NCBI GenBank assembly: GCA_001549895.1
Contig: AP014719.1
Location: 1,674,001 to 1,738,000 of the forward strand
Direction of reading: 5' to 3'
Source: Arthrobacter sp. Hiyo8
Lineage (GTDB): Bacteria > Actinomycetota > Actinomycetes > Actinomycetales > Micrococcaceae
DNA length: 64,000 nt
Numbering within the stretch: position 1 is the stretch's first letter; the number at the start of each line of letters is the position of its first letter. This document shows positions 1 through 64,000 of the stretch, piece by piece. A program made the position numbers and the translations under genes. The notes below the pieces were generated by a model that did not search any database, had not been told where the DNA came from, and saw nothing but the letters and a program-made list of their open reading frames with translations.

Positions 1-1308
1 GCACTGGAGGATTTCAAGTCCGCGGCCGCGGCTGCGCAGGCCGGATTGCCGTCTCCTTCGATGCGGCCCAGCGCAGCGCCGAGACGAACCTGGGCGTCCC
101 GCCGACGAGCGCGGCCGCGGCGTCGCAGCCCAGATTGCCTTGGCCCGGCGGGAATCCCCGCCAAAGGACCCCGATTGCTGGGTTTGGCGAAGGCCCTCGT
201 GACCGAGATGCCGCATACCCTGGCCGCGCTGGATTCGGGACAGCTGAACGAATGGCGCGCCACCCTGCTGGTGAAGGAAACAGCCTGCCTGTCCGCCGAA
301 GACCGCTGCGCCGTGGACGAGGAGCTCGCCGCCGACACGGGAGTCTTCGACGGCGCCGGAGACAAGACCATCATCTCCGCCGCACGGGCCGCCGCCTACC
401 GGCGGGACCCCCGCTCCGTCACCCAACGCGCCAGCCGTGCCGCGGCGGAGCGGCACGTGAGCCTTCGCCCGGCACCGGACACCATGACCTACCTGACCGC
501 CCTGCTTCCCGTCGCCCAGGGCGTGGCCGTGCACGCGGCCTTGACCCGTCATGCAGACTCGCTGCGCTCCGGCGGGACGCGCGGTCCCGCGGGCAGATCA
601 TGGCCGACGCCCTGGTCGAACGCACCACCGGCACCCCGGCGGGATCAGTGGGGTTGAGGTCCAGCTCGTCATGACCGACCGCACCCTCTTCCATCGCGAC
701 AGCGAACCGGCGCGTCTCCCGGGCTACCGGATTGTCCCCGCTGCGTGGGCACGGGCAATGCTGGTTGGGAACGAGGGCCAGGCGGAACCCGGCCAGGCCG
801 GTCCCGGCGGCCAGTCCGCGGACCGGGCCTTCAAGGTCTGGCTCCGGCGCCTCTACACAGCCCCGGAACCGGGGACCTCGTCGCCGCCGATTCGAGAGCC
901 CGGCTCTTCCCGCCAGGCATGCGGCGCTTCATCCAAGCCCGCGACGAGAGCTGCCGGACCCCCTACTGCGACGCGCCCATCAGGCACTTCGACCACATCA
1001 TCCCCTGGCACGACGGCGGACCCACCAGCCTGGCCAACGGCGCGGGCCTGTGCGAAGCATGCAATTTCGCCAAAGAACTCCCCGGCTGGACAGCACAAAC
1101 CGGGTCGGCAAAACCCGGCATCGGGACACAGCATGTCCTCGAAATCCGCACCCCCACCGGTCATAGCTACCGATCAACAGCACCGCCGCTGCCAGGAACC
1201 GGGCTATCCATGACCACGGCGCCAGATTCCAGAAGCCACCGACGCAAGCTCCGACACCATGCAAAGGCGCTTAAATACGCCCAACCCACCAAACTGCGGG
1301 CCGCCTAA
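1..1308 (+). pseudogene. DUF222/HNH endonuclease domain protein, 5' cut by window edge and frameshifted
   Basis: This looks like a member of the 13E12-repeat family (DUF222 followed by a C-terminal HNH nuclease domain), common in multiple copies in actinobacteria. The helical DUF222 part is readable around 180-660 ([17 protein letters not shown] and following). The HNH part is at 920-1090: CRTPYC, then [12 protein letters not shown], then [14 protein letters not shown], giving the zinc cysteines and the HH/N catalytic core. The reading frame changes at least three times (about 55-140, 590-660 and 890), so it is either a decayed copy or poor sequence. The start lies before the window. A biological role is not established for most family members. 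Confidence 0.75.
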
Positions 1309-2386
1309 GTAAGCTATGCCGAGCCGGACGACGTGTCTTTCGGGCCGGTGTCTTTCGGGCCGGTGTCTTTCGGAACCGCGTCTTTCGGCGCCGCATCTTT
1401 GGGCCCGCATCTTTCGCAGCAAGCGGCAGGGTGATCCTCATGACCGTTCCCCGCGGCCCGCTGCGCTCAACCTCCACAGTGCCGCGGCCCGGTGATGATT
1501 TCACGGACCAGCGCCAAGCCGATTCCGAAGCTGCGCTGGCCTGGTGCGCCCTCCGGACTGTGTGTCCTCACGAAGCGGTCAAAGATCCGGGTCTGGTCCA
1601 CGCCTTTGATCCCAGCCCCGGAATCCGAAACCGTGACCACTGCGCGGTTGCCGAGCACCGCCGTCGTGATCCCCACCTGGCCGCCAGCTGGGGTGTGTGC
1701 CAGCGCGTTGTCGGCCAGCGCGAGGAGGGCACGTCGGAAGCCATTGCTGTCAATGAGCGCGAAGGGGCGGTCCTTTTCCGTCAGGGTGACGCGGACGTTC
1801 TTCTCTCCCGCGAGCTGTTGCAAGCTCTCGACAACGGCACCCGCCACCTTGGCGAGATCGCTCGGCTCTGCGGCTGCGTCCGGAGGCGAGCCGGTGGCTG
1901 CGACAAGCAATTCGTTGACGATGCCGGTGAGGGTAGCTGTGTCATTTCGGATGCGGGCGAGCGCTTCCCCGTTTTTGAGTCCGCGGCGGCATCGCGCTGG
2001 GCGAGCTGGACCCGTGCATCGAGGATGGCGAGGGGCGTGCGCAATTCGTGGCTGGCGTCCTGAACGAAACGTCGCTGCAGGGCAAGCGCTTCGCCAAGAG
2101 GCCTGATGGCGCTCCGCGCGCTGAGCCAGCCGATGGCACCGGCGAGGAGGATCCCCGCAATGCCGGCAACGATCATGGCCTTCAGGAGGTCCTTTGTGTC
2201 CAGATATGCGTAGACGGAGTCGGTTTCGCCTGGTCCCGGCAGCGTTGGATGCTGCGCCTGGTTGAAGAGGTAGATCGCGGCGGACGCAAGCAGGCAAAGA
2301 ACCAAAACCGCGCATGCCGCGCTGATCCGCACTGCGATCTTCAGGGAGGCTTTGCGGAGCGTCTCCTGGTCCGGGTTCTCAGTCAT
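1271..2386 (-). CDS. sensor histidine kinase (two frameshifts)
   Basis: Membrane sensor kinase of a two-component system. The N-terminus has two membrane segments ([20 protein letters not shown] and [19 protein letters not shown]), with a short extracytoplasmic loop between them. The H box [15 protein letters not shown] carries the phospho-accepting His, and N and G boxes follow ([28 protein letters not shown]). The frame shifts near 1985 and again near 1490, after which ITLPLAAK ends the ATPase domain. A basic tail made of the 15-bp repeats follows and may not be part of the real protein. It is last in the operon PAP2 - DedA - response regulator - kinase and starts 12 bp after the regulator. 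The signal sensed is unknown; the PAP2/DedA neighbours suggest envelope or lipid stress (inference). Confidence 0.85.
1336..1416. repeat. 15-bp tandem repeat, about five units
   Basis: Units of the form TCTTTCGGGCCGGTG start at 1336, 1351, 1366 and 1381, with a shorter degenerate unit at 1396. Read on the minus strand they extend the C-terminus of the histidine kinase with a repeated Arg-Lys-Thr-Pro-Ala pattern. They lie just past the 3' end of the HNH gene, so the two convergent genes meet inside or next to this array. Confidence 0.85.
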
Positions 2387-2397
2387 GGGTGTCGTTC

Positions 2398-3070
2398 TCA
2401 GTCATGGGGGTCGCCGATCTGGTATCCGAGGCCGTGGACTGTCCGGATCACCGTTTTGGAAATCTTGCGGCGCAAATGGTGGACGTAGGTGTCAATCACG
2501 CCCGGCTGGTCCGTGGGGTGGAATAAGGCGTTGATGAGGTCTTCACGGGTAAACACACGCTCGGGTTCGCCGGCCAGGATTTCGAGGAGCCCGGCCTCCT
2601 TCGCCGTCAGGGTGACGACGGAACCGTACACGGAGCGCACGGAGCGGGCACCGGCGTCGAACTCCCAATCCCCGATTCCCAGGGTCTGGGGCGGCAGCGC
2701 GTACGTTCGGGTGAGGGCTCGCAAGCGGGCGGCCAATTCCATGGCGTCGAACGGCTTGCTCATGTAATCGTTCGCCCCGGCGTCGAGGCCCGGATCTTCT
2801 CATCGGTGGCACCGAGCGCCGTCAGGATGAGGATCGGGGTGGCAATCCCCTTGGCACGAAGGGCCTTGATGAGTGCGATGCCGTCCATGACCGGCAGCCC
2901 CGGTCAATGACCATCGCATCCCAACTCTGGGTCAAGGCGAGGTGGAGCCCGTCGCGCCCATTGACAGCCAAGCGGACAGAGAAGTCCGGCTCCAGGAGTT
3001 CGCTGATGAGCGGCCCCAGGGCGGAGTCGTCTTCGACCAAGAGGAGGGCCGGCCGCTCAGCTGTTGTCAT
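2398..3070 (-). CDS. OmpR/PhoB-type response regulator (frameshifted in receiver domain)
   Basis: Cytoplasmic partner of the adjacent kinase. The receiver domain starts MTTAERPALLLVEDDSA, with the acidic pocket EDD and the phospho-acceptor Asp in WDAMVID. The switch Lys is in MSKPFDAMELAARLRAL. The winged-helix output domain is intact: LTAKEAGLLEILA, VFTREDLINALF, then VIDTYVHHLRRKI and VRTVHGLGY-like residues. The receiver is broken by two apparent indels near 2900 and 2790, since the expected sequence resumes in other frames. The ATG at 3070 lies 5 bp after the DedA stop, so I chose it over the longer upstream reading. Likely autoregulates the operon (inference). Confidence 0.88.
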
Positions 3071-3075
3071 GCTGC

Positions 3076-3729
3076 CTATTCTTCCCCGGCGTGCCCGTTC
3101 GCGGCGCCTACCTTGACGTTGCGCCGCTTTTTGAGCAACTCGACTCCCCACGGCAGGACGGAGACCAAAACCATGATTACGGCAATGGCGTCAATGTTGT
3201 TTGCGATGAACTCGTAGTGTCCCAGCCACGAGCCCAGGAGTGTCACGGAGGTCGCCCAAATGACGGCCCCGGCGATGTTCCACAGGGTAAAGGATTTGTA
3301 GTTGTAGCGCGCGATGCCTGCGCTGAGCGGCGCAAACGTCCGCACAATGGGGACAAAGCGGGCCAAGACGATTGCGGGGCCGCCGCGGCGCTTGAAGAAT
3401 TCTTCGGCCGCGTCCAAGTGGGCGGTTTTCAAGACCCGGGCGTCGTCCTTGAACCATCGCCGTCCGAACTTGCGCCCAAGCATGTAGCCGATCTGGTCTC
3501 CTGCGATGGCGGCGGCTGATACGACGGCGATCAACACAGGCAGTTCAAGCTGCAGTTGCTGGTGAAGCAGGCCCGTGGTGAACAGCAAGGAGTCACCGGG
3601 CAGGAAAGGGAACAGGAGACCGGATTCGATGAAGACGATCAGCGCCACTACTCCCAGCGCCGCAGGGCCCAAGCCCTGGAGGAGGGTGGTGGGATCAAGG
3701 AATGCGGGCATGGCGGAAAGTACGTGCAT
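3076..3729 (-). CDS. DedA-family membrane protein
   Basis: Integral membrane protein of the DedA (SNARE-associated/VTT) family, whose members act in lipid carrier or undecaprenyl-phosphate translocation. The family motif is clear: ESGLLFPFLPGDSLLFTTG, then GDQIGYMLGRKFGRRWF, and the conserved RFVPIVRTFAPLSAGI. Hydrophobic segments cover the rest, and a basic tail ends the protein. The start at 3729 (MHVLSAMPAF) follows a strong GAGGAGGA ribosome site; a longer reading would run back into the PAP2 gene. The reading frame is intact. It sits between PAP2 phosphatase and the two-component pair, a pairing that fits undecaprenyl-pyrophosphate recycling (inference). Confidence 0.92.
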   Translation of the reverse strand: MHVLSAMPAFLDPTTLLQGLGPAALGVVALIVFIESGLLFPFLPGDSLLFTTGLLHQQLQLELPVLIAVVSAAAIAGDQIGYMLGRKFGRRWFKDDARVLKTAHLDAAEEFFKRRGGPAIVLARFVPIVRTFAPLSAGIARYNYKSFTLWNIAGAVIWATSVTLLGSWLGHYEFIANNIDAIAVIMVLVSVLPWGVELLKKRRNVKVGAANGHAGEE

Positions 3730-3739
3730 GGGGTCCTCC

Positions 3740-4536
3740 TCAGGATCCGTGTGCTTGGGTTGGGGCTGCTTCCGAGGCGGCTGCTTCCGAGGCGCCTGCT
3801 TCTGATGCAACGCCAAACGGTAGCCGCGCGAAAACCCGAGGGGCGTACCGGTTCCAGAGCCCGGCCAATACGATCACTGCGGCGCTGGTGGCGAGGAATG
3901 ACGCCACAACGTCGCTGGGGTAATGGACTCCGATGTAGATACGCGACCACGCCACCACCACGGCCATGACAGCACCGGCCCACGCAGTGATGACGCCCCA
4001 CCGGCTTCCCCGGACCAGGAAGTACAGAGCGAAGGCGAGCGCTACGGCGAAGGCGGTGTGGCCGCTGGGAAAACTGTTGGAACCCGTTTCCGGAGCCAGG
4101 GGTCGAAAAGAAGCGCGGGGTTGGGCCGGTGGCGGGCAACGATAAGTTTGAATACCTCGCTGGCAACCCAGCCCGAACATGCAAAGAGCACAAACATGAC
4201 AGCCCGCACGAAGGACTTGCGGACCAGGCAAAGGTACAAGCCGATCACGAGGACAATGCAGACTCCCGCTACGGGGGCGAAGAGGACGTTCAAAGCCATG
4301 GCCGCGGTGGTCAGTGCGCCCAGGTGATGGCGGCTGAGTTCCTGGTCAATACCGAATTCCCCAGTGGTCAGACCCGCTACCGCCTGCACGCTGAAGCCAA
4401 TGGCAAGCACTGCCGCGGCGAGGACAATGCCCCACAGGAGCCAGAACCTCGTCTGGGGAAGCAACGGCACACTGTGACGGACGACGGCGGAAGCGCGGCC
4501 TTCCGTGGAAGTGTTCTGCTTGGGGTGTGATCGCAT
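3740..4536 (-). CDS. PAP2-superfamily membrane phosphatase (one frameshift)
   Basis: Lipid or undecaprenyl-pyrophosphate phosphatase of the PAP2 type. All three phosphatase motifs are present: KLIVARHRPNP (C1), SFPSGHTAFA (C2) and SRIYIGVHYPSDV (C3). Several transmembrane helices precede and separate them. The frame shifts once near 4095, between C1 and C2. The C-terminus ends in short Ser-Glu-Ala repeats (SEAGASEAAASEAAP). It is first in the minus-strand operon and ends 10 bp before DedA. The 160 bp upstream, shared with the divergent hydrolase, should hold the promoter. Substrate is not determined by the sequence. Confidence 0.88.
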
Positions 4537-4703
4537 GGTGTCTCCGGTTCGGGGTGACGGCCGTTGTGCGGCCTGTTTCCACTCTCCCGTGGGGCACTTA
4601 AGAAGCTCTTAAGAACTCCTGGACACGGCCCTTTCCCCTTGACCCGCACGTGGATGGGCCCAGAGTTTAGGAACCTACTGTCCGCCACATCGAAGGGTCT
4701 GGG

Positions 4704-5489
4704 ATGTCCGAATTTGCGATCTCGAAAGACGGTACCCGCATCGGGTATGACCAATACGGCGAAGGACCTGCCGTCATCCTGGTTGGCGGCGCGATGCAAT
4801 TCAGGGGCTTCGACTCCAACACCATGGAAATGGCCAAGCTCCTGGCCGCCAAGGGGTTCACGGTGCTGAATTACGACCGGCGCGGCCGAGGGGAAAGCGC
4901 TGAGGCTCCGTCATTCAGCCTGAAGGACAACATCGACGATCTCGCCACGCTCATCGACATCGTGGGCGGCCAGGCCGCGCTCTTCGGGAGCTCGTCCGGT
5001 GGCTCGATTTCCCTGGCAGCGGCGGCAGCAGGCTTGCCCGTCACGAAGCTCGCGCTCTGGGAGACTCCGCTGAGCGAAGAACTCGGCGCCGGCGGGGCTG
5101 AATTCTTCGCCGGGCTCCAGGAACGGGTCGCCTCCGGCGACAAGGCTGGCACCATCGAGTACTACATGAAGGACATGCCGCCGGAGTGGCTGGCCGGAGC
5201 CAAGAACAGTCCAGGATGGCCCATCATGATCGAATTGGGCCCCAGCCTTTTGGCCGACGCCGAATCCCTCGCGTGGTCCCAGTCCGCGCCTCGGGCAGAG
5301 CTCTGGTCCGGCATCACCCAGCCCACCCTCGCGATAGTCGGCGAGCAGACCGTCCCGATCATGCCGAAAGCGGCCGACTCCATCGTGGCCAACATCCCGA
5401 GCGCCCGCAAAGCTACCATTCCAGGCGCCAACCACGGCTGGGAACCTAGCGTCATGGCCGACGCCTTGGCCGAGTTCCTCGCCGAGTAA
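4704..5489 (+). CDS. alpha/beta hydrolase
   Basis: Cytoplasmic alpha/beta-hydrolase fold protein of 261 residues, intact. The N-terminal strand resembles short-chain esterase or epoxide-hydrolase relatives (ISKDGTRIGYDQYGEGPAVI). The nucleophile elbow is GSSSGGS at about residue 98, and the catalytic His is in NHGWEP near the C-terminus. An acidic residue in the strand before (IVGEQ region) is a candidate third member. It is divergent from the PAP2 operon. Many Arthrobacter genomes carry relatives with no known substrate, and I cannot name one here. Confidence 0.85.
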   Translation: MSEFAISKDGTRIGYDQYGEGPAVILVGGAMQFRGFDSNTMEMAKLLAAKGFTVLNYDRRGRGESAEAPSFSLKDNIDDLATLIDIVGGQAALFGSSSGGSISLAAAAAGLPVTKLALWETPLSEELGAGGAEFFAGLQERVASGDKAGTIEYYMKDMPPEWLAGAKNSPGWPIMIELGPSLLADAESLAWSQSAPRAELWSGITQPTLAIVGEQTVPIMPKAADSIVANIPSARKATIPGANHGWEPSVMADALAEFLAE

Positions 5490-5508
5490 TACGGCACTCG
5501 CTTTCACC

Positions 5509-6403
5509 ATGAACCTGGCCGGGATCGCCGTCGAGCTCTACACACTGGTTCCCTCGGCCTTCACGGCGGCCCGCACTGCGCGGGCCAAGGAAGCCAAGTC
5601 GGATGGGGATGCCGAACTGGCGAAACAAATCGCCCAGTTGCCCAAGCCTTCGACGGCGGCGTGGGCCGTCAACATGCTTGTCCGGCACGGCACCAAGGAA
5701 TTCGCCGGCGTCCTGGAGCTTGGGCCTCGCTCGGGCGAGCCCAGGAGCAGCAGGATCACGACCGTCTCCGCACGCTCGGCCAACAGCGCCCGCACGTACT
5801 GGGCGCCGCCGTCGAGCAGGCCCGGGCAGTGGCGGAAGGCCTCGGTGTCAAGGTCAGTGGCGCCGCCGCGATGGAGATCGAGGCCACGCTGAGGGCCGCC
5901 ATGACGGATCCCGGCGCCGCCGCGGCGCTCCGCAGCGGGCAGCTTGTGCGTTCGCTCGCCACGAACGGATTGGAACCCGTGGATCTCTCGGGCGCGGTGG
6001 CGATTGCGGGCGCGCTTCCCGCGGTGGACGCCACCCAGGAAGAGCCCGACGACGGCGGGCGGCAACGGGGCGGGCAGACTCACAGCGGGCTCGCGCCGAC
6101 TCGGAGCGCGAACGCGAGAAGGCACAAACCGTACTCGCGGAAGCAGAGCGCAGTGCCGACAGGGCCGACCTGGAACTCGCGCAGGCCGAGCGCAATAAGT
6201 TGGAGGCCGTGCGCCGAAGCGAACAACTCGCCGTCGACGTCAAAGCCGCCAAGGACAAGCTGGCTGCATTGCAACAGGAGCTTGCCGCGACGGAGTGGGC
6301 GATCACCCGGGCTGAGCGGGACCGCAAGCTGGCAGCCCGGCTAGCCGAGCGGGAGCGCCGGGCCGCGGAAACGGCACGGGCCCGGTTGGAGGGACTTTCT
6401 TAG
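5509..6403 (+). CDS. hypothetical protein with C-terminal coiled coil (frameshifted)
   Basis: I do not recognise a named family. The N-terminus is MNLAGIAVELYTLVPSAF, followed by QLPKPSTAAWAVNML, a pattern I associate with uncharacterised actinobacterial proteins of about 300 residues. The middle is an alanine-rich helical section with a short DLSGAVAIAGALP patch. The last 100 residues are strongly charged and heptad-like (EREREKAQTVLAEAERSADR, then QLAVDVKAAKDKLAALQQEL), so a coiled coil is likely. The frame shifts near 5725 and 6065. It follows the hydrolase by 19 bp and may be cotranscribed with it. Confidence 0.6.
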
Positions 6404-6413
6404 CGGGCGCAAC

Positions 6414-6429
6414 GTCCGGTATACCGGAC
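6414..6429. promoter_or_regulatory. 16-bp perfect palindrome, candidate IclR operator
   Basis: GTCCGGTATACCGGAC reads the same on both strands. It lies about 25-40 bp before the IclR gene start, where an autoregulatory site is expected. A near copy lies upstream of the NCS1 permease at 9217-9232. Confidence 0.6.
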
Positions 6430-6452
6430 ATTCCGAGGCGTATTCTAGGACA

Positions 6453-7292
6453 ATGTACAGTCAATCGGTGCGGCCAAGGCGCCGGCCGCGGCTCAGGTGC
6501 TGGCGGTTCTCAGATACGTTGCCGGACAGGCCGGCCCGGTCAGCGCGTCCATCATTGCGCGCGATGTTGGACTGCCTCGGTCCACCACGTATCAGCTCAT
6601 TGCCTCCCTGATCGATGACGGCTTCCTGGTCCATCTTCCCGAGGAGCGCAAGTATGCCTTGGGAGTGACCGCCCATGAGTTGGGGACCGGGTATTCGCGG
6701 CAAGCTCCGATCCAGCGGATCGCCCGGTTCCCCCTGTCCCGGCTCGTCGCCCGGACCCGCCGGACTGCCCATCTTGCCGTGATGCACGGGCGCGACGTCG
6801 TTTACGTGATCGAGGAGCGGGCGCCGCGGCAAAGCCCCTTGTCACCGACACCGGAGTCCGGCTTCCTGCCCACCTGACGGCCAGCGGCAGGGCGATGATG
6901 GCCCAGATGGACCCCGCCCAGGTGGCTGCGCTTTTCCCTGGGCCAGAGGCTTTCGCGGAGCGCCACAGCAAAGGCCCGCAATCCTTGCCCGCGCTGCAGG
7001 ATCTCTTGGCGCGGGCACGGTCGCTCGGATATGCGTGGGAGCAGGACGAGGTCACGGAGGGTTTTCTTCTGTGGCGGTCGCCGTCCTCGACCGGCAGCGC
7101 TATCCCGTGGCCAGCGTGACGTTAACGGTGTCGAACCGGGCGTTTCCCGGCGGAGGCACCCGTCACCGGGCCAAGGACGCCGAGACCCCGGAGGAAAGGG
7201 CGGTCCGCATCGAGGACGTCGCCCGGGAGTGGATTCCGGAAGTGACCAGGTGCGCGAGGGAAATTTCCCGCAGGCTGGGCACCCAAGCCTGA
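6453..7292 (+). CDS. IclR-family transcriptional regulator (frameshifted)
   Basis: DNA-binding regulator with an N-terminal winged helix-turn-helix (VLAVLRYVAGQAGPVSASII, then PRSTTYQLIASLIDDGFLV) and a C-terminal ligand-binding domain (TAHLAVMHGRDVVYV, then FSSVAVAVLDRQRYPVASVT near the end). The frame shifts near 6455-6460, 6870 and 7070. The ATG at 6453 is out of frame with the helix-turn-helix by one base; the first in-frame start codon is GTG 6497, but this would cut the domain, so I favour 6453 with a missing base. IclR proteins often control catabolism or uptake of carbon or nitrogen compounds. The palindrome just upstream and the related site before the NCS1 permease suggest that permease as a target (inference). 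Confidence 0.85.
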
Positions 7293-7311
7293 CCCCGACG
7301 TCGTTCCCTCT

Positions 7312-7420
7312 GGTCGACTGGGACGCTCGCTCACATATAGGGCCAAATGCCAGGACGCTCGCTCACCAAAAGTGAGCGAGCGTCCGCCGAAAACACCCCA
7401 AAAGTGAGCGAGCGTCGGAG
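7312..7420. repeat. dispersed repeat, GACGCTCGCTCA family, copy 1
   Basis: About 109 bp that recur almost unchanged 183 bp downstream. The block holds two direct copies of GACGCTCGCTCAC and two inverted copies (GTGAGCGAGCGTC), so the single strand can fold into hairpins. No gene is apparent in the 7293-7620 interval, which lies between convergent IclR and NCS1 genes. Confidence 0.9.
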
Positions 7421-7439
7421 GGGACGGGCAAAAGGCCCG

Positions 7440-7469
7440 ACGACGGCGCAACAGCAGTGCCGCCGTCGT
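7440..7469. terminator. possible bidirectional terminator hairpin
   Basis: ACGACGGCG at 7440-7448 pairs with CGCCGTCGT at 7461-7469 across a 12-nt loop. It sits between the two repeat copies and between convergent genes. There is no U-run, so the call is tentative. Confidence 0.4.
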
Positions 7470-7494
7470 GCCCCGAGACAACCGTTCCCGGCAC

Positions 7495-7604
7495 GGTCGA
7501 CTGGGACGCTCGCTCACCTATAGGGCCAAATGCCAGGACGCTCGCTCACCAAAAGTGAGCGAGCGTCCGCCGAAAACACCCCAAAAGTGAGCAAGCGTCC
7601 GAGG
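7495..7604. repeat. dispersed repeat, GACGCTCGCTCA family, copy 2
   Basis: Near-identical second copy of the block at 7312-7420, with only a few substitutions (for example ACCTATAG for ACATATAG and GCAAGCGTCC for GCGAGCGTCG). The same 12-bp core recurs in an array at 38453-38690. Confidence 0.9.
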
Positions 7605-7620
7605 GGGCACAACCCAAAGG

Positions 7621-9116
7621 CTAGACTGCCGCGGTGTTCGACGCTGAGCCGGGTAGCGGCGCTATTGCCCCCGAGTCCGATTCCGCTGGGTCGGGTTCCG
7701 TCGGGTAGACCATCTCGGCCGGTGCGTTGGAGTTCCTCTTCGCCAGCGGGTAGAACACGATTGCCGTGACCACGAGGCCTACAAGCCAGGAGATGTCCGC
7801 CCCGCCCAGAAGCTCGGTCATCGGGCCGGTGTAGAGGGTCTGCGCCAAGAACGGGATCTGGACGACGATGCCGATCGCGTAGCTGAGCAGCGCGGTCTTG
7901 TTCCAACGGCCGTAGCGACCGTTCAGGTCGTAGAGGGCCGGAATGTCCACCTTCTCCTTGGAAACCAGGTAGTAATCCACCAGGTTTATGGAGCTCCAGG
8001 GGATGAACACCATCAGCAGGAGAAGGACGAAATTCTTGAAGTTGGCGATGAACTCGGGGGAAGCAAGCACTGCGATGAGCACCGAGAGTCCGATAAAGCC
8101 GATCACGTAGGCGAACCGGGTCCATGACGCCACCGCGGACTTGCGGGTGAACGCCGTGACCGAGGTAAGCATGGTCATGTAGCCGCCATACGCGTTCAGC
8201 GTGTTGACGGTCAGTTTTCCGGTCACGATCACCAGGTAGATGACTACCGCGATCAGTCCGCCTCCACTCAGGTTCCCGAGGAAAGCGACTTGGCCGTCCA
8301 GGAACCGTGCACCCTTGGGCAATGCGAGGGCGGCGAAGAGAGCGCCCAGGGTCATGGACCACTGGGAACCAATCACCGTGCCGAAATAGGCCGACATGAA
8401 GGTCTTGCGTGCTGGGTTTTGGAAGGCAGGTACCGGGAGTAGTCGGCGACGTACGGGCCGTAGGTCAGCTGCCATCCGGCGCCCAGCGAAATGGCGAGCA
8501 GGAAGGTGGGGAACTCGAAACTGCCGGCTCCCAAGAGTGCGCCGACGTCCTGGCTGGTCAACAACCTGATGCCCAGGTAGGTGAAGCCGAGGATACCGAC
8601 GACGGTGGCAATGCGGCCCAACATGTGGATGTACTTGTAGCCCAGGGTCGCCACGACGATGGTCAGCGCCCCGAAGACGATCATGCCCACGGCCGGGGTG
8701 CCCGCGTGGAGGATGAGGCTGACTGCCTGTCCGGAGAGGACCGTACCGGTGGCGGCGAAGCCGAGGTACATCACGACCACCAGGACCAAGGGAATCACTG
8801 CCCCGAAGATCCCGAACTGTGCCCGGCTGGAAATCATCTGCGGCAGGCCGAGCTTCGGCCCCTGCGCCGCGTGGAGCGCCATCACAGCACCGCCCAAGAG
8901 GTTTCCGATCAGGAGGCCGATGATCGCCCACAGCGCATCCGCGCCGAACAGGACTGCCAAGGCGCCGTCGACAATAGCCGTGATCTGCATGTTCGCCCCG
9001 AACCAGAGCGTGAACTGCTGGCCAGGCGAACCATGGCGCTCATTTTCCGGGACAAAGTCGATGGAACGACGCTCAACGCGCGGCCCACCCGTTCCCGCTT
9101 TTCCTGTGGCCTGCAT
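7621..9116 (-). CDS. NCS1-family nucleobase/allantoin-type permease (one frameshift)
   Basis: Cytoplasmic-membrane symporter of the NCS1 (purine-cytosine permease) family. The N-terminus has the family signature RRSIDFVPENERHGSPGQQF before the first helix. Helices follow with LPQMISSRAQFG, the conserved SDYSRY-type segment (VADYSRYLPS) and SSINLVDYYLV. The frame shifts once near 8415, just after the SDYSRY-like motif; length and helices are otherwise as expected (about 500 residues). Substrates in the family are purines, pyrimidines, allantoin, hydantoins or thiamine precursors; which one is not set by the sequence. It lies downstream of the GntR gene on the same strand, with an IclR-like site in between. 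Confidence 0.9.
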
Positions 9117-9216
9117 GCCTAATCCTCACTTTGACAACCGAAGTCCGATGTCCCCAACTGAGAATCAATCAGAGCATGCAAAAGTGACAGTGATCACGGA
9201 AAGGCGGCGATGTTTA

Positions 9217-9232
9217 GTCCGATATCCCGGAC
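9217..9232. promoter_or_regulatory. near-palindrome resembling the IclR site
   Basis: GTCCGATATCCCGGAC differs from GTCCGGTATACCGGAC (6414-6429) at three positions and keeps the outer arms. It lies 100 bp upstream of the NCS1 permease start, between that gene and the GntR stop. Confidence 0.5.
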
Positions 9233-9252
9233 GATAAGCCACGAGCTGTTGT

Positions 9253-10014
9253 TCACCCGGATTGATGGCCGTCGCCGCCGGCGAGGCCCATGAACATCGT
9301 CTTGTGCAACACGTCCACGTGCCGCCGCGATACCTCCACCGCGCCGCGGTCGTCGCCGGCGCGCAAGGCGTTGACGAGCGCAATGTGGTCCCGATTGGAC
9401 TCATGGAGAAACTCGATCGGGTACGGGATGAAGTATGCGTAGAGCTCCGCCAGCGCCTCGTTGTAGACGTCGACCGCAGCTCCCAGGCCCGAGCACGCCG
9501 CGACCAGCCTGTGAAACCTCTCGTCGGCCTGGTGATACTCGGACCAATTGCTTGATCCGGCCATCTCATGAGTCAGCCGCTCCAGCTCATCCAGCTGCGC
9601 TGCCGTGGCGTTGACGGCGGCGAAGTGCGTGACCGCGCATTCGAAGAGCAACCGACGGTCCACCAGCCGGTTCACTGCATGGGATTCGGCTGGCGACGCA
9701 GCGAGCTCTTCAAGGACGTTTTGCGGCGGCTCGTCGGCGACGAAGGTTCCGCCGCCGCGCCCCCGACGGCGGACAACGACCCCCTGGTCGGCCAGGCTCG
9801 CTAGGGCCCTGCGGGCGGTGATCGGGCTGACCGAAAGGCCCAGCGCGACGTCTTGCTGGTCGGGCAGCCTCTCCCCCGGCTGAAGCAGTCCCAAGGATAT
9901 GGCCATGCCGATCCGCAACCGCACGGCGTCGATTGCGCTCCGGCGGTCGATTCCGAGCAAAGGGGCAGCATCGATGGGTGAGTCGCCGGTGGTGTCCTCG
10001 AGCTGACGGGTCAT
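9253..10014 (-). CDS. GntR-family regulator, FadR/FCD type
   Basis: Transcriptional repressor-type protein of 253 residues, intact. The N-terminal winged helix is LLQPGERLPDQQDVALGLSV followed by SPITARRALASLADQGVVV. The C-terminal FCD ligand-binding domain has the expected metal-binding pattern: EYHQADERFHRLVAACSG with D and H, and DHIALVNALRAGD with H. I chose the ATG at 10014 because upstream reading would run into the divergent nitrilase promoter. It is divergent from the nitrilase-APC set and upstream of the NCS1 permease, so it probably controls uptake and hydrolysis of a nitrogen compound (inference). Confidence 0.9.
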   Translation of the reverse strand: MTRQLEDTTGDSPIDAAPLLGIDRRSAIDAVRLRIGMAISLGLLQPGERLPDQQDVALGLSVSPITARRALASLADQGVVVRRRGRGGGTFVADEPPQNVLEELAASPAESHAVNRLVDRRLLFECAVTHFAAVNATAAQLDELERLTHEMAGSSNWSEYHQADERFHRLVAACSGLGAAVDVYNEALAELYAYFIPYPIEFLHESNRDHIALVNALRAGDDRGAVEVSRRHVDVLHKTMFMGLAGGDGHQSG

Positions 10015-10055
10015 ATCCGCTACTTTACGGGGCAAAATCCACCTTCCTTTTATTT

Positions 10056-10068
10056 GATCATTATGATC
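10056..10068. promoter_or_regulatory. palindrome GATCATTATGATC, candidate GntR operator
   Basis: Perfect odd palindrome (arms GATCAT and ATGATC around one base) in the AT-rich gap between the divergent GntR and nitrilase genes, 42 bp before the GntR start and 40 bp before the nitrilase start. Location and symmetry fit a shared operator. Confidence 0.55.
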
Positions 10069-10107
10069 TAATATGAGGCGAGTCACAACGACAACGTGGA
10101 GAAACCA

Positions 10108-10984
10108 GTGCAACGCATCCTTCCCCTCATCGCCGCCCAGGCGGCACCCCGACTGATCGGCGAACCGATCGAGGCCTTCGCCGCCGAAGTCGCAGCCGCC
10201 GTCGCGATCCAACCGCACAGCAAGCTCGTGGTCTTCCCGGAGCTGCACCTTTTCGGGGATTCCAACCCGGACCTGCAGCGTACGGAAGTGCTGCAGGACT
10301 CGGCCGAGCCGCTGGACGGTCCGCGCGTCAAGGAACTGCGGCAGCTCGCAGCTGACCTGGGGATCTGGTTGGTTCCGGGCAGCGTCTGCGAGCGCGGCCC
10401 GAGGGGCAATTGTTCAATACCCAGCTGGTCCTTTCCCCCGAAGGCGAGCTCGCCGGCTACTACCGCAAGGTCTTCCCTTGGCGCCCCTTTGAGCCCTACG
10501 ACCCCGGCGACCGGTTCACCACCGTCGACCTGGAAGGGATCGGCAGGGTGGGCTTGAACATTTGCTACGACGCCTGGTTCCCCGAGGTGACCCGCCAGTT
10601 GGCGTGGATGGGCGCCGAAGTGATCCTCAACGTCGTGAAGACCACGACGCCGGACCGCAAGCAAGAACTCGTCCTCGCCAAGGCAAACGCGATCGTGAAC
10701 CAGGTCTTCATGGTCAGCGTCAACTGCGCGGGACCCACCGGCAAAGGCCTCAGCCTGATCGTCGACCCCGAGGGGAACACCATAGCCGAGGCCGACGACG
10801 ACGCGCCCACCCTTCTCGCCGTGGAACTGGACCTCTCCGCCGTCGAGCATGTCCGCACGCACGGGACCGAAAACCTCAACCGCCCTGGTCCCAATTCCAC
10901 CCCGGCGAGCCGCCCATCGAGCTGCCTGTCTACCAAGGCCGCATCGACCCGACCACCTGGACCCTACGGTCCTCCAACTCCTAA
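10108..10984 (+). CDS. nitrilase-superfamily amidohydrolase 1 (two frameshifts)
   Basis: Carbon-nitrogen hydrolase that cleaves an amide or nitrile. The Glu-Lys-Cys triad is visible: VVFPELHLFG (Glu), GYYRKVFPW (Lys) and GLNICYDAWFPE (Cys). The frame shifts near 10405 and 10895; the C-terminus then continues as SQFHPGEPPIELPVY and ends at 10984. The GTG at 10108 has GGAG 5-8 bp upstream and is preferred to the GTG at 10096. It is divergent from GntR and is followed 10 bp later by an APC permease, so enzyme and transporter probably handle the same compound. Substrate unknown. Confidence 0.87.
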
Positions 10985-10994
10985 GGAACCACCG

Positions 10995-12343
10995 GTGACA
11001 ACGCAACCGAGCCTCACGCGCGCCCTGAAACTGCCCTCGCTGGTCCTGTTCGGGCTGGCCTACCTGACCCCGCTCATCGTGCTGGCGATTTTCGGCGTGA
11101 TCGCCGAAACCACCGGCGGAGCATCCCCGTCGGCCTATCTGGTGGCCATGGTCGCCATGCTCTTCACCGCGCAGAGCTACGGACGCATGGCCGTTGCCTA
11201 TCCGGTGGCCGGCTCCGCGTACACGTATATCCGGCGCTCCATCGATTCCCGGATCGGCTTCCTGGCCGGTTGGGCTGTCCTGCTGGACTACCTGTTCCTG
11301 CCGATGGTCATCTGGCTCATCGGCGGCTCGTACCTCACCGCGCAGTTCCCGGACATTCCCATCGGGGTCTGGATTGTCGCGTTCATCGCGATCACAACGC
11401 TGCTCAACGTGGTTGGCGTCAAGGTGGCTGACAAGGCCAACTACCTGCTGATGGCATTCCAGCTTCTGGTGATAGTCCTTTTCGTGGCCTTGTCCGTTGG
11501 AACCTTGGTCTCGACCTCCGGCGCGAGTGCCCTGGTCAGCACCGCTCCATTCTTCAACGACACGTCGAGCTTCGACAAGATCACCGCTGGCGCTGCCATC
11601 GCGGCGTACTCGTTCCTGGGTTTCGACGCCGTGTCCACCCTCACCGAGGAGACCATCGAGCCGAAAAGGACCGTACCGAAGGCGATCATGCTTGTGGCAC
11701 TCATCGGCGGCGCGATCTTCGTCGTCGTCTCCTACACCACACAGTTGATCCACCCCGGCGGGGTGTTCGACGATTCGGCGTCGGCGGCGTCGGACATTGC
11801 CCTGAAGATCGGCGGGCAGTTCTTCGGCGCAGTCTTCCTGGCCGGACTCGTGGTGTCCCAGTTTGCCTCCGGACTCGCGGCGCAAGCCAGCGCCTCACGA
11901 TTGCTCTACGCCATGGGCCGGGATTCCGTCCTGCCGAAGAAAGTCTTCGGGGCGTTGAACAAGTCCTTCCACACGCCGGTATTGAACCTGGTCATCACCG
12001 GCGCGGTGGGACTCATCGCCATGTTCCTGGATGTCGCCACCTCGACGTCGTTCATCAACTTCGGTGCCTTCACCGCCTTCACCCTCGTCAATGTCTCGGT
12101 CATTGCCTACTACCTGCGCCAACGACGCTCGGGAACCGGCTCAGCGTAATGTTCTACGTGGTCATGCCGGCTGTCGGAGCCATCATCGACGGTTTCCTGC
12201 TCTCCCAGCTCGATTCGAATGCCATCACGCTCGGACTGATCTGGCTCTGCGTCGGCGTCGGGGTACTCGGCATCATCACCAAGGGGTTCCGGAAGGCGCC
12301 GCCGGAAATGGTGATGGAGGAAAAAGAAGCCGCGCTGGTATGA
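10995..12343 (+). CDS. APC-superfamily amino acid/polyamine permease (one frameshift)
   Basis: Integral membrane transporter with about twelve helices. The N-terminus has the APC pattern LVLFGLAYLTPLIVLAIFG, and helix 6-7 includes AAYSFLGFDAVSTLTEET with the family's F-GFD segment; the loop ASRLLYAMGRDSVLPK is also typical. The frame shifts near 12140; the last two helices continue to 12343 (LIWLCVGVGVLGIITKGF). The GTG start at 10995 follows AAGGAACC. It lies between two nitrilase-superfamily genes in what looks like one operon, so the substrate may be an amide or amine precursor of those enzymes. Confidence 0.88.
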
Positions 12344-12380
12344 CGACGGAACACAGTAAACGGGGAGAAACGAGGACTGC

Positions 12381-13179
12381 GTGCGCATCACCCTAGCCCA
12401 GCTGGATTCCGGCACGGACGTCGGCCGCAATCTCGACCTCATCGCGGATTACTGTGCCCGGGCCGCCTACGAGGGCTCTGAGCTCATCGTGTTCCCGGAG
12501 TACTCGACGTACGAGAAAAGCCGGGTGGACCGGAGCTTCGTGGACATGGCCGAACCCCTTGACGGCCCTGTGGCTTCCACGCTCTGCGCGACGGCGGCAC
12601 GCTACGGGATCGCCGTCGTCGCGGGTCTCCTGGAAGCGCCTGGTGACGGAGACGGAACCAAAGAACCGGACCGGGCATTCAACACCTTGGTGGCGATCGG
12701 TCCGGACGGTTCCCTCCTCGCCAGCTACAGGAAGATCCATCTGTTCGACTGCCAAGGATTCCGCGAATCGGAATACATCAGACCGGCGCCGGAACCATTG
12801 CCCGTCACCTTTTCCTGGGGCGGCATGACGTTCGGGTTGATGACCTGCTACGACCTGCGCTTCCCCGAGTTGGCGCGCATTCTGGCCGACGCCGGGCCGA
12901 GGCGCTCCTCGTCTGTTCTTCGTGGGTTCCCGGTACCGCAAAGACCGAGCAATGGGCCACATTGGCCAAGGCCCGGGCAATAGAGAACGGCGTGTACGTG
13001 GCGGCGGTCTCCCAGACTCCACCGGTATCCATCGGCTACAGCATGCTCGTGGATCCCCTCGGGACTGTCCTGCACAGCCTCGACACGGAGCCGGCCACCG
13101 CCACGCTGGACCTCTCCCGGATGCCGTTTTGGCAGCCAGGGACCAGTTCCCCACATGGCGGCACCACCGGCTCCCCTAG
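12381..13179 (+). CDS. nitrilase-superfamily amidohydrolase 2 (two frameshifts)
   Basis: Second carbon-nitrogen hydrolase in the operon. The triad is in LIVFPEYSTYEK (Glu), SYRKIHLFD (Lys) and LMTCYDLRFPELAR (Cys). The layout is like omega-amidase/Nit-type enzymes of about 265 residues. The frame shifts near 12895 and near 13130; after the second shift the protein ends RDQFPTWRHHRLP, matching the usual end of such proteins, at 13179. The GTG start at 12381 follows GGGGAGAAACGAGG. It lies between an APC permease and an NCS1 permease. Substrate unknown. Confidence 0.87.
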
Positions 13180-13261
13180 GAATCTCGCGGCCTCTTCTAG
13201 GCCGCCCCACTCTGTGCTAAACCAAAGTCAAGATGCACCGATGCTCCGAAGGAGATGCACC

Positions 13262-14710
13262 ATGAGCGCAACGACGGACAAAGGATCGGGCCGAGGGCTG
13301 GAGATCCGGTCGATCGACTATGTTCCGCTGAACGAGCGCCACGGCAAGGTCTCGCACATCGGACCGCTGTGGTTCGTCAGCAATGCCAGATCGCCACCCT
13401 GGCAGTGGGGTTGATCAGCATCACCACCGGCGGCAACTTGATCTGGTCGCTGCTCGCGATCGCCATCGGGGTGCTCGTCGGCACGCTTTTCATGGCCGCG
13501 CACTCCTCGCAGGGCCCCAGCTCGGCCTGCCACAGATGATCCAGTCCCGGCCGCAGTTCGGCTACATCGGCGCCCTTCTGGTTTGGCTCTTCGCCTACCT
13601 CCAGTACGCCGGCTTCAACATCTTCAACACCATCCTGGCCGGCCAAGCGATCTCGGAGTCAGTCAACTTCGGGTCGCAAAACCTTTGGTTCTGGGTGGTC
13701 ACCATTGTCGCCGTCGTCATCGCCTTGTTCGGCTACGACCTCATCCACGCCTTTGAGCGCTACCTGACGTACCTGACCATCATCATGCTGGCGTTGCTCA
13801 CCATTGCAGCCGTGAAGCTGGCCATTCCCGCTGGCGCATACAACCTGGCTGACTTCCACATGGTGCCGTTCCTGGGCCAGCTGGGGGTCGCGGCCGGCTA
13901 CCAGATTTCCTGGGCCATCTACGTCTCTGACTACTCCCGCTACCTTCCGCCGGCCAGCGGACGGGGCACTTTCAGATGGACGTTCTGGGGCAGCGCGCTC
14001 GGCGGTATTTGGGTGATGTTCCTGGGCGCGTACATCGGTGCGGCCGCCGGGGAGAACTTCGAAACCATCGGCTCGATCAAATCCACGGCCGACCAGCTCT
14101 TCGGCGGATTCGGTGGCATCGCCCTGTTCGTCGCCGCCCTGGGCTTGCTGTCCGTGACGGCCCTGAACATGTACGGCGGTTCGCTGACCTTGATATCGTC
14201 CATCGACAGCGTGCGGCAGATCCGGCCAACGCTAAGGCTCCGGATCATCACGATTTCCATCACCGCCCTCATTTCCGTGGTCCTGGCTAACCTGGCCTCG
14301 GCCGACTTCCTCGCCAACTTCAACGACTTCCTGCTATTGGTCCTGTACTTCTTCATTCCGTGGACGGCTGTCAACCTCACCGACTACTTCATCGTCCGCA
14401 AAGGCCACTACGCCATCGCGGAGATCTTCAAGCCCGATGGGATCTACGGACGATGGGGCTGGCCGGCATCATCTCCTACCTTGTCGGCTTTGTGGTGATG
14501 ATTCCCTTCTTCTCGGCCGGCAAGCTCTTCGTCGGGTTCATCGCCCACGCCCTGGACGGCGCCGACATCTCGCTGTTTATCGGGCTCCCGGTCTCCGCAG
14601 GGCTGTATTGGCTAATGACCCGACGTATCGACGTCGAGGCAGAGACCCGCATGGCCAAGGAAGAGGCCGACGCCCTGGAGGCGGCCGCGCACGAACACCT
14701 GCTGCCGTAA
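13262..14710 (+). CDS. NCS1-family permease 2 (about three frameshifts)
   Basis: Second nucleobase/allantoin/hydantoin-type symporter. It opens with the family signature EIRSIDYVPLNERHGK; the helices contain LPQMIQSRPQFGYIGALLV, ISWAIYVSDYSRYLPP and WTAVNLTDYFIV, all matching NCS1 transporters. Frame changes occur near 13385, 13520 and 14455. The start ATG at 13262 follows GAAGGAG. It differs clearly from the first NCS1 permease, so this is not a recent duplication. It ends the nitrilase-APC-nitrilase-NCS1 set, all on the plus strand. Confidence 0.88.
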
Positions 14711-14761
14711 CTCCGCCGGACTAATGGGGTAGGAGTCAGGCAGTGGTCCAACCCCGGCGCC

Positions 14762-15616
14762 TCAGTTGATCCTGCGATTGCCGAGCCAGCTGACCATGGC
14801 GGGTCGCGGTGGTCGAAGAAGAGGCTGGCCCGGTGTCCAAGGCGGCGATCCGGCTCAGCTGCTCATCGGTAAGGGTGAAATCGAAGACGTCGAGGTTCCG
14901 GGCCATGCGTTCGGGCCGGACGGACTTGGGGATGACGACGACGTCGCGCTGGATGAGCCAACGGAGAACCACCTGTGCGACGGACTTGCCGTGCGCATCG
15001 GCGATGGTGCTGAGAAGCGGGTTGGTGAACAGGTTGTTCTTGCCTTCGGCGAAGGGTCCCAGGATTCGATCTGGACACCGCGTTCGCGCATCATTGCCTG
15101 GTCGGCCGCGCGCTGGTGGAAGGGGTGGGTTTCGATCTGGTTGACTGCCGGGACGATCTCGTTGTGGTCGATGAGGTCCACCAGCCGGTCGAGGTGGAAA
15201 TTCGAGACCCCGATCGCCCGGGCGAGGCCGTCCTGGTGGAGTTCCTGCATGGCTCGCCACTCGCTGTAGTAGTCGCCCAACGGCTGGTGGATCAGGTACA
15301 GGTCGACGTAGTCGAGTCCGAGGCGGCGGAGTGAGTTGTCGAAGGCGCGCTTGGTGTCGTCCTGGACGCTGCCTGCCGGGGCGTGCTGGATCCAGAGCTT
15401 CGTGGTGATGAAGAGTTCGTCGCGGGCGAGGCCGCTGTTCTTGATGGCCAGGCCAACGGCCTCTTCGTTCAGGTAGGAAGCGGCGGTGTCCAGGTGACGG
15501 TAACCGGCGTCGAGCGCGGCTTCCACCGCGGCCTGGGTTTCCTCGTCCGGGATCTGGAAGACGCCGAAGCCGAGGATCGGCATTTCGACGCCGTTGTTAA
15601 GGGTGACGGTGTTCAT
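14762..15616 (-). CDS. aldo/keto reductase (frameshifted)
   Basis: NADPH-dependent oxidoreductase of the AKR superfamily, about 280 residues. The tetrad is present: Asp and Tyr in [19 protein letters not shown], Lys in ELFITTKLW and His in [14 protein letters not shown]. The cofactor segment [20 protein letters not shown] is also typical. The frame shifts near 15060 and near 14810-14830; after the last shift the protein ends [12 protein letters not shown], the normal ending of this family, so I place the stop at 14762. It stands beside a cupin gene on the same strand. Confidence 0.87.
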
Positions 15617-15640
15617 GGGTTTCCTTCGCTTGGATGGGGG

Positions 15641-16048
15641 TTATCGGCTGATTTGGGCGTGGGCGGCTTGGTAGTCCTGTTCACTGACGGGCTCAAGCCA
15701 GGTGGCGCTCTCCCCGTTGTCGTGCTCCACCAGGGCCAGGTGGCACATCATGTTGTCCTGGGTGGCGCCGTGCCAGTGTTCCTCGCCGGGGGGCGTGTGG
15801 ACCGTGTCCCCTGCGCGCATGAGGATCACACTGCCGTCCCGGGTGGCAACGAACCGGTGCCATCGGTGCAGTGCAGGGTCTGGCCAAGAGGGTGGGAATG
15901 CCAGTTCGTACGGGCACCGGGGGTGAAGCGGACCATCGCCGCCACGAGACGTGAGGGCGCCTCGCCGTTGTGGAGCGGATTGAGGTAGACGTCTCCGTGA
16001 ATCTCTCCGTAGGGCTTTGACGGTCGGGGTGGGGGGAACGAGTTTCAT
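15641..16048 (-). CDS. cupin-domain protein (two frameshifts)
   Basis: Small single-domain cupin of about 135 residues. The first cupin motif is in another frame: GARTNWHSHPLGQTLHC, with the two His ligands. The second motif is AGDTVHTPPGEEHWHGA. The start is MKLVPPTPTVKA and the protein then resumes in a second frame (GEIHGDVYLNPLHNGEAP). Breaks are near 16012 and 15865. Proteins like this (often annotated as carboxymuconolactone-decarboxylase-associated cupins) lie beside short-chain or aldo/keto reductases, as here. The catalytic role, if any, is unknown. Confidence 0.8.
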   Translation of the reverse strand: MKLVPPTPTVKALRRDSRRRLPQSAPQRRGALTSRGGDGPLHPRCPYELAFPPSWPDPALHRWHRFVATRDGSVILMRAGDTVHTPPGEEHWHGATQDNMMCHLALVEHDNGESATWLEPVSEQDYQAAHAQISR

Positions 16049-16063
16049 GGCGTCTGCCTTTCG

Positions 16064-17128
16064 CTAGTGCCGTGATTGTTGTGCGTGCCGAAGCGGCAGG
16101 GACACCGCTACGAGGACCAGAAGGAGAAGGGCCGTGATACTCAGGTTGATGCGCAATCCTGCCATGAAGTTCTGACCGGCGAGTGCGGCACCGAAGATCG
16201 CGACGCCGAGGGAGCCTCCGAGCTGCCGGGCGGTATTGACCGCGCCGCTGGCGGTCCCGCCAACTCCGCCGGCACGTGGTCCAGGATGAGGGCAATGATC
16301 GGCGGAACCGTGAAGGAACCTCCGACGCCGACGGGCACCATCAGGAACGCGACGAGCAGGGTCGGCGCATTGCCTGGCAGGAGGCAGAGGCTCGCCAGCC
16401 CGCGGCCATCAGCAATTGGCCAGAGACGATCGCGACTATGCGCCCGAATCGCTCCGCGAACCTGGCCACGAGGGGATTCAGGAGGGCAACAAGCCGGTCA
16501 TGGGCAAGAACAAAAGCCCGGTCTCCAGGGCGCTGGCTCCGCGTTCCTGTTGGAAGTAGAGGCTCTGGAGGAAGACGACGCCGTACAACGCCGCCATGGT
16601 GACCCGGCGACAATCAGGGCCGTGGAGACTGCGCGCGAACGGAACAAGTCGAGCGGGATCATTGGGTGGCTTCCCCGTGCTTGTGCTGCCACGAATACGG
16701 CTGCGGATGCGACACATATGGCGAACGTCAACAGGATGTGGGGCTAGGAGCCACTCGGGAGAGGACCAGCAGGGCTGCCACTCCCACCGGAAGGTTGACG
16801 AAGAAGATCAGTCTCCAGTCCCAGTACACGATTGCCCTTCCGCGACGCGCAGGATCGTGGAACGCCTCCCGGAAGAGGGCGAGGGACGTAGGGGTAATCA
16901 TTGCCGCACCGATGCCCTGCAGGACCCGTCCGGCGATGAGTGCAGGAAGGCTCGGGCTGAACCCGCATGCCATCGAGGCAACGGTGAAGAGAATCATGCC
17001 GATGCCGTAGGCGCGACGACAATTTGGGCGTCCAAGGCGACCACGAAAAATCCGAGCATGGCAACCGCGAGAGATGCGCGCGGACGCGCCACGGCTTCCG
17101 GAAAGGATTTGACGGTAGTCACGGACAT
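16064..17128 (-). pseudogene. degraded MFS exporter, DHA2/EmrB type
   Basis: Remnant of a 14-helix drug-type exporter. Readable parts in order: start MSVTTVKSFPEAVARPRASL and FFVVALDAQIV; AYGIGMILFTVASMACGFSP; GRVLQGIGAAMITPTSLALF; DWRLIFFVNLPVGVAALLVL; HPMIPLDLFRSRAVSTALIV; GVVFLQSLYFQQERGASALE; FMVPVGVGGSFTVPPII-like; and the end in ARQLGGSLGVAIFGAALAGQ. About 50 residues are missing between DAQIV and AYGIG, about 20 between GRAIVYW and DWRLIFF, and roughly 40 after the DWRLIFF section, besides several frameshifts. The whole is about 355 codons against roughly 470 expected. Block deletions argue for a true pseudogene. Confidence 0.75.
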
Positions 17129-17226
17129 GGTGGCCTTCCAAGCAGGGAAACGGGACTGATTCAAGAAAACCAGTCCCCGGGTCCGCGTGGGAGTGCCTGT
17201 TATAACGTGTACTGCCAGTGCCTGTT

Positions 17227-18276
17227 TCAGTTGCCTTGAGCTTCTCGGATGGTGATCGCGATTTTCCCCCGCACTTTGCCGGCGTCGAAATAGCGCATGG
17301 CGTCCGGAACCTGCTCCAGCGGATAGCTGCGGTCGACGGTCGGGGTGAGGGTTCCGGCGTCGATGAGCCCGGCAAGGTATTCGAGGTCTGCAACGTCCTG
17401 CGTCCCCATGACCATGGTGAGCCGCTGACCGATGAACGGGGACAGCGCGAGGGCCCTGAATTGCCTGTCGATACTTCCCGTCCAGGAGCCGCCTTCTTCG
17501 CCGCCGGTGATAACGGCCGTGCCGGTAGGCGTGAGCGCCTTGCGGAGGCGTGCCAGGGTGGGGTTCCCGGCAATATCCAGGATCAGATCGTAGTGTTTGG
17601 TGCCGTCGGCGAAGTCCTGCGTGGTGTAGTCGAGGACGTGATCGGCACCGAGCGAGCGCACCAGGTCCATTTTGGCGGCACTGCACACGCCCGTGACCTC
17701 AGCCCCGGCAGCTTTTGCGAGCTGAACAGCGTAGCTGCCCACTCCTCCCGAGGCACCAAGGATCAGAACCTTCTGTCCCGGCGCTATCCGGCCGCGGCGC
17801 GAAGGGCCTGCAGCGCAGTGCAGGCGGAAACCGGGACCACCGAGGCTTGTTTGAAACTGATGTTCGCCGGTTTGAGCGCCAGTTGGCTTTCGCGGGCCGT
17901 CGCATATTCAGCGAAGGAACCCTTCCCGACCCCGAAGACCTCGTCCCCGACGGCGAATCGGGTCACTGCTGCTCCGACCGCCGTGACCGTGCCGGCCAAG
18001 TCCATCCCGGGCACAGGATTTTTGGGGGCGCGGACGCCGAACGCCAAGCGCAGCGCGTAAGGCAGGCCCGGGTTACATGCCAGGTCCCCGGTCCAGTCCT
18101 GCAGCGTGGACCCGGACCAGCACCTCGTTCTCGGCAATCTTCGGTGTGGGGATCTGCGTCAGGTGCAGGACGTCAGCGGAGCCGTAAGCCTCCTGCACGA
18201 TGGCCCGCATCGTAACCTCCGGCTTTTGCGAGCCGCCTGAAATCGGAGTCTCCGCAGCATGCTGACCAGCGGTCAT
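17227..18276 (-). CDS. NAD(P)-dependent zinc-type/quinone oxidoreductase (two frameshifts)
   Basis: Medium-chain dehydrogenase/reductase of the quinone oxidoreductase branch, about 345 residues. The GroES-like N-domain has RAIVQEAYGSADVL and PGMDLAGTVTAVGAAVTRF. The Rossmann fold has GGVGSYAVQLAKAAGAEV with the nucleotide-binding glycines, followed by GADHVLDYTTQDF. No structural-zinc cysteine cluster is evident. Frame breaks lie near 18085 and 17780. The ATG at 18276 has AAAGGAA 6-11 bp upstream. It is divergent from a TetR regulator, with two operator-like repeats between, so it is the likely target. Confidence 0.88.
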
Positions 18277-18318
18277 GGCCGTTCCTTTCCAGTCAATTGG
18301 GGTGTTCAGCTACTTTTT

Positions 18319-18354
18319 CGTACGCTGTACCAAAAAGATTATCGTACAATGTAC
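18319..18354. promoter_or_regulatory. two copies of CGTACNNTGTAC, candidate TetR operators
   Basis: CGTACGCTGTAC at 18319-18330 and CGTACAATGTAC at 18343-18354, each with the inverted arms GTAC/GTAC, spaced 24 bp. They lie between the divergent oxidoreductase and TetR genes, where the repressor would control both. Confidence 0.65.
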
Positions 18355-18420
18355 TAAACCGCTAGACCCCCTGCACTAAATCGCTGGAGTGCTGCACCAA
18401 CTAGAGTCCAAGGAGTCCCG

Positions 18421-19087
18421 ATGCCGGACACTGCACAGCCCTCCCCCAGCGACGCCCTCCGTTGAGCCGCGAAAGGGTGCTCGGTTGCGCTGTGGATCTC
18501 GCTGACGAGTCAGGAATCGCCGCGCTGACCATCCGCTCGCTCGCCCAGAGCATGGGAACCAAGCCCATGTCGCTCTACTACTACGTGGCCAACAAGGATG
18601 AAATTTTGGATGGCATCGTGGACATGGTCTTCCACGAAATCGCATTACCCTCCCCCGCGGGCGACTGGCGGGAGGAAATGCACCGGCGGGCACACGAAGT
18701 GCGCAGCGCGCTCAAACGCCATCCTTGGGCGGTCGGGCTGTTGGAAAGCCGCTCCGCCCCGGGCGAAGCGAACCTGCGTCACCACGAAGCGACCTTGGCG
18801 ACCTTGAGGGCAGCAGGCTTTTCCGTCCAGATGACGGCCCATGCCTATGCCTTGCTCGATAGTTACATCTACGGATTCGCACTCCAGGAAGCCGCCCTTC
18901 CTTTTGACGGCCGGGACACCGCCGCCGAGATCACAGCGCCGATCGTTGAACGCTTTTCGACCGGGCAGTACCCCCACATGATGGAGATCGCCACCGAACA
19001 TGTCCTCAAACCCGGCTACGACTTCGGGACGAGTTCGACTTCGGGCTGAACCTCATCCTTGACGGCCTCAGCCGGTCGATGAGGTGA
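18421..19087 (+). CDS. TetR/AcrR-family regulator (frameshifted at both ends)
   Basis: Transcriptional repressor of about 220 residues. The helix-turn-helix is SRERVLGCAVDLADESGIAA followed by TIRSLAQSMGTKPMSLYYYV and NKDEILDGIVD, a classic TetR pattern of the C-terminal TetR_C_1 type. The C-terminal ligand domain is alpha-helical. A frameshift near 18460 separates MPDTAQPSPSDALR from the domain; otherwise a TTG start at 18462 would serve. A second shift near 19025 leads to DFGLNLILDGLSRSMR and the stop at 19087. It is divergent from the oxidoreductase and followed 7 bp later by an FAD monooxygenase, both likely regulated by it. Confidence 0.87.
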
Positions 19088-19094
19088 GCTAGGG

Positions 19095-20388
19095 ATGCCC
19101 GGCGAATCCGAAACGACACCCGTTCCGGGCCCCGGCCTCGGCCTCGGCCCACGTTCTTGGGACACGCAGTGTTGCGTGGTCGGCGGTGGACCTGCCGGAA
19201 TGATGCTGGGCTACCTGCTGGCCCGCGCCGGAGTCGAAGTGACAGTGCTGGAGAAGCACGCCGATTTCTTCCGTGACTTCCGGGGCGACACCATCCATCC
19301 TGCGACCACCGATGTGCTCGCCGAACTGGGATTGCTGGAAGAGTTTCTGAGCCTGCCGCACACGGAGATACCGGAACTGCGTCTCGGCATCGACGGACAG
19401 ACCTTCGGGCTGGTGGACTTCCGGCACCTGCCCTCCCGATGCAAGTTCATGGCGTTCATGCCGCAGTGGGACTTCCTGACCTTCTTGGCCACCCAGGCCA
19501 TGCAATACCCCGCCTTCCGACTGGAAATGAGTACCGAGGCCACCGGCCTGCTCCGCCACGGTGAGCAAGTGATCGGCGTACGGGCACGCACTCCCCAGGG
19601 CGAAGTAGAGATCAGGGCGGATCTCACGGTGGCGTGCGACGGGCGGTTCTCCCTTATCCGGGAACACGCGGACTTGCCGCTAAGGGAGTTCGCAATGCCG
19701 ATCGACGTGCTGTGGTTCCGCGTGCCGCGCAGCGAGGATGCGCCGCCGACCCTGGGCTATCTCGGCGGCGGGCAGATCGTGCTCGCAATCGACCGCGGCG
19801 ACTATTGGCAGTGCGGCACGATCATCGGGAAAGGAACACTCCGCAGGTTCAGGCCGCGGGGCTGGCCGCCTTCCGCGACCGGGTGGCACGTGCCGCACCG
19901 TTCTTGGCCGCCGGCCTGGCCGCGCTGACCGACTGGGACCAGATCAAGCTGCTGTCCGTGCGCTCCAATCGGTTGAGACGCTGGTGCGAGCCAGGCCTGT
20001 TGTGCATCGGCGACGCCGCCCACGCTATGTCGCCGGCCGGAGCCGCCGGGTGAACTACGCCATCGCCGACGCCGTCGCCACGGCCAATCACCTCGCAGTA
20101 CCACTGCGCACGGGCACCATCGCCGTCGCCGACCTCCAGCGCGTGCAACGACGACGCGAACCAGCGGTAAGGATCGCACAGGCATTGCAGCGACAGCAGA
20201 CACGCCAACTCGCTCGCCTTGCCCAAAACAACCCACCCGTCCAACTCATACGGCTCATCAGCCACACGCCACTGGTCAAACGCCTCTTGGGCCGCATTGT
20301 GGGCCTCGGTTTCCGTCGCGAACACATCCACAGCCCCACCTCACCAACCACTAGCAATCGAACCGCAAATCTCCCCGGTGGCTCATGA
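19095..20388 (+). CDS. FAD-dependent aromatic-ring-type monooxygenase (two frameshifts)
   Basis: Flavoprotein hydroxylase of the PheA/TfdB/UbiH type. The FAD-binding dinucleotide fold is CCVVGGGPAGMMLGYLLARA with GxGxxG-like glycines, followed by VTVLEKHADFFRDFRGD, including the family's R-GD segment. The second FAD motif is LLCIGDAAHAMSPAGA. Frame breaks lie near 19835 and 20048. The C-terminus (QRRREPAVRIAQALQRQQTR, then VKRLLGRIVGLGF) matches relatives annotated as FAD-dependent oxidoreductases linked to drug modification. Substrate unknown. Closely follows the TetR gene. Confidence 0.87.
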
Positions 20389-20454
20389 GACCGCAGGGGT
20401 GGATGTGACATGGGTGACAATAGTGGCGTTTGGTGCGAAGCTTGTCACGCCGAG

Positions 20455-20470
20455 TTGACTATCCTGTCAA
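20455..20470. promoter_or_regulatory. TTGAC-N6-GTCAA inverted repeat before the S53 peptidase
   Basis: A symmetric 16-bp element 32 bp before the peptidase start. TTGACT could double as a -35 box, though no clear -10 box at the right spacing is seen. Tentative. Confidence 0.3.
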
Positions 20471-20501
20471 GTCGGATCTTATTGTTCCTCAGGGAGGTTT
20501 C

Positions 20502-21726
20502 GTGAAGAAGATCCTTAGCGTTTCCGGGGCGATGTTGCTGTTGCTGAGCGCGTTCTCAGCCACAGCACCGGCCGCAGTTGCCCAACCATCTCCGTCCGCC
20601 AACTGGCATGCGGAGAAGGTCTGCGCCGATGTCCCAGCCGGCAATGCGTCGTGTTTTGCGCTCAAGTACGTCGATGATTCGACGACTCCGGGCAAGGCGT
20701 CGCCGGGAGGACAAACCAAACCCGCTTCGAGCACGCCGCCCGCCACCGGCAAGACCCCGCGGACATCCAGAGCGCCTACAACATCACAGGCCTCGCGTCC
20801 GGCGGCAGAACCGTCGCAATCGTGGATGCCTACGGCTATCCGAACCTGGAACGCGATCTCGGCGTTTACCGCTCACAGTTCGGCCTCCCGGCATGCACGG
20901 TCAGCAACGGCTGCCTCACCATCAAGGACCAAAACGGCGGCAACAAGCTTCCCAGGTTCAATTCCGGATGGGCCGACGAAACGGCCCTCGACGTCGACGC
21001 CGTCTCTGCAGCGTGTCCGGACTGCAAGATCCTGGTAGTGCAGGCGACAACAGCGAGCCTCAGCGACCTTGGGACAGCCGTGGCAACGGCCGCAAAACAG
21101 CCCGGCGTCGCGGCGATCTCCAACAGCTACGGCGGCGGGATTCAGCAGACTCCAGCTACGGCACGTACTACAACCACCCGGGCATCGCGGTGACAGCGTC
21201 AACCGGCGACAACGGGTACACCGGCTCGTCCTACCCCGCTTCCTCGAGTTACGTCACCGCCGTGGGAGGCACATCGTTGGTCAAGAACTCCAGTGCACGC
21301 GGGTGGGGCGAATCTGCCTGGTCCGGCTCGGGATCCGGATGCTCAAGTGTCAATGCCGCGTTGCCAGCGGCTGCCACGTTCGGCACGGGCTGTAGCAAGC
21401 GCGCCTCGGCGGACGTCTCCGCCGTCGCAGATCCGCAGACCGGCCTGGCAGTGTACGCGCCGAGCAGCAGCACCACCTCGTCATGGGCCCAGTATGGAGG
21501 GACCAGCCTCTCCTCGCCCCTGATCGCGGCCATGTACGCGCTTTCCGGGAACACAGGCAGCTCCTCGGCACTGGCCAACTCTCTTCCGTACACGAACTCC
21601 GGGAAATTCAATGACGTCGCCTCGGGTTCAACGGGCACGTGCTCCACGAGCCAATGGTGCCTCTCCGGCACCGGATGGGACGGACCCACGGGCGTCGGCA
21701 CTCCGAACGGGGTCGCCGGACTCTAA
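20502..21726 (+). CDS. secreted S53-family (sedolisin-like) serine peptidase (two frameshifts)
   Basis: Exported protease of about 405 residues. A signal peptide is clear: MKKILSVSGAMLLLLSAFSA with an AVA-like cleavage region. The catalytic Glu/Asp segment is WADETALDVDAVSA. The catalytic Ser lies in QYGGTSLSSPLIAAMYALS (the GTS box), and GDNGYTGSSYPASS holds the oxyanion Asp region. The C-terminal calcium-site region is WDGPTGVGTPNG. There is no long prodomain, unlike classic kumamolisins. Frame breaks lie near 20765 and 21145. GTG 20502 follows AGGGAGG. A hairpin terminator follows at 21750. Confidence 0.87.
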
Positions 21727-21749
21727 AAAGCAGTAACTGCCTGAAGGGT

Positions 21750-21773
21750 GGCCGGCGTCCAAGGATGCCGGCC
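21750..21773. terminator. terminator hairpin between peptidase and flgE
   Basis: GGCCGGC at 21750-21756 pairs with GCCGGCC at 21767-21773 around a 10-nt loop, followed by ATCCTTCTGT. It lies 24 bp after the peptidase stop and 30 bp beyond the flgE stop on the other strand, so it may serve both. Confidence 0.6.
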
Positions 21774-21802
21774 ATCCTTCTGTCTGTGAACGGGCAGTCT
21801 CA

Positions 21803-22970
21803 CTAATGCTTCAGGTTCGTCAGCTCCTGCAGGACCTCGTCCGACGTCGTGATGATGCGGGCGTTCGCCTGGAAGCCGCGCTGGGCAACGATCAGGTTGG
21901 TGAATTCCTGGGAGAGGTCAACGTTGGACATCTCAAGGGCCCGGCAGTCAGGGTGCCGAGTCCGGCGTCGCCCGGGCGCCCAACTGGGCCGCGCCGGAGT
22001 TGGCGGTAGCCACATACGTGGAGCTACCGGATTTCTCGAGGCCGCCGGGGTTGGTGAAACGGGCAAGGGCCACGCGGGCCAGAACCTGCTTGCTGCCATT
22101 GCTGAACGAGCCGATGAGTGAGCCGTCGCCGCCGAGGGTGAATGACTCCAGCTTGCCTGCCTCGGATCCGTTCTGGCTGCCGACCGTGAGTGTGCTCATG
22201 GCCGCGAATCCGGTAACAGTGGACATGTCCACCGAGATGCCGCCGACGGTCATGGCACCGCCGAAGTCATCGCACCGTTCGCGAACGTGAGCGTCGAGTT
22301 CCCCGTGGCGCCGTTGGCGTCGGCCCCGGCCACATCCCAGCCTCCCGCAGAGCGGCTGAACGTCAGAGTCAGGCTGCGGGAGGCGCCGTCGGCGTCGTAC
22401 ACCTTGACCTGGCGCTCCACGCTGGTCCCACGGCCGCATCGGACGGCAGGTTGCCGTCCAGCGAGGCCTTGGTGGTGGCGACGGCGGCCGACGTCGTATT
22501 GGGCGAGAGGGCGATCGGGCCAACGGGACCTCCCAAGTTCACGGCGCCGTTGGCGGCAGACCAGCCCTGCAGGATCCCGCCGTCGGGGCTCACCAGACGG
22601 CCGGCCGCGTCCATGTCGAAGGCGCCCGCGCGGGTGTAGAGCTGCTGTCCGGCCTTGCTGGTGATGAAGAACCCGTCGCCGGAGATCATCATGTCAGTGG
22701 CCCGCCCGGTGTTCTGCGATGAACCCTGGCTGAAGTTGGTGCTGACTCCCGCCACGCGTACCCCGAGGCCGATCTGGGCGGGGTTGGTGCCACCGGTCTC
22801 GGCTTGCGGGCGCCGGCGCCCTGGGTCATCTGGGAGAGCGTGTCCTGGAACTGCGTGGAGGAGGCCTTGAAGCCGGCCGTGTTCACGTTGGCGATGTTGT
22901 TTCCCGTGACGTCCAGCATGGCCTGATGGGCACGGAGGCCGGAGATTCCGGAGTACAGCGAACGAAGCAT
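21803..22970 (-). CDS. flgE: flagellar hook protein FlgE (several frameshifts)
   Basis: Hook subunit, exported by the flagellar type III apparatus. The N-terminal rod/hook signature is [20 protein letters not shown] and [20 protein letters not shown]. The next section has [40 protein letters not shown] and the FlgE-type middle ([20 protein letters not shown]). The C-terminus ends [20 protein letters not shown] and [16 protein letters not shown]. At least four frame changes occur (near 22800, 22430, 22260 and 21965). It is last in the minus-strand flagellar operon; no flgF/flgG follows. Confidence 0.92.
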
Positions 22971-23009
22971 GGTGTTGCCTTTCTTCGGGTGGTTCGAGGG
23001 TGTGGAGCG

Positions 23010-23433
23010 TCAGGCGGTTGGCGTGGCAGCGGCGGTCATCCCGCTGATGGAATCAAGCGGAACGTTCACTCCCCGACCGCTACCGTGGGGGTTCCGGCCG
23101 CGAAGGAAACCGAACTCGCGACGCCCGAGCCTTTGTCCCGTCGGCGAGCGCATAGCTGACGTTGTGCCCGATGATCTGTGCCGCGGCACTGCGCATCTGG
23201 AGCGAAAAACTCTCTTTGGCGTCCGCCGTGAGTTCCGTCATTTTCTCCATCATGGACAGCTGGACGGTCTGGTTCATCATCTGGTTGGTGTCCATGGGAG
23301 CGCTCGGGTCCTGGTTCTTCAGCTGAGTCACCAGGAGGGACATGAACATGCTCGAGTCCATGGTCTGCGCGGGTTTGGCTGCGGTGGTTCCGGGCTGGAC
23401 TCCGCTGCTTGCCGCGATGGCTTGGATGGTCAC
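23010..23433 (-). CDS. flgD: hook-capping protein FlgD (two frameshifts)
   Basis: Hook-assembly scaffold. The conserved N-terminal core is MFMSLLVTQLKNQDPSAPMD followed by NQMMNQTVQLSMMEKMTEL and the hydrophobic linker SAAAQIIGHNVSYALADGTK. The C-terminal short Ig-like part is in other frames (GVASSVSFAAGTPTVAVGE, then NVPLDSISGMTAAATPTA), giving about 140 residues, the short actinobacterial form. Breaks are near 23140 and 23065. The GTG start at 23433 lies 17 bp after the fliK stop, with GGAGAG before it; flgE begins 40 bp downstream. Confidence 0.9.
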
Positions 23434-23449
23434 TATTGGCTCTCCTTCA

Positions 23450-24896
23450 TCAGACGAGAATGTCCAGGCTGCTGGTAATGCTTCGGGAAGTACGACGGCG
23501 GTCCGCGCCTGGCGGAGCGACTCGCCGTCGCTGCCCGTGGGAAGGCGGGACTTTCGGCCGGGCGCCGGTCACGGGGTCCGAGCCGCCCGCCCGGCATCGG
23601 CCGGAGCGTTGTGTTCGGACAGGTCGAGGCTCGCGCCGAAGCCCGATTCGCCGAGTCCACGCCGCAGTTCCGGCAGGATGCTGCGTATGGCCTCACGGCC
23701 GGCTTCTCCGGGGCGAACAATTCGATCCGGACCCCTGCGCCTTCGATATGCGCCCGGACAGTCAACGGACCGAGGTCTTCCGGGGAGAGCTTCAAGGTCA
23801 TCACGTGGGAGCCGGGCGCCGCCGATGCAAGCGAGAACAGCGGTGCGGACACTTGGGACAGCAGCTTCGCCGGGTCTGCCTGGAGAGTGGGCGTTGCCAT
23901 GCCGGGAGCGGCTGTCGTAGGAGCCTCCTGAAGTGGCGGCGCCGGCCGCCCACCAACGGAATTCCTGCCTGAATCTCCGAGGGAAGCCGGGTGCCGCGGC
24001 GACTTGCGTGTCCTGCCCAAGGACCGGTGGCGAGTCCCGTTGGGTCCCGGCTTTCCCGACGGGAAGTACGACGGCGGTGCCCGGCTCGCCTGCTTGGGCT
24101 GCGGTCGCGGTGACCCCGGTCGCGAGGCCGGCGGTCAGCGGGTTGATGGGCAGCGAGTTACCGCGGAGCGGGCCGGCGGGTAGCGCGACGGTTGGCGGCG
24201 GGCTACTGGGCAGGGCGCCGGGCATCTGGCTGGCAGGTGCAGCGGCCGGCAACGGGCTGGCCGGCAACGGGCTGGCCGGGATCGGACCAGGCTGGGCTGG
24301 GCTCTGACCAAGGCTCCCGAGCGGCAGCGCAGCCGGCACAGATGCGCCCACCTCCGTTCCAGCCGGCGTCGCCTGAGCGTTGCCCGCGGGCATCCTGACT
24401 GGCAGTCTTGCCGCTGCCGACGTGCCTGCAATGGCTTTGGCCGGGACCGTACTGTCAACGGCACTGTCTTTGGCCGACACAGTAACGCCAGTGCCGCCCG
24501 CCTGCGGAGCAGCGGTCCCGGCCGCGAGTCCACCAGCAACAGCGGCGGCGGCCGCATCAACAGCACCCACCACGGCGGCGCAACAGCACCCACCACAACA
24601 GCACCCGCCACGCCAGCCGCCTCAACCACACCCACAGCATCAACCCTGTCCTTGGCGACCTTCGACGCTTCCGGTTTGGCGGCTCGGGCGACCGGCCCGG
24701 AACCGTCGCCGGCAGGCTCTTCCTGGGCGCCGCCGTCGGGGGTCTGTTGTGCGGTCCCGAGCGAGGTCTTCGCGTCGGACGCCAGCACGCCGTTCATCAC
24801 GGCATCAAACCCGGCAGCCCCGCCGGACTGCTGCACGGGCGAAGAGCCGGGAACAGCCTGACGCGGAACTGCCGCAACAGAGAGTGGCAACGGCAT
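23450..24896 (-). CDS. fliK: hook-length control protein FliK (several frameshifts)
   Basis: Flagellar hook-length ruler. The N-terminal two thirds are low-complexity Ala/Pro/Gly, including the repeated PASPLPASPLPA, typical of FliK. The C-terminal FliK domain has HVMTLKLSPEDLGPLTVRA, VRIELFAPEK and AIRSILPELRRGLGESGFGA. After more frame changes it ends SITSSLDILV at 23450. Breaks are near 24560, 23985, 23700 and 23570. The ATG at 24896 overlaps the stop of the upstream NlpC/P60 gene (TGATG), so translation is probably coupled. Position between fliJ-NlpC and flgD supports the call. Confidence 0.88.
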
Positions 24897-25558
24897 CACG
24901 AGCCTCCCGCGGGGACAATCCGGCGGATCGCAGTCAGATTGGACTGCTGTTCCCACGCATCGCGGATCTGGATGGTCTGGCCGGGGACGGGCGCGTCGAT
25001 CGCTTTGCCGTTGCCGAGGTAGATGGAAATGTGTTCGCCGCCGAAACTCACCAACAGGTCGCCGGGCTTGGCTTGGGCCAAGGATGCCACGGGAGTGCCT
25101 TGCCGCATCTGGTCGCTGACGACGCGCGGCAGATCAACGCCGAGGTCCTTGAAGACGCGCTGCACGAAGCCTGAGCAATCCATGCCCACCGCCGGGTTGG
25201 TGCCGCCCCAGACGTAGGGCACACCGACGTATTTCTTGGCGTCGGCCACCACGGCATCGCCCGTGACAGCGCCGGTGGCCGTGCCTGTACCGGCACTCGA
25301 AAGCGCGCCCGCGATGCCGGAGAGGGCGGCACTGCCGCCGAGCCCCAAGGAAGAAGAGAGCTGGCTCACGTCCGGCGTCGCCGATCCCCCGACGGCGGAG
25401 CTCAGCGCTTGCGCGAAGGACGCCGAGTCGGTGGAAGTGGCCGCGCCCGCGGCAGTGGAAGCGGTGGTGCTCGCGGCAGTTGCCTGAGGGCGGATGCCTT
25501 GGCTGAGTTGCTGCAACATCGACTCGATGCTCTGAATGCGCCCGATGGCCTCGGTCAT
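24896..25558 (-). CDS. NlpC/P60-domain peptidoglycan hydrolase in flagellar operon
   Basis: Cell-wall endopeptidase, probably opening the wall for the flagellar rod or hook, as FlgJ does in Gram-negatives (inference from position). The C-terminal 120 residues form the NlpC/P60 domain: AKKYVGVPYVWGGTNPAVG, the catalytic Cys in MDCSGFVQRVF, and the His in GEHISIYLGNG. The N-terminal 100 residues are Ala/Ser/Thr-rich and begin MTEAIGRIQSIESMLQQL, a segment like the N-termini of other flagellar soluble proteins. No Sec signal peptide is seen, so export through the flagellar machine is possible. Intact. Confidence 0.87.
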   Translation of the reverse strand: MTEAIGRIQSIESMLQQLSQGIRPQATAASTTASTAAGAATSTDSASFAQALSSAVGGSATPDVSQLSSSLGLGGSAALSGIAGALSSAGTGTATGAVTGDAVVADAKKYVGVPYVWGGTNPAVGMDCSGFVQRVFKDLGVDLPRVVSDQMRQGTPVASLAQAKPGDLLVSFGGEHISIYLGNGKAIDAPVPGQTIQIRDAWEQQSNLTAIRRIVPAGGS

Positions 25559-25560
25559 GC

Positions 25561-25984
25561 TCACGAGGTGGCCTTCCGGTGCCACGCGGAGGACGCGATC
25601 TCGTCCAGCACGCCTTGCTCAGCGCGCAGCGCCGAAGCCTCAAATGCGGCGCCGTGCCGGGTTTCGAGCTTCTCGAGTCCTACTGCGCGGCGCTTGGCTT
25701 CGGTATATTCCGCGCGGGCCGCGGCGGCTTCAGCCTCGGCGCTGGCGGACAAGGCGTCAAGCTCGCCAACATGCTTTGCGCGGACGCCCGGGCGGCCGCG
25801 ATGGCCAGGAGAGACGCGGAGCTTCCGGCGCCTCCGGCGGACTCTGCCAGTTCCTCCCGGCGGTGGCTCGGCGGGATCGCAGGGACGCAGACCGGGAGTT
25901 GGCACGGGCCAGTCCACTGGCGGCGGCATCCTGCTGCGTCTGGCGCAAACGCAACAACCCGGCCAGGGAGAATTGACGGTTCAC
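25561..25984 (-). CDS. fliJ: flagellar export protein FliJ (two frameshifts)
   Basis: Small coiled-coil protein that links the FliI ATPase to the export gate. The start MNRQFSLAGLLRLRQTQQDA is typical (basic N-terminus then repeated charged helix), and the rest is Ala/Glu/Arg-rich and heptad-like (LSASAEAEAAAARAEYTEAK, then LEKLETRHGAAFEASALRAE). It ends ASSAWHRKATS. Breaks are near 25870 and 25780. GTG 25984 overlaps the fliI stop (GTGA). Identification rests on sequence character and on position directly after fliI. Confidence 0.82.
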
Positions 25985-27310
25985 GCGGCTCCTTCGAGGC
26001 TTGCTGAGAGGCGGAAGAGTTCCGGCCAGGACTCGCTGTACGGGGTGGATTCGTCCATGCTTTGCTGCAGGAACCCGTTGATGGCAGCTTCGTGGTCCAG
26101 GGCCGCGTCAACCAAGGGATTGCTGCCAGGGTGGTAGGCGCCGACGTCGATCAGGTCCTGGGCGCTGCGCCGCGCGGCGAGGACCCTGCGAAGGGATGCC
26201 GCGAGCGCCGTGCGATCGGCCGAGTTGACCTTGGAGGCCACGCGGGACACCGAGCCAAGGACGTCCACCGAGGGAAAGTGCCCCGTGACGGCGAGCTTCC
26301 GGTCCAGGACCACGTGTCCGTCGAGGATCGAGCGGGCGGCGTCGGCGATCGGTTCGTTGTGGTCGTCGCCGTCCACCAGCACTGTGTAGATACCGGTCAC
26401 GGATCCGGTTTCGGCGGTGCCGGCGCGTTCCAGGAGCCGGGCCAGAACGGAGAAGGTCGACGGCGGGTAGCCGCGGGTAGCGGGGGCTCACCGGCGGAGA
26501 GGCCGATTTCGCGCTGGGCCATGGCCACGCGGGTCAGTGAATCCATCATGAGGACGACGTCCTTGCCGGCTTCGCGGAAGGATTCGGCAATCCGGGTGGC
26601 AGTGACGGCGGCGCGCAGGCGCATCAGGGCAGGCTCGTCGGACGTGGCAACGACCACCACGGAACGGGCCAGGCCTTCGGGGCCGAGGTCGTCTTCCAGG
26701 AACTCGCGAACTTCACGTCCGCGCTCCCCCACCAAGGCAATGACGGACACTTCGGCATCCGTTCCGCGGGCGATCATGGACAACAGCGAGGACTTGCCGA
26801 CCCCCGAGCCCGCGAACAGCCCCATGCGCTGGCCTCGGCCAAGAGTGGCCATGGTGTCCAGGACGCGGACGCCGGTCTGGAGCGGAGTGTCCACCCGGGC
26901 ACGGTGCATGGCCGACGGGGCTTCGTTGTCCAAAGGGACCATAGGACTCGCGGGCATCGGGCCTTTGCCATCGATCGGACGCCCGAGCCCATCGAGTACC
27001 CGTCCGAAGAGGCCACGGCCGGTGGGGACCAGGATCGGAGCGCCCTTGGAACGGGCCGGGTCTCCCGCGGCCACTCCGGTCAACCGTCCCAGCGGCATGC
27101 AGCGGACAGCGCCACTGACCGAGGCGACCACTTCGGCGTCGAGCCCGGGCGCCTCGCCACGGTCACCAGGTCCCCCACCGCGCAGTCCAGTCCGGAGACC
27201 TCCAGGCCAAGGCCGAGGACGGACGTCACGGTACCCACGCGCTGCGGCGCCGCGGCGGCGAGGGCAGAGCGGAAACGGCCTGCGTGCGGCCGGTAGTTGA
27301 TGCCGCTCAT
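25981..27310 (-). CDS. fliI: flagellar export ATPase FliI (two frameshifts)
   Basis: Cytoplasmic ATPase of the flagellar type III export system, about 440 residues. The Walker A is LFAGSGVGKSSLLSMIARG, followed by VIALVGERGREVREF, and the Walker B is DVVLMMDSLTRVAMAQREIG. The YPPS box (RGYPPSTFSVLARLLERAG) is read across the frame change near 26480; a second shift is near 27170. The C-terminal helical domain ends LFRLSASLEGAA. ATG 27310 overlaps the fliH stop (ATGA). Gene order FliH-FliI-FliJ is that of other flagellar loci. Confidence 0.93.
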
Positions 27311-27921
27311 GCGTCTTTCCCCAGCAGGGCTGCCTTGGCCCTGTCCACTGCGGTGCTGAGCCGGGCGTCGAGCCAACCCTGCGGATATTCCGCAATCGCA
27401 TCGCCCGGGTCCAGGGCGGGATCGGCCTTGAGTTCGACGCCGGCCACGTTCCCGACGTCGACGGCGGACAGCGCGGCCAGGTCCGCCGGGTGGAGGCGGA
27501 CCGTGGTCACCGCTTGCACGTCTGAAACCGTTGCCAGAGCCCGGGCCAACGCGGCGCGGGCGGTATTATCGCCGGCGTTGAGTTCGTAACCCAGAATGGC
27601 TTCCGCAAGCTCCATCGCGCTGGCCGCCAACACGTCCTGCGCTTCCTCCAACACGGCACCGCGGTGCTGCCGGGACACTGCGGCCGCCGCCTCGAGCGCT
27701 CGGACAGCTTGCTCCACAGCCAGCTGCCCGGCGTCGAGCATTGCGCGGTGTTCGGCCTCGAATTGTCCGCGAAGGCGGCGCTGTTCCGCGGCCGCAGCCT
27801 GGATCCCGGCCGCGTAGCCCGCCGCGTGTCCCTGGGTGTATCCCCGGTCCTCTTTGCGCGACCTCGCGGCCGGTTGGATGTCCGGGAAAACCACCCTCTG
27901 GAATTCAGCCTCAGTAGACAT
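27307..27921 (-). CDS. fliH: FliH-family flagellar ATPase regulator
   Basis: Negative regulator that dimerises and binds FliI. The 204-residue protein is intact. It begins STEAEFQRVVFPDIQPAA, with an alanine- and glutamine-rich helical middle with repeated Gly/Ala spacing (GYTQGHAAGYAAGIQAAAAE, the FliH GxxxG-type region), and a C-terminal domain typical of V-type ATPase stalk proteins (AILGYELNAGDNTARAALAR, then VRLHPADLAAL). The ATG at 27921 is inside the end of fliG, an 11-bp overlap. It ends in an ATGA overlap with fliI. Confidence 0.87.
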   Translation of the reverse strand: MSTEAEFQRVVFPDIQPAARSRKEDRGYTQGHAAGYAAGIQAAAAEQRRLRGQFEAEHRAMLDAGQLAVEQAVRALEAAAAVSRQHRGAVLEEAQDVLAASAMELAEAILGYELNAGDNTARAALARALATVSDVQAVTTVRLHPADLAALSAVDVGNVAGVELKADPALDPGDAIAEYPQGWLDARLSTAVDRAKAALLGKDA

Positions 27922-28939
27922 AGTCGTCTTCCTCGCCGCGCCGGACCACGATGGCGCCTTCGGCTTCAAGCTCACGGATGGAACGGACAATCTCTGCCCG
28001 GGCTTCTTCAACCTGGGAGGCGCGCACCGGCCCGGCGGAAGCCATTTCGGCTTCCAGGATTTCGAGGTTGCGGCCGGACACGTTGGTGCGCACGGCGTCG
28101 AGAACCACGGCAGGGGCACCCTTCATGGCGACAGCGAGCACTTCGGCATTGACGCCACGAAGGATCTGCTGGATGTCGCGCCGTTCCAATTTCACGATGT
28201 CCACGAAGGTCAGCATCCGGGCGCGCACTTCCGTGGCCAGTTCCGGATCGAGGGTTTCCAGGCCTTCCAGCACGGAACGTTCGGTGTTGACGTCGGAACG
28301 GTTGATGATGTCGACGAGTGGCTGGATGCCGCCGACAATCTCGCTCGACTTCCTTTGCGACATGACGGCTCCGGCACGAACCTTGAGCGTCTCGGCCACG
28401 ATGCCCACGGCCTCCGGCGAAGCCAATCCCATCGTGGCTATGCAACGGGCCACCTCACTGCGTTGCACGTCGCCCAAGCCGGCCATGACCGCGGAAGCCT
28501 TGCCCGGCCGCAAATGCGCCAGGATCAAGGCGATGGTCTGCGGCATCTCGCCGTCGATGAGGGCCAGTAGCTGGCCGGAATCCATCATTTCCAGGAATTC
28601 GAAGGACTTCCCGGCCATCGTGGAGGCGAGACGGTCCATGAAGCCGGCCGCTTTGTCCGCACCGAAGGACGCTTCCAGGAGCCCGACGGCGAATTCCTGG
28701 CCGCCGCGGGCCGTCCGGCGTCCGCTGACCGCAAGGTCGTGGAATTCCGTCATGACGTGGTCTGCCACGGATGAGGAAACGCGGCGCAAGCGTACGATCT
28801 CGGCGGCGATGTCCTCGGCCTCGGATTCGGAGAACTGGGTCATGACGGACGCTGCGCTCGCAGGGCTCATCTGCATGAGCACCACCGCCACCTTCTGGGC
28901 GCCGGTCAAGCCGCCTACGTCCAACTCCCCCGCCCTCAT
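27911..28939 (-). CDS. fliG: flagellar motor switch protein FliG
   Basis: Rotor protein of the C-ring that contacts the stator; 342 residues, intact. The N-domain is LTGAQKVAVVLMQMSPASAA, the middle has the EHPQ-like box region IDGEMPQTIALILAHLRPGK, and the C-domain has the charged torque helix segment ARMLTFVDIVKLERRDIQQI followed by LAVAMKGAPAVV. The Gly-Gly linker region and the end REL-EAEGAIVVRRGEE are as expected. It overlaps fliF by 4 bp and fliH by 11 bp, showing tight coupling. Its partners FliM and FliN are not in the window. Confidence 0.95.
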   Translation of the reverse strand: MRAGELDVGGLTGAQKVAVVLMQMSPASAASVMTQFSESEAEDIAAEIVRLRRVSSSVADHVMTEFHDLAVSGRRTARGGQEFAVGLLEASFGADKAAGFMDRLASTMAGKSFEFLEMMDSGQLLALIDGEMPQTIALILAHLRPGKASAVMAGLGDVQRSEVARCIATMGLASPEAVGIVAETLKVRAGAVMSQRKSSEIVGGIQPLVDIINRSDVNTERSVLEGLETLDPELATEVRARMLTFVDIVKLERRDIQQILRGVNAEVLAVAMKGAPAVVLDAVRTNVSGRNLEILEAEMASAGPVRASQVEEARAEIVRSIRELEAEGAIVVRRGEEDDYVY

Positions 28940-30555
28940 ACGGACTGCCTTTCATCCATGAGCCCGCGCAGGTAATCGGCGGTCCGGGCGGGGTTCTCGG
29001 CAACCATGGCTTCAATCTGTGCCCGCCGCCGTTCGCCGTCGAGAGCCTCAGCGCCTGGCATCGGCAACGCCGGGACCGGATGCACCGGCGGCAGTTCGAT
29101 CGCCGAGGTGGCGGGCGGTCCTTCGAGCGCCGGGGTCGAGACCGCTTGAGGCAGCATCTCGTAGTCAAGGCGTTCGCCAAGGTCAACCGGTTCGCGGTGC
29201 TGCCGGCGCCGCAGGAGGATCAGCACGAGCACGATCAGCGCTACGACTGCCAGCAGGATGCTGCCCGCGAGAATGAGCGTGTTCATCAAATCCGACTGTT
29301 GCTTGGCGTCGGCTTGCGATTTGGCCGCGCCCAGTGCCTGGGCCGCCGCGTCTGCGGCCGAGGTACTGAAGGGCAGCACTTCGACTGTCACCACGTCGCC
29401 GCGGGTGGGATCGACGCCGGCCGCGGAAGTGACGAGGGCCTTGACCGAGTTGACGTTGAGTCCGGCCGCCGCCGACTGGTTGATGGCCACCGAGATGGTC
29501 TGGCGTTTCACGGCGCCTTGCGGAATGGTGCGGTCTTCGGTGACTTTGTTGACGGCGTTGTTCTTGGTGGTGTCGCTGGAATCGAACGTTCCGTTGCCGT
29601 TGGTGCCGCCCGGCACGGCAATGTTGTCCGGGCCAAGGACACCGGAGGCGCCGCCGCCGGTTCCCGTGTACTTCTCGGTCTTGGTGGTCTCGCTGAGCGG
29701 AGCGGCATCCTTGGCGGTGGAGAACGTCTCGCTGCGCTGCTGCGCGGACTCGGCGGTCACGTCGGCCGCGACGGCGACGGTGGCGTTGCCCGGTCCCACG
29801 ACCCTATCGAGTACTGCCTTCACCGAATCGGAGGTGCGCTGTTGGTAGTCGGCGGCTTGCTTGGCGGAGGAGCCCGTGGCTCCGCCTCCCACCGTGGAGA
29901 GGACGTTGCCCTGGGAATCCACCACGGTCACGTTCGTTGGCTTCAGGTTTTCGATCGCGGCGGACGTCAAGTGCACGATCGCCTGGACCTTATCGGCGGA
30001 CAGGGTGATGCCCGGCTGTGTTTCCACGAACACGGATGCCGTCGCGTCCGGAGCCTTGTCAACGAACACCGTTTTGGCCGGAAGGGCCAACTGCACGGCG
30101 GCTGTCTTCACGCCGTCCATGGCCTGGATGGTGGTGGCGAGTTCACCCTCGAGCGCGCGTTTGTAGGTAACCGATTGCTGGAATTCGGACGAGGTTACGC
30201 CGAGCTTGTCGAGCAGCGAATAGCCGGTGGCCGCGGCCGCCGGAAGACCGGCCGCGGCGGCTTTCAGCCGTTCGTCGTTGACCTTGTCATCGGGGACGAG
30301 GATGGTGGAACCGCCGTTGCTGAGCTCGTACGGGACATTGTCCTTGCGCAGCTGCTCCACGATCCCGTTGGCATCCGTGTCCTTCAAACCGGAGAACAAC
30401 GGCGAGTAAGACGGCTTGCCCAACCATGCTGACAGGGCCACTCCGCCGAGCACCAGGACGGCGATGCCGATGATGGCGATGGTGCGCTGCCCTGCCGTGA
30501 ACCCCTTGAATCCATCGCCCATCTTGCGGAAGAAGGCGGCAATCTGTGGAGGCAT
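28936..30555 (-). CDS. fliF: flagellar MS-ring protein FliF
   Basis: Membrane ring protein on which the basal body assembles; 539 residues, intact. The first membrane helix is TIAIIGIAVLVLGGVALSAW, after which come the ring-building motifs YSPLFSGLKDTDANGIVEQL and VTSSEFQQSVTYKRALEGEL, and the central domain VHLTSAAIENLKPTNVTVVD. A second helix (LILAGSILLAVVALIVLVLI) precedes the cytoplasmic FliG-binding tail, which ends YLRGLMDERQSV. The start touches the fliE stop. All features match family length. Confidence 0.96.
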   Translation of the reverse strand: MPPQIAAFFRKMGDGFKGFTAGQRTIAIIGIAVLVLGGVALSAWLGKPSYSPLFSGLKDTDANGIVEQLRKDNVPYELSNGGSTILVPDDKVNDERLKAAAAGLPAAAATGYSLLDKLGVTSSEFQQSVTYKRALEGELATTIQAMDGVKTAAVQLALPAKTVFVDKAPDATASVFVETQPGITLSADKVQAIVHLTSAAIENLKPTNVTVVDSQGNVLSTVGGGATGSSAKQAADYQQRTSDSVKAVLDRVVGPGNATVAVAADVTAESAQQRSETFSTAKDAAPLSETTKTEKYTGTGGGASGVLGPDNIAVPGGTNGNGTFDSSDTTKNNAVNKVTEDRTIPQGAVKRQTISVAINQSAAAGLNVNSVKALVTSAAGVDPTRGDVVTVEVLPFSTSAADAAAQALGAAKSQADAKQQSDLMNTLILAGSILLAVVALIVLVLILLRRRQHREPVDLGERLDYEMLPQAVSTPALEGPPATSAIELPPVHPVPALPMPGAEALDGERRRAQIEAMVAENPARTADYLRGLMDERQSV

Positions 30556-30896
30556 CAGGCCTGCATCCTCATGATCTCGTTGAACGCGTCAACGCCCTTG
30601 TTCCGCACCGTGGAGACAAGCTCCATGGTGATCTGGGCGCGGGTGGCAGCGATTGTCGCCTTGTGGATATCGTCAAGGTTGCCCGTTACCGCGGACACGG
30701 CCAGCTGGTTCGACGTCGACTGCAGTGACTGGAGGTTGTCCACGGCACCAGTCAGCGCCGTCGCAAAGCCGTTGCCGTCCGAAGTTCCCGCGACTCCGGT
30801 TACGTTGCCGGCGCCGCCCAGGTAGCCGGTGCCGGTGACGCCCTGCACGGAAAGTCCCCCGCCGCCTTGAATTGCGCCGATCGGGTCCAAAGCCAT
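30555..30896 (-). CDS. fliE: flagellar hook-basal body protein FliE
   Basis: Small rod component joining the MS ring to the rod; 113 residues, intact. The diagnostic C-terminal helix is DDIHKATIAATRAQITMELV followed by STVRNKGVDAFNEIMRMQA, ending in the family's EIMRMQ. The N-terminus is Gly/Val-rich and variable. It shares its stop/start with fliF and flgC (1-bp overlaps), so it belongs to one transcript with flgB-flgC upstream. Confidence 0.95.
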   Translation of the reverse strand: MALDPIGAIQGGGGLSVQGVTGTGYLGGAGNVTGVAGTSDGNGFATALTGAVDNLQSLQSTSNQLAVSAVTGNLDDIHKATIAATRAQITMELVSTVRNKGVDAFNEIMRMQA

Positions 30897-31288
30897 CAGG
30901 ATTTTCCTATCTCAAGCGCTGCCTGGTACGTCTCACGGGCCCGGTCCACCACTTGGGCGTTGGCCTGGTAGCCGCGTTGCGCCACAATCAGGGCACCCAT
31001 CTGTTCGGCGAGGTCGATGTCCGGGTAACGGACATAGCCTTGGGCATCGGCAAGCGGATGGTCCGGTTGATACACGAGCCTGCCGGTCGCACTGCCTTGC
31101 GGAGTGCTCTTGACGTACACGCCGGTTCCATCGCTGCCCTCGGCGGCTTCGATGTAGCGGGCTTGGAACGCCTTGCCGCTGGTGCGGGTGGCGGTATTAA
31201 TGTTGGCCAGGTTGTCCGAGACTGCATCGAGCCATTTGCGGTGGACAGTCAGGGCGGAGCCGGCAATCCCGATCGCGTCGAAAGTCAT
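30896..31288 (-). CDS. flgC: flagellar basal-body rod protein FlgC
   Basis: Proximal rod protein, 130 residues, intact. The N-terminal signature is IGIAGSALTVHRKWLDAVSD followed by NLANINTATRTSGKAFQARY. The C-terminal conserved helix is DIDLAEQMGALIVAQRGYQA followed by NAQVVDRARETYQAALEIGK. Unusually the second residue region has VHRKWLDAVSDN in place of the more common VQRLRMDVISNN, but the pattern is intact. Second gene of the flgB operon; 1-bp overlap with flgB. Confidence 0.95.
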   Translation of the reverse strand: MTFDAIGIAGSALTVHRKWLDAVSDNLANINTATRTSGKAFQARYIEAAEGSDGTGVYVKSTPQGSATGRLVYQPDHPLADAQGYVRYPDIDLAEQMGALIVAQRGYQANAQVVDRARETYQAALEIGKS

Positions 31289-31629
31289 CAGCTGGTCCTC
31301 AGGGCCGTGCGTAGGGCGGTGAATTGTTCGCCGATGGCACGGGAGGCGAACTGGTAGCGCAGGACGGTGTCTACGTTCGAGAGGGTTTCGGTGTCCAGGT
31401 TGACGTTGTTGCCGTTGAGCTGGGTGGGTTCCTGGGACGTAGTGACGGAAGCCGTGGCCTGCCCGTCTCCGGCGCTCACCGAGGCCGCAAGCGCGTCTTC
31501 GAACTGGACCCTTTTGGCGTGGTAGTTCGGTGTGTTGACGTTGGCGATGTTGTTGGCGATGGTGCGCTGGCGCAATGAGAGCCCGTCGAGGGCGCTACCA
31601 AGGGCAACAGAAGTCACTGACTCGAACAC
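31288..31629 (-). CDS. flgB: flagellar basal-body rod protein FlgB
   Basis: First gene of the long minus-strand operon; proximal rod subunit of 113 residues, intact. The signature is ALDGLSLRQRTIANNIANVN followed by TPNYHAKRVQFEDAL. The C-terminal helix is NVDTVLRYQFASRAIGEQFT and ALRTALRTS. A sigma-28-type promoter candidate lies 76 bp upstream of the start (31705-31731). Confidence 0.95.
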   Translation of the reverse strand: MFESVTSVALGSALDGLSLRQRTIANNIANVNTPNYHAKRVQFEDALAASVSAGDGQATASVTTSQEPTQLNGNNVNLDTETLSNVDTVLRYQFASRAIGEQFTALRTALRTS

Positions 31630-31704
31630 GACGGCCTACCTTCGCGAATAGTATGAAGAGGCCGATCCGTGGCCGTGCATCGAGCAATCCCTGCTCAACT
31701 TCCA

Positions 31705-31731
31705 CCATCGGCAAGCATGTGGCATCCGTTA
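31705..31731 (-). promoter_or_regulatory. sigma-28-type promoter upstream of flgB
   Basis: On the minus strand TAAC (31731-31728), 15 bp, then GCCGATGG (31712-31705). The known consensus for sigma-D/FliA/WhiG-type factors is TAAA-N15/16-GCCGATAA. It matches the two other promoter candidates in this flagellar locus. Confidence 0.7.
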
Positions 31732-31763
31732 GCCGATGAGCGATTGTTTTCAATACTTTCTCT

Positions 31764-32060
31764 TCAGCCCTGCACATCCAGGAACAGCGGGCGCGCGGAA
31801 CTTTGGCTGTCCGGGACCGTGCTGAGCGCGTCCAAGTGGGCGAGGGCGTCGTTGCGGACCTTGCCGAGCATCGCCATCGACTCCAACTGCGCGTCCAGTA
31901 TCCGGCGTGCTGTGTCCGCCAGCTCCTCAGGCAGCGGCCCGGCCTCGTCCGCGGCGGGCGGATTCCATGCCTCGGGCTCGCCGCCGGAGACGGCCAAGGC
32001 GATGTCCGCTTCAAGCCGGTCCAGGATTCCGGACCATGCCTGCACAGGATCAGCCGACAC
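31764..32060 (-). CDS. small FliT-like flagellar protein
   Basis: A 98-residue helical protein that I read from a GTG at 32060, since this overlaps the end of fliS by 11 bp; the next ATG upstream lies deep inside fliS. It reads VSADPVQAWSGILDRLEADI, then EELADTARRILDAQLESMAM and KVRNDALAHLDALSTVPDSQ. The size, helical make-up and position after fliD-fliS resemble FliT, the FliD chaperone, but I see no diagnostic motif. A more cautious name is fliD-operon protein of unknown function. It is intact. Confidence 0.6.
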   Translation of the reverse strand: MSADPVQAWSGILDRLEADIALAVSGGEPEAWNPPAADEAGPLPEELADTARRILDAQLESMAMLGKVRNDALAHLDALSTVPDSQSSARPLFLDVQG

Positions 32061-32490
32061 CGAGTGTGCCGTTCGTCCGTGCCGTCCCGGATACCGTCGC
32101 CTGGACAGGCAGCTGCGAAGCGGCGTCGTGCCAGCCTTGCCGGAGCGGTTCCAGGAGCACAATGCATTCTTTGGTCCGGTTGACGTCGCGGTAGATGTTT
32201 GCGCCGATCATCGCTTCCATCGCGTAATGGTAGATGCTCAGCAGTCCGGATGCCCCGTCCCACACATCGGTCTTCAGGGTGGAGGACAGCTCGGTGACGA
32301 TCGACTGGGCATGCAACAGGTTCTCGCTTGCCACACCCCAGTTGGCATTCTCCTGGGCGAACTGGGCGCGGTTCAGGTCCAGGAGCAGCCGGTCATAAAG
32401 CATCGTGAGGAGCCTGGCCGGCGGAGCCGACAGGACGGCGTCGTCGTTGTACCGGGAAAGCTGGCTGGCGCGGAGGGCTGTGGAGGTCAT
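32050..32490 (-). CDS. fliS: flagellin chaperone FliS
   Basis: Export chaperone that keeps flagellin unfolded; 146 residues, intact. The family motifs are RYNDDAVLSAPPARLLTMLY followed by DRLLLDLNRAQFAQENANWG, HAQSIVTELSSTLKTDVWDG, and LLSIYHYAMEAMIGANIYRD. It begins 13 bp after fliD and is followed by an overlapping small gene, so fliD-fliS-fliT-like form one unit downstream of the flagellin gene. Confidence 0.94.
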   Translation of the reverse strand: MTSTALRASQLSRYNDDAVLSAPPARLLTMLYDRLLLDLNRAQFAQENANWGVASENLLHAQSIVTELSSTLKTDVWDGASGLLSIYHYAMEAMIGANIYRDVNRTKECIVLLEPLRQGWHDAASQLPVQATVSGTARTNGTLGVG

Positions 32491-32502
32491 GCGTTACGCT
32501 CC

Positions 32503-33881
32503 TTACTTCGTCGAGCTTGAGAGGCCGGCAATCTGGCCGGTGAGCCATGATTGCTGGGCGTTGAGTTGGCCGAGGGCAACTTCCATGGCGTTGTACGTCG
32601 TTTGCAGGGTCTGCCGCCTGGAGGCCAAACGCTGGTCCCAGTCGGAGATCTGGCTCCCGAGGTCGGTCACTTCGGATTGTTGCCCCTTGATCAGGGCGGT
32701 TACCGAACCACTGAACGGATCGGTAGCGCTGGTTGCTGCGTCGGACACGCGGGATGCAATGGTCTGGAGCGCTGCCTGCGTCCCGGCGGGATCCGAAGCC
32801 AAGGACGATTGGAGCTTGGCCGCGTCAAACGTGAAGTTTCCATCCCTGGTGACGTTGATTCCGTATTCGGAGGGAGACTTCCCGTTCACGGGCATGGACA
32901 CGGCGGAGAAGACTTGGTCGTTGACCGAGCGGACGCCGCTGTTGCCGCTGAAGATGCCGCCACTGGCCGCGGAGGCGCCGTTGGCGTCGGTCGTCTGGGT
33001 CACGGCGCTGTAAATGGAGACGAAGCCGAGGACGTCATTGACGGCGTTCACCAGATCCCCGGCCTTTTTGGTGATGCCTGCGGAGTCACTGGCAATGTTC
33101 ACGGTCACCGGTCCGGCAGTGACGGCGGAGGCCGCCACTGACACACCGGGAAGCAAATCAGTGAAGGTGTTGGTTCCGGACGTGATTGTCTGCGCTGCCG
33201 GAGTCCCCGCATACAGCGTCGCTTTGGCATCCTGGGCGGCCTTGACGACGGCGGCGGAGGGGTCAGCCATCAGGTCGGTCGCGGTGCCCGCGCTCACTTG
33301 CGCTGCCGTGCCCTGGTAGACGCTGTACGCTCCAGCCGCACCTGAAGTGGCCGCGGTCAGTTGAAGGCGATAGGTTCCGTTGCCTGCCGGGACCTTTACG
33401 GCCCGGCCGGGCCGGACGCCGCGTTGATCGCCGTCACGACGTCGTCAAGGGAGGTGCTTGCAGGCGTGATTTCAGTCTGTTTTCCCGTGGAGTCGACGAG
33501 CGTCAGGTGTGCCGGTGCACCCGAGCCGTCGGTGGGCCAGTTGCTCATGGCCGCGGTGACGTCCACTTGGCTCTGGGCCAGCTGGGTGACGGTGACGTCG
33601 ATTGAGCCCGCGGTCGCGGAGGTGGTCGCCGTCGCAGTGATCGACGGAGAAGTCGTGGTGGCGCTAAACAGGTTCAAGGCGTTCACGGCCGAGTCGCCGC
33701 TTGCGAGGTCTTTCAGTGACGACAGCTTCGAGTTCAGCGATTGAAGCGTCGAAATCATTGTCTGGTCCGACGCAAGCTTCGTCTTCAGAAGTGTCTGCGG
33801 TTGTGCTTCCACCGCCATGAGCGAATCAATGATGGAGGTGGTGTTCAAGCCGCTGGCGAGGCCGTCGATCGAGCTTGCCAC
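32503..33881 (-). CDS. fliD: flagellar filament cap protein FliD (one frameshift)
   Basis: Filament cap (hook-associated protein 2), about 460 residues. The N-terminal domain is ASSIDGLASGLNTTSIIDSL followed by MAVEAQPQTLLKTKLASDQT. The C-terminal domain is LIKGQQSEVTDLGSQISDWD followed by RLASRRQTLQTTYNAMEVAL and NAQQSWLTGQIAGLSSSTK. The middle has the variable domain D2-D3 (Thr/Ala-rich). One frame change near 33405. It starts 45 bp after the hairpin that follows fliC, and no sigma-28-type promoter is evident in the 116-bp gap, so it may depend on read-through. Confidence 0.93.
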
Positions 33882-33925
33882 GTTTGGTCCTTCCGGATGT
33901 GTTGGTTACGTCGGCGGGTCCGGAG

Positions 33926-33970
33926 GCGAATGGCGGCCAGGGGTGTGTTCCCGTCCTGGCCGCCATTCGC
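33926..33970 (-). terminator. strong hairpin after fliC
   Basis: GCGAATGGCGGCCAGG at 33926-33941 is perfectly complementary to CCTGGCCGCCATTCGC at 33955-33970, a 16-bp stem with a 13-nt loop. It starts 27 bp past the fliC stop and lacks a U-run. It may trim or end the fliC transcript while letting some through to fliD. Confidence 0.75.
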
Positions 33971-33997
33971 TGATTACCGGTCAGCTACCGGAAGGTC

Positions 33998-34864
33998 TTA
34001 GCGCAGGAGCGAGAGAACGCCCTGGCCGGACTGGTTGGCCTGGGCAAGCATTGCGGTGCCGGCCTGGGACATGATGTTGGCCTTGGTGTACTTGACCATT
34101 TCCGAAGCCATGTCCGTGTCCGTGATGCGGGACTCGGCTGCCTGCAGGTTTTCGCCGGAGACCTGGAGGGTCTTCGTGGCGTGCTCCAGACGGTTCTGGG
34201 TTGCACCCAGGTCAGCGCGCTGAGCCGAAACTGCCGCGATGGCCGTGTCAACGGCAGCAATGGTCAGCTGGGCGTTGGCGCTCGTGTCCACCTTGAAGCC
34301 TGCAGCACCCGCTGCGCCGGAGAGGCCGGTAGCGCCGGTTCCGACGGCGGTTGCAACGTCGCCGAGGTTGATGGCGATCTTGTCGTTCGCGCTGCCGCCG
34401 GTGCCGACCTGGATGTTCAGGGATGCGCCGCTGTTTCCAGCCGCGCCCTTGAGCAGATCGATGCCGTTGAACTGAGTGGACTGCGTGAGGCGGTCCAGTT
34501 CCTTGCCGAGCGAGTCGCCTTCACCCTTGATCGCCGCACGGGAAGCAGTGTTGTTGGTGTCGTTCGAGCCCTGGACAGCGAGGTCACGCATGCGCTGGAG
34601 GATCGAGTGGACTTCGGTCAGTGCACCTTCAGTGGTCTGGATGACCGAGATGCCGTCCTGGGCGTTGCGGGCGGCGACTGCCGAGCCGCTGACCTGGGAC
34701 TTGAGGCCTTCCGAAATTGCCAGGCCTGCTGCGTCGTCAGCAGCACGGTTGATGCGCAGGCCGCTGGAAAGCTTCTCCATCGACTTGGACACGTCGTTCT
34801 GCGTGCGGTTGAGGTTGCCGTAAGCGTTGTTCGCCATCAGGTTTGTGTTGATTGCCATGCCCAT
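33998..34864 (-). CDS. fliC: flagellin
   Basis: Filament subunit of 288 residues, intact. The N-terminal D0/D1 domain is INTNLMANNAYGNLNRTQND followed by KLSSGLRINRAADDAAGLAI. The C-terminal D1/D0 domain is TDMASEMVKYTKANIMSQAG followed by TAMLAQANQSGQGVLSLLR. The central domain is short (about 80 residues), so the surface part is minimal. ATG 34864 is chosen because GGAGGA lies 9 bp before it; a second ATG follows two codons later. The promoter at 34929-34956 has the sigma-28 form. Divergent from flgN-flgK-flgL. Confidence 0.95.
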   Translation of the reverse strand: MGMAINTNLMANNAYGNLNRTQNDVSKSMEKLSSGLRINRAADDAAGLAISEGLKSQVSGSAVAARNAQDGISVIQTTEGALTEVHSILQRMRDLAVQGSNDTNNTASRAAIKGEGDSLGKELDRLTQSTQFNGIDLLKGAAGNSGASLNIQVGTGGSANDKIAINLGDVATAVGTGATGLSGAAGAAGFKVDTSANAQLTIAAVDTAIAAVSAQRADLGATQNRLEHATKTLQVSGENLQAAESRITDTDMASEMVKYTKANIMSQAGTAMLAQANQSGQGVLSLLR

Positions 34865-34928
34865 GATGTATTCCTCCATGATTGGGTCTGCTGGTACTCC
34901 CAGGCCGTCCGTGGCCTGTCACTTCTGG

Positions 34929-34956
34929 TTATCGGAACGGCGGTCCCCTTTGGTTA
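34929..34956 (-). promoter_or_regulatory. sigma-28-type promoter upstream of fliC
   Basis: On the minus strand TAAC (34956-34953), 16 bp, then TCCGATAA (34936-34929), 65 bp before the fliC start. It closely follows the FliA/WhiG-class consensus TAAA-N15/16-GCCGATAA. The rest of the gap 34865-35164 shows the plus-strand promoter below and nothing else that I recognise. Confidence 0.72.
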
Positions 34957-35049
34957 GCAAAACGCCGCAGGAAAATTTGTTACAGGCCTCAAGATCCGCC
35001 GCGCGTCACTTGACTGGACAAAGCGAATAAATCATGCATAAACAACGCC

Positions 35050-35076
35050 TAACGCATGGGCCGCGTCGGCCGATAG
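35050..35076 (+). promoter_or_regulatory. sigma-28-type promoter upstream of flgN
   Basis: TAAC (35050-35053), 15 bp, then GCCGATAG (35069-35076), on the plus strand and divergent from the fliC promoter. It lies 89 bp before the flgN start and would drive flgN-flgK-flgL-fliW. Confidence 0.72.
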
Positions 35077-35164
35077 TTGTTTTCAGCGCGGCGAGGGCAC
35101 AGGGGAAGTGCTTTCCCGCGGCAACGCACCCGAAAATCCAACCCGGAACTGGAGTTGACCCGAC

Positions 35165-35664
35165 ATGGCCATCCATGAACTGTCGGCCCTGCTGTGGCGA
35201 GAACGTGAGCTACTGGATCTGCTGACATTCAAGCTGGAGGAAGAGCAACTGCTCCTCACGGCGGGCAAATCCCGCTGGTTGCCGCATGGCACCCGGGAAG
35301 TGGAGCAGGTCCTGGGGCACCTGTCCAAGGCCGGGCTCGCAAGGGCGGTGGAAGTGGCGGCGGTGGCAGAGCAATGGGGGTTGCCTGCCGAGTCTTCACT
35401 GGGCGAGCTGGTCACAGCGGCCCGGAAGAGGCCTGGGCTGATGTCCTGTCCTCGCACCTGAACGCGATGCAGCAGCAAACCGCCACCATCAAGGAGCTGC
35501 GTGATTCGAACGAGCAGTTCCTTCGCGCTGCCGTCCGTTCTACCCAGGAAACCATGGCGGATCTGAAGCCGGCAGCCGGGACCTACGACTCCCATGGGCG
35601 GACCGGTTCCCAAAGCAGGGCAGCGGACTCAACCCCGTCCCGCCTTTTCGACCAGCAATTCTGA
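35165..35664 (+). CDS. flgN: flagellar chaperone FlgN (one frameshift)
   Basis: Export chaperone for the hook-junction proteins FlgK and FlgL; about 165 residues. It is helical, starting AIHELSALLWRERELLDLLT followed by FKLEEEQLLLTAGKSRWLPH. The second half, after a frame change near 35425, is VLSSHLNAMQQQTATIKELR and FLRAAVRSTQETMADLKPAA. The length and amphipathic helix pattern match FlgN. It precedes flgK by 66 bp, the usual place for this gene. Confidence 0.87.
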
Positions 35665-35730
35665 CCTGAACACGGCGGACAAGCAAAGGCCGGACCATCT
35701 CAAGGCCCGGATCACCCAAAGGACACAGCA

Positions 35731-37164
35731 GTGAGCACATTCGGCGGACTCAATACGGCCTACCTGGGCCTCACCGCGGCGCAGCAGGGCATCAACGTTG
35801 CCGGACAGAACATCGCCAACGCCGGCACTGACGGGTACACCAGGCAGCGGATCGAGCAATCCGCCGTCGGCGCACCCGCGCGCACGGGCCTCTTCGCAGC
35901 AGGCACACAGGCCGGTCAGGGCGTGTCCGTGGACGGGATCGCCCGCCTGGGCAACAGCTTCCTCGATGCCGGGGTGCGCTCCGGCGCGGCCCAGGCCGGT
36001 TACGCCGGCTATCGGTCCACCCAACTCCAGCAACTCGAAGGCTCCCTGAACGAGCCGGCCCGCCGGAATATCGACGGCGTTGCAGACCTTCTGGTCCTCG
36101 TGGCAGGGAGTCTCCAACCACCCGGGAGAAGCAGCCCCGGCCGGCGTGCTGCTGCAGGCCGGCACCACCGTTGCCAATGCAGTGTCGGCGGGCTACAAGG
36201 CCTTGGATTCACAGTGGACCCGGATTCGCGGAGAAGCCCAAAGCACTGTCGCCACCCTGAACGATGCCGCAGCCCAAGTGGCCGGCTTCAACGCGACGAT
36301 CCGTTCCGTTACGGCCTCGGGAGGATCCGCCAACGAGATCATCGATGCCCGAAACAAGGTAACTGAAACTATTGCTTCCTTGGCTGACGGAACTGTCCGG
36401 GACAACGCCGACGGCACGGTCGATGTCTTCGTGGGCGGCAACGCCATCGTCTCGGGTACGTCGCACCGCGAGCTCGCGCTGAGCGGCCAAACAAGCATGG
36501 GAGCGCTGGGCTCAGCGGTGCAGTCGGGGGACCAGTGCAGTTGGAATGGGCCGATCGCCCGGGTGTGGCGGTTCCCCTCGACGGCGGAAAGCTCGCCGGC
36601 GCTGTCTCACTTCTCGCACCGGCCGCGGGAGGCGCGGGAGGCGCCATCTCCGAGGCCGCTGCTTCCTACAACGCCTTCGCCACAAAACTCATGAACGATG
36701 TCAATGCCGTGCACCGCACCGGGCAGTCCACCACCGGCGCCTCAAACCTCGATTTCTTCGCGACCACCCCTGGTGCCCCGGCGGCCCTGTCCCTCAGCGT
36801 TATCCCGACGAGCTCCGCGGGAATCGCCACCGGCACTCCAGGTTCCGGTGCCCTTGACGGCAAAATCGCGGACGCAGTCGCCCAAATCGGCACCGGGCAG
36901 GGTTCCCCTGACGCGCTGTGGTCCGGAATCGTCACAGGGATCGGCACGGCGTCACAGTCGGCACAGCAGCACCAGCAGCTCGCCGACGCGGCGAGCACTG
37001 CCGCCGTCGGGCAGCGTTCCTCCGGTGCGTCCGTCAGCCTCGACGAGGAGAACATCAGCCTCCTGAGCAACCAGCACGCCTACCAAGCGGCGGCCCGAGC
37101 CATGACGGCCGTGGATGAAGCACTCGACGTCCTGATCAACCACACCGGATTGGTGGGAAGGTAA
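35731..37164 (+). CDS. flgK: flagellar hook-filament junction protein FlgK (two frameshifts)
   Basis: Hook-associated protein 1, about 478 residues. The N-terminal signature is STFGGLNTAYLGLTAAQQGI followed by NVAGQNIANAGTDGYTRQRI. The C-terminal helix is GASVSLDEENISLLSNQHAY followed by AAARAMTAVDEALDVLINHT, which ends LVGR. Middle part: LDSQWTRIRGEAQSTVATLN. Frame changes lie near 36100 and 36530. It starts with GTG/ATG reading STFGGLN just after AAGGACAC; flgL follows 3 bp later. Confidence 0.93.
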
Positions 37165-37167
37165 GCC

Positions 37168-38055
37168 ATGCTGAACCGTGTCACGAACCAAACAATGTCG
37201 GCGGCCGCACAACTGAACCTGCAGGCCGGGCAGGCAAAACTCGCTGCGCTGCAGGACAAGGCCAGCAACCTCAAAAACATCACCAGGCCCTCGGACGATC
37301 CCGCGGCCACGGCGAACCTGCTCGCTACGAAGAGCCAGCTCAGCGCCGCCGGACAGTATTCGAACAACATCAACGACGGCAATGGCTGGCTGACCACCGC
37401 CGATTCGGCCCTCGGCCAGGCCACCAACATTCTCAACCGGGTCCGAGACCTCACGGTCCAGGCTGCCAACGGTTCCCTGAACGGCAACGCGAAGGAGGCG
37501 ATCGCCGTCGAAATCGAAGGCCTCAACAAGGACCTTCTCGCCCAGGCAAACACGCAGTACCTGGGCCGGAACGTCTTCGCTGGAAGTTCCGATTCCGCCG
37601 GCGCGTTCAGCATCGCCACGCCACCGGTCTTCAACGGAACGCCAGGCAGCACAGTGGAACGACGGATTGACGCGACACAGACGGTGCGGGTAGACGCCGA
37701 CGGCGGTGCGATCTTCGGTGACGGCGCCGGCTCCGTCTTCGCTTTGGTGAGCAACGTCGTCGCCGATATCCGCTCCGGCGCGGATGTCAGCGGGCGTTTG
37801 ACGACGATCGGCGACAAGATCAAGTCGGTTGTCAACGGACGCGCGGACGTCGGTGCCAGGCAGACTAAGCTCATGCGCGCCCTGGACTCCGTCGACGGAC
37901 TAAAGGCCTCGCTGGACGCACAGCGCTCCGGAATTGAAGACGCAGACATCGGAAAGGTCGTCATGGACTTGAAGCTGCAGGAAACCAACTACCAGGTTGC
38001 CCTTGCGGTCACCGCCAAGACGCTCCAGCCCACGCTCATGGATTTCCTGAAGTGA
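37168..38055 (+). CDS. flgL: flagellar hook-filament junction protein FlgL
   Basis: Hook-associated protein 3, 295 residues, intact. Its N-terminus is LNRVTNQTMSAAAQLNLQAG followed by KLAALQDKASNLKNITRPSD, the flagellin-like N-domain with the PSDDP box. The C-terminus is GIEDADIGKVVMDLKLQETN followed by YQVALAVTAKTLQPTLMDFL. The order FlgN-FlgK-FlgL-FliW is that of many Gram-positive bacteria. Its stop overlaps the fliW GTG start (GTGA). Confidence 0.95.
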   Translation: MLNRVTNQTMSAAAQLNLQAGQAKLAALQDKASNLKNITRPSDDPAATANLLATKSQLSAAGQYSNNINDGNGWLTTADSALGQATNILNRVRDLTVQAANGSLNGNAKEAIAVEIEGLNKDLLAQANTQYLGRNVFAGSSDSAGAFSIATPPVFNGTPGSTVERRIDATQTVRVDADGGAIFGDGAGSVFALVSNVVADIRSGADVSGRLTTIGDKIKSVVNGRADVGARQTKLMRALDSVDGLKASLDAQRSGIEDADIGKVVMDLKLQETNYQVALAVTAKTLQPTLMDFLK

Positions 38056-38436
38056 GCACCGCACAGGCTTCCCGGGCGTTGAGCTTCACCGCGCCCATGC
38101 CGGGCTTGAAGCGTCTGACGGCTTCGCTTTGCGGGGAATCGACGGCGCCCCGGGCTCTACGCGATGGAGTCGGCGAGCCCGCGGATCCGGATGTTCCTGG
38201 CCGAGGCCGTGGTGTACGTTCCGGGCTACGAGCCCGCCATCCCCCGCTCGACACTGGACGACCTCGGCCTGGACCGGGCTGAGCTGGCAACCACGTTGGT
38301 GGTGGTCAACCCGAGCCCGGAGAAGACCACGGTAAATCTCGCGGCCCCGATCGTGCTGAACCCGGAAACCGGACGCTGCACGCAGCTTCTCCTCGATAGC
38401 AAGGAATACCCCCTCCGGGCCGAGCTGAGCGCCTAA
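38052..38436 (+). CDS. fliW: flagellar assembly factor FliW (two frameshifts)
   Basis: Cytoplasmic protein that binds flagellin and, in Bacillus, relieves CsrA repression. The protein starts at a GTG (STAQASRALSFTAPMPGL), then continues in other frames (FALRGIDGAPG, then LYAMESASPRIRMFLAEAVV and YVPGYEPAIPRSTLDDLGLD). The family-specific end is VVVNPSPEKTTVNLAAPIVL and NPETGRCTQLLLDSKEYPLR. Breaks are near 38100 and 38155. No csrA follows within the window. It overlaps flgL by 4 bp. Confidence 0.9.
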
Positions 38437-38452
38437 GCAGCACGCCTCCCCT

Positions 38453-38690
38453 GACGCTCGCTCACTTTTGGGCCCCTTCCGGCCGACGCTCGCTCAGATG
38501 ATCTGAGCGGGCGTCACCGCTTTTGGCCCATATGTGAGCGAGCGTCCCTTCTTGAGCCGCGGGGATCCCAGGATCGCGGGATCGCGGCTCGCTAAACCCG
38601 CTTGGCCTCCCCCGACGCTCGCTCACTTTTAGGCCGTTTCCGGCCGACGCTCGCTCACTTTTGGGCCGTTTCCGGCCGACGCTCGCTCAG
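38453..38690. repeat. array of GACGCTCGCTCA repeats, partly with 33-bp period
   Basis: Direct cores start at 38453, 38484, 38613, 38646 and 38679; inverted cores (TGAGCGNGCGTC) are at 38504 and 38535. The last three are 33 bp apart with a shared spacer (CTTTTGGGCCGTTTCCGGCC). Same core as the blocks at 7.3-7.6 kb. No gene is visible in 38437-38934 apart from the operator below. Confidence 0.9.
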
Positions 38691-38755
38691 AAGTTCCACT
38701 CCGACACAAAATTGTTTGGTCAAACCACTTGCGCCAGGGCTTCTCCCCGTCCATA

Positions 38756-38778
38756 CTAAATGAACGTCATTCATTTAG
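38756..38778. promoter_or_regulatory. inverted repeat CTAAATGAA-N5-TTCATTTAG, candidate operator
   Basis: Perfect 9-bp arms (38756-38764 and 38770-38778) around CGTCA, about 155 bp before the permease start in an otherwise GC-rich region. The length and AT-rich arms fit a TetR/AcrR- or MarR-type operator. No regulator gene is adjacent. Confidence 0.55.
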
Positions 38779-38934
38779 TGACTCCCGTCTCACCGGAAAA
38801 CAGCCATCATGATCTGCACCACCTACCCGGGCGCCCAACCTCCGCCGCCCGCCATCAGCTTCGATGACCCCACAGACGGCTTTCACTGCATCACCCAGCA
38901 ACAACCTTCGGCCCATCTAGAAAGAGCCAAGCAC

Positions 38935-40499
38935 ATGACTCAAATAACCCGCCCAAGCGCCAGGAAAACCGTGGAGGCCCACGATCCCGCCGGCACCGAG
39001 CACGGCATCAGCGGCAAAGGACTCAAGACGGGGCAGCTGGGGCTCCTCGCCGTCGTCGTCCTTGGTATTTCTTCCGTGGCGCCCGCGTACAGCCTGACCA
39101 GCTCACTGGGCCCGGCGGTCAACGCGGTAGGCCTGCAACTCCCCGCGATTTTCATCGTCGCCTTCATCCCGATGATCCTCGTGGCGTTCGCCTACCGGGA
39201 GCTCAACGCAGACTCGCCGGACAGCGGCACCACCTTCACATGGGCAACCAAGGCTTTCGGCCCCTTCATCGGATGGATGGGCGGCTGGGGGCTGCTTGCC
39301 GCGAACATCATCGTCCTTTCCAACCTGGCAGGCGTCGCGGTGGACTTCTTCTACCTCTTCCTCGCCCAGGTTTTCGGCAACCCCGATCTTGCCGACCTCA
39401 CTTCCAACAAAGCCTTGAACATCGCCACATGCCTGGCCTTCGTGGCACTGGCTGTCTGGGTCAGCTACCGGGGACTTCACGCTACCAAACTCGTGCAGTA
39501 CGCCATGGTGGGATTCCAGGTAGTGGTCTTGGGCGTGTTCATCGTCATGGCCCTCACCCATGCCTCCTCCGGCGACACCCCAACGGCTATCGCCTTCAGT
39601 TGGGACTGGTTCGACCCCACGAAGATCAGCAGCTTTGAGCAGTTCGCTGCCGGCATGTCCCTCGCGGTCTTCGTCTACTGGGGCTGGGACGTCTGCCTGA
39701 CGGTCAACGAAGAGACCAAGGGCGGCAAGGGTACTGCCGGCAAGGCGGGCACCACGACGGCGATCGCGGTGCTGGGTCTCTACGTCGCCGTAATCGTCGC
39801 AACCATGATGGTGGCTGGCGTTGGTGGGACGGCATCGGGCTCAACAACCCGGACAACCAGTCCAATATCTTCGCCGCGTTGGCGTCCCCTGTGATGGGTC
39901 CTTTGGCCATCCTCATGTCTTTGGCCGTACTCGCAGGCACAGCGTCGTCCCTGCAGTCCACTATGGCCTCCCCCGCCCGAAGCCTTCTCGCCATGGGTCA
40001 CTACGGCGCCCTTCCGCAGAAGTTCTCCTCCGTGAGCAAGCGCTTCGGTTCCCCCGGATTCGCAACCATCATGGCCGGGGCTATCTCCGGCGGGTTCTAC
40101 GCCATCATGAAGGTTGTCAGCGAGAACGTCCTCAACGACACCATCCTGGCTCTGGGCTTGATGATCTGCTTCTACTACGGAATGACCGCCTTTGCCTGCG
40201 CTTGGTACTTCCGGCACAGCGTATTCGGCAGCGTCCGCAACTTCTTCATGCGGCTGCTTTTCCCGGTGATCGGCGGCGTGGTTCTGACCCTCGTCTTCAT
40301 CCAGACGGCGGTGGACAGCTGGTCCCCCGACTTCGGCAGCGGTTCCGAGATCTTCGGCGTCGGCCTCGTGTTCATCATCGGCGTGGGCATCCTGGCCCTC
40401 GGAGCGGTGGTCATGGTGATCATGGCCCGCGTCCGTCCCGGCTTCTTCCGCGGCGAAACCCTTCGCAAGGACACACCGGCCCTCGTGGTTCCCGAATAA
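38935..40499 (+). CDS. APC-superfamily amino acid permease (one frameshift)
   Basis: Membrane transporter of about 520 residues. The N-domain is GLLAVVVLGISSVAPAYSLT, with the APC helix-1 pattern; further helices contain ISSFEQFAAGMSLAVFVYWG and WDVCLTVNEETKGG. After a frame change near 39830 it continues FAALASPVMGPLAILMSLAV and AGTASSLQSTMASPARSLLA. The last helices end VIMARVRPGFF. ATG 38935 follows AAAGAGCC. The TSSLGPAVNAVGLQ region and 12-14 helices resemble APC permeases of unknown specificity in actinobacteria. It has its own operator-like site upstream. Confidence 0.87.
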
Positions 40500-40520
40500 C
40501 CGGGCAACTCTCAGCGTGGC

Positions 40521-40558
40521 AGAAGCCCTGTTCCGGCATCACCCGGAGCAGGGCTTCT
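40521..40558. terminator. bidirectional terminator between APC permease and AMIN-like protein
   Basis: AGAAGCCCTG pairs with CAGGGCTTCT and inner TTCCGG pairs with CCGGAG, a near-perfect hairpin just after both convergent stops. Confidence 0.8.
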
Positions 40559-40570
40559 GTTGTAGTTGCT

Positions 40571-41115
40571 TCACCACATGTGCGCGACGTCGATCACCAG
40601 CCGCGATCCCGTTCCCGGACCGGCCAGCGTGAAGACCCTGAAGGGGAGCCGGGCGCGGACACCCAGGCCAAGGCTCGTGTATCCCTCGAAGCTGCCCGCG
40701 AAGGCCACTTGCCGCAAAGTCTTGTAGTCCGAGACGTTCGTGAGCTCGTTCTTGTCGGCCGGGTTGTACGTGGCATTGCCGCTGGAGTTATAGGCGGGGC
40801 GTTGACCGTGACTTGCAGGAACGCATTGCCCCTCAGCTCGACGGGAAGTCCCGAGCCATCGTGGAGTACTTGTGGAACGTAGCGGATTGAATAGCCGGCA
40901 ACGGCGCCATTCAGGTCGATCACCAGGCGGTCAAAGCACGGTTGCTGCCCCGTCCGGACATTCACCACTTGCGCTTGGGTCAGCGCGGGGTTTGACTTCG
41001 CCAACGATCCCCACGCGATCCCGCAATACGGGGCTGCCGACGCTTCCCCTGGAACCACTAGACCAAGCCCGGCGGCCACTACCAAAGCTGCCAACCACGC
41101 GTAAAACCTTCTCAC
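40571..41115 (-). CDS. secreted AMIN-like domain protein (one frameshift)
   Basis: Exported protein of about 180 residues. The signal peptide is MRRFYAWLAALVVAAGLGLV followed by AAPYCGIAWG. The mature part includes VNVRTGQQPCFDRLVIDLNG and, after the frame change near 40790, YKTLRQVAFAGSFEGYTSLG, LPFRVFTLAGPGTGSRLVID and VAHMW at the end. This two-lobed pattern, with repeated RLVIDLNG/RLVIDVAH, is that of actinobacterial AMIN-like proteins. The function is unknown; a cell-wall role is likely (inference). Confidence 0.82.
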
Positions 41116-41344
41116 TTGGGCCCACTCCCCTTGAATTCTTGAGCGATCCGATACCTCAAGCGTAGGAGCGTCCGGCCCCTTGAGAGAGCTTCGTATCCGC
41201 TTCGGCGCCCAACTGTTAACAGGCTTCGCGAAGGGTCACGAGGACGTGATTCAACGGTCTGCTTTCCGCGGCTTTCCGGGGTTTCGGCGCCGTCTCGCGC
41301 CTCTGTTCGTTATCACGGATAACGACGTCGGAGCGCTTGCCGGC

Positions 41345-41404
41345 ATCGATTGCTCCGTAACTGTCGTTTTGAACGCTCAGAACGACAGTTACGGAGCAAT
41401 CGAT
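41345..41404. repeat. perfect 24-bp inverted repeat
   Basis: The arm at 41345-41368 (beginning ATCGATTGCTCCGTAACTGT) is perfectly complementary to 41381-41404 around a 12-nt loop. It lies in the 370-bp gap between the AMIN-like gene start and the DUF4193 terminator. The remaining 41116-41344 sequence shows no gene that I can support. Confidence 0.9.
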
Positions 41405-41421
41405 GGGCCTACGCATGCAAA

Positions 41422-41470
41422 AGCCCCGCCCGACTGGTTTGGGGATGCTGGATTCCAGTCGTGCGGGGCT
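41422..41470 (-). terminator. terminator of the DUF4193 gene
   Basis: AGCCCCGC at 41422-41429 pairs with GCGGGGCT at 41463-41470, and CGACTGG (41431-41437) pairs with CCAGTCG (41455-41461). It starts 16 bp after the gene's stop. Confidence 0.75.
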
Positions 41471-41486
41471 GATTTGCGTGCGGGGT

Positions 41487-41789
41487 TTAGCCTTCGCAGT
41501 CGCGGCAGTACTTGAGGCCGTTCTTTTCCAGCGCGATCTGCGAGCGGTGACGGACCAGGAAGCACGATGAACACGTAAATTCATCGGACTGCTCCGGGAC
41601 AACGATGACGGTTAGTTCTTCGCCGGACAGATCGGCGCCCGGAAGATCGATGCCCTCGGCTGTGTCGTTCTCGTCGATGTCGATGACAGCAGTCTGGGCA
41701 CCGGAGCCGCGCGATGCCTGAAGGGCCTCGAGCGATTCGGCGGGAGACTCTTCTTCGGTCTTGCGTGGGGCGTCGTAATCGGTAGCCAT
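41487..41789 (-). CDS. DUF4193-family zinc-ribbon protein
   Basis: Small acidic protein of 100 residues conserved in actinobacteria, intact. It begins MATDYDAPRKTEEESPAESL. The middle is acidic (IDIDENDTAEGIDLPGADL), and the C-terminus is a zinc ribbon: DEFTCSSCFLVRHRSQIALE followed by YCRDCEG (two CxxC pairs). The function is not known; such genes often lie near dUTPase and RNA-related housekeeping genes, which I do not see here. It has its own terminator downstream. Confidence 0.92.
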   Translation of the reverse strand: MATDYDAPRKTEEESPAESLEALQASRGSGAQTAVIDIDENDTAEGIDLPGADLSGEELTVIVVPEQSDEFTCSSCFLVRHRSQIALEKNGLKYCRDCEG

Positions 41790-41907
41790 TGGTGTGGTTC
41801 ACTTTCGTTGCTGCATAGTGCCATTTCAGGCACCTCAGTGAAGCAGTTTAGGGCATAGTACACGCCGTCAACGAATAGTGTGTTCAACAAGACATTTGGC
41901 CACGTAA

Positions 41908-41931
41908 GAACCCCGGAATCCCGGGGGTTTT
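41908..41931. terminator. terminator hairpin with T-run
   Basis: AACCCCGG and CCGGGGGTT flank an AAT loop, and TTTT follows on the plus strand. It lies just past the stop of the small minus-strand ORF at 41934 and upstream of DUF4193. Confidence 0.65.
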
Positions 41932-41933
41932 CG

Positions 41934-42110
41934 CTACTCCACGACGCGGATTTTCCGCGCTTGGGCGTCGGCAATGGCCACACCGCTGAGCGCCGGGAGC
42001 CAACCGTAGCGGGTGGTTTCAGTGGCTCCGGAGGCCCCCAGCTCGGCGGCGTCGTAGAAGTAGGCAGCTTCGATCCAGGCGCTCACCTTGGACATGATGG
42101 ATACGATCAT
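41934..42110 (-). CDS. small hypothetical protein (58 residues)
   Basis: An open frame with an ATG at 42110, reading MIVSIMSKVSAWIEAAYFYD, then AAELGASGATETTRYGWLPA and ending QARKIRVVE. It is followed at once by a hairpin terminator, which supports a real short gene. It has codon use like its neighbours and no membrane segment. I do not recognise the family. Start could also be ATG 42095 (MSKVSAW). Upstream gap to DUF6454 is only 56 bp. Confidence 0.5.
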   Translation of the reverse strand: MIVSIMSKVSAWIEAAYFYDAAELGASGATETTRYGWLPALSGVAIADAQARKIRVVE

Positions 42111-42166
42111 GCGGCCACGCTATCGAGGCCCGGTTCAAGACCCGTTTCCGCTCTGTCACAGCCGTG

Positions 42167-43014
42167 TTAAATGATCCTGTAGCTCAGTATCCGCGTGCCG
42201 CCGTCGTCGTCGCCGTCGTCGGGCGCCGCGTGAATCAGCAGCCCGGACTCATCCGCAGTGACGGTGACAGGGTTGCGGGTGATGACGTGACCGGCGCCGC
42301 TGAACACGCCGATGGGCACGTCCCACGTGATTCTTTGCCGCAGCGGTTCCACCAGGGCCAGCCCTCCGAGTTCAAGGACACCACCATCAACCTGCGGCAA
42401 CAGGGAAATCCCGCTGCACAGCAGAAGTCCCGGACCGAGGAGCTGGGCATCCTGGTAGTCGACGAAGTGGCCAGGGTTCTCCCACTGATCCACCAGGCGG
42501 CCTTCCGTGTCCCAGATGTAGAGCTGCCGGGAACCCCAGCTTCCGCCGAACACCAGGTCCATTCCGGGATCGCGCACGATCCAACCGATGTGGTCCTCCA
42601 CCCGGAACCGCTCGCGGACCTCGAAGGTGCCCGGATCGATCGTATAGATGGTGCTTCTGCTCGCGGCCCGGTACTCGGCGACGGAAACCCAGACGTGGTC
42701 GCCGTCGAAATCGATACCCCCTGGGTGATACGCCGCGTCCTCGCCTACAGGAATATCGCGAAGCAGCCCACCGTCCGGCCCGAGGACGAACACGTGCCCG
42801 TTCCCCGCCCCCGAGTCCGTAATGCCGGATCCGCCGCGGGGCGCGGCGCATCGAGGATCTCAACGGAGGACAAGAACGTCAGCCCCTTGGCGAACGCCAT
42901 GCCCTGCGGGTGGTGCGTCGGAAAGTCGAGGCTGATCTCCCCAACCAGTTCGAAGCGGCTCCGCCGGTCGAGTGCGGAAAGAGCGGCGAGAAGCTCAGTC
43001 CCCCGCATCGGCAT
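42167..43014 (-). CDS. DUF6454-family protein (one frameshift)
   Basis: Probable beta-propeller-like protein of about 280 residues. Conserved segments are DFPTHHPQGMAFAKGLTFLS, DAAYHPGGIDFDGDHVWVSV and VAEYRAASRSTIYTIDPGTF, followed by VEDHIGWIVRDPGMDLVFGG and SWGSRQLYIWDTEG. I connect this pattern to the DUF6454 family from memory; no catalytic site is known. One frame change near 42800. The ATG at 43014 (MPMRGTEL) overlaps the end of the GDPD-IMPase gene, so it belongs to the same operon as the ABC importer. Confidence 0.75.
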
Positions 43015-44542
43015 GGGCCTGGCTCCACAGCTCGTAAAGCTCGGCCGCGTATTCCGGACGGGCCGCAAGAACCCCGCCCTGCTCCGGGAACGTGTCCATC
43101 TCGCCTTCGGAATTGAGGACGACGCCACCGGCCTCCTGAACAATGAGCGTCGCCGCCAGGTGGTCGATCGGGCTGAAGCTTCCGATGATTGCTCCCGCAC
43201 CACGCCCGGCAGCTACGCCCACCACCGTCATGGTCGCTGAACCCATAATCCGCATGATGCTGTGCCGTTCGCCGAGCTCGGCGAGCAGTTCCAGCATCCC
43301 GGGCCACGGCAGGTGCCCCGCGAGTTCGGTCGCCACCACGGTTCCGGCCAGGGCCGCCGTCGAACTCCCCGCGGAGGCCAGCGATAGCGGCTTTCCGTTG
43401 AGCCACGCACCGTGACCGGCCCACCCCTCGAAAATCTCGCCGCGCCAGGGATCTGCGACGACGGCGACCGCGGGCTTGCGGTCCACGGCCAAGGCAAGTG
43501 AGAACGCCGTCCACGGAATCTGGTTTACGTAATTGGTGGTCCCGTCGACGGGGTCAAGGTACCAACACGGTGCGCCGGGCAGGGCGACTCCGCCCATTTC
43601 CTCGCCAACCACTGTGTGGCCCGGAAGGCGGGCTCCAATCACTTCGCGGACGTGGCGCTCGACGGCGATATCGACTTCCGTGACCAGGTCGGCAGGGTGC
43701 GCCTTGGTTGAGACCAGGCCGCGATCGGCGTCGCGCATGTACCCGACGGCCCATTCGGCCAGCTCCATCGCGACTTTCCGGGACTCAAGGACTTCGTCTC
43801 CGGCCAGTCCTCTGGGAGCCTGGGCCGAAGTCCATGCCTGTGGGTCTTCGGCGATGGCGCTTTGCAACAGGTCCAGTTGGTTGCTCGTGATCGAGTCCAC
43901 GCCGAGTCCCAATGCCCAGCGCATGGTTTCCAGGTTGTCCACGGTCCAGCACGCTACTTTGGCTCCCGCGGCGTGGATCTGTTCCACCATGCCCTTGCTG
44001 AGGACCACGTGCTCGGAATTGACGAACTCGGGACCCAGTTCGGCCAGCAACTCCTCCGGCGGGGCAGTCCTCTTGCTCCAAGGCAGCCAGATCCGGGCAT
44101 CCTTATCGAGGGCGCGGATGATCCGCATCCCGTCCAGGTTCCCGCACCAGGCCACTTCGATGCCGCTTTCGCGTACGACGGCGGCAGTCGCCTTCGCGGG
44201 GCCGGGCTCGTCCATGTCGATGAGCAAGGTTGACCGGCTGTCGCGAAAGAGCTCAAGGGCTTCGGATAGCAGGGGAATACGTTCCTCACCGGCGCCCAGT
44301 TGCCTGATGCGGTCATAGTCGACGTCTGCAACGTCCGCATCGAGGCTCCAGATCCTGAGCAGCGCGGCATCGTGGAGCAGGATCACCTGCCCGTCCTTCG
44401 TTACCCGGACGTCCACTTCCACGAGGTCCGCACCCGCGTCGATGGCTGACGCGATGGCGGGCAAGGTGTTCTCCAGGTATTTGCTGGAGTCGCCCCGATG
44501 GGCCGCGGCCCGGGTCCTTTTGGTGTCGATCGTGTTGCTCAC
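42995..44542 (-). CDS. fused glycerophosphodiester phosphodiesterase - inositol monophosphatase
   Basis: An intact 515-residue protein with two enzyme domains. Residues 1-235 form a GDPD domain: AAHRGDSSKYLENTLPAIAS, LVEVDVRVTKDGQVILLHDA and CWTVDNLETM; the usual NIEIK strand is LLIDMDEPG here. Residues 245-510 form an inositol monophosphatase-type domain: TKAHPADLVTEVDIAVERHV, VVGEEMGG, WYLDPVDGTTNYVNQIPWTA and FSPIDHLAATLIVQEAGGVV, with the metal-binding Glu/Asp residues. It overlaps the ABC ATPase gene by 4 bp. Likely cytoplasmic. The pair could break down a glycerophospho-polyol such as glycerophosphoinositol (inference). Confidence 0.92.
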   Translation of the reverse strand: MSNTIDTKRTRAAAHRGDSSKYLENTLPAIASAIDAGADLVEVDVRVTKDGQVILLHDAALLRIWSLDADVADVDYDRIRQLGAGEERIPLLSEALELFRDSRSTLLIDMDEPGPAKATAAVVRESGIEVAWCGNLDGMRIIRALDKDARIWLPWSKRTAPPEELLAELGPEFVNSEHVVLSKGMVEQIHAAGAKVACWTVDNLETMRWALGLGVDSITSNQLDLLQSAIAEDPQAWTSAQAPRGLAGDEVLESRKVAMELAEWAVGYMRDADRGLVSTKAHPADLVTEVDIAVERHVREVIGARLPGHTVVGEEMGGVALPGAPCWYLDPVDGTTNYVNQIPWTAFSLALAVDRKPAVAVVADPWRGEIFEGWAGHGAWLNGKPLSLASAGSSTAALAGTVVATELAGHLPWPGMLELLAELGERHSIMRIMGSATMTVVGVAAGRGAGAIIGSFSPIDHLAATLIVQEAGGVVLNSEGEMDTFPEQGGVLAARPEYAAELYELWSQAHADAGD

Positions 44543-45617
44543 AGTGCGGCACCTGCCTCTCCTACCAGGCGTCCGTCCCGGAAGGTCATGGCCTTGCGGA
44601 TCCCCGCATATGTCTGTTGGCCGGGCTGCATGAGCTCTCCGCTGACAAAGCTGCGGAGCCGGGCGTCGGCCCTGCGCACGTACACTTCCTGGAAGTGTCC
44701 GCGCGGGACCACCCTCTCGACGGTCGCCGGCACAGCACCTGCGAAGGGGGCGTCTGCCAGGATGACGTCCTCGGGCCGGATCCCGAGAATGTCCGGGCCC
44801 GCAGTGATGAGTCCGCCGTCGAGCGAGCCTTCCAAGCGATTCATGCTTCCGATGAAGGTGGCGACAAACTCGGTTTCCGGGCGGGCGTAGAGCGCTTCCG
44901 GGGTGCTGTATTGCTCGATCCGGCCTGCATTCATCACGGCGATGCGGTCCGACATGGACATCGCCTCTTCCTGGTCGTGCGTGACGATGACCGTTGTGAT
45001 GCCCAGTTCCTGCTGGATCTTGCGGATGTCTTCGCGCACTTTGACACGTAGTTTCGCGTCCAGATTGCTCAAGGGTTCGTCAAGGAGCAGGAGCTTCGGC
45101 TCCTGGACGAGTGCCCTGGCCAATGCCACGCGTTGCTGCTCGCCGCCGGAGATGCGTGCCGGTTTGGAATCCGTGTGGTGCAAAAGGCTGACCAACTCCA
45201 GGACGGCTTCCACCCTGCCCTTGATCTCAGCCTTGGACAATTTGCGGAGCTTCAGCGGGAAGCCAACGTTCTTGGCCACGGTCATGTGGGGCCACAGCGC
45301 GTAGTTCTGGAACACCATGGCGCTGGGGCGGTTCTCCGCGCCGAGGTGCGAGACCTCCTGGCCTTCCACCTCAATGGAACCGGAGTCCGGCTCCAGGAAC
45401 CCGGCGATCATGCGCAGCGTCGTTGTCTTGCCGCAGCCGGAGGCCCCAGCAAGGACACCAGCTCGCCCTCCTTTACCGACAGATCGAGGTTGTCGATGAT
45501 GGTGCGGCCGCCGAGGATCTTGTGGAGGCCGCGGATGGTCAGGCCACCGCCCGACGCCGGAGTGCCCGGCTTCGTGGGGCTGGCGGGTGATTCAGTCAAC
45601 GGTTCATGGATTGTCAT
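44539..45617 (-). CDS. ABC importer ATPase subunit (one frameshift)
   Basis: Nucleotide-binding subunit of a binding-protein-dependent importer, about 360 residues, of the PotA/UgpC/MalK type. The Walker A (GCGKTTTLRMIAGFLEPDSG) is reached across a frame change near 45440. The signature is ISGGEQQRVALARALVQEPK, the Walker B LLLLDEPLSNLDAKLRVK, and the switch His is in VIVTHDQEEAMSMSDRI. The C-terminal TOBE-like domain follows (ILGIRPEDVILADAP). It lies downstream of the two permease genes. Confidence 0.92.
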
Positions 45618-45649
45618 GGGTTCTCTGTCTGAACATTGAGCGCGATGCG

Positions 45650-46512
45650 CTATTTGATCTGGAAGCCTTCGGCGAGCTGGCCGCCGAGGATGTGCTTGTG
45701 CGCCGCGAGCATGAGGGCCACGGAGGGAATGGCCAGCAGGATCGAAAAGACGGCAGCCACCTGGGTGGGGTAGTTCAGCACCAGGCTGTACATCTGCGTT
45801 GGCATGGTCATGAAGGCCGGTGCACCCACCAAGTACGTTCCTTGTGCTTCGTCGAAGGACGCCAGGAAGGACATCACGGCCGCGACGATAATCCCGGGCA
45901 GGGCCATGGGGAGGGTCACGGAAGCGAACACGCGCAATGTGGAGGCTCCGGCGTCGCGGGCTGCTTCCTCAAGGTTCCGCGGCACGGCAGCGAACGCTGC
46001 CGCCGGAATCCACGTCATGAACACCACGGTGCCTAGCACGTGCACCACGAGGATTCCAGCACGGTGTTCATCAGGTTCAAGGCGTAGAAGAGCGCAGCGA
46101 GGGTGACGAACAAGCCCATCTTGGGGAAGGCGTTGGTCGCGAACAGGCTGATCAGGAAGAAGCGGCGTCCGGGGAAATCAAAGCGGGCGAAGGCGTAGGC
46201 GGCGGGCAAGCAGATGATCGAAGACACAAGGACCGTCAGCGGGGCGAAGAACAAGGAGTTCTGCACCGCGATTCCGAGCGCGCCGTCGTTGACCACCACC
46301 TGCCACCAGCGCAATGTCCAGTCATCGGGAAGGAGGTTGGGGAAGGTCCAGTTGCCGGCGAAAGCGCGGACGCCCAGCCAGAGCAGGGGGCCAAGGATGA
46401 AAACGATCATGAGGACCACGAACAGGCCCACCAGCGCACTGCGGACAATCGAGTCGAGCGTGAGCGGCCTGCGGGTGCGGGACCCAGCCGGGGATCCGGT
46501 AGGGAGAGCCAT
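45650..46512 (-). CDS. ABC importer permease, second subunit (one frameshift)
   Basis: Inner-membrane permease of the MalG/PotC type, about 287 residues. It starts MALPTGSPAGSRTRRPLTLD with a first membrane helix (GLFVVLMIVFILGPLLWLGV). The EAA loop is NLEEAARDAGASTLRVFASV. One frame change near 46045. The ATG at 46512 overlaps the stop of the upstream permease. The C-terminus ends GGQLAEGFQIK. Confidence 0.9.
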
Positions 46513-47474
46513 CAGACTTTCCCCTGTTCCTTGGCGGAACGGAAGTTCGCCCACACGTAGAGCGCGGCGATTCCGGAGGCAATCAGGAAGACAGTGAAAG
46601 CCATGACCGCGGACTGCTGTGGCTGGTTGAAGGCAGAGAAGTAGTTGGACATGTCCACTCCGAGCATGTTCGGTGAATTGGGCCCGGTGAAGTACGGGAC
46701 CGTGAACGATCCAACAATTCCAATGGCCGTAAACGTCGTCGCGATGATGATGGGAACTGCCGCCATCGGAACGATTACCGAAACGATCGTGCGCAAGGAC
46801 CCGGCACCGGCGTCGCGGGCTGCTTCGATCATGGCGTTCGGCACGGACTGCAGTCCGGAGGAGACCATGAGCACGGCGAAAGGCAGGGAAGTCCAGACCG
46901 AGCCGATGATGACCGTGACCATGGTGAAGGCCCACACGGGGAAGTCAAGCCCGAAGAGGGCAAACACGCTCCGGAGGAAACCGGTGCCGGAGTAGAAGGT
47001 CAGGATCGCCCACGAGGCGATGACCACCGGGATGAAGAGCGGCACGATCGCCAGTCCGGAAAGGAGGCGGGCCATTCGACCGCCTTTCAGCTTGAGGTAG
47101 AGCCCAATGCCCAAGGCCAGGAAGATGACCGTTGCCGTGCTGACCAGCGTCACGATGACGGTGACCAGGAGGTCCCCGAGGAAACGCTTGTTGGTGAACA
47201 TCTCCTGGTACGCGGCCAGCGTTCCCCACCAAGCGTCTGCCTCGTGCACGTTCTGGCCAATGGTGGCGATGGTGTGGTTCAACCCGCCGGTCAGGCCGAT
47301 GCTGAAGCCGAACGCGAGAATGATCGGGAAGCCGACGAAGATCGCGATCAACAGGATCGGCGGCAGTGCCATGAAGAACCCGACGGCGCGCTGGCCCAGG
47401 CGCTTGGGGCGCGTGGTACGAGCCGGCGGAACTGTTTGCTGCAGTTCCGCCGGCTTGTGAAGCGTGGTTGTCAC
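46512..47474 (-). CDS. ABC importer permease, first subunit
   Basis: Inner-membrane permease of the MalF/PotB type, 320 residues, intact. Six helices, the first being MALPPILLIAIFVGFPIILA. The EAA loop is NAMIEAARDAGAGSLRTIVS, which contacts the ATPase. It overlaps the binding-protein gene by 4 bp (ATGA) and the second permease by about 1 codon, so the whole set is one operon. Confidence 0.93.
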   Translation of the reverse strand: MTTTLHKPAELQQTVPPARTTRPKRLGQRAVGFFMALPPILLIAIFVGFPIILAFGFSIGLTGGLNHTIATIGQNVHEADAWWGTLAAYQEMFTNKRFLGDLLVTVIVTLVSTATVIFLALGIGLYLKLKGGRMARLLSGLAIVPLFIPVVIASWAILTFYSGTGFLRSVFALFGLDFPVWAFTMVTVIIGSVWTSLPFAVLMVSSGLQSVPNAMIEAARDAGAGSLRTIVSVIVPMAAVPIIIATTFTAIGIVGSFTVPYFTGPNSPNMLGVDMSNYFSAFNQPQQSAVMAFTVFLIASGIAALYVWANFRSAKEQGKV

Positions 47475-48631
47475 TGGCCGGGAACCTTCTGGTCCCAGAG
47501 GTTGTTCAGGTCTTTGCCCATCTGGTCGAAGTAGCCCTTGCGCAGGTTGTTGGTGTCTGCGTCCTTGAACTTGTCCTTCACATCAGCCGGAAGTTTGTCC
47601 AGGCTGATGGCCGGGAATCCGGACATTTCCTTGATGATCATGGTCTGTGCGTCCGGCGAGAGGACGAAGTTTGCAAGCTTCAGCGCCGCTTCCTGGCGGG
47701 GCGAGGACTTGGGAATGCCGAGGTAGGCGGCGCCGCCGGTGAACGACGGGTTGCTGATCTGGGTGGCCTTCACGCTGGACGGGATCTGGCCGTTGGTCAA
47801 GCCGGTGATGAACTGGTCAGACCACACCGGAGCCATGGAGATCTGTCCCTTGGCGAGCAGGTCAAGGGTCTGCTGGTTGCCGTTGGGGTAGACACCGCTC
47901 TGGAAGACGGACGAGTTGAGGTCCTTCAACGTCGCGAAGCCCTGGTCCCAGTACTTCTCGAGATCCTTCTCGTAGCCCACCGTCATCTTGGCGCGGGCGT
48001 CGGCCGGAACGAACTTGTCCAAAACGGTGGCAACGAATGCACCGCCGGACCCACCGGACTTGGGCGAGTTGTAGGTGAACTTGCCCGGGTTTGCCTTGAT
48101 CCAGGCGAGCAAATCGTCGAGGGTCTTCGGCGGAGTGGCAACCGTCTTGGTGTCATATGCGAGGAGCACCGCGGAGCCGCGGTACGGGATGCCACCGGTG
48201 CCGCCGGCCTTGATGACGTCCTGCGGGACATCGTTCAATGCCGGAATGGTCTGGGAACTCACGGAGGTCAGCAGATTGGCTGCGGAAGCCTTGGAAACGA
48301 AGCCGCCATCGACGAGGTCGAAATCAGGTTCCTTGTTCTGCTCCGTGGCGCTGGTCAGTTTCGCCAGGGTCTGGGAATCGTGCTCGCCGTGCAGATCGAG
48401 GGTGACCTTCACGTTGTAGCCGGGGTTGGCCTTTTGGAAGGCGGGAACAAGGCTCTTTTCCCACAGGTTCTGGACGTTCGTGTCCCCGCTGATGAAAACG
48501 GTGATCGTCTTGTCCGGGGATGCGCTGGCGCCATTGTTCTGGGCCGTTGCGGTGCTGCTTTGAGCGCAGCCGGTCACAGCGGTGGCTGCAACAACGGCGA
48601 CGGCGGCCGCTGCTAGAAAGCGGTTGGTCAT
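47471..48631 (-). CDS. ABC importer solute-binding lipoprotein
   Basis: Extracellular binding protein of 386 residues, intact. A lipoprotein signal is present: MTNRFLAAAAVAVVAATAVT followed by the lipobox TGC. The mature protein has SPDKTITVFISGDTNVQNLW, PDFDLVDGGFVSKASAANLL and GGIPYRGSAVLLAYDTKTVA, typical of family-1 solute-binding proteins in iron, polyamine or phosphonate and glycerol-phosphate importers. First gene of the operon that ends in the GDPD-IMPase fusion and DUF6454. The ligand is unknown; a phosphorylated polyol is plausible (inference). Confidence 0.92.
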   Translation of the reverse strand: MTNRFLAAAAVAVVAATAVTGCAQSSTATAQNNGASASPDKTITVFISGDTNVQNLWEKSLVPAFQKANPGYNVKVTLDLHGEHDSQTLAKLTSATEQNKEPDFDLVDGGFVSKASAANLLTSVSSQTIPALNDVPQDVIKAGGTGGIPYRGSAVLLAYDTKTVATPPKTLDDLLAWIKANPGKFTYNSPKSGGSGGAFVATVLDKFVPADARAKMTVGYEKDLEKYWDQGFATLKDLNSSVFQSGVYPNGNQQTLDLLAKGQISMAPVWSDQFITGLTNGQIPSSVKATQISNPSFTGGAAYLGIPKSSPRQEAALKLANFVLSPDAQTMIIKEMSGFPAISLDKLPADVKDKFKDADTNNLRKGYFDQMGKDLNNLWDQKVPGQ

Positions 48632-48752
48632 GGTGTTCCTTCATCTTGAACCGAAAAGTCCCCAAGGGCAGGAACTACCATCCAAGGGCAAGGTGAAGGA
48701 GTGGGTCATGGCCCATGAATCCGGGGTTAACCCGAGGAAGAATTAACGCAAA

Positions 48753-48766
48753 TATGTCAGGACATA
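48753..48766. promoter_or_regulatory. palindrome TATGTCAGGACATA, candidate operator
   Basis: Arms TATGTC and GACATA around AG, 122 bp upstream of the binding-protein start, on the side that faces the ABC operon. A second symmetric sequence, GGGTTAACCC, lies at 48724-48733. No regulator is adjacent. Confidence 0.5.
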
Positions 48767-48802
48767 CGAACAACAGCACGAAACGTTTTGCAGTGGATCG
48801 CC

Positions 48803-49619
48803 CTACTTGCGGGCTCGCTTCCAACCGATCGTCAGGAACGTGACCAGGACCGCTATCGCCGCGGCCAGGGCCAGGCTGACCGGGCCGGTTCCCAAGTCGA
48901 GTCCCCTCGGTCAGGAGAAACAGCGGTCCAGTCGGAGAAGGACGCCCCCAATGGCCGGGTCAGGATGTACGCGAACCAGAAGGCCGGGATCGCCGCCAGC
49001 AGGCGACGCCAGTGGGCCAGTGCCGGGACAGCGATGACAACCGCGAACATGATGCCCGAGGCGAGGTAACCGAGGCCAGCGAGTAGGCGGCCAGGTCCCC
49101 GGTAGCCGTGCCGAGGGCGAAAGTTGTCAGCACAGCGGCCCAGTAGAAAGCCTCCCGACGCCGGGTGGTGATGCTATGGATGGAAAGGGTCTTCTCGTTC
49201 CGGTGCCAGAGCAGGAAGGCAACAGCGAGAGCCACGGTGAAGAAGAGGGTCGACGCCAGATAGGGGACGCCAAGTCCGACGTGGACGGCGTCCGCAGCCA
49301 TGGTCCCAAACACACTGACCATCGCAACGGCGGTCCAGTACACCCAAGGGATGTAGCGGCGGACGCGGAACTGGAGGACCAGCGAAATTACCAACGCCGC
49401 AAATCCGAGGCCCAGAGCGATCTCGGGCTCAAAGCTGTGCACCAGGAAATCGGACGTGGTTTCGCCCATCCCGGTAGTGAGGATCTTCACTACCCAGAAC
49501 AAGACGGTCACCTCGGGTACTTTCGAGGCGGAAGCTCGGGCGACGGCTTTCTGCAGTCGATCGCCAGCAGCTACGGTGTCCTTGGCCCGCGGGCTAGCGG
49601 TGAGTTCTTCGGGCATCAT
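48803..49619 (-). CDS. COG4705-type membrane protein (two frameshifts)
   Basis: Polytopic membrane protein of about 270 residues. Four membrane repeats each contain a short glycine/acidic motif: TGMGETTSDFLVHS, FGTMAADAVHVG, ALGTATGDLAAYSL and RPLGASFSDWTA. Each motif is followed by a hydrophobic helix pair. This matches the uncharacterised COG4705 family. Frame breaks are near 49070 and 48895; the C-terminus ends TFLTIGWKRARK. Start 49619 or 49616 (two adjacent ATGs), preceded by no strong ribosome site. Confidence 0.8.
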
Positions 49620-49735
49620 GGCCCCATTGTTCAGGGCTTTCCCGAGCGTTTCCCGAATGTGACGCGTGGGGCCTCGCCCTGACACGGTGACGAAGCCCCC
49701 AAGCCACCCCGCGCCATTCGCGGGATAATGGAACC

Positions 49736-50050
49736 ATGGCCGATCAGGATCAGGATCCTTGGGAAGAGTTCGACAGGCTCAAGCCCGCGGGACACGATCG
49801 CGTCCAGGGCTATCCGGGAGGAGAACCCTTGGGTTTTGGCTTCCAGACGGGCGTGCGGAGCGCAAGGGTGGCCTTTGGTTTCGCCGTCTACACTCTGGTC
49901 CTCGGAACCGTTCTGGTCCTCGTCGGAATCATCGACTTCATCGGCACCGGCGAGTTGCTGTGGCTCGGACTGATGGTGCTCATCGAGGCCGCCTTCATCT
50001 ACGGATTCATCCAACTGGCGCACCAAGCGCGCAACCGACGCTCAACTTAG
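49736..50050 (+). CDS. small two-helix membrane protein
   Basis: 104-residue protein, intact, not recognised. An acidic N-terminal segment (MADQDQDPWEEFDRLKPAGH) is followed by two membrane helices (AFGFAVYTLVLGTVLVLVGI and LLWLGLMVLIEAAFIYGFI) and a short basic tail. No clear ribosome site; the start is set by the frame and the Met. It is alone on the plus strand between minus-strand neighbours. Confidence 0.75.
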   Translation: MADQDQDPWEEFDRLKPAGHDRVQGYPGGEPLGFGFQTGVRSARVAFGFAVYTLVLGTVLVLVGIIDFIGTGELLWLGLMVLIEAAFIYGFIQLAHQARNRRST

Positions 50051-50070
50051 GCGCGCCCGTTGTCGAAGAA

Positions 50071-50388
50071 TTACAGCCCCTCCGCGATCCGCTTGATCGC
50101 GGCCAGGCGGCGGTCCCACTCCGCGCCGATGCGCTCGAGGCTGCGTGCCGTCTCGCTCAGCTGTGAGCCGAGCACCCTGTAGCGCAGTTCGCGGCCCACG
50201 CGCAGCGATTCAACGAGTCCGGCTTCCTGCAGTACGGCGAGGTGCTTGGCGATCGCTTGCCGGGTGACCGGGAGCCGCCCGGCGAGGGCCGACGCCGATG
50301 CGTCGCCCTCGCCGAGGGCAGCCAGGATGCTCCACCTCGTCTCGTCGCCGAGCGCGGCGAACACGGGAACCAGGGTGCTCGCGGTCAC
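50071..50388 (-). CDS. ArsR-family regulator
   Basis: Winged-helix repressor of 105 residues, intact. The DNA-binding part is LGDETRWSILAALGEGDASA, followed by SALAGRLPVTRQAIAKHLAV and LQEAGLVESLRVGRELRYRV. No metal-binding Cys is seen, so it is of the organic-ligand or SRPBCC-partnered type. It overlaps the SRPBCC gene by 4 bp. The two genes share the operator repeats at 50894-50942 (inference). Confidence 0.93.
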   Translation of the reverse strand: MTASTLVPVFAALGDETRWSILAALGEGDASASALAGRLPVTRQAIAKHLAVLQEAGLVESLRVGRELRYRVLGSQLSETARSLERIGAEWDRRLAAIKRIAEGL

Positions 50389-50867
50389 GACCCACCCTCG
50401 ACATAAGCGGCCAGTTCGTCGAGTTCCGAGTCCCAGCCCTGGCGGTGGCTCTCCATGTTGAACGCCGGATCGCTCGTCGTGTCGAAACCGGTCTCGACGA
50501 CGGTGAGCTGCGTTCCGCCGTCGAGCGCTTCAAGCGTGAAGCGGAAAACGGTCGAACGGTCAGGATCGACCTCGGTGGGCTGGGTGCCGCGCGCGTCGTC
50601 GTTGCTCCAGCGGTAGGCAATCATTCGGGGTGGGTCGAGCTCCTCGATCCGCACCGGGAAGGCGCCGTATCCTTCGAAAGAGAAGACACCGCCGGCGCCG
50701 ACGGCGACGTCGTCGAGGACGGCGGTCTGTCCGAACCACCGCGCGATGTGCTCGGCTTCGGTGATCGCGGCCCAAACCTTCTCGATTGGTGCTGCGATGG
50801 TGATGGTGCGCCTCACGGTGAACTCGCCGGCATCGACGACGGAGGCCTGGTTTGCAGTCATAGTCAT
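50385..50867 (-). CDS. SRPBCC/AHSA1-domain protein
   Basis: A 160-residue START-fold protein of the AHSA1 type, intact. Typical segments are VRRTITIAAPIEKVWAAITE, AEHIARWFGQTAVLDDVAVG and WGWDSELDELAAYVEG-like ends (GWDSELDELAAYVEGGS). Members bind hydrophobic ligands or chaperones. It is cotranscribed with the ArsR regulator, a common pairing, with operator-like repeats just upstream. Confidence 0.92.
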   Translation of the reverse strand: MTMTANQASVVDAGEFTVRRTITIAAPIEKVWAAITEAEHIARWFGQTAVLDDVAVGAGGVFSFEGYGAFPVRIEELDPPRMIAYRWSNDDARGTQPTEVDPDRSTVFRFTLEALDGGTQLTVVETGFDTTSDPAFNMESHRQGWDSELDELAAYVEGGS

Positions 50868-50893
50868 GATTCTGTTCCTTTCAGTCAGTTACT

Positions 50894-50942
50894 GCAACTA
50901 CAGGGTTGCATTAACCTAAAGAAAGAGCAACCCCTAGGTTGC
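50894..50942. promoter_or_regulatory. two GCAAC-N6-GTTGC dyads, candidate ArsR operator
   Basis: GCAACTACAGGGTTGC at 50894-50909 and GCAACCCCTAGGTTGC at 50927-50942, spaced 33 bp (three helical turns). They lie upstream of the SRPBCC-ArsR operon and overlap the 3' end of the next gene. Confidence 0.7.
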
Positions 50943-52125
50943 AGATCGAGGCTTGCCGCCGTCGCCAAGGGCGGATCTCTTGCGGCGTCCCGAGGCCACG
51001 ATGAAGACTGCGACGGCGATTGCCACTATCGCGGCGGCGCCGCCGATTGCAGTGATGATGCTCCAGGGGCTGACAGTCCCGTCGTCGGATTGCGTTCTGG
51101 CTGTGGTGGCCGCAGGCGCGGGCTTCGAGGCTGCAGAGGTTGTTGCGCCCGCGGCAACCGCGGCGTAACGGGATACCGAGCCGTCGCCGGTACCGTTGCC
51201 CGGGCTCGTCACGATGAGCGTCCCGTCCGGAGCCACAGCCAGATGGCCGGAGTTCTTATCAGTGGGAATGGAGGATCCCACAGCTGTTGCGCCGGCGGGA
51301 CGACGGACAGCACGCGGTCCTGGACAGTGGTCACGTACAGGGTTCCGTCCTGCCCGACGGCTGCCTCTTGGGGGCCTCCCGGGACGAAGATACGGTATGC
51401 AACCGTATCAGTGTCCGGCTTGATGACAGCTACCCGATCGGAACTGATGTTGGTGACGTAAATTGTTCCGTCGGGCCGGCGGCGATCCCGTGGGGGTTCT
51501 CGGTGTCGCCGGGTGTCGAACTAACCTGAATGGTCCGTGAGACGGCGCTCGCTCCGGAAGGAATGACCGAGACCGTCCCTGCGATTTGGTTCGCGACGAA
51601 CGCGGTGCCGTCCTTCGTGACTGCGACCTCCACCGGCCCTGCTCCGACGGGTACTGTCCGGCCCACGGTCGATCCGTTCGGTGCAATGACCGACACGGTG
51701 TGCTCCGAGTGGTTCGGAACATAGATCGTCCCATCAGGTCCTGCGGCGATCAGATGGCTTCCGGGGGAAACCGGAATTCTCCGGGCCACGCCGCTCGCGC
51801 CAGCAGGAATAACGCCCACGTCGTACTGATTGCTGGCGCTGTCCCGTTCCGCGACGTACAGGGTGCCGTCCGGGGCCAATGCCAGGCCGGAGGTATATCC
51901 TCCCGTGGTGATAGTCCGGGAAGGCTTAGCGTCTCCGGGCGGTATCACACTGATGCCGCCGGCCGCTCCATAGTTGCCGACATACGCAGTGCCGTCGGAA
52001 CCAACCACCACGCCAACGGGCACCCCGCTCACGTCCAGAACTTCCGAAGGTGCCGCCATCGCAGGCACAGCGCCCAGATAGGCGAACGCCGTCGCGGCCA
52101 CGACGGCCAGGCTCCAAGATTTCAC
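50934..52125 (-). CDS. secreted YVTN/NHL-type beta-propeller with C-terminal membrane anchor (frameshifted)
   Basis: Exported protein of about 395 residues. Signal peptide VKSWSLAVVAATAFAYLGAV followed by AMAAPSEV. It then repeats a blade of the form PDGTLYVAERDSAS..VGVIP, VGSDGTAYVGNYGAAGGISV and AAGPDGTIYVPNHSEHTVSV, six or so times. The C-terminus is a membrane helix (WSIITAIGGAAAIVAIAVAV) with a basic end, so it is wall- or membrane-anchored. Frame changes near 51475 and 51280. I prefer GTG 52125 (GGGAAG upstream) over ATG 52149. No function is known. Confidence 0.82.
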
Positions 52126-52212
52126 TTTTCTTCCCCAAAATCCCCACAACGGCGCTGGACGCCGGCTCAGCGGAGCGTGCTCCGCGTCTGCAGCATATCC
52201 CGCCGCCGGTCC

Positions 52213-52884
52213 TCACCCCTTGCGCGGCAGATACGTGTTGACCGGGCGGCCGGTCGAACCGTAGGCCAAATGCAGGTCAACTAGTCCTTTGCGTTCGAGT
52301 TCGCTGAGATAGCGCTGGGCCGTCGGGCGGCTGATGCCGACGCTGCCGGCAATCTCCGAGGCACCCAAAGGCTCCGTGGAGTGAACCACCATGTCGAGGA
52401 CTTTTTGCATGGTGGGCGGCAGGCGCCGGGGTGCTTTCGCAGGGGGAGCCGTCCGGCGCAGGCTGAAGAGCTGGTCCACGGTCGCCTGGTCGGCCACGGT
52501 CCGGGACTCCGCTTCCTGCCGCCAGCGCCGATAGGCCTCGAGCTGGGTTTGCAGCTGCTCGAAGCCGAACGGTTTGACGAGATAGTACACCGCTCCCCCG
52601 CGCATGGCGGCCCGCACGGTCTCAAGGTCCCGGGCGGCGGTGATCATGACGGCGTCGAGCTTTTCGCCGGCTCCCTGAAGGGACCGCAGTAAACTGATGC
52701 CGTCTTCATCGGGGAGGTAGACATCCAGCAGAAGAAGGTCCGGTTTGAGCCGCTGCACGGCTTCCCTGGCCTCCGCCGCGGTGTGTGCCTCGCCGACGCA
52801 TTCGTATCCCTCTATTTTGGCCACGCGGCTGGCGTGGATGCGCGCTACGCGGAAGTCGTCGTCGACCACCAAGGTGCGGATCAT
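52213..52884 (-). CDS. CitB/DcuR-type response regulator
   Basis: Response regulator of 223 residues, intact. The receiver starts IRTLVVDDDFRVARIHASRV, with the phospho-acceptor Asp in DLLLLDVYLPDEDG and Lys in YYLVKPFGFEQLQTQLEAY. The output has an HTH (LGASEIAGSVGISRPTAQRY), as in CitB/DcuR/DctR. It overlaps the kinase gene (ATGA) and is transcribed with it. Such pairs usually control uptake of di- or tricarboxylates; no such transporter lies in the window, so the target is unknown. Confidence 0.92.
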   Translation of the reverse strand: MIRTLVVDDDFRVARIHASRVAKIEGYECVGEAHTAAEAREAVQRLKPDLLLLDVYLPDEDGISLLRSLQGAGEKLDAVMITAARDLETVRAAMRGGAVYYLVKPFGFEQLQTQLEAYRRWRQEAESRTVADQATVDQLFSLRRTAPPAKAPRRLPPTMQKVLDMVVHSTEPLGASEIAGSVGISRPTAQRYLSELERKGLVDLHLAYGSTGRPVNTYLPRKG

Positions 52885-54535
52885 TCGATCGATTTTCCTG
52901 TCATGACCGGGGTTTCGGATTCCAAACGCGGTTCCGGTAACCAGATTTCAAAGCGTCCCCGGGTCCGGGGAAAACATCCATGGTTCCTCCCGCACGGTGA
53001 ACGATCCGGCTCACCAGCGCAAGGCCTATCCCGCGACGCATTCCCGGCCGCGGTTCTTTCGTGGTGAATCCGTCAGCGGTGATCGTGCCCACCAATTCTG
53101 CAGGAACACCGGGCCCATTGTCGGTCACGCAAATGAAAATGCCCGAGGAGTCGTCCAGTTGGATGGTCACCTCACGGGGTGTGGGTTGCTCCGCGAGGAT
53201 CTCGACGGCGTTGTCCAGGAGGTTCCCGACGATCGTCAGCAGTGCTTGCGTTTCAAGGAACGGTTGGCGCAGCTGGGAGTCGTCGGTCACCGAGATTTCC
53301 ACATCCTGCTCGGCAGCCACGGTGATTTTCGCGAGCAGCAGCGCCGCGAGCTCCGGCGGCTCGATCCGCGAGCGCAGTCCTTCGCCAAGTGAGCGCGAGG
53401 TGTCCGAAATCCGCGATACGAAATTCCGCGCCTGGTCCACATCTCCAAGCTCCAAGAGTCCGTCCACCACGTGGAGACGGTTGGCGTACTCATGCTCCTG
53501 TGCGCGCAAGGCTTCCATCAGGCCTTCGACCGAGCGAAGGTCGCGGACGAGGCCCTCAACCTCGGTACGATCACGCAATGTGACCACCGAGCCGATGCTC
53601 CTTCCAGCCAGGGCAACGGACATCCGGTTGACCACCAGCAAGGCGTCCTCGGTGATCACGATCTGGTCGGTTCCGCTGATCTCACCCGTCAGGAGGGAAC
53701 GAAGCCGTCCGGGCGGCAGAAGATCCTCGATCTTCTCTCCCAGCACGTTTTCTTCCAGATGTAGCAGGGAGCGTGCCTCGGAGTTGATGACGGTGACCCG
53801 GCCGTCGTCGTCGAAGCCGATCATCGCCTCGCGGATGCCGTGCAGCAAGGCTTCGCGCTCTTGCAGGAGGGACGCAATCTCCACCGGTTCGAGATCGAAG
53901 GTGACCCGCTTGATTCGGCGCGCCAGAAGGGCCGAACCCATGGCACTGATCACGAGCACCACGGCTGAATAGCCGGCGATCAGCAACACCTGCTTGGTGA
54001 GTTCGCTGCTTTCCGTGGTCTCCAGGATTCCCACCGAGACCTGCCCGACGACGGTCCCGTCCGCCGCGCGCACCGGCGCCTTGGCGTTGACTGAGTCGCC
54101 AAGGCTGCCTTTGTCTATTCCGACGTGGGTCTGCCCGTCAAGGACCGCGACGGGTTCTTCCAGGGTCTGCCCGATGAGGTTTGGATTCGGGTGGGAGTAC
54201 CGGACACCTTTCCGATCGGTGACCACGACGTAGTCCGGCTGTGCCTGGGACTGGACCTTGCTCGCGATCGCCTGAATCGAGTGCGTGGGATCTCCGTTCC
54301 CCAGCGACGTCACGATTTCCGGCATTTGCGCCACCGTCGTGGCGATTCCCAGCGCCCGGAGCCTGTACTGGTCTTCGAGGGTCTGGTTGCTGATCTGGGT
54401 GTAAAGAAGCGCGCCCAGAGTGACTGTCACAAAGAGGATGCAGAGCAACCACACCAGAATCTGGGAGGCAAGGGGCCGGGCCTTCCAGCGCGCGCCGAAA
54501 AATCGCAAGCCACGCGACTCTGGATGCACTGCCAA
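52881..54535 (-). CDS. CitA/DcuS-type sensor histidine kinase (one frameshift)
   Basis: Membrane sensor kinase of about 550 residues. Two helices (LVWLLCILFVTVTLGALLYT and VLLIAGYSAVVLVISAMGSA) flank a periplasmic-type PAS/sCache domain (PDYVVVTDRKGVRYSHPNPN). A cytoplasmic PAS domain (DDDGRVTVINSEARSLLHL) follows. The H box is EHEYANRLHVVDGLLELGD, the N box LLDNAVEIL and G box DNGPGVP with GIGLALVSRIVHRAGG. One frame change near 52957; after it, the protein ends FEIWLPEPRLESETPVM. The citrate/dicarboxylate motif is inferred from the family. Confidence 0.9.
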
Positions 54536-54588
54536 CCTCTTCCTACTCTCCTAGTAGCTTATGTGACAAAGTTCACGGCTACTACGGC

Positions 54589-55968
54589 TCAGCGGCGCAC
54601 CGGCACCTTGGCATGCCACGAGGTATGTTTCTCATAGACGTGTGCGATGCCCAAGAGATCCGCCTCCGCGAATTCCCGTCCCAGGAAATGCATCCCCACC
54701 GGCTGTCCTCCGGCAAATCCGCACGGGATGCTGAGTCCGGGCATTCCGGTGAGGTTGGCCGGCGAGAGCATCATGAGCGCGCTGGAGAGGGAATCCTTCC
54801 CCGTTGAGCCGGTGAGCGAATGGGACATGTCAGCTTCGATCGGCGCGATGGACGGCAGCGTCGGGGACACCAAAGCCTGGACTCCTGCGTTGTCCATGGC
54901 AGTCCGCAGGGAGGCGCGAAGAGACGAGCGCACTTGATGCGCCAACTGGACGTCTTCTCGCGGCACCAAGGCGCCGGTTTCGATCATCACGCGGGTTCCG
55001 CGGAGATACTTGTCAGCGCTTCCGGCCAATAGTTCGCGATGGTGTTCGACCGATTCGGACAGCGAAATCGCCAAGCTCGCCGGCAGGGCCATCTTCAGTT
55101 CCGGGAGGGACACCTCAACAAGCTCCACCCCGAGTCCTTGCAAAACCATCAGAGCCTGCTCGAGGACCGCAGCCACTTCCGGCGTGACCTCCCACTCGGC
55201 CCAAGCGCCACGATCCACCGCCACCCGGGTCGGGCCGGCATCGCCTCGGGGAGCACCATCTCCTGAAGGCGTGCCGCCGTCGCGGGCTCCAGCATGCCTT
55301 GGAGCAGCACCGCACAATCCGACACGCTTCGAGTGATCGGACCGATGTGGTCAAGAGTATGGCTGACGTTGAGAACGCCCGAACCGTCCACCAGTCCGGC
55401 CGTGGCTTTGAGGCCCACCAGCCCGTTCACCGACGCCGGATTCCGCACGGATCCACTGGTATCCGTGCCCAGGGCGCCCGGTGCGCTCCCGACGGCCACG
55501 GCCACTCCCGAACCGATGCTGGACCCGCCGGCGTAGCGCTCCGCCCCCAGGGATTTTTCGACGGCGGGTCCCTTGTCCGAAGGCGAACTCATGGGTCACC
55601 GTCTTGCCCAGGATCACTGCCCCGTTCCGCCGCAAGTGCCTCACCACACCGGCGTCGTCGGAAGCAACTCGGCCCCTGAGCGCCAGGGACCCGCCTTCAG
55701 CCGGCATCCCGCGCACGTCGATGACGTCCTTCACGCCAAGCGGAATCCCGTGGAGCGGTCCGAGAAACTCTCCGCGCGCCGCGCTATTGTCCGCGGCGCG
55801 GGCCGCGTTTCGGGCGCCTAGCCGGTCGACGTGGACCCACGCATGCACTGAATCTTCGGTGGCCTCGAGCCGCCCGATGACGGATTCCACGAGCTCGGCC
55901 GCCGAAAGTTCGCCGCGGCGCAGTAGCCCGGACGCCTCCGTGATTCCCAGTTCCCATGCTTCAGTCAT
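54589..55968 (-). CDS. amidase of the amidase-signature family (two frameshifts)
   Basis: Ser-cisSer-Lys hydrolase of about 460 residues. The catalytic Lys is in LGVKDVIDVRGMPAEGGSLA, the cis-Ser in YAGGSSIGSGVAVAVGSAPG, and the nucleophile Ser in GALGTDTSGSVRNPASVNG. The C-terminus has FAGGQPVGMHFLGREFAEAD. Frame breaks lie near 55560 and 55215. It follows a 62-residue protein with 8 bp of overlap and an amidohydrolase, which together suggest a two-subunit amidase like AtzE/AtzG (inference). Substrate unknown. Confidence 0.88.
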
Positions 55969-56149
55969 TCGCGCCTCCTCCAGGGGCTTCCTGCAAACGT
56001 CGGGGGTCGAAATCGGCCCTCAACGCGACCATGCCGCGCTGAAAGTCATTGAATGAGCGTTCGACGGCGGCCGCGTCCTCCCGCTGGATGGCCTCGCCAA
56101 CCAGCTCGATGAGTCGCGCGGACTGCTCTGGAGTCAAGAGCCCGTTCAC
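55961..56149 (-). CDS. small GatC/AtzG-like protein
   Basis: A 62-residue acidic helical protein, intact: MNGLLTPEQSARLIELVGEA, then IQREDAAAVERSFNDFQRGM and VALRADFDPRRLQEAPGGGA. It overlaps both the amidase and the amidohydrolase genes, so it is translated with them. Size and position are those of AtzG/GatC partners of amidase-signature enzymes, but sequence evidence is thin. Confidence 0.6.
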   Translation of the reverse strand: MNGLLTPEQSARLIELVGEAIQREDAAAVERSFNDFQRGMVALRADFDPRRLQEAPGGGAND

Positions 56150-57549
56150 CGGTGCGCCGCCGGAGTCAGCCGACCGTCCCGCACCACGCAGACGCCGCCG
56201 ACGAAGACGAACCGTACGTCGCGGAAGTCTTCGGCGCTGGCGACGACGACGTCGGCATCCCGTCCCGTTTCAATCCGCCCGCCGTTCGGCGCAATCCCCG
56301 GAATCAACCCGGTCACAGCGGATGTTGCCATGGCCACTGCTCCGGCCAAGGATCTGTAGCCATGCTCGGCCACATCCTGCACGGCCGAGATCAACTCATC
56401 GTGGTGGCCCTCGTGGCCGTAGTCCGTGGCGAGGACATCCACCAGCCTGGGCTCCTGCAGCAGTACATCCCAGTGCTCCCGCGTGGTCACGGTCTGTTTG
56501 CGGTGCAGGAGGTCGAAAACGGAGACTTCGGCCGGCCAACCGTGGTCCCTGCCGAACTTGGCCAAGGCAAGCGCCTCCGCGGGAGTGTGCGAGGGGTGGT
56601 TGGCGTGGGAGGCAATGACGCTCGCTTTGGCGCCTGGTCTCCGGGACCCGCCTGCCGTGGCCTGTGGTGTCCCGTCCATGAGTTCGCGCATGACCCGGGC
56701 TGTCGCGGCTGCACTGTGCACAATCGCCGGGACGCCGAACCGAGCCGCGGCCTGGACGCCCTCCCGGATGCCGTTGAGTGCTGGCTCGATGGAAGGCAAC
56801 ACGGAATCCGCGATGATTTTCCGCAATGCGACGAGGCCGATCTGTCCTTCCAAGCCGGCTTCGGCGGCCGCGGCGCGCAGTTCGGCCATGTCGCAAGCCT
56901 CGGGATCGATGAAGCGGCCAAGGACGGCTTCCTTCATCCGCCGGGCCTGCGCCGAGTGCACGCGCACGCCGCTCGCCTTTTCGATGGCGCGGGGGATGTA
57001 GCTCAGGTCCTGCCCTCCCCCGCCGAGGGTTTGTCCGCCGCCGAGCTCCCCGATCGCGATCGCACCGTCGTCGAGCATCCTCTCCACCGTGCTGTGGCCG
57101 GCCTGGGCGGGCAGTCCCCTGCCGTCAGCCAGTCGTGCGGCCCGCTCAGCCTCGGGCAAGTATGTCGTTGCTCCACGGACCTGGACCGCATGGCGGCGGT
57201 CGGCTTCCCGGACATGGTCCATGGTGCAGAAACCGCAAAGGTTCAGCACTGTGGTGGTTCCCGCAAGAAGGTGGCGGTCAAGATTCGCCAACCACTCGTC
57301 GTCGGGCAGCGCGGGGGCGCCGCTGGGCATGAGCGGCCCGGGAGTCACCCCATGGACGTGGCTATTGATGAGACCAGGCATCACGACGCATCCGCCCGCA
57401 TCGATCACCTCGCCGTCGAACGCTTGATCGCGATCCCAACGCTCGAGAACGTCGGCGACGCGACCGCGGCGCAGGATCACTGCTCCCGTTTCGAGCACCG
57501 TATTGCCTGTGCCTGGCACTACGGTGCCACCGTGGATGAGCGTAGACAT
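56146..57549 (-). CDS. metal-dependent amidohydrolase
   Basis: Cytoplasmic amidohydrolase of 467 residues, intact. The metal site begins INSHVHGVTPGPLMPSG, with the HxH motif. Later His/Asp-containing segments are VIASHANHPSHTPAEALALA and VLATDYGHEGHHDELISAVQ. The C-terminus carries the composite beta domain typical of dihydroorotase/imidazolonepropionase-like enzymes (DADVVVASAEDFRDVRFVFV). It is the first gene of the amidase operon. The divergent gene at 57631 shares its promoter gap. Substrate unknown, probably an amide or cyclic amide. Confidence 0.9.
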   Translation of the reverse strand: MSTLIHGGTVVPGTGNTVLETGAVILRRGRVADVLERWDRDQAFDGEVIDAGGCVVMPGLINSHVHGVTPGPLMPSGAPALPDDEWLANLDRHLLAGTTTVLNLCGFCTMDHVREADRRHAVQVRGATTYLPEAERAARLADGRGLPAQAGHSTVERMLDDGAIAIGELGGGQTLGGGGQDLSYIPRAIEKASGVRVHSAQARRMKEAVLGRFIDPEACDMAELRAAAAEAGLEGQIGLVALRKIIADSVLPSIEPALNGIREGVQAAARFGVPAIVHSAAATARVMRELMDGTPQATAGGSRRPGAKASVIASHANHPSHTPAEALALAKFGRDHGWPAEVSVFDLLHRKQTVTTREHWDVLLQEPRLVDVLATDYGHEGHHDELISAVQDVAEHGYRSLAGAVAMATSAVTGLIPGIAPNGGRIETGRDADVVVASAEDFRDVRFVFVGGVCVVRDGRLTPAAHR

Positions 57550-57576
57550 TCGACTCCCTATCGATTACGTTCATGA

Positions 57577-57597
57577 TATCGAAGTATCTTCACTATA
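57577..57597. promoter_or_regulatory. TATCGAAGTATCTTCACTATA, candidate operator copy 1
   Basis: Includes the palindrome GAAGTATCTTC, in the gap between the divergent amidohydrolase and PuuE-like genes. Related sequences lie before the XRE-cupin gene (59911) and before the second PuuE-like gene (62182). Confidence 0.55.
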
Positions 57598-57630
57598 ACC
57601 ACAGAGAAAAAGCGCAGAGGAGATTCCACA

Positions 57631-58549
57631 GTGCCAGTCCCCTCCACCTCCCGGGATTTCGTGGGCTACGGCGAGCATCCACCGGAGTTCCGCTGGCCTG
57701 GGGATGCACGCGTTGCCGTGTCCCTGGTGATCAATGTCGAAGATGGAGCGGAGCGCAGCATCGCCCGCGGGGCCCAGCGGACGATCTTGGAGCCCACTGG
57801 ATCAAGCACCCCGCCCACCCCACGGTCCGGAACCTCACGCTGGAATCCGCTTTCGAATACGGATCAAGGGCAGGCATCTGGCGCGTGTTGCGCATTCTGA
57901 GGCGCCACGACGCGAGGGCAACGGCTTTCTGCTGCGCCACGGCACTTGAGCAAAACCCGCAGATCGCTGCTGCGCTCGTCAGGGACGGCCACGAAATTGC
58001 CGACCACGGTTACAACTGGGATACCCACGCCGGGCTCGCTCCCGAGGAGGAGCGCGCGCTCATTACCGCTTCCCGCGACTCCATCGCCCGAAGCACCGGC
58101 GTTCCGCCGACCAGCTGGTACTCCCGCGACGGACTCAACCCTGGCACGCGGGACATTCTCGCCGCCGCTGGATTCATGTACGAGTCCAATAGCTTCAACG
58201 ATGACTTGCCGCACTCCGGAACCGGGATGGACAAGGCGGGAAGGACGGAACAGGGTTGCCCGTGCTGCCCTACGCCGGTGACACCAACGACTCGGGCCTC
58301 TTCAGGCAGTTCCCCACGGCCACCGCGTTCGCGCGCCACTTGTGCGGCACGCTCGACATCATGCTCACTGACAGCCGGCACGGCCCGTCCGTCATGAACG
58401 TGGGCTTGCACCCGCGCCTCATTGGCCGGCCTGCCTACGCCGCCGCCCTGGATGCGTTCTTGTCCCACGCGGGCAAAAACCAAGCGTGGACTGCGACGCG
58501 ATCGCAGATCATCCAGGCCTGGCTGCTGAAGACGAGCCCTAGGCCCTAG
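57631..58549 (+). CDS. PuuE-like polysaccharide deacetylase-family hydrolase 1 (two frameshifts)
   Basis: Metal-dependent hydrolase of about 300 residues, similar to PuuE-type allantoinases. Segments: RDFVGYGEHPPEFRWPGDAR and VSLVINVEDGAE at the start, AFEYGSRAGIWRVLRILRRH, ATAFCCATALEQNPQIAAAL and GHEIADHGYNWDTH, with the His residues of the NodB fold. The C-terminal half has NDDLPH, PYAGDTNDSGLFRQFPTATA and MNVGLHPRLIGRPAYAAAL. Frame breaks near 57795 and 58250. GTG start at 57631. A second relative lies at 61200-62122. Plus strand, divergent from the amidohydrolase. Confidence 0.87.
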
Positions 58550-59263
58550 CGAGCAGCGCGCCCCAACCAGGGATCGGGCGCGCAGTTCCGGCCAGCCGGA
58601 GGAGATGCCACAGCGTGGCTGTTGCGCTGTCGACCACGGGCACGCCGAATTCGGATTCGAAGCCGGCCGCAAGATAGGCGGAGCGAAGGTTCGTCCCGAT
58701 ACAGACCACCGCGTCGACGTCGGAACCAAAGGCGGGCTTCATGAGCGCGCCGATTTCGGTGCTGGACATCCGCGAGATCTCCGGATTGGACATCGACGTC
58801 GCGGGCACCGAGGAACGGACTACTTCCAGGCCGCTGGCTGCGTACTCACGTTCAATGAGTGCCACGATGCCCGCGGGCCGGGAAAAACGACGGCGACCCG
58901 GCCGGCGTCGAGCGCTTCCAGGGCGGCCACGAGCGCGAGGGACGCCGTGGTGGCAGGCGCGCCGGTGGCCTGCGTCAATGATTCGGCGAGTGCCCGGTCG
59001 CCTTCGAGGCCGGTCCAGGATCCCGACGTTCCATGGAACGCGATGGCATCCAGCTCAGCATCGCTGAGCAGTGACGGCGCGTCGCCGAGAACCGTCGCAT
59101 CGATGCGGTCATCGAGGTCCGCCGGGAGCCGGAAGCGGCTGTAGTGGACGCCGACGTCGGGCGATCCGGCCAGGATGTCGGCTGTCAGGGACTCCGCGTT
59201 CGAGTTCGACGACGGCACGAGCATTCCCAAACGGGACGACGGGCCGGGCGGGCGGCTGATCAA
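58539..59263 (-). CDS. Asp/Glu racemase-like protein (maleate isomerase/AMDase type, one frameshift)
   Basis: About 240 residues. Segments are LGMLVPSSNSNAESLTADIL, ELDAIAFHGTSGSWTGLEGD and ATGAPATTASLALVAALEAL, then, after a frame change near 58880, GIVALIEREYAASGLEVVRS and DAVVCIGTNLRSAYLAAGFE. The second Cys is in VVCIGTNL; the first would-be Cys position reads AFHGTSG, so one catalytic Cys may be absent. TTG 59263 overlaps the XRE gene stop by 4 bp (TTGA). The family includes maleate isomerase, hydantoin racemase and arylmalonate decarboxylase. Confidence 0.8.
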
Positions 59264-59877
59264 TGCGATTTGCCCAGCGACGGCGGCGTCGAGATCGCCA
59301 CCATGACGGCCGCGGTGTCCGTGAGGTTGCTCCACCAATGCGGCAGCGTGGCATCATAGGTCAGGCTGTCGCCCTCGCCCAAGGTGAACTCCTGCCCGCC
59401 AACACTCGCCACGAGCGTGCCGGTCTGGACCACGACGCACTCCTCACCCTCGTGCGAATGCGGAACCTCCGCGCCGTCGAAATGCGCGGGGATGGTCATG
59501 TTGATGACGCCAAGCTTCCGGTCCGCATCCGGCACGATCAGTTCCATGACGATTCCCTGCGAAGGAATCTCGATGCGGCGGCGATCGGCCCGGCGCACCA
59601 GCATGTGGTTCTGCGTCTCGCTGGGGTCGGTAAACATGCTCGCCAACGGCACACCGAGGGAATTGGCGAGGCGAAGGAGCGTGGCGAATGACGGATTACC
59701 GATGCCGCGCTCGATCTGGCTGATCAGTCCGGCGCTGACGCCGGCCCGGTCCGCCAATTCCTCGACTGTGAATCGCCCGGCACGCTGTTCCTTGAGCATG
59801 GCCCCCAAGTGGGTGATCCACAGGTTGCGGTGCAGAGTGTCATCGTCGTCGACTTTAACAACTTCCGTGCTTCCCAA
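59260..59877 (-). CDS. XRE-cupin transcriptional regulator
   Basis: Regulator of 205 residues, intact. The N-terminal helix-turn-helix is LADRAGVSAGLISQIERGIG followed by NPSFATLLRLANSLGVPL. The C-terminal cupin has VPHSHEGEECVVVQTGTLVA and TLGEGDSLTYDATLPHWWSN. Members bind small metabolites and repress their catabolic genes. It overlaps the racemase-like gene. An operator copy lies at 59911-59930 before its start, suggesting autoregulation and cluster control (inference). Confidence 0.92.
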   Translation of the reverse strand: MGSTEVVKVDDDDTLHRNLWITHLGAMLKEQRAGRFTVEELADRAGVSAGLISQIERGIGNPSFATLLRLANSLGVPLASMFTDPSETQNHMLVRRADRRRIEIPSQGIVMELIVPDADRKLGVINMTIPAHFDGAEVPHSHEGEECVVVQTGTLVASVGGQEFTLGEGDSLTYDATLPHWWSNLTDTAAVMVAISTPPSLGKSH

Positions 59878-59910
59878 TACGGCTCCTCAGTGTTCCAGCA
59901 CTCATCAGTA

Positions 59911-59930
59911 TATCGAAGACTCGTCAACTA
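59911..59930. promoter_or_regulatory. TATCGAAGACTCGTCAACTA, candidate operator copy 2
   Basis: Lies 34 bp before the XRE-cupin start. Shares TATCGAAG and an AC/CTA tail with the copies at 57577 and 62182. Confidence 0.45.
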
Positions 59931-60029
59931 AACGAAGAATCCTGGCTGGATCCTCCGGCGTCGAGCCCTTCTTCATCGTCACAGCATGCCAGCATCGGCA
60001 TCGCTGCAGAAGAACCACGCGGTTCATTT

Positions 60030-60770
60030 TCACAGGGAGTCGCACCTCGTCACCCGGGTCTCCGGAGCGACGGCATCAGCCAGCTGGGCGATCATCGAGG
60101 CGAGCTCACGCTCCCAGTACACCGCGGCGCGATCGGCGCCCCGGGCGTGGACATCGCCGGCACTGGCAATGTCCGCGGCAGGAAGGCCCACGCTTTGGCC
60201 GGCGGCGCCGAGGACGTCGACGACGCGCTGGACGGATTCCTCAAGAGCGACTGCCCCGGGCCTCCCCTGTTTCATCAGTTCGCCGGCCAGGTCCGTGGGG
60301 CCAACCCAGCCGCCGTCGAAACACTCCAACGCGACGAAGTCTTCGACGGCGTCGACGGCTTCCACCGTCTCAAAAAGGACCGTCAGCCGGGGCTCTAGCG
60401 AATAGTCCGCACCAAACGCCGAGGCGAACGAAGCCTGTTTCGGCCGGAACCCATAAGGGCTGAACCTCGTCGCCCGATAGGCCCTTTCAAGTTCCTTTGG
60501 ATGCCGCACCCTGGGGAGCACAATCTCGTCCACGCCCGTGTTCGCGAACGCCACCAAGGTCATGTCGTCGAGGTCGGGGACACGGACGGCCACCCGGGTG
60601 TTGGCGCCCGACAGTCGCTGGACCGCATCCGCGCATTGCTGCAAGGTCAATGTTGTCTGCTCTGCGTCGAGGACCACGAAATCCAGGTTTCGGTAGGCAA
60701 CCACGGACAACAGCGTGGGCGTCGGCTCGGCCGTGATGAGTCCGACCTGCCGGACCAGCGACGCCGCCAT
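60030..60770 (-). CDS. HpcH/HpaI-family aldolase
   Basis: Class II aldolase-type enzyme of 246 residues, intact. Segments: AASLVRQVGLITAEPTPTLL, LDFVVLDAEQTTLTLQQCAD and VAVRVPDLDDMTLVAFANTG, with VDEIVLPRVRHPKELERAYR and WVGPTDLAGELMKQ. These match the 2-oxo-acid aldolase/citrate-lyase-beta family (LDAEQ and GPTDL metal- and base-site regions). It overlaps the cupin gene. It probably cleaves a 2-oxo acid released by the cluster (inference). Confidence 0.87.
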   Translation of the reverse strand: MAASLVRQVGLITAEPTPTLLSVVAYRNLDFVVLDAEQTTLTLQQCADAVQRLSGANTRVAVRVPDLDDMTLVAFANTGVDEIVLPRVRHPKELERAYRATRFSPYGFRPKQASFASAFGADYSLEPRLTVLFETVEAVDAVEDFVALECFDGGWVGPTDLAGELMKQGRPGAVALEESVQRVVDVLGAAGQSVGLPAADIASAGDVHARGADRAAVYWERELASMIAQLADAVAPETRVTRCDSL

Positions 60771-61170
60771 CACTCGTCCGCCACGAACTGCCAGTCGGCG
60801 GGCTTGCTGACGCCGACAACAAGGTTGACGTCTTCGTCGCCGTCGTTGGTTATGCCATGGGTGGTGCCGCGGGGAATGTAGATGCCATCGCCAGGCTTGG
60901 CCCGGTACTCGGTGTCGCCCAGATGGACGAGGGGCTCGCCCGAGATGACCACGTAGAACTCGGAGGCATCGGGGTGGTGATGGCACAGGTGATGTTGCCC
61001 GGGGAGGACCCTGCCCCAACTGACGCAGAGGTCGTCGGAGCCGCTCAGGTCACGCGAGATGAGCGTAGAGACGAGCCCTGGTCCCTTTGTCCGCGCAAGC
61101 CCGTCTTCTCAAGCGCCGTGAAGCCTTGCTCATCCACGTTGTGGACCAAGCGCGAAATGTCAGTGGCCAT
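60770..61170 (-). CDS. cupin-domain protein (one frameshift)
   Basis: About 133 residues. It starts MATDISRLVHNVDEQGFTAL; after the frame change near 61095 it continues TKGPGLVSTLISRDLSGSDD and VLPGQHHLCHHHPDASEFYV, the His-rich first cupin motif, then GDGIYIPRGTTHGITNDGDE, the second. It ends PADWQFVADE, where the stop overlaps the aldolase ATG. Role unknown: enzyme or ligand sensor. Confidence 0.83.
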
Positions 61171-61199
61171 TGGAGTCCGTCCTCCCGGCATCGACGTCG

Positions 61200-62122
61200 T
61201 CACGCGCGGCCTTCGTACGCTGGTTCGAGCTGACCGGCGGCAGGCGGGTTGGCGATCCACCACCGGGCGATTTCCTCCCTAGTGGCGAACCAAACGTCGT
61301 TCCGGGCACGGGCATACTCCAGGAAGCGCCTGACGCCCAAGGCCACGCTGGGCCGCCCCCGATGCGCAAGTGCACTCCCACGGACATCATCCTGGGCACG
61401 GTTTCCCCTTCGATCAGAAGGCAGTCGAGGCTGTCCTTCAGTACATTGAAGAAGTCATCCGCTGTCCCGAGGCTTCCGGGACCCCAAAACCTCGCGTCGT
61501 TCGTGTCGCCTGAGTAAGGGACCACCAGGTGGCGGGATTCCCCGGCGGAGACAAAATACGGCAGGTCATCCGCGTAGGAATTGGAGTCATAGAGGAAGCC
61601 CTCGTCCTTGAGGATCGCACGGGTGTTCTCCGTGATTCCTTCGCGGACGTACCAACCCACCGGCCGGACTCCCGAGACTCCCTCGATCGCCGCGACGCAG
61701 GCCCGGATTTCGGCCAGTTCCTCGGCCGGAGTCATTCCGACGGTTCCCCGCCATTTGTAGCCGTGCGCGCAAATCTCGTGTCCATCGCGCACGATCGCCT
61801 GGGCGGCCTCCGGGTTTCGCTCCAGGGCTACGCCGCACGCCATGAATGTCGCGGGCACGTTGTAGTCCCGGAGCAAAGCCAGAAAGCGCCAGATGCCTAC
61901 CCTGCTGCCGTACTCGAAGAAGGATTCCTTCATCAGGCTCCGCCGGCCCGGGTCCGAAGACCATCCACCGAAAATCGTGACGTCTTCATCGCTTTCATCA
62001 CCGGCTTCTATGGAGCTCTCCGCGCCTTCCTCGTAGTTGATGACCATGGAGATGGCCACCTTGGCACCATTCGGCCACGTCACGACCGGGGGGTTTTCCC
62101 CGTATCCAATGAGGTCTCGCAT
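61200..62122 (-). CDS. PuuE-like polysaccharide deacetylase-family hydrolase 2 (one frameshift)
   Basis: About 307 residues. The start is MRDLIGYGENPPVVTWPNGA and VAISMVINYEEGAESSIEAG, close to PuuE-type allantoinase. Metal-site and pocket segments are ESFFEYGSRVGIWRFLALLR, ATFMACGVALERNPEAAQAI, GHEICAHGYKWRGTVGM and DDLPYFVSAGESRHLVVPYS. The frame changes near 61340; the tail then reads ATREEIARWWIANPPAAGQL and ends YEGRA at 61200. It starts 60 bp after an operator copy. It differs clearly from the first copy, so the two are not a recent duplication. Confidence 0.87.
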
Positions 62123-62181
62123 TGACTCACTCCTTGCCGTTCGTCGCTATCAATCGAAGCGTCGAAATCTAGAATTCATTA

Positions 62182-62203
62182 TATTGAACTGAACTTCACT
62201 ATG
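62182..62203. promoter_or_regulatory. candidate operator copy 3, upstream of PuuE-like gene 2
   Basis: TATTGAACTGAACTTCACTA and two further bases. Shares TAT(C/T)GAA and CTTCACTAT with the copy at 57577-57597. It lies 60 bp before the PuuE-like start and also just past the stop of the upstream MBL gene. Confidence 0.5.
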
Positions 62204-62206
62204 CAA

Positions 62207-63028
62207 TCAGCGGCCTTCCGCATAGACCCTCCTGTGCGCGGCCAATGACGTCCTGAGCATTCCGTCGACGTCGTCGATCACGTTGCCGTGGCCGGGCCGA
62301 TCAGTTTCGTGGGAAGCGTGTCCAGTACCGCTTCGATCGCCTCGAAGGCATCACTGACATCCACGAACTTCGTCCAGTAGAGAGCCCTCCCGGTGCCATA
62401 CGCCGCTTGGTCCACGGTGGGAGGTTCCGGCATCTCGCCCGACAACAGGCGGCATTGGCCGGGAAGGTGGACCGGTTCGTCGTCGTCCTCTGCTTCCCCG
62501 TCTCCGCGCGCTGCGGGACATCGTGGATAAAGGAGAAGCCGTCCGAAACGAACATCATCCGGGCGCCGTCGTCGTGGCCCCAGAGAGTGTTCTCCAGGTC
62601 CCGGATGAAGGCCGGAAGGAAGCGGAACTCCCGATTGCCAAGATCGATCCGGCTTCCGGCCGCCTGTGTCCGGAACCTGGAGCGGTATTCGGGAAATGCA
62701 GGTGGTAGTCACGGACATCCCCCACTACGAGCGCCCCGGGATACTTGTCCAGCAGGGCAGGCAGGTTGCCGGCGTGCGGGATCTCGGGATGGGTCGGGAA
62801 CACATAATCCAGGGGACGTTCACCGAGAACCAATTCAAGCTGGGCGAGAAGGAGGGCGCGGTGAGCCGGATCCCCCGTGTCCACCAAGAGCGTCGCTTTG
62901 GAGCCCACCACCAGGTAGGAGGAGACGTGATAGTGGACTTCCTGCCCCTGGGCGTTGGCCGACAGGCAGCCACCCAGCCAATAGGTTCCGTCGGCAAGCC
63001 ATCGGAGTTCGACTGCGTCGTGCTTCAC
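62207..63028 (-). CDS. flavodiiron-like metallo-beta-lactamase-fold hydrolase 1 (frameshifted)
   Basis: About 273 residues. N-terminal strand section: DAVELRWLADGTYWLGGCLS, YLVVGSKATLLVDTGDPAHR. The metal motif reads DYVFPTHPEIPHAGNLPALL, an HxExxH form like flavodiiron/ODP proteins rather than HxHxDH. The later metal-site segments are MMFVSDGFSFIHDVPQR and LIGPGHGN. Breaks are near 62690, 62500 and 62290. It overlaps the next MBL gene by 4 bp, so the two are translated together. Role unknown; a redox- or oxygen-related function is possible (inference). Confidence 0.8.
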
Positions 63029-63765
63029 TGGACTCTCACTCTCTGGATCCCGACTTCCTCGATTGCCCGCGCCAGCTGCTGTGCCTGCTCAAGGCACAGG
63101 TCCCTGCCCACAAAGGGTGTCCCGTAGCCGGGCCCGACGGCGCGGACATCGCGGTCCCGGAAGATGTCGGCAACGTTCCTGGCGATCGGCCCGGTATCTG
63201 CCCCTGTGAACCAGCGGAATTTCCGGAGCCCCTCGCGGGTCTCCGGCTTGGCACTCCCGCCGTGCGTGAACGCATCCGAGGTCAGCAGCGCGCCCGATTC
63301 CGGATCGAACACCCAGAGGGTCGGCAGGAGCCGGAGGAGCGGCGACACGAGTTCGACGACGACGCCGTCCTGCACTTCTACGCGCATCGACGTCCCCGGA
63401 TCCACGGCAATCCGCTTGGATTCGGCCTTCGAACGGGGCACGGTGATTCCGCCCGTGTACCAGACCGCGCCAACCGCAAAGTGTTCCTCGATGGCCGGGA
63501 TGTTGAGGCAGCATTCCATTTCTGTCCTGGTGAGGACAATGGATAGTGGCTCTCCGGGTGACAGCAGCCGGTCGAGCTGTTCGATGATGCCTTCCTGGTG
63601 AAGGCGAATCCCGGTATCCACCAGCACTGAACCGGACGGCCCCTTGATCAAGTAGCAGTTCACCGCTTGCGCACGCTGTACGCCAGGCGGGCACCAGCTC
63701 ACGCGCTCATCCAGTTCGATGTCCCCACCGAGCCGGTAGATCCGGCCGCTCAGCAAACCGCTCAT
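63025..63765 (-). CDS. flavodiiron-like metallo-beta-lactamase-fold protein 2
   Basis: A 246-residue intact protein. Fold segments: CYLIKGPSGSVLVDTGIRLH and ALLTSDAFTHGGSAKPETRE. The ligand motif is replaced: SIVLTRTEMECCLNIPAIEE, with RTEME where HxExD would be, and AVGPGYGTP where the last His is usually in GPGHG. It therefore may not bind metals normally. ATG 63765 is chosen because AAGGAG lies at the right distance; the GTG two codons before is too close. Pairs with the MBL gene downstream. Confidence 0.85.
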   Translation of the reverse strand: MSGLLSGRIYRLGGDIELDERVSWCPPGVQRAQAVNCYLIKGPSGSVLVDTGIRLHQEGIIEQLDRLLSPGEPLSIVLTRTEMECCLNIPAIEEHFAVGAVWYTGGITVPRSKAESKRIAVDPGTSMRVEVQDGVVVELVSPLLRLLPTLWVFDPESGALLTSDAFTHGGSAKPETREGLRKFRWFTGADTGPIARNVADIFRDRDVRAVGPGYGTPFVGRDLCLEQAQQLARAIEEVGIQRVRVQ

Positions 63766-63794
63766 TTTCACTCCTTCCCTTGGATCCGGATGGT

Positions 63795-64000
63795 TCAGGA
63801 GGCGCTGGCTGTCTCCCAGACAGCAATAGCTTCGTCGAGGGTGCAGACGTCGTGCCGGGCCCGCATGACGGTCAACGCGGCGTCGTGCACCACCGTGTCG
63901 TAGGCTCCCACCGCATCCTCGAGCAGCACGGCATAGAAGTCGTTGTGCACGGCGTCGCGCAGGGTCGCTTCCACACAGCCACCGGTGGAAACGCCCACGA
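63795..64000 (-). CDS. isochorismatase-family cysteine hydrolase, 5' end outside window
   Basis: Only the last 67 residues are in the window: GVSTGGCVEATLRDAVHNDF, then YAVLLEDAVGAYDTVVHDAA and VMRARHDVCTLDEAIAVWE. The catalytic Cys is in TGGCVEAT. The family includes N-carbamoylsarcosine amidase, ureidoacrylate (RutB) and maleamate amidohydrolases. It is upstream of the two MBL genes on the same strand, so probably the same operon. Confidence 0.85.
   Translation of the reverse strand, partial: VGVSTGGCVEATLRDAVHNDFYAVLLEDAVGAYDTVVHDAALTVMRARHDVCTLDEAIAVWETASAS

Follow-up and report, generated by a model that had tools for sequence, protein, structure and literature searches.

Conserved sigma-28-type promoter motifs, predicted to serve a common flagellar gene set, in Arthrobacter sp. 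Hiyo8 and related actinobacteria

The window analyzed here, a 64,000-nucleotide stretch of the Arthrobacter sp. Hiyo8 chromosome, contains a flagellar gene cluster in which a basal-body operon headed by flgB and a filament operon headed by fliC lie on the minus strand and flgN, flgK, flgL and fliW follow on the plus strand (Table 1). The true start of fliC is likely to be at 34864, as read from a preceding GGAGG ribosome site. About 33 kb of other genes sit inside the cluster, and this split arrangement is common to the genomes G120, G122 and G123.

Table 1. Genes, predicted promoters and leader hairpins of the flagellar locus (window positions).
Feature	Position	Strand	Basis or sequence
flgE, N-terminal part	22794..22970	-	named by eye and position; place after flgD conserved in relatives
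flgD	23080..23433	-	PF03963
NlpC/P60 hydrolase in basal-body operon	24896..25585	-	PF00877
fliI, in two frames	25981..27401	-	two ORFs matching successive parts of FliI models
fliG	27911..28939	-	TIGR00207
fliF	28936..30555	-	TIGR00206
fliE	30555..30896	-	TIGR00205
flgC	30896..31288	-	TIGR01395, slightly below cut-off
flgB, first gene of basal-body operon	31288..31629	-	TIGR01396
flgB leader hairpin 2	31660..31674	-	GGCC-ACGGATC-GGCC; paired hairpins conserved in flgB leaders
flgB leader hairpin 1	31682..31696	-	GAGC-AGGGATT-GCTC; paired hairpins conserved in flgB leaders
flgB-operon promoter, sigma-28-type (predicted)	31705..31731 (match 31707-31731)	-	TAAC-N15-GCCGATGG; exact match, as TAAC-N15-GCCGAT
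fliS	32050..32490	-	TIGR00208
fliD, in two frames	32503..33881	-	PF02465 and PF07195
fliC	33998..34879	-	flagellin models
fliC leader hairpin	34901..34918	-	CAGGCC-ACGGAC-GGCCTG; CsrA/RsmE-type ANGGAN six-base loop
fliC promoter, sigma-28-type (predicted)	34929..34956 (match 34931-34956)	-	TAAC-N16-TCCGATAA; exact match, as TAAC-N16-TCCGAT
flgN promoter, sigma-28-type (predicted)	35050..35076 (match 35050-35074)	+	TAAC-N15-GCCGATAG; exact match, as TAAC-N15-GCCGAT
flgN, frame broken after 98 codons	35165..35461	+	PF05130
flgK, in several frames	35731..37164	+	PF00460, PF22638, PF06429
flgL	37168..38055	+	PF00669 and PF00700; named by position after flgK
fliW, protein antagonist of CsrA	38164..38436	+	PF02623

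The sequence-only reading of this DNA had proposed sigma-28/WhiG-type promoters before flgB, fliC and flgN, and exact matching recovered all three sites where they had been placed, with the flgN site divergent from that of fliC. The predicted flgN-side promoter probably also drives flgK-flgL-fliW. The pattern TAACN{15,16}KCCGAT has no other match in the 64 kb (three against 0.12 expected), and none of 100 shuffles of the window reached three. Across the 5.03-Mb genome it matched 15 times versus eight for the reversed pattern, although such whole-genome reversed counts are no clean null, and the three flagellar sites among these 15 fall inside 3.4 kb. Thus, the motif is commoner than chance, contrary to what would be seen if the sites were background. 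A looser pattern gave 39 matches versus 29 reversed in 11 Arthrobacter-type genomes; 29 of the 39 sit in flagellar contig stretches, as counted from positions, and the signal there lies in location. The motif and looser versions of it do occur elsewhere in the genome, as chance matches in 64% GC DNA would, but the shuffles and the recurrence of the sites at matching positions in many species make a chance origin of the flagellar sites extremely improbable.

The published consensus for flagellar/WhiG sigma-28 promoters is TAAA ... GCCGATAA, as given in the accessible part of PMC8325347, and the window motif agrees with it, in keeping with the proposed promoter type. At a limit of two mismatches to strict TAAA-GCCGATAA with a spacing of 15-16, the fliC and flgN sites fall within it with two mismatches each. 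The flgB site, with three, falls outside it and is the weakest of the three, being closer to the order's own consensus CTAAC-N15-GCCGATAG than to TAAA-GCCGATAA.

Across relatives the refined motif is C-TAAC-N15-GCCGATAG, with a -35 box of CTAAC rather than TAAA and a -10 box mostly ending in ATAG; the spacer between the boxes holds 0.27-0.41 bits per column. Of 81 fliC sequences, 56 carry it upstream, at about -72 (reversed control, 1); for flgB the count is 51 of 70, at about -100 (reversed control, 0), and for flgN 52 of 61 (reversed control, 0), the flgB and flgN sets excluding loci that had no usable match to the gene or ended at a contig edge. Distances are similar at each gene head across named actinobacterial loci, mostly Micrococcales. 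With up to two mismatches to TAAA/GCCGATAA allowed, 41/81 fliC (reversed 1), 41/61 flgN (reversed 0) and 34/70 flgB (reversed 0) sequences were recovered. A strict site of this type, called A here, is absent at fliC or flgB in two of three Agromyces loci, in one Leifsonia locus and in the Actinotalea, Cellulomonas and Demequina loci, and at fliC in both Nocardioides loci; several of the loci failing the strict pattern have near-matches. Many genera keep the motif ahead of fliC, flgB and flgN alike, which favors the proposal that rod, filament and junction genes share a single sigma. The proposed promoter set stands for its three sites but proved incomplete, since the heads of flbD-motA and fliM, outside the window, carry the motif too (scores 11.5-12, in 5/5 genomes examined). 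In the same five genomes, no upstream site scoring above 10.5 was seen for the sigma gene, motA or flhA.

A genome lacking any sigma-28-family gene would speak against such promoters. The genome search found a FliA/WhiG-like sigma gene, at G000:C1:1647889-1648703 and 57 kb from flgB, which further supports the assignment to the sigma-28/WhiG type. TIGR02479 (FliA_WhiG) was the best NCBIfam match for all eight intact relatives scanned, with scores of 102-139 bits that lie under the curated cut-off of 189.6, and the fragments of the strain's own gene scored 71.6 and 31.4 bits. We therefore use the name FliA/WhiG-like. The search for this gene across the relatives' loci left out one of them (L025). 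We infer that this sigma directly recognizes the flagellar sites.

In this assembly the reading frame of the sigma gene is broken, and so are those of fliI, fliD, flgN and flgK. Together with the other genes inside the cluster, these breaks could mean that the strain is losing its flagellar locus and that the promoters there are relics. However, the breaks are scattered over many genes, which we would attribute to an error-prone assembly, G120 and G121, the two closest relatives, have an unbroken sigma gene, the split cluster recurs in other genomes, and every site is present here. Decay is a quite improbable explanation on this evidence.

Among 120 genomes of the family, FliF is present in 37. 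A sigma match at E <= 1e-35 occurs in 35 of these 37 versus one of the other 83 genomes, and the promoter motif in 35 versus 10. CsrA exceeded its cut-off in 35 of the 120 and FliW in 36, all of them FliF-positive. FlgM exceeded its cut-off in 0/120, with one weak match, while the control was positive in E. coli and B. subtilis.

In one Microbacterium group the sigma is divergent and is accompanied by another motif, GGTTAC-N13/14-GTCGCGATAG (type B), common to fliC, flgB and further flagellar operons. At fliC and flgB, 35 loci are A/A, 11 are B/B and none is mixed; in the remaining 35 of the 81 loci, one or both positions have no strict match or the flgB region is missing. Both promoter boxes changed along with the DNA-reading regions of the sigma. 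That fliC and flgB switch motif together where the group switches sigma (11/11 loci) bears out the suggestion of a single sigma for both. The A and B sigma/promoter pairs look orthogonal, which makes them useful for studying the joint change of a sigma and its promoters, and this apparent exchange seems to be new within the literature searched.

The same data bear on what binds the motif and on what flgB needs. Conservation alone is silent on the binding protein, and a conserved activator or repressor could occupy the motif instead of a sigma. This is very unlikely given two boxes at a fixed N15/16 spacing that match the published sigma-28 consensus, as far as the accessible part of that source gives it, the co-occurrence of the motif with the sigma gene and the joint change of both boxes with the sigma's DNA-reading regions. 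It is also conceivable that only late genes need sigma-28 and that flgB is expressed mainly from a vegetative-sigma promoter, its sigma-28 site merely boosting transcription. The Bacillus subtilis fla/che operon is built in this way, with a vegetative-sigma main promoter and a sigma-28 site as booster. A second flgB promoter of another sigma would be compatible with the sequence, and the flgB site is the weakest in the window. Nevertheless, this site is about as conserved across relatives as the fliC site, the motif also precedes flbD and fliM, and the Microbacterium exchange altered fliC and flgB together, so that we consider a mainly vegetative flgB promoter unlikely, if worth keeping in mind.

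The leaders downstream of two of the sites carry a further conserved element. A GGA-loop hairpin is found in 71 of 81 fliC leaders, versus 3.5% of shuffles, and 66 of the 81 have the strict ANGGA six-base loop on a short stem, as in CsrA/RsmE targets, for which the ANGGAN loop type is described in the accessible text of PMC7652899. Two GGA-loop hairpins are present in 69/70 flgB leaders, versus 0.07% of shuffles. The same 69/70 holds for two ANGGA hairpins when six- or seven-base loops are counted, although just 7/70 have the six-base loop. The flgB loops mostly have seven bases, not the ideal six, and according to that same available text added loop bases can reduce RsmE affinity (PMC7652899). 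A looser scan found hairpins in 72/81 fliC, 69/70 flgB and 21/61 flgN leaders (shuffles 19, 27 and 34%). Covariation was analyzed in alignments of 72/80 fliC and 68/69 flgB loci plus the window, chosen for a hairpin of at least three pairs and hence structure-leaning; in fliC, 75 cells changed on both sides versus 28.5 in shuffles, with the score and cell count reached by 0/500, and three stem pairs changed on both sides, which is not above shuffles. In folding energy the fliC and flgB leaders of the window do not surpass their shuffles (z of -0.55 for fliC and -0.72 for flgB), so it is conservation that argues for the hairpins; the minimum-energy fold computed for the flgB leader of the window by itself lacks hairpin 2. 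Rfam gave no plausible match over 31000-36000, only a chance miRNA match below the gathering score.

As in the CsrA-FliW-flagellin circuit of Bacillus subtilis and Campylobacter jejuni, csrA and fliW belong to the flagellar gene set and an ANGGAN hairpin lies in the flagellin leader. Unlike that circuit, the most regular sites here are the tandem pair in the flgB leader, with mostly seven-base loops, and no description of these tandem hairpins was found in the literature searched. Within that scope the putative CsrA-type hairpins of both leaders, a pair for flgB and a single one for fliC, appear to be new. CsrA may act on them and, if the flgB pair are its targets, CsrA control would widen from flagellin to the basal body.

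Taken together, we think it highly probable that the sites are promoters through which one FliA/WhiG-like sigma activates the flagellar genes as a single tier. Carrying this sigma, RNA polymerase would read C-TAAC-N15/16-GCCGATAG before five flagellar operons: fliC-fliD-fliS; flgB (rod, MS ring, export ATPase and hook); flgN-flgK-flgL-fliW; flbD-motA; and fliM (switch, export gate and csrA). Transcription from these sites and the extent of each transcript are predictions from the DNA. The sigma gene, having no motif site, is probably the input and made from another promoter. As FlgM is absent, the enteric export checkpoint that divides early from late genes would be missing. Any ordering would then probably be post-transcriptional, with CsrA binding the fliC and flgB leader hairpins and FliW antagonizing it.

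The enteric FlhDC-FliA-FlgM cascade likewise has a FliA-type promoter ahead of the flagellin gene, but it differs in its three tiers, since the motif here also stands before the operons for rod, motor and switch/export (at the flgB, flbD and fliM heads), and in its FlgM, for which the family genomes gave no match over cut-off. The sequence-only reading had set the locus apart from the usual early/late split. Set against enteric bacteria the contrast is justified, yet the idea is not new, with a precedent in Actinoplanes missouriensis. The flagellar operons of this actinobacterium are reportedly all under one conserved promoter type, as here, and its consensus is said to be CTCA-N15-17-GCCGAA. 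A. missouriensis is filamentous and forms zoospores, and the available portion of PMC13293333 gives it three FliA-type sigmas, in contrast to the Micrococcales with CTAAC-N15-GCCGATAG. The WhiG/RsiG switch of Streptomyces and Rubrobacter shares the sigma clade and promoter type, whereas the genes it targets, in the accessible part of PMC8325347, serve sporulation or type IV pili.

A wider evolutionary reading is possible, though we hold it tentatively and with somewhat more doubt than belief. The Micrococcales may have given up the transcriptional ordering of flagellar assembly, with one sigma activating every operon simultaneously and no FlgM, CsrA-FliW may balance basal body against filament by translation through the leader hairpins, and the Microbacterium group may have swapped its sigma and mapped flagellar promoters together for an orthogonal pair. 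Part of our reserve toward this reading reflects the mostly seven-base flgB loops. If true, the Microbacterium swap would be a case of an entire regulon rewired in nature. Five promoters, one sigma and no FlgM offer a testable answer.

Divergently oriented to the sigma gene is an ORF (L005:8852-9493) that resembles FlgN at 43% over 82 residues and was considered as a candidate anti-sigma; it had no Pfam match at 0.001, and its PDB match is due to chance. Another ORF, CalY/TasA-like to the eye but with no Pfam match, follows a near-perfect TAAC-N16-GCCGATAA located at G000:C1:2393000-2393027. This site was followed up as a sign of a wider regulon and taken as background, as none of the 28 other loci retrieved for the looser pattern (of 38 other places) encodes a relative of the ORF. 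Also among the genome-wide matches are three copies of TAACCGCCCTCCCGAAGTCGCCGAT, probably a repeat element.

The three promoter sites that the sequence-only reading had placed before flgB, fliC and flgN were found at those positions, and the window contains no further match to their pattern (TAAC-N15/16-(G/T)CCGAT, here the A motif), giving 3 matches vs. 0.12 expected, a number reached in 0 of 100 shuffles. The whole 5.03-Mb genome has 15 matches vs. 8 for the reversed pattern, and three of the 15 fall inside one 3.4-kb flagellar stretch. The window spans G000:C1:1674001-1738000, and its fliC is 98% identical to that of Arthrobacter sp. efr-133-TYG-118 and 95% identical to that of A. alkaliphilus. 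Frames are broken in the sigma gene and in window fliI, fliD, flgN and flgK; such breaks in several flagellar genes are probably assembly errors.

Features of the flagellar regions (L005 is the locus holding the sigma gene; L006 holds part of the cluster-splitting stretch)
Feature	Location	Strand	Remark
fliC, fliD, fliS, then flgB, flgC, fliE, fliF, fliG, fliI, NlpC/P60 hydrolase, flgD, flgE	window	-	
flgN, flgK, flgL, fliW	window	+	
flgB leader hairpins	window 31660-31696		CsrA-type ANGGA
fliC leader hairpin	window 34901-34918		CsrA-type ANGGA
Sigma gene	L005:7889-8703	-	frame broken
FlgN-like ORF	L005:8852-9493	+	divergent from sigma gene; kept in close relatives; without motif
fliM promoter	L005:17953-17979	-	directly 5′ of conserved GTG
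Cluster-splitting stretch, ~33 kb	G000:C1:1664182-1696794 (window 1-22794 + L006)		mostly non-flagellar; split common to three relatives, length variable
B-type loci	L027, L044, L046, L048, L056, L059, L063, L066, L069, L070, L073, L074		

The proposal that rod, filament and junction genes answer to one alternative sigma factor is supported on comparative grounds. A search of the genome for a FliA/WhiG-type sigma gene found one with TIGR02479 (FliA/WhiG-like), 57 kb from flgB and in two frames; the gene is intact in the relatives G120 and G121, and FliA_WhiG was the top family for all eight intact sigma relatives scanned, each below its curated cut-off. Among 120 genomes of the same family, 37 have FliF, and the sigma factor (E ≤ 1e-35) occurs in 35 of these vs. 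one (G100) of the 83 others (Fisher p = 2.5e-28, with G102 scored positive and the kinship of genomes ignored). The two FliF-positive genomes without it at 1e-35 are G029, with a genome completeness of 82%, and G102, which matches the sigma only weakly (8.6e-15), lacks CsrA, FliW and the motif, and possibly carries a flagellar system of different origin. Summed over the per-genome table, TAACN{15,16}GCCGATAG has 77 matches in the 37 FliF genomes and 13 in the 83 others; its reversal gives 13 and 36, which makes reversal a poor null and the between-group comparison preferable. FlgM exceeded its cut-off in 0 of the 120 genomes, with one weak match.

Conservation of the motif was assessed in the 350 bases upstream of fliC, flgB and flgN in the window and in 80 named loci, the top-ranking ones among the matches listed, that surround relatives of fliC (mostly Micrococcales, two Nocardioides). 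In this sample, a score of 10.5 or higher was reached upstream of fliC in 56/81, flgB in 51/70 and flgN in 52/61, compared with 1, 0 and 0 after reversal; among shuffles the rates were 1.2%, 1.4% and 2.8%. Allowing at most two mismatches to TAAA-GCCGATAA, the counts were 41/81, 34/70 and 41/61 (reversed: 1, 0 and 0). The distance from motif to start is nearly constant, mostly -67 to -92 for fliC and -94 to -113 for flgB. In sites picked by a loose pattern, the spacer columns average 0.27-0.41 bits, so conservation of the boxes exceeds general sequence similarity, and the base 5′ of TAAC, which lies outside the selection pattern, is C (2.0 bits in fliC and flgB, 1.1 in flgN).

The flagellar cluster of the window clade is split. 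The N-terminal part of flgE lies ~33 kb from flbD-motA (~35, ~25 and ~46 kb in the relatives G120, G122 and G123; <4 kb in A. oryzae), and a gap of ~5 kb separates motA from fliM-fliN-fliP-flhA, followed by csrA and the sigma gene. In all five genomes examined, TAAC-N15-GCCGACAG precedes flbD and TTAC-N15-GCCGATAG precedes fliM; since the latter site ends just 5′ of a conserved GTG, the fliM mRNA may be leaderless. Scores above 10.5 were absent upstream of the sigma gene (six genomes), motA, flhA, flgD and flgE (five each), the FlgN-like neighbor (four) and flgL and fliW (window genome only). Weaker matches occur ~265 bases upstream of the sigma gene in four genomes (9.5-10.5) and upstream of flgD in G122 (10.5).

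The strongest support for a single sigma factor is that early and late operons still share a motif when the motif itself changes. The A motif is missing at fliC in 12 loci, 11 from Microbacterium and one from a Microbacteriaceae bacterium. The common flagellar promoter of this B group is GGTTAC-N13/14-GTCGCGATAG, found as GGTTAC-N13/14-GTCGCGA at fliC in 12/12 loci and, if one base may differ, at flgB in all 11 that contain flgB. Across the 81 loci, the fliC/flgB motif pairs are 35 A/A, 11 B/B and 0 mixed; in the remaining 35, a strict match or the flgB region is missing at either or both positions. The sigma factor changes in parallel: all 12 B genomes have one 35-38% identical to the query, whereas the five A-type Microbacterium genomes searched have only one of 51-52%. 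In the five B loci extracted, this divergent FliA-like sigma adjoins fliC; the five aligned B proteins have DPAGER where the A type has DW(A/V)xR, in what we take to be region 2.4, and the region 4.2 helix differs too. Scanning whole genomes for the B motif gave 57 matches across the 12 B genomes vs. a single one across the five A-type genomes (reversed: 0 in all 17). Counted from positions, 49 of these matches share a contig with the B sigma gene and are at most 25 kb away from it, six are on contigs with a second FliA-like sigma, and the other two are elsewhere. No A site was found in the stretches retrieved from two B genomes; in both, fliC, flgB, flgN and fliP each have a B site upstream and another lies just 3′ of fliG, and flbD has an upstream B site in one of them. 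A-type Microbacterium G145 has A sites upstream of flgN, fliC, flgB and flbD. In 8/12 B-type genomes (L170-L175, L177, L179; L176 and L178 excluded), the B sigma is accompanied by another FliA-like sigma that shares 44-50% identity with the query.

In 2016, Jang et al. reportedly found that the flagellar operons of Actinoplanes all carry a promoter of the same type. The idea of single-tier flagellar regulation is of a known kind, and our sequence comparisons support its extension to Micrococcales. Passages of PMC8325347 place Actinoplanes flagellar and pilus genes under WhiG-like sigmas and give a consensus. Parts of PMC4255298 state that no FlgM-like protein was found in WhiG-containing motile actinobacteria, in which the role of WhiG in motility had not been analyzed up to then, and a portion of PMC10746217 describes FlgM as missing in later actinobacterial classes. 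Among the matches listed from the open-licence literature, nothing on point was found for Arthrobacter or Microbacterium flagellar promoters, or for CsrA in Micrococcales; within the literature searched, both the flgB hairpins and the exchange of sigma and promoter seem to be novel.

Two hairpins with A-N-GGA loops occur in 69/70 flgB leaders, vs. 0.07% of shuffles with two or more, mostly as GAGC-ACGGATN-GCTC and GGCC-ACGGATC-GGCC. One GGA-loop hairpin is found in 71/81 fliC leaders (3.5% of shuffles), and flgN leaders are at chance level (4/61 vs. 7.2%). The ANGGAN loop is a known RsmE/CsrA site whose affinity can drop with extra loop bases, according to sections of PMC7652899. Excerpts of PMC7652899 and PMC4894983 report that B. 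subtilis CsrA represses flagellin via its leader and that the mRNAs bound by CsrA in C. jejuni include many flagellar ones. We infer that CsrA binds the fliC and flgB leaders here as well. A strict six-base ANGGA loop is present in 66/81 fliC leaders and only 7/70 flgB leaders, where loops mostly have seven bases. The flgB hairpins show little covariation because their sequence hardly varies; in the fliC stem, one pair is C-G, G-C, U-A or A-U in 58/61 rows.
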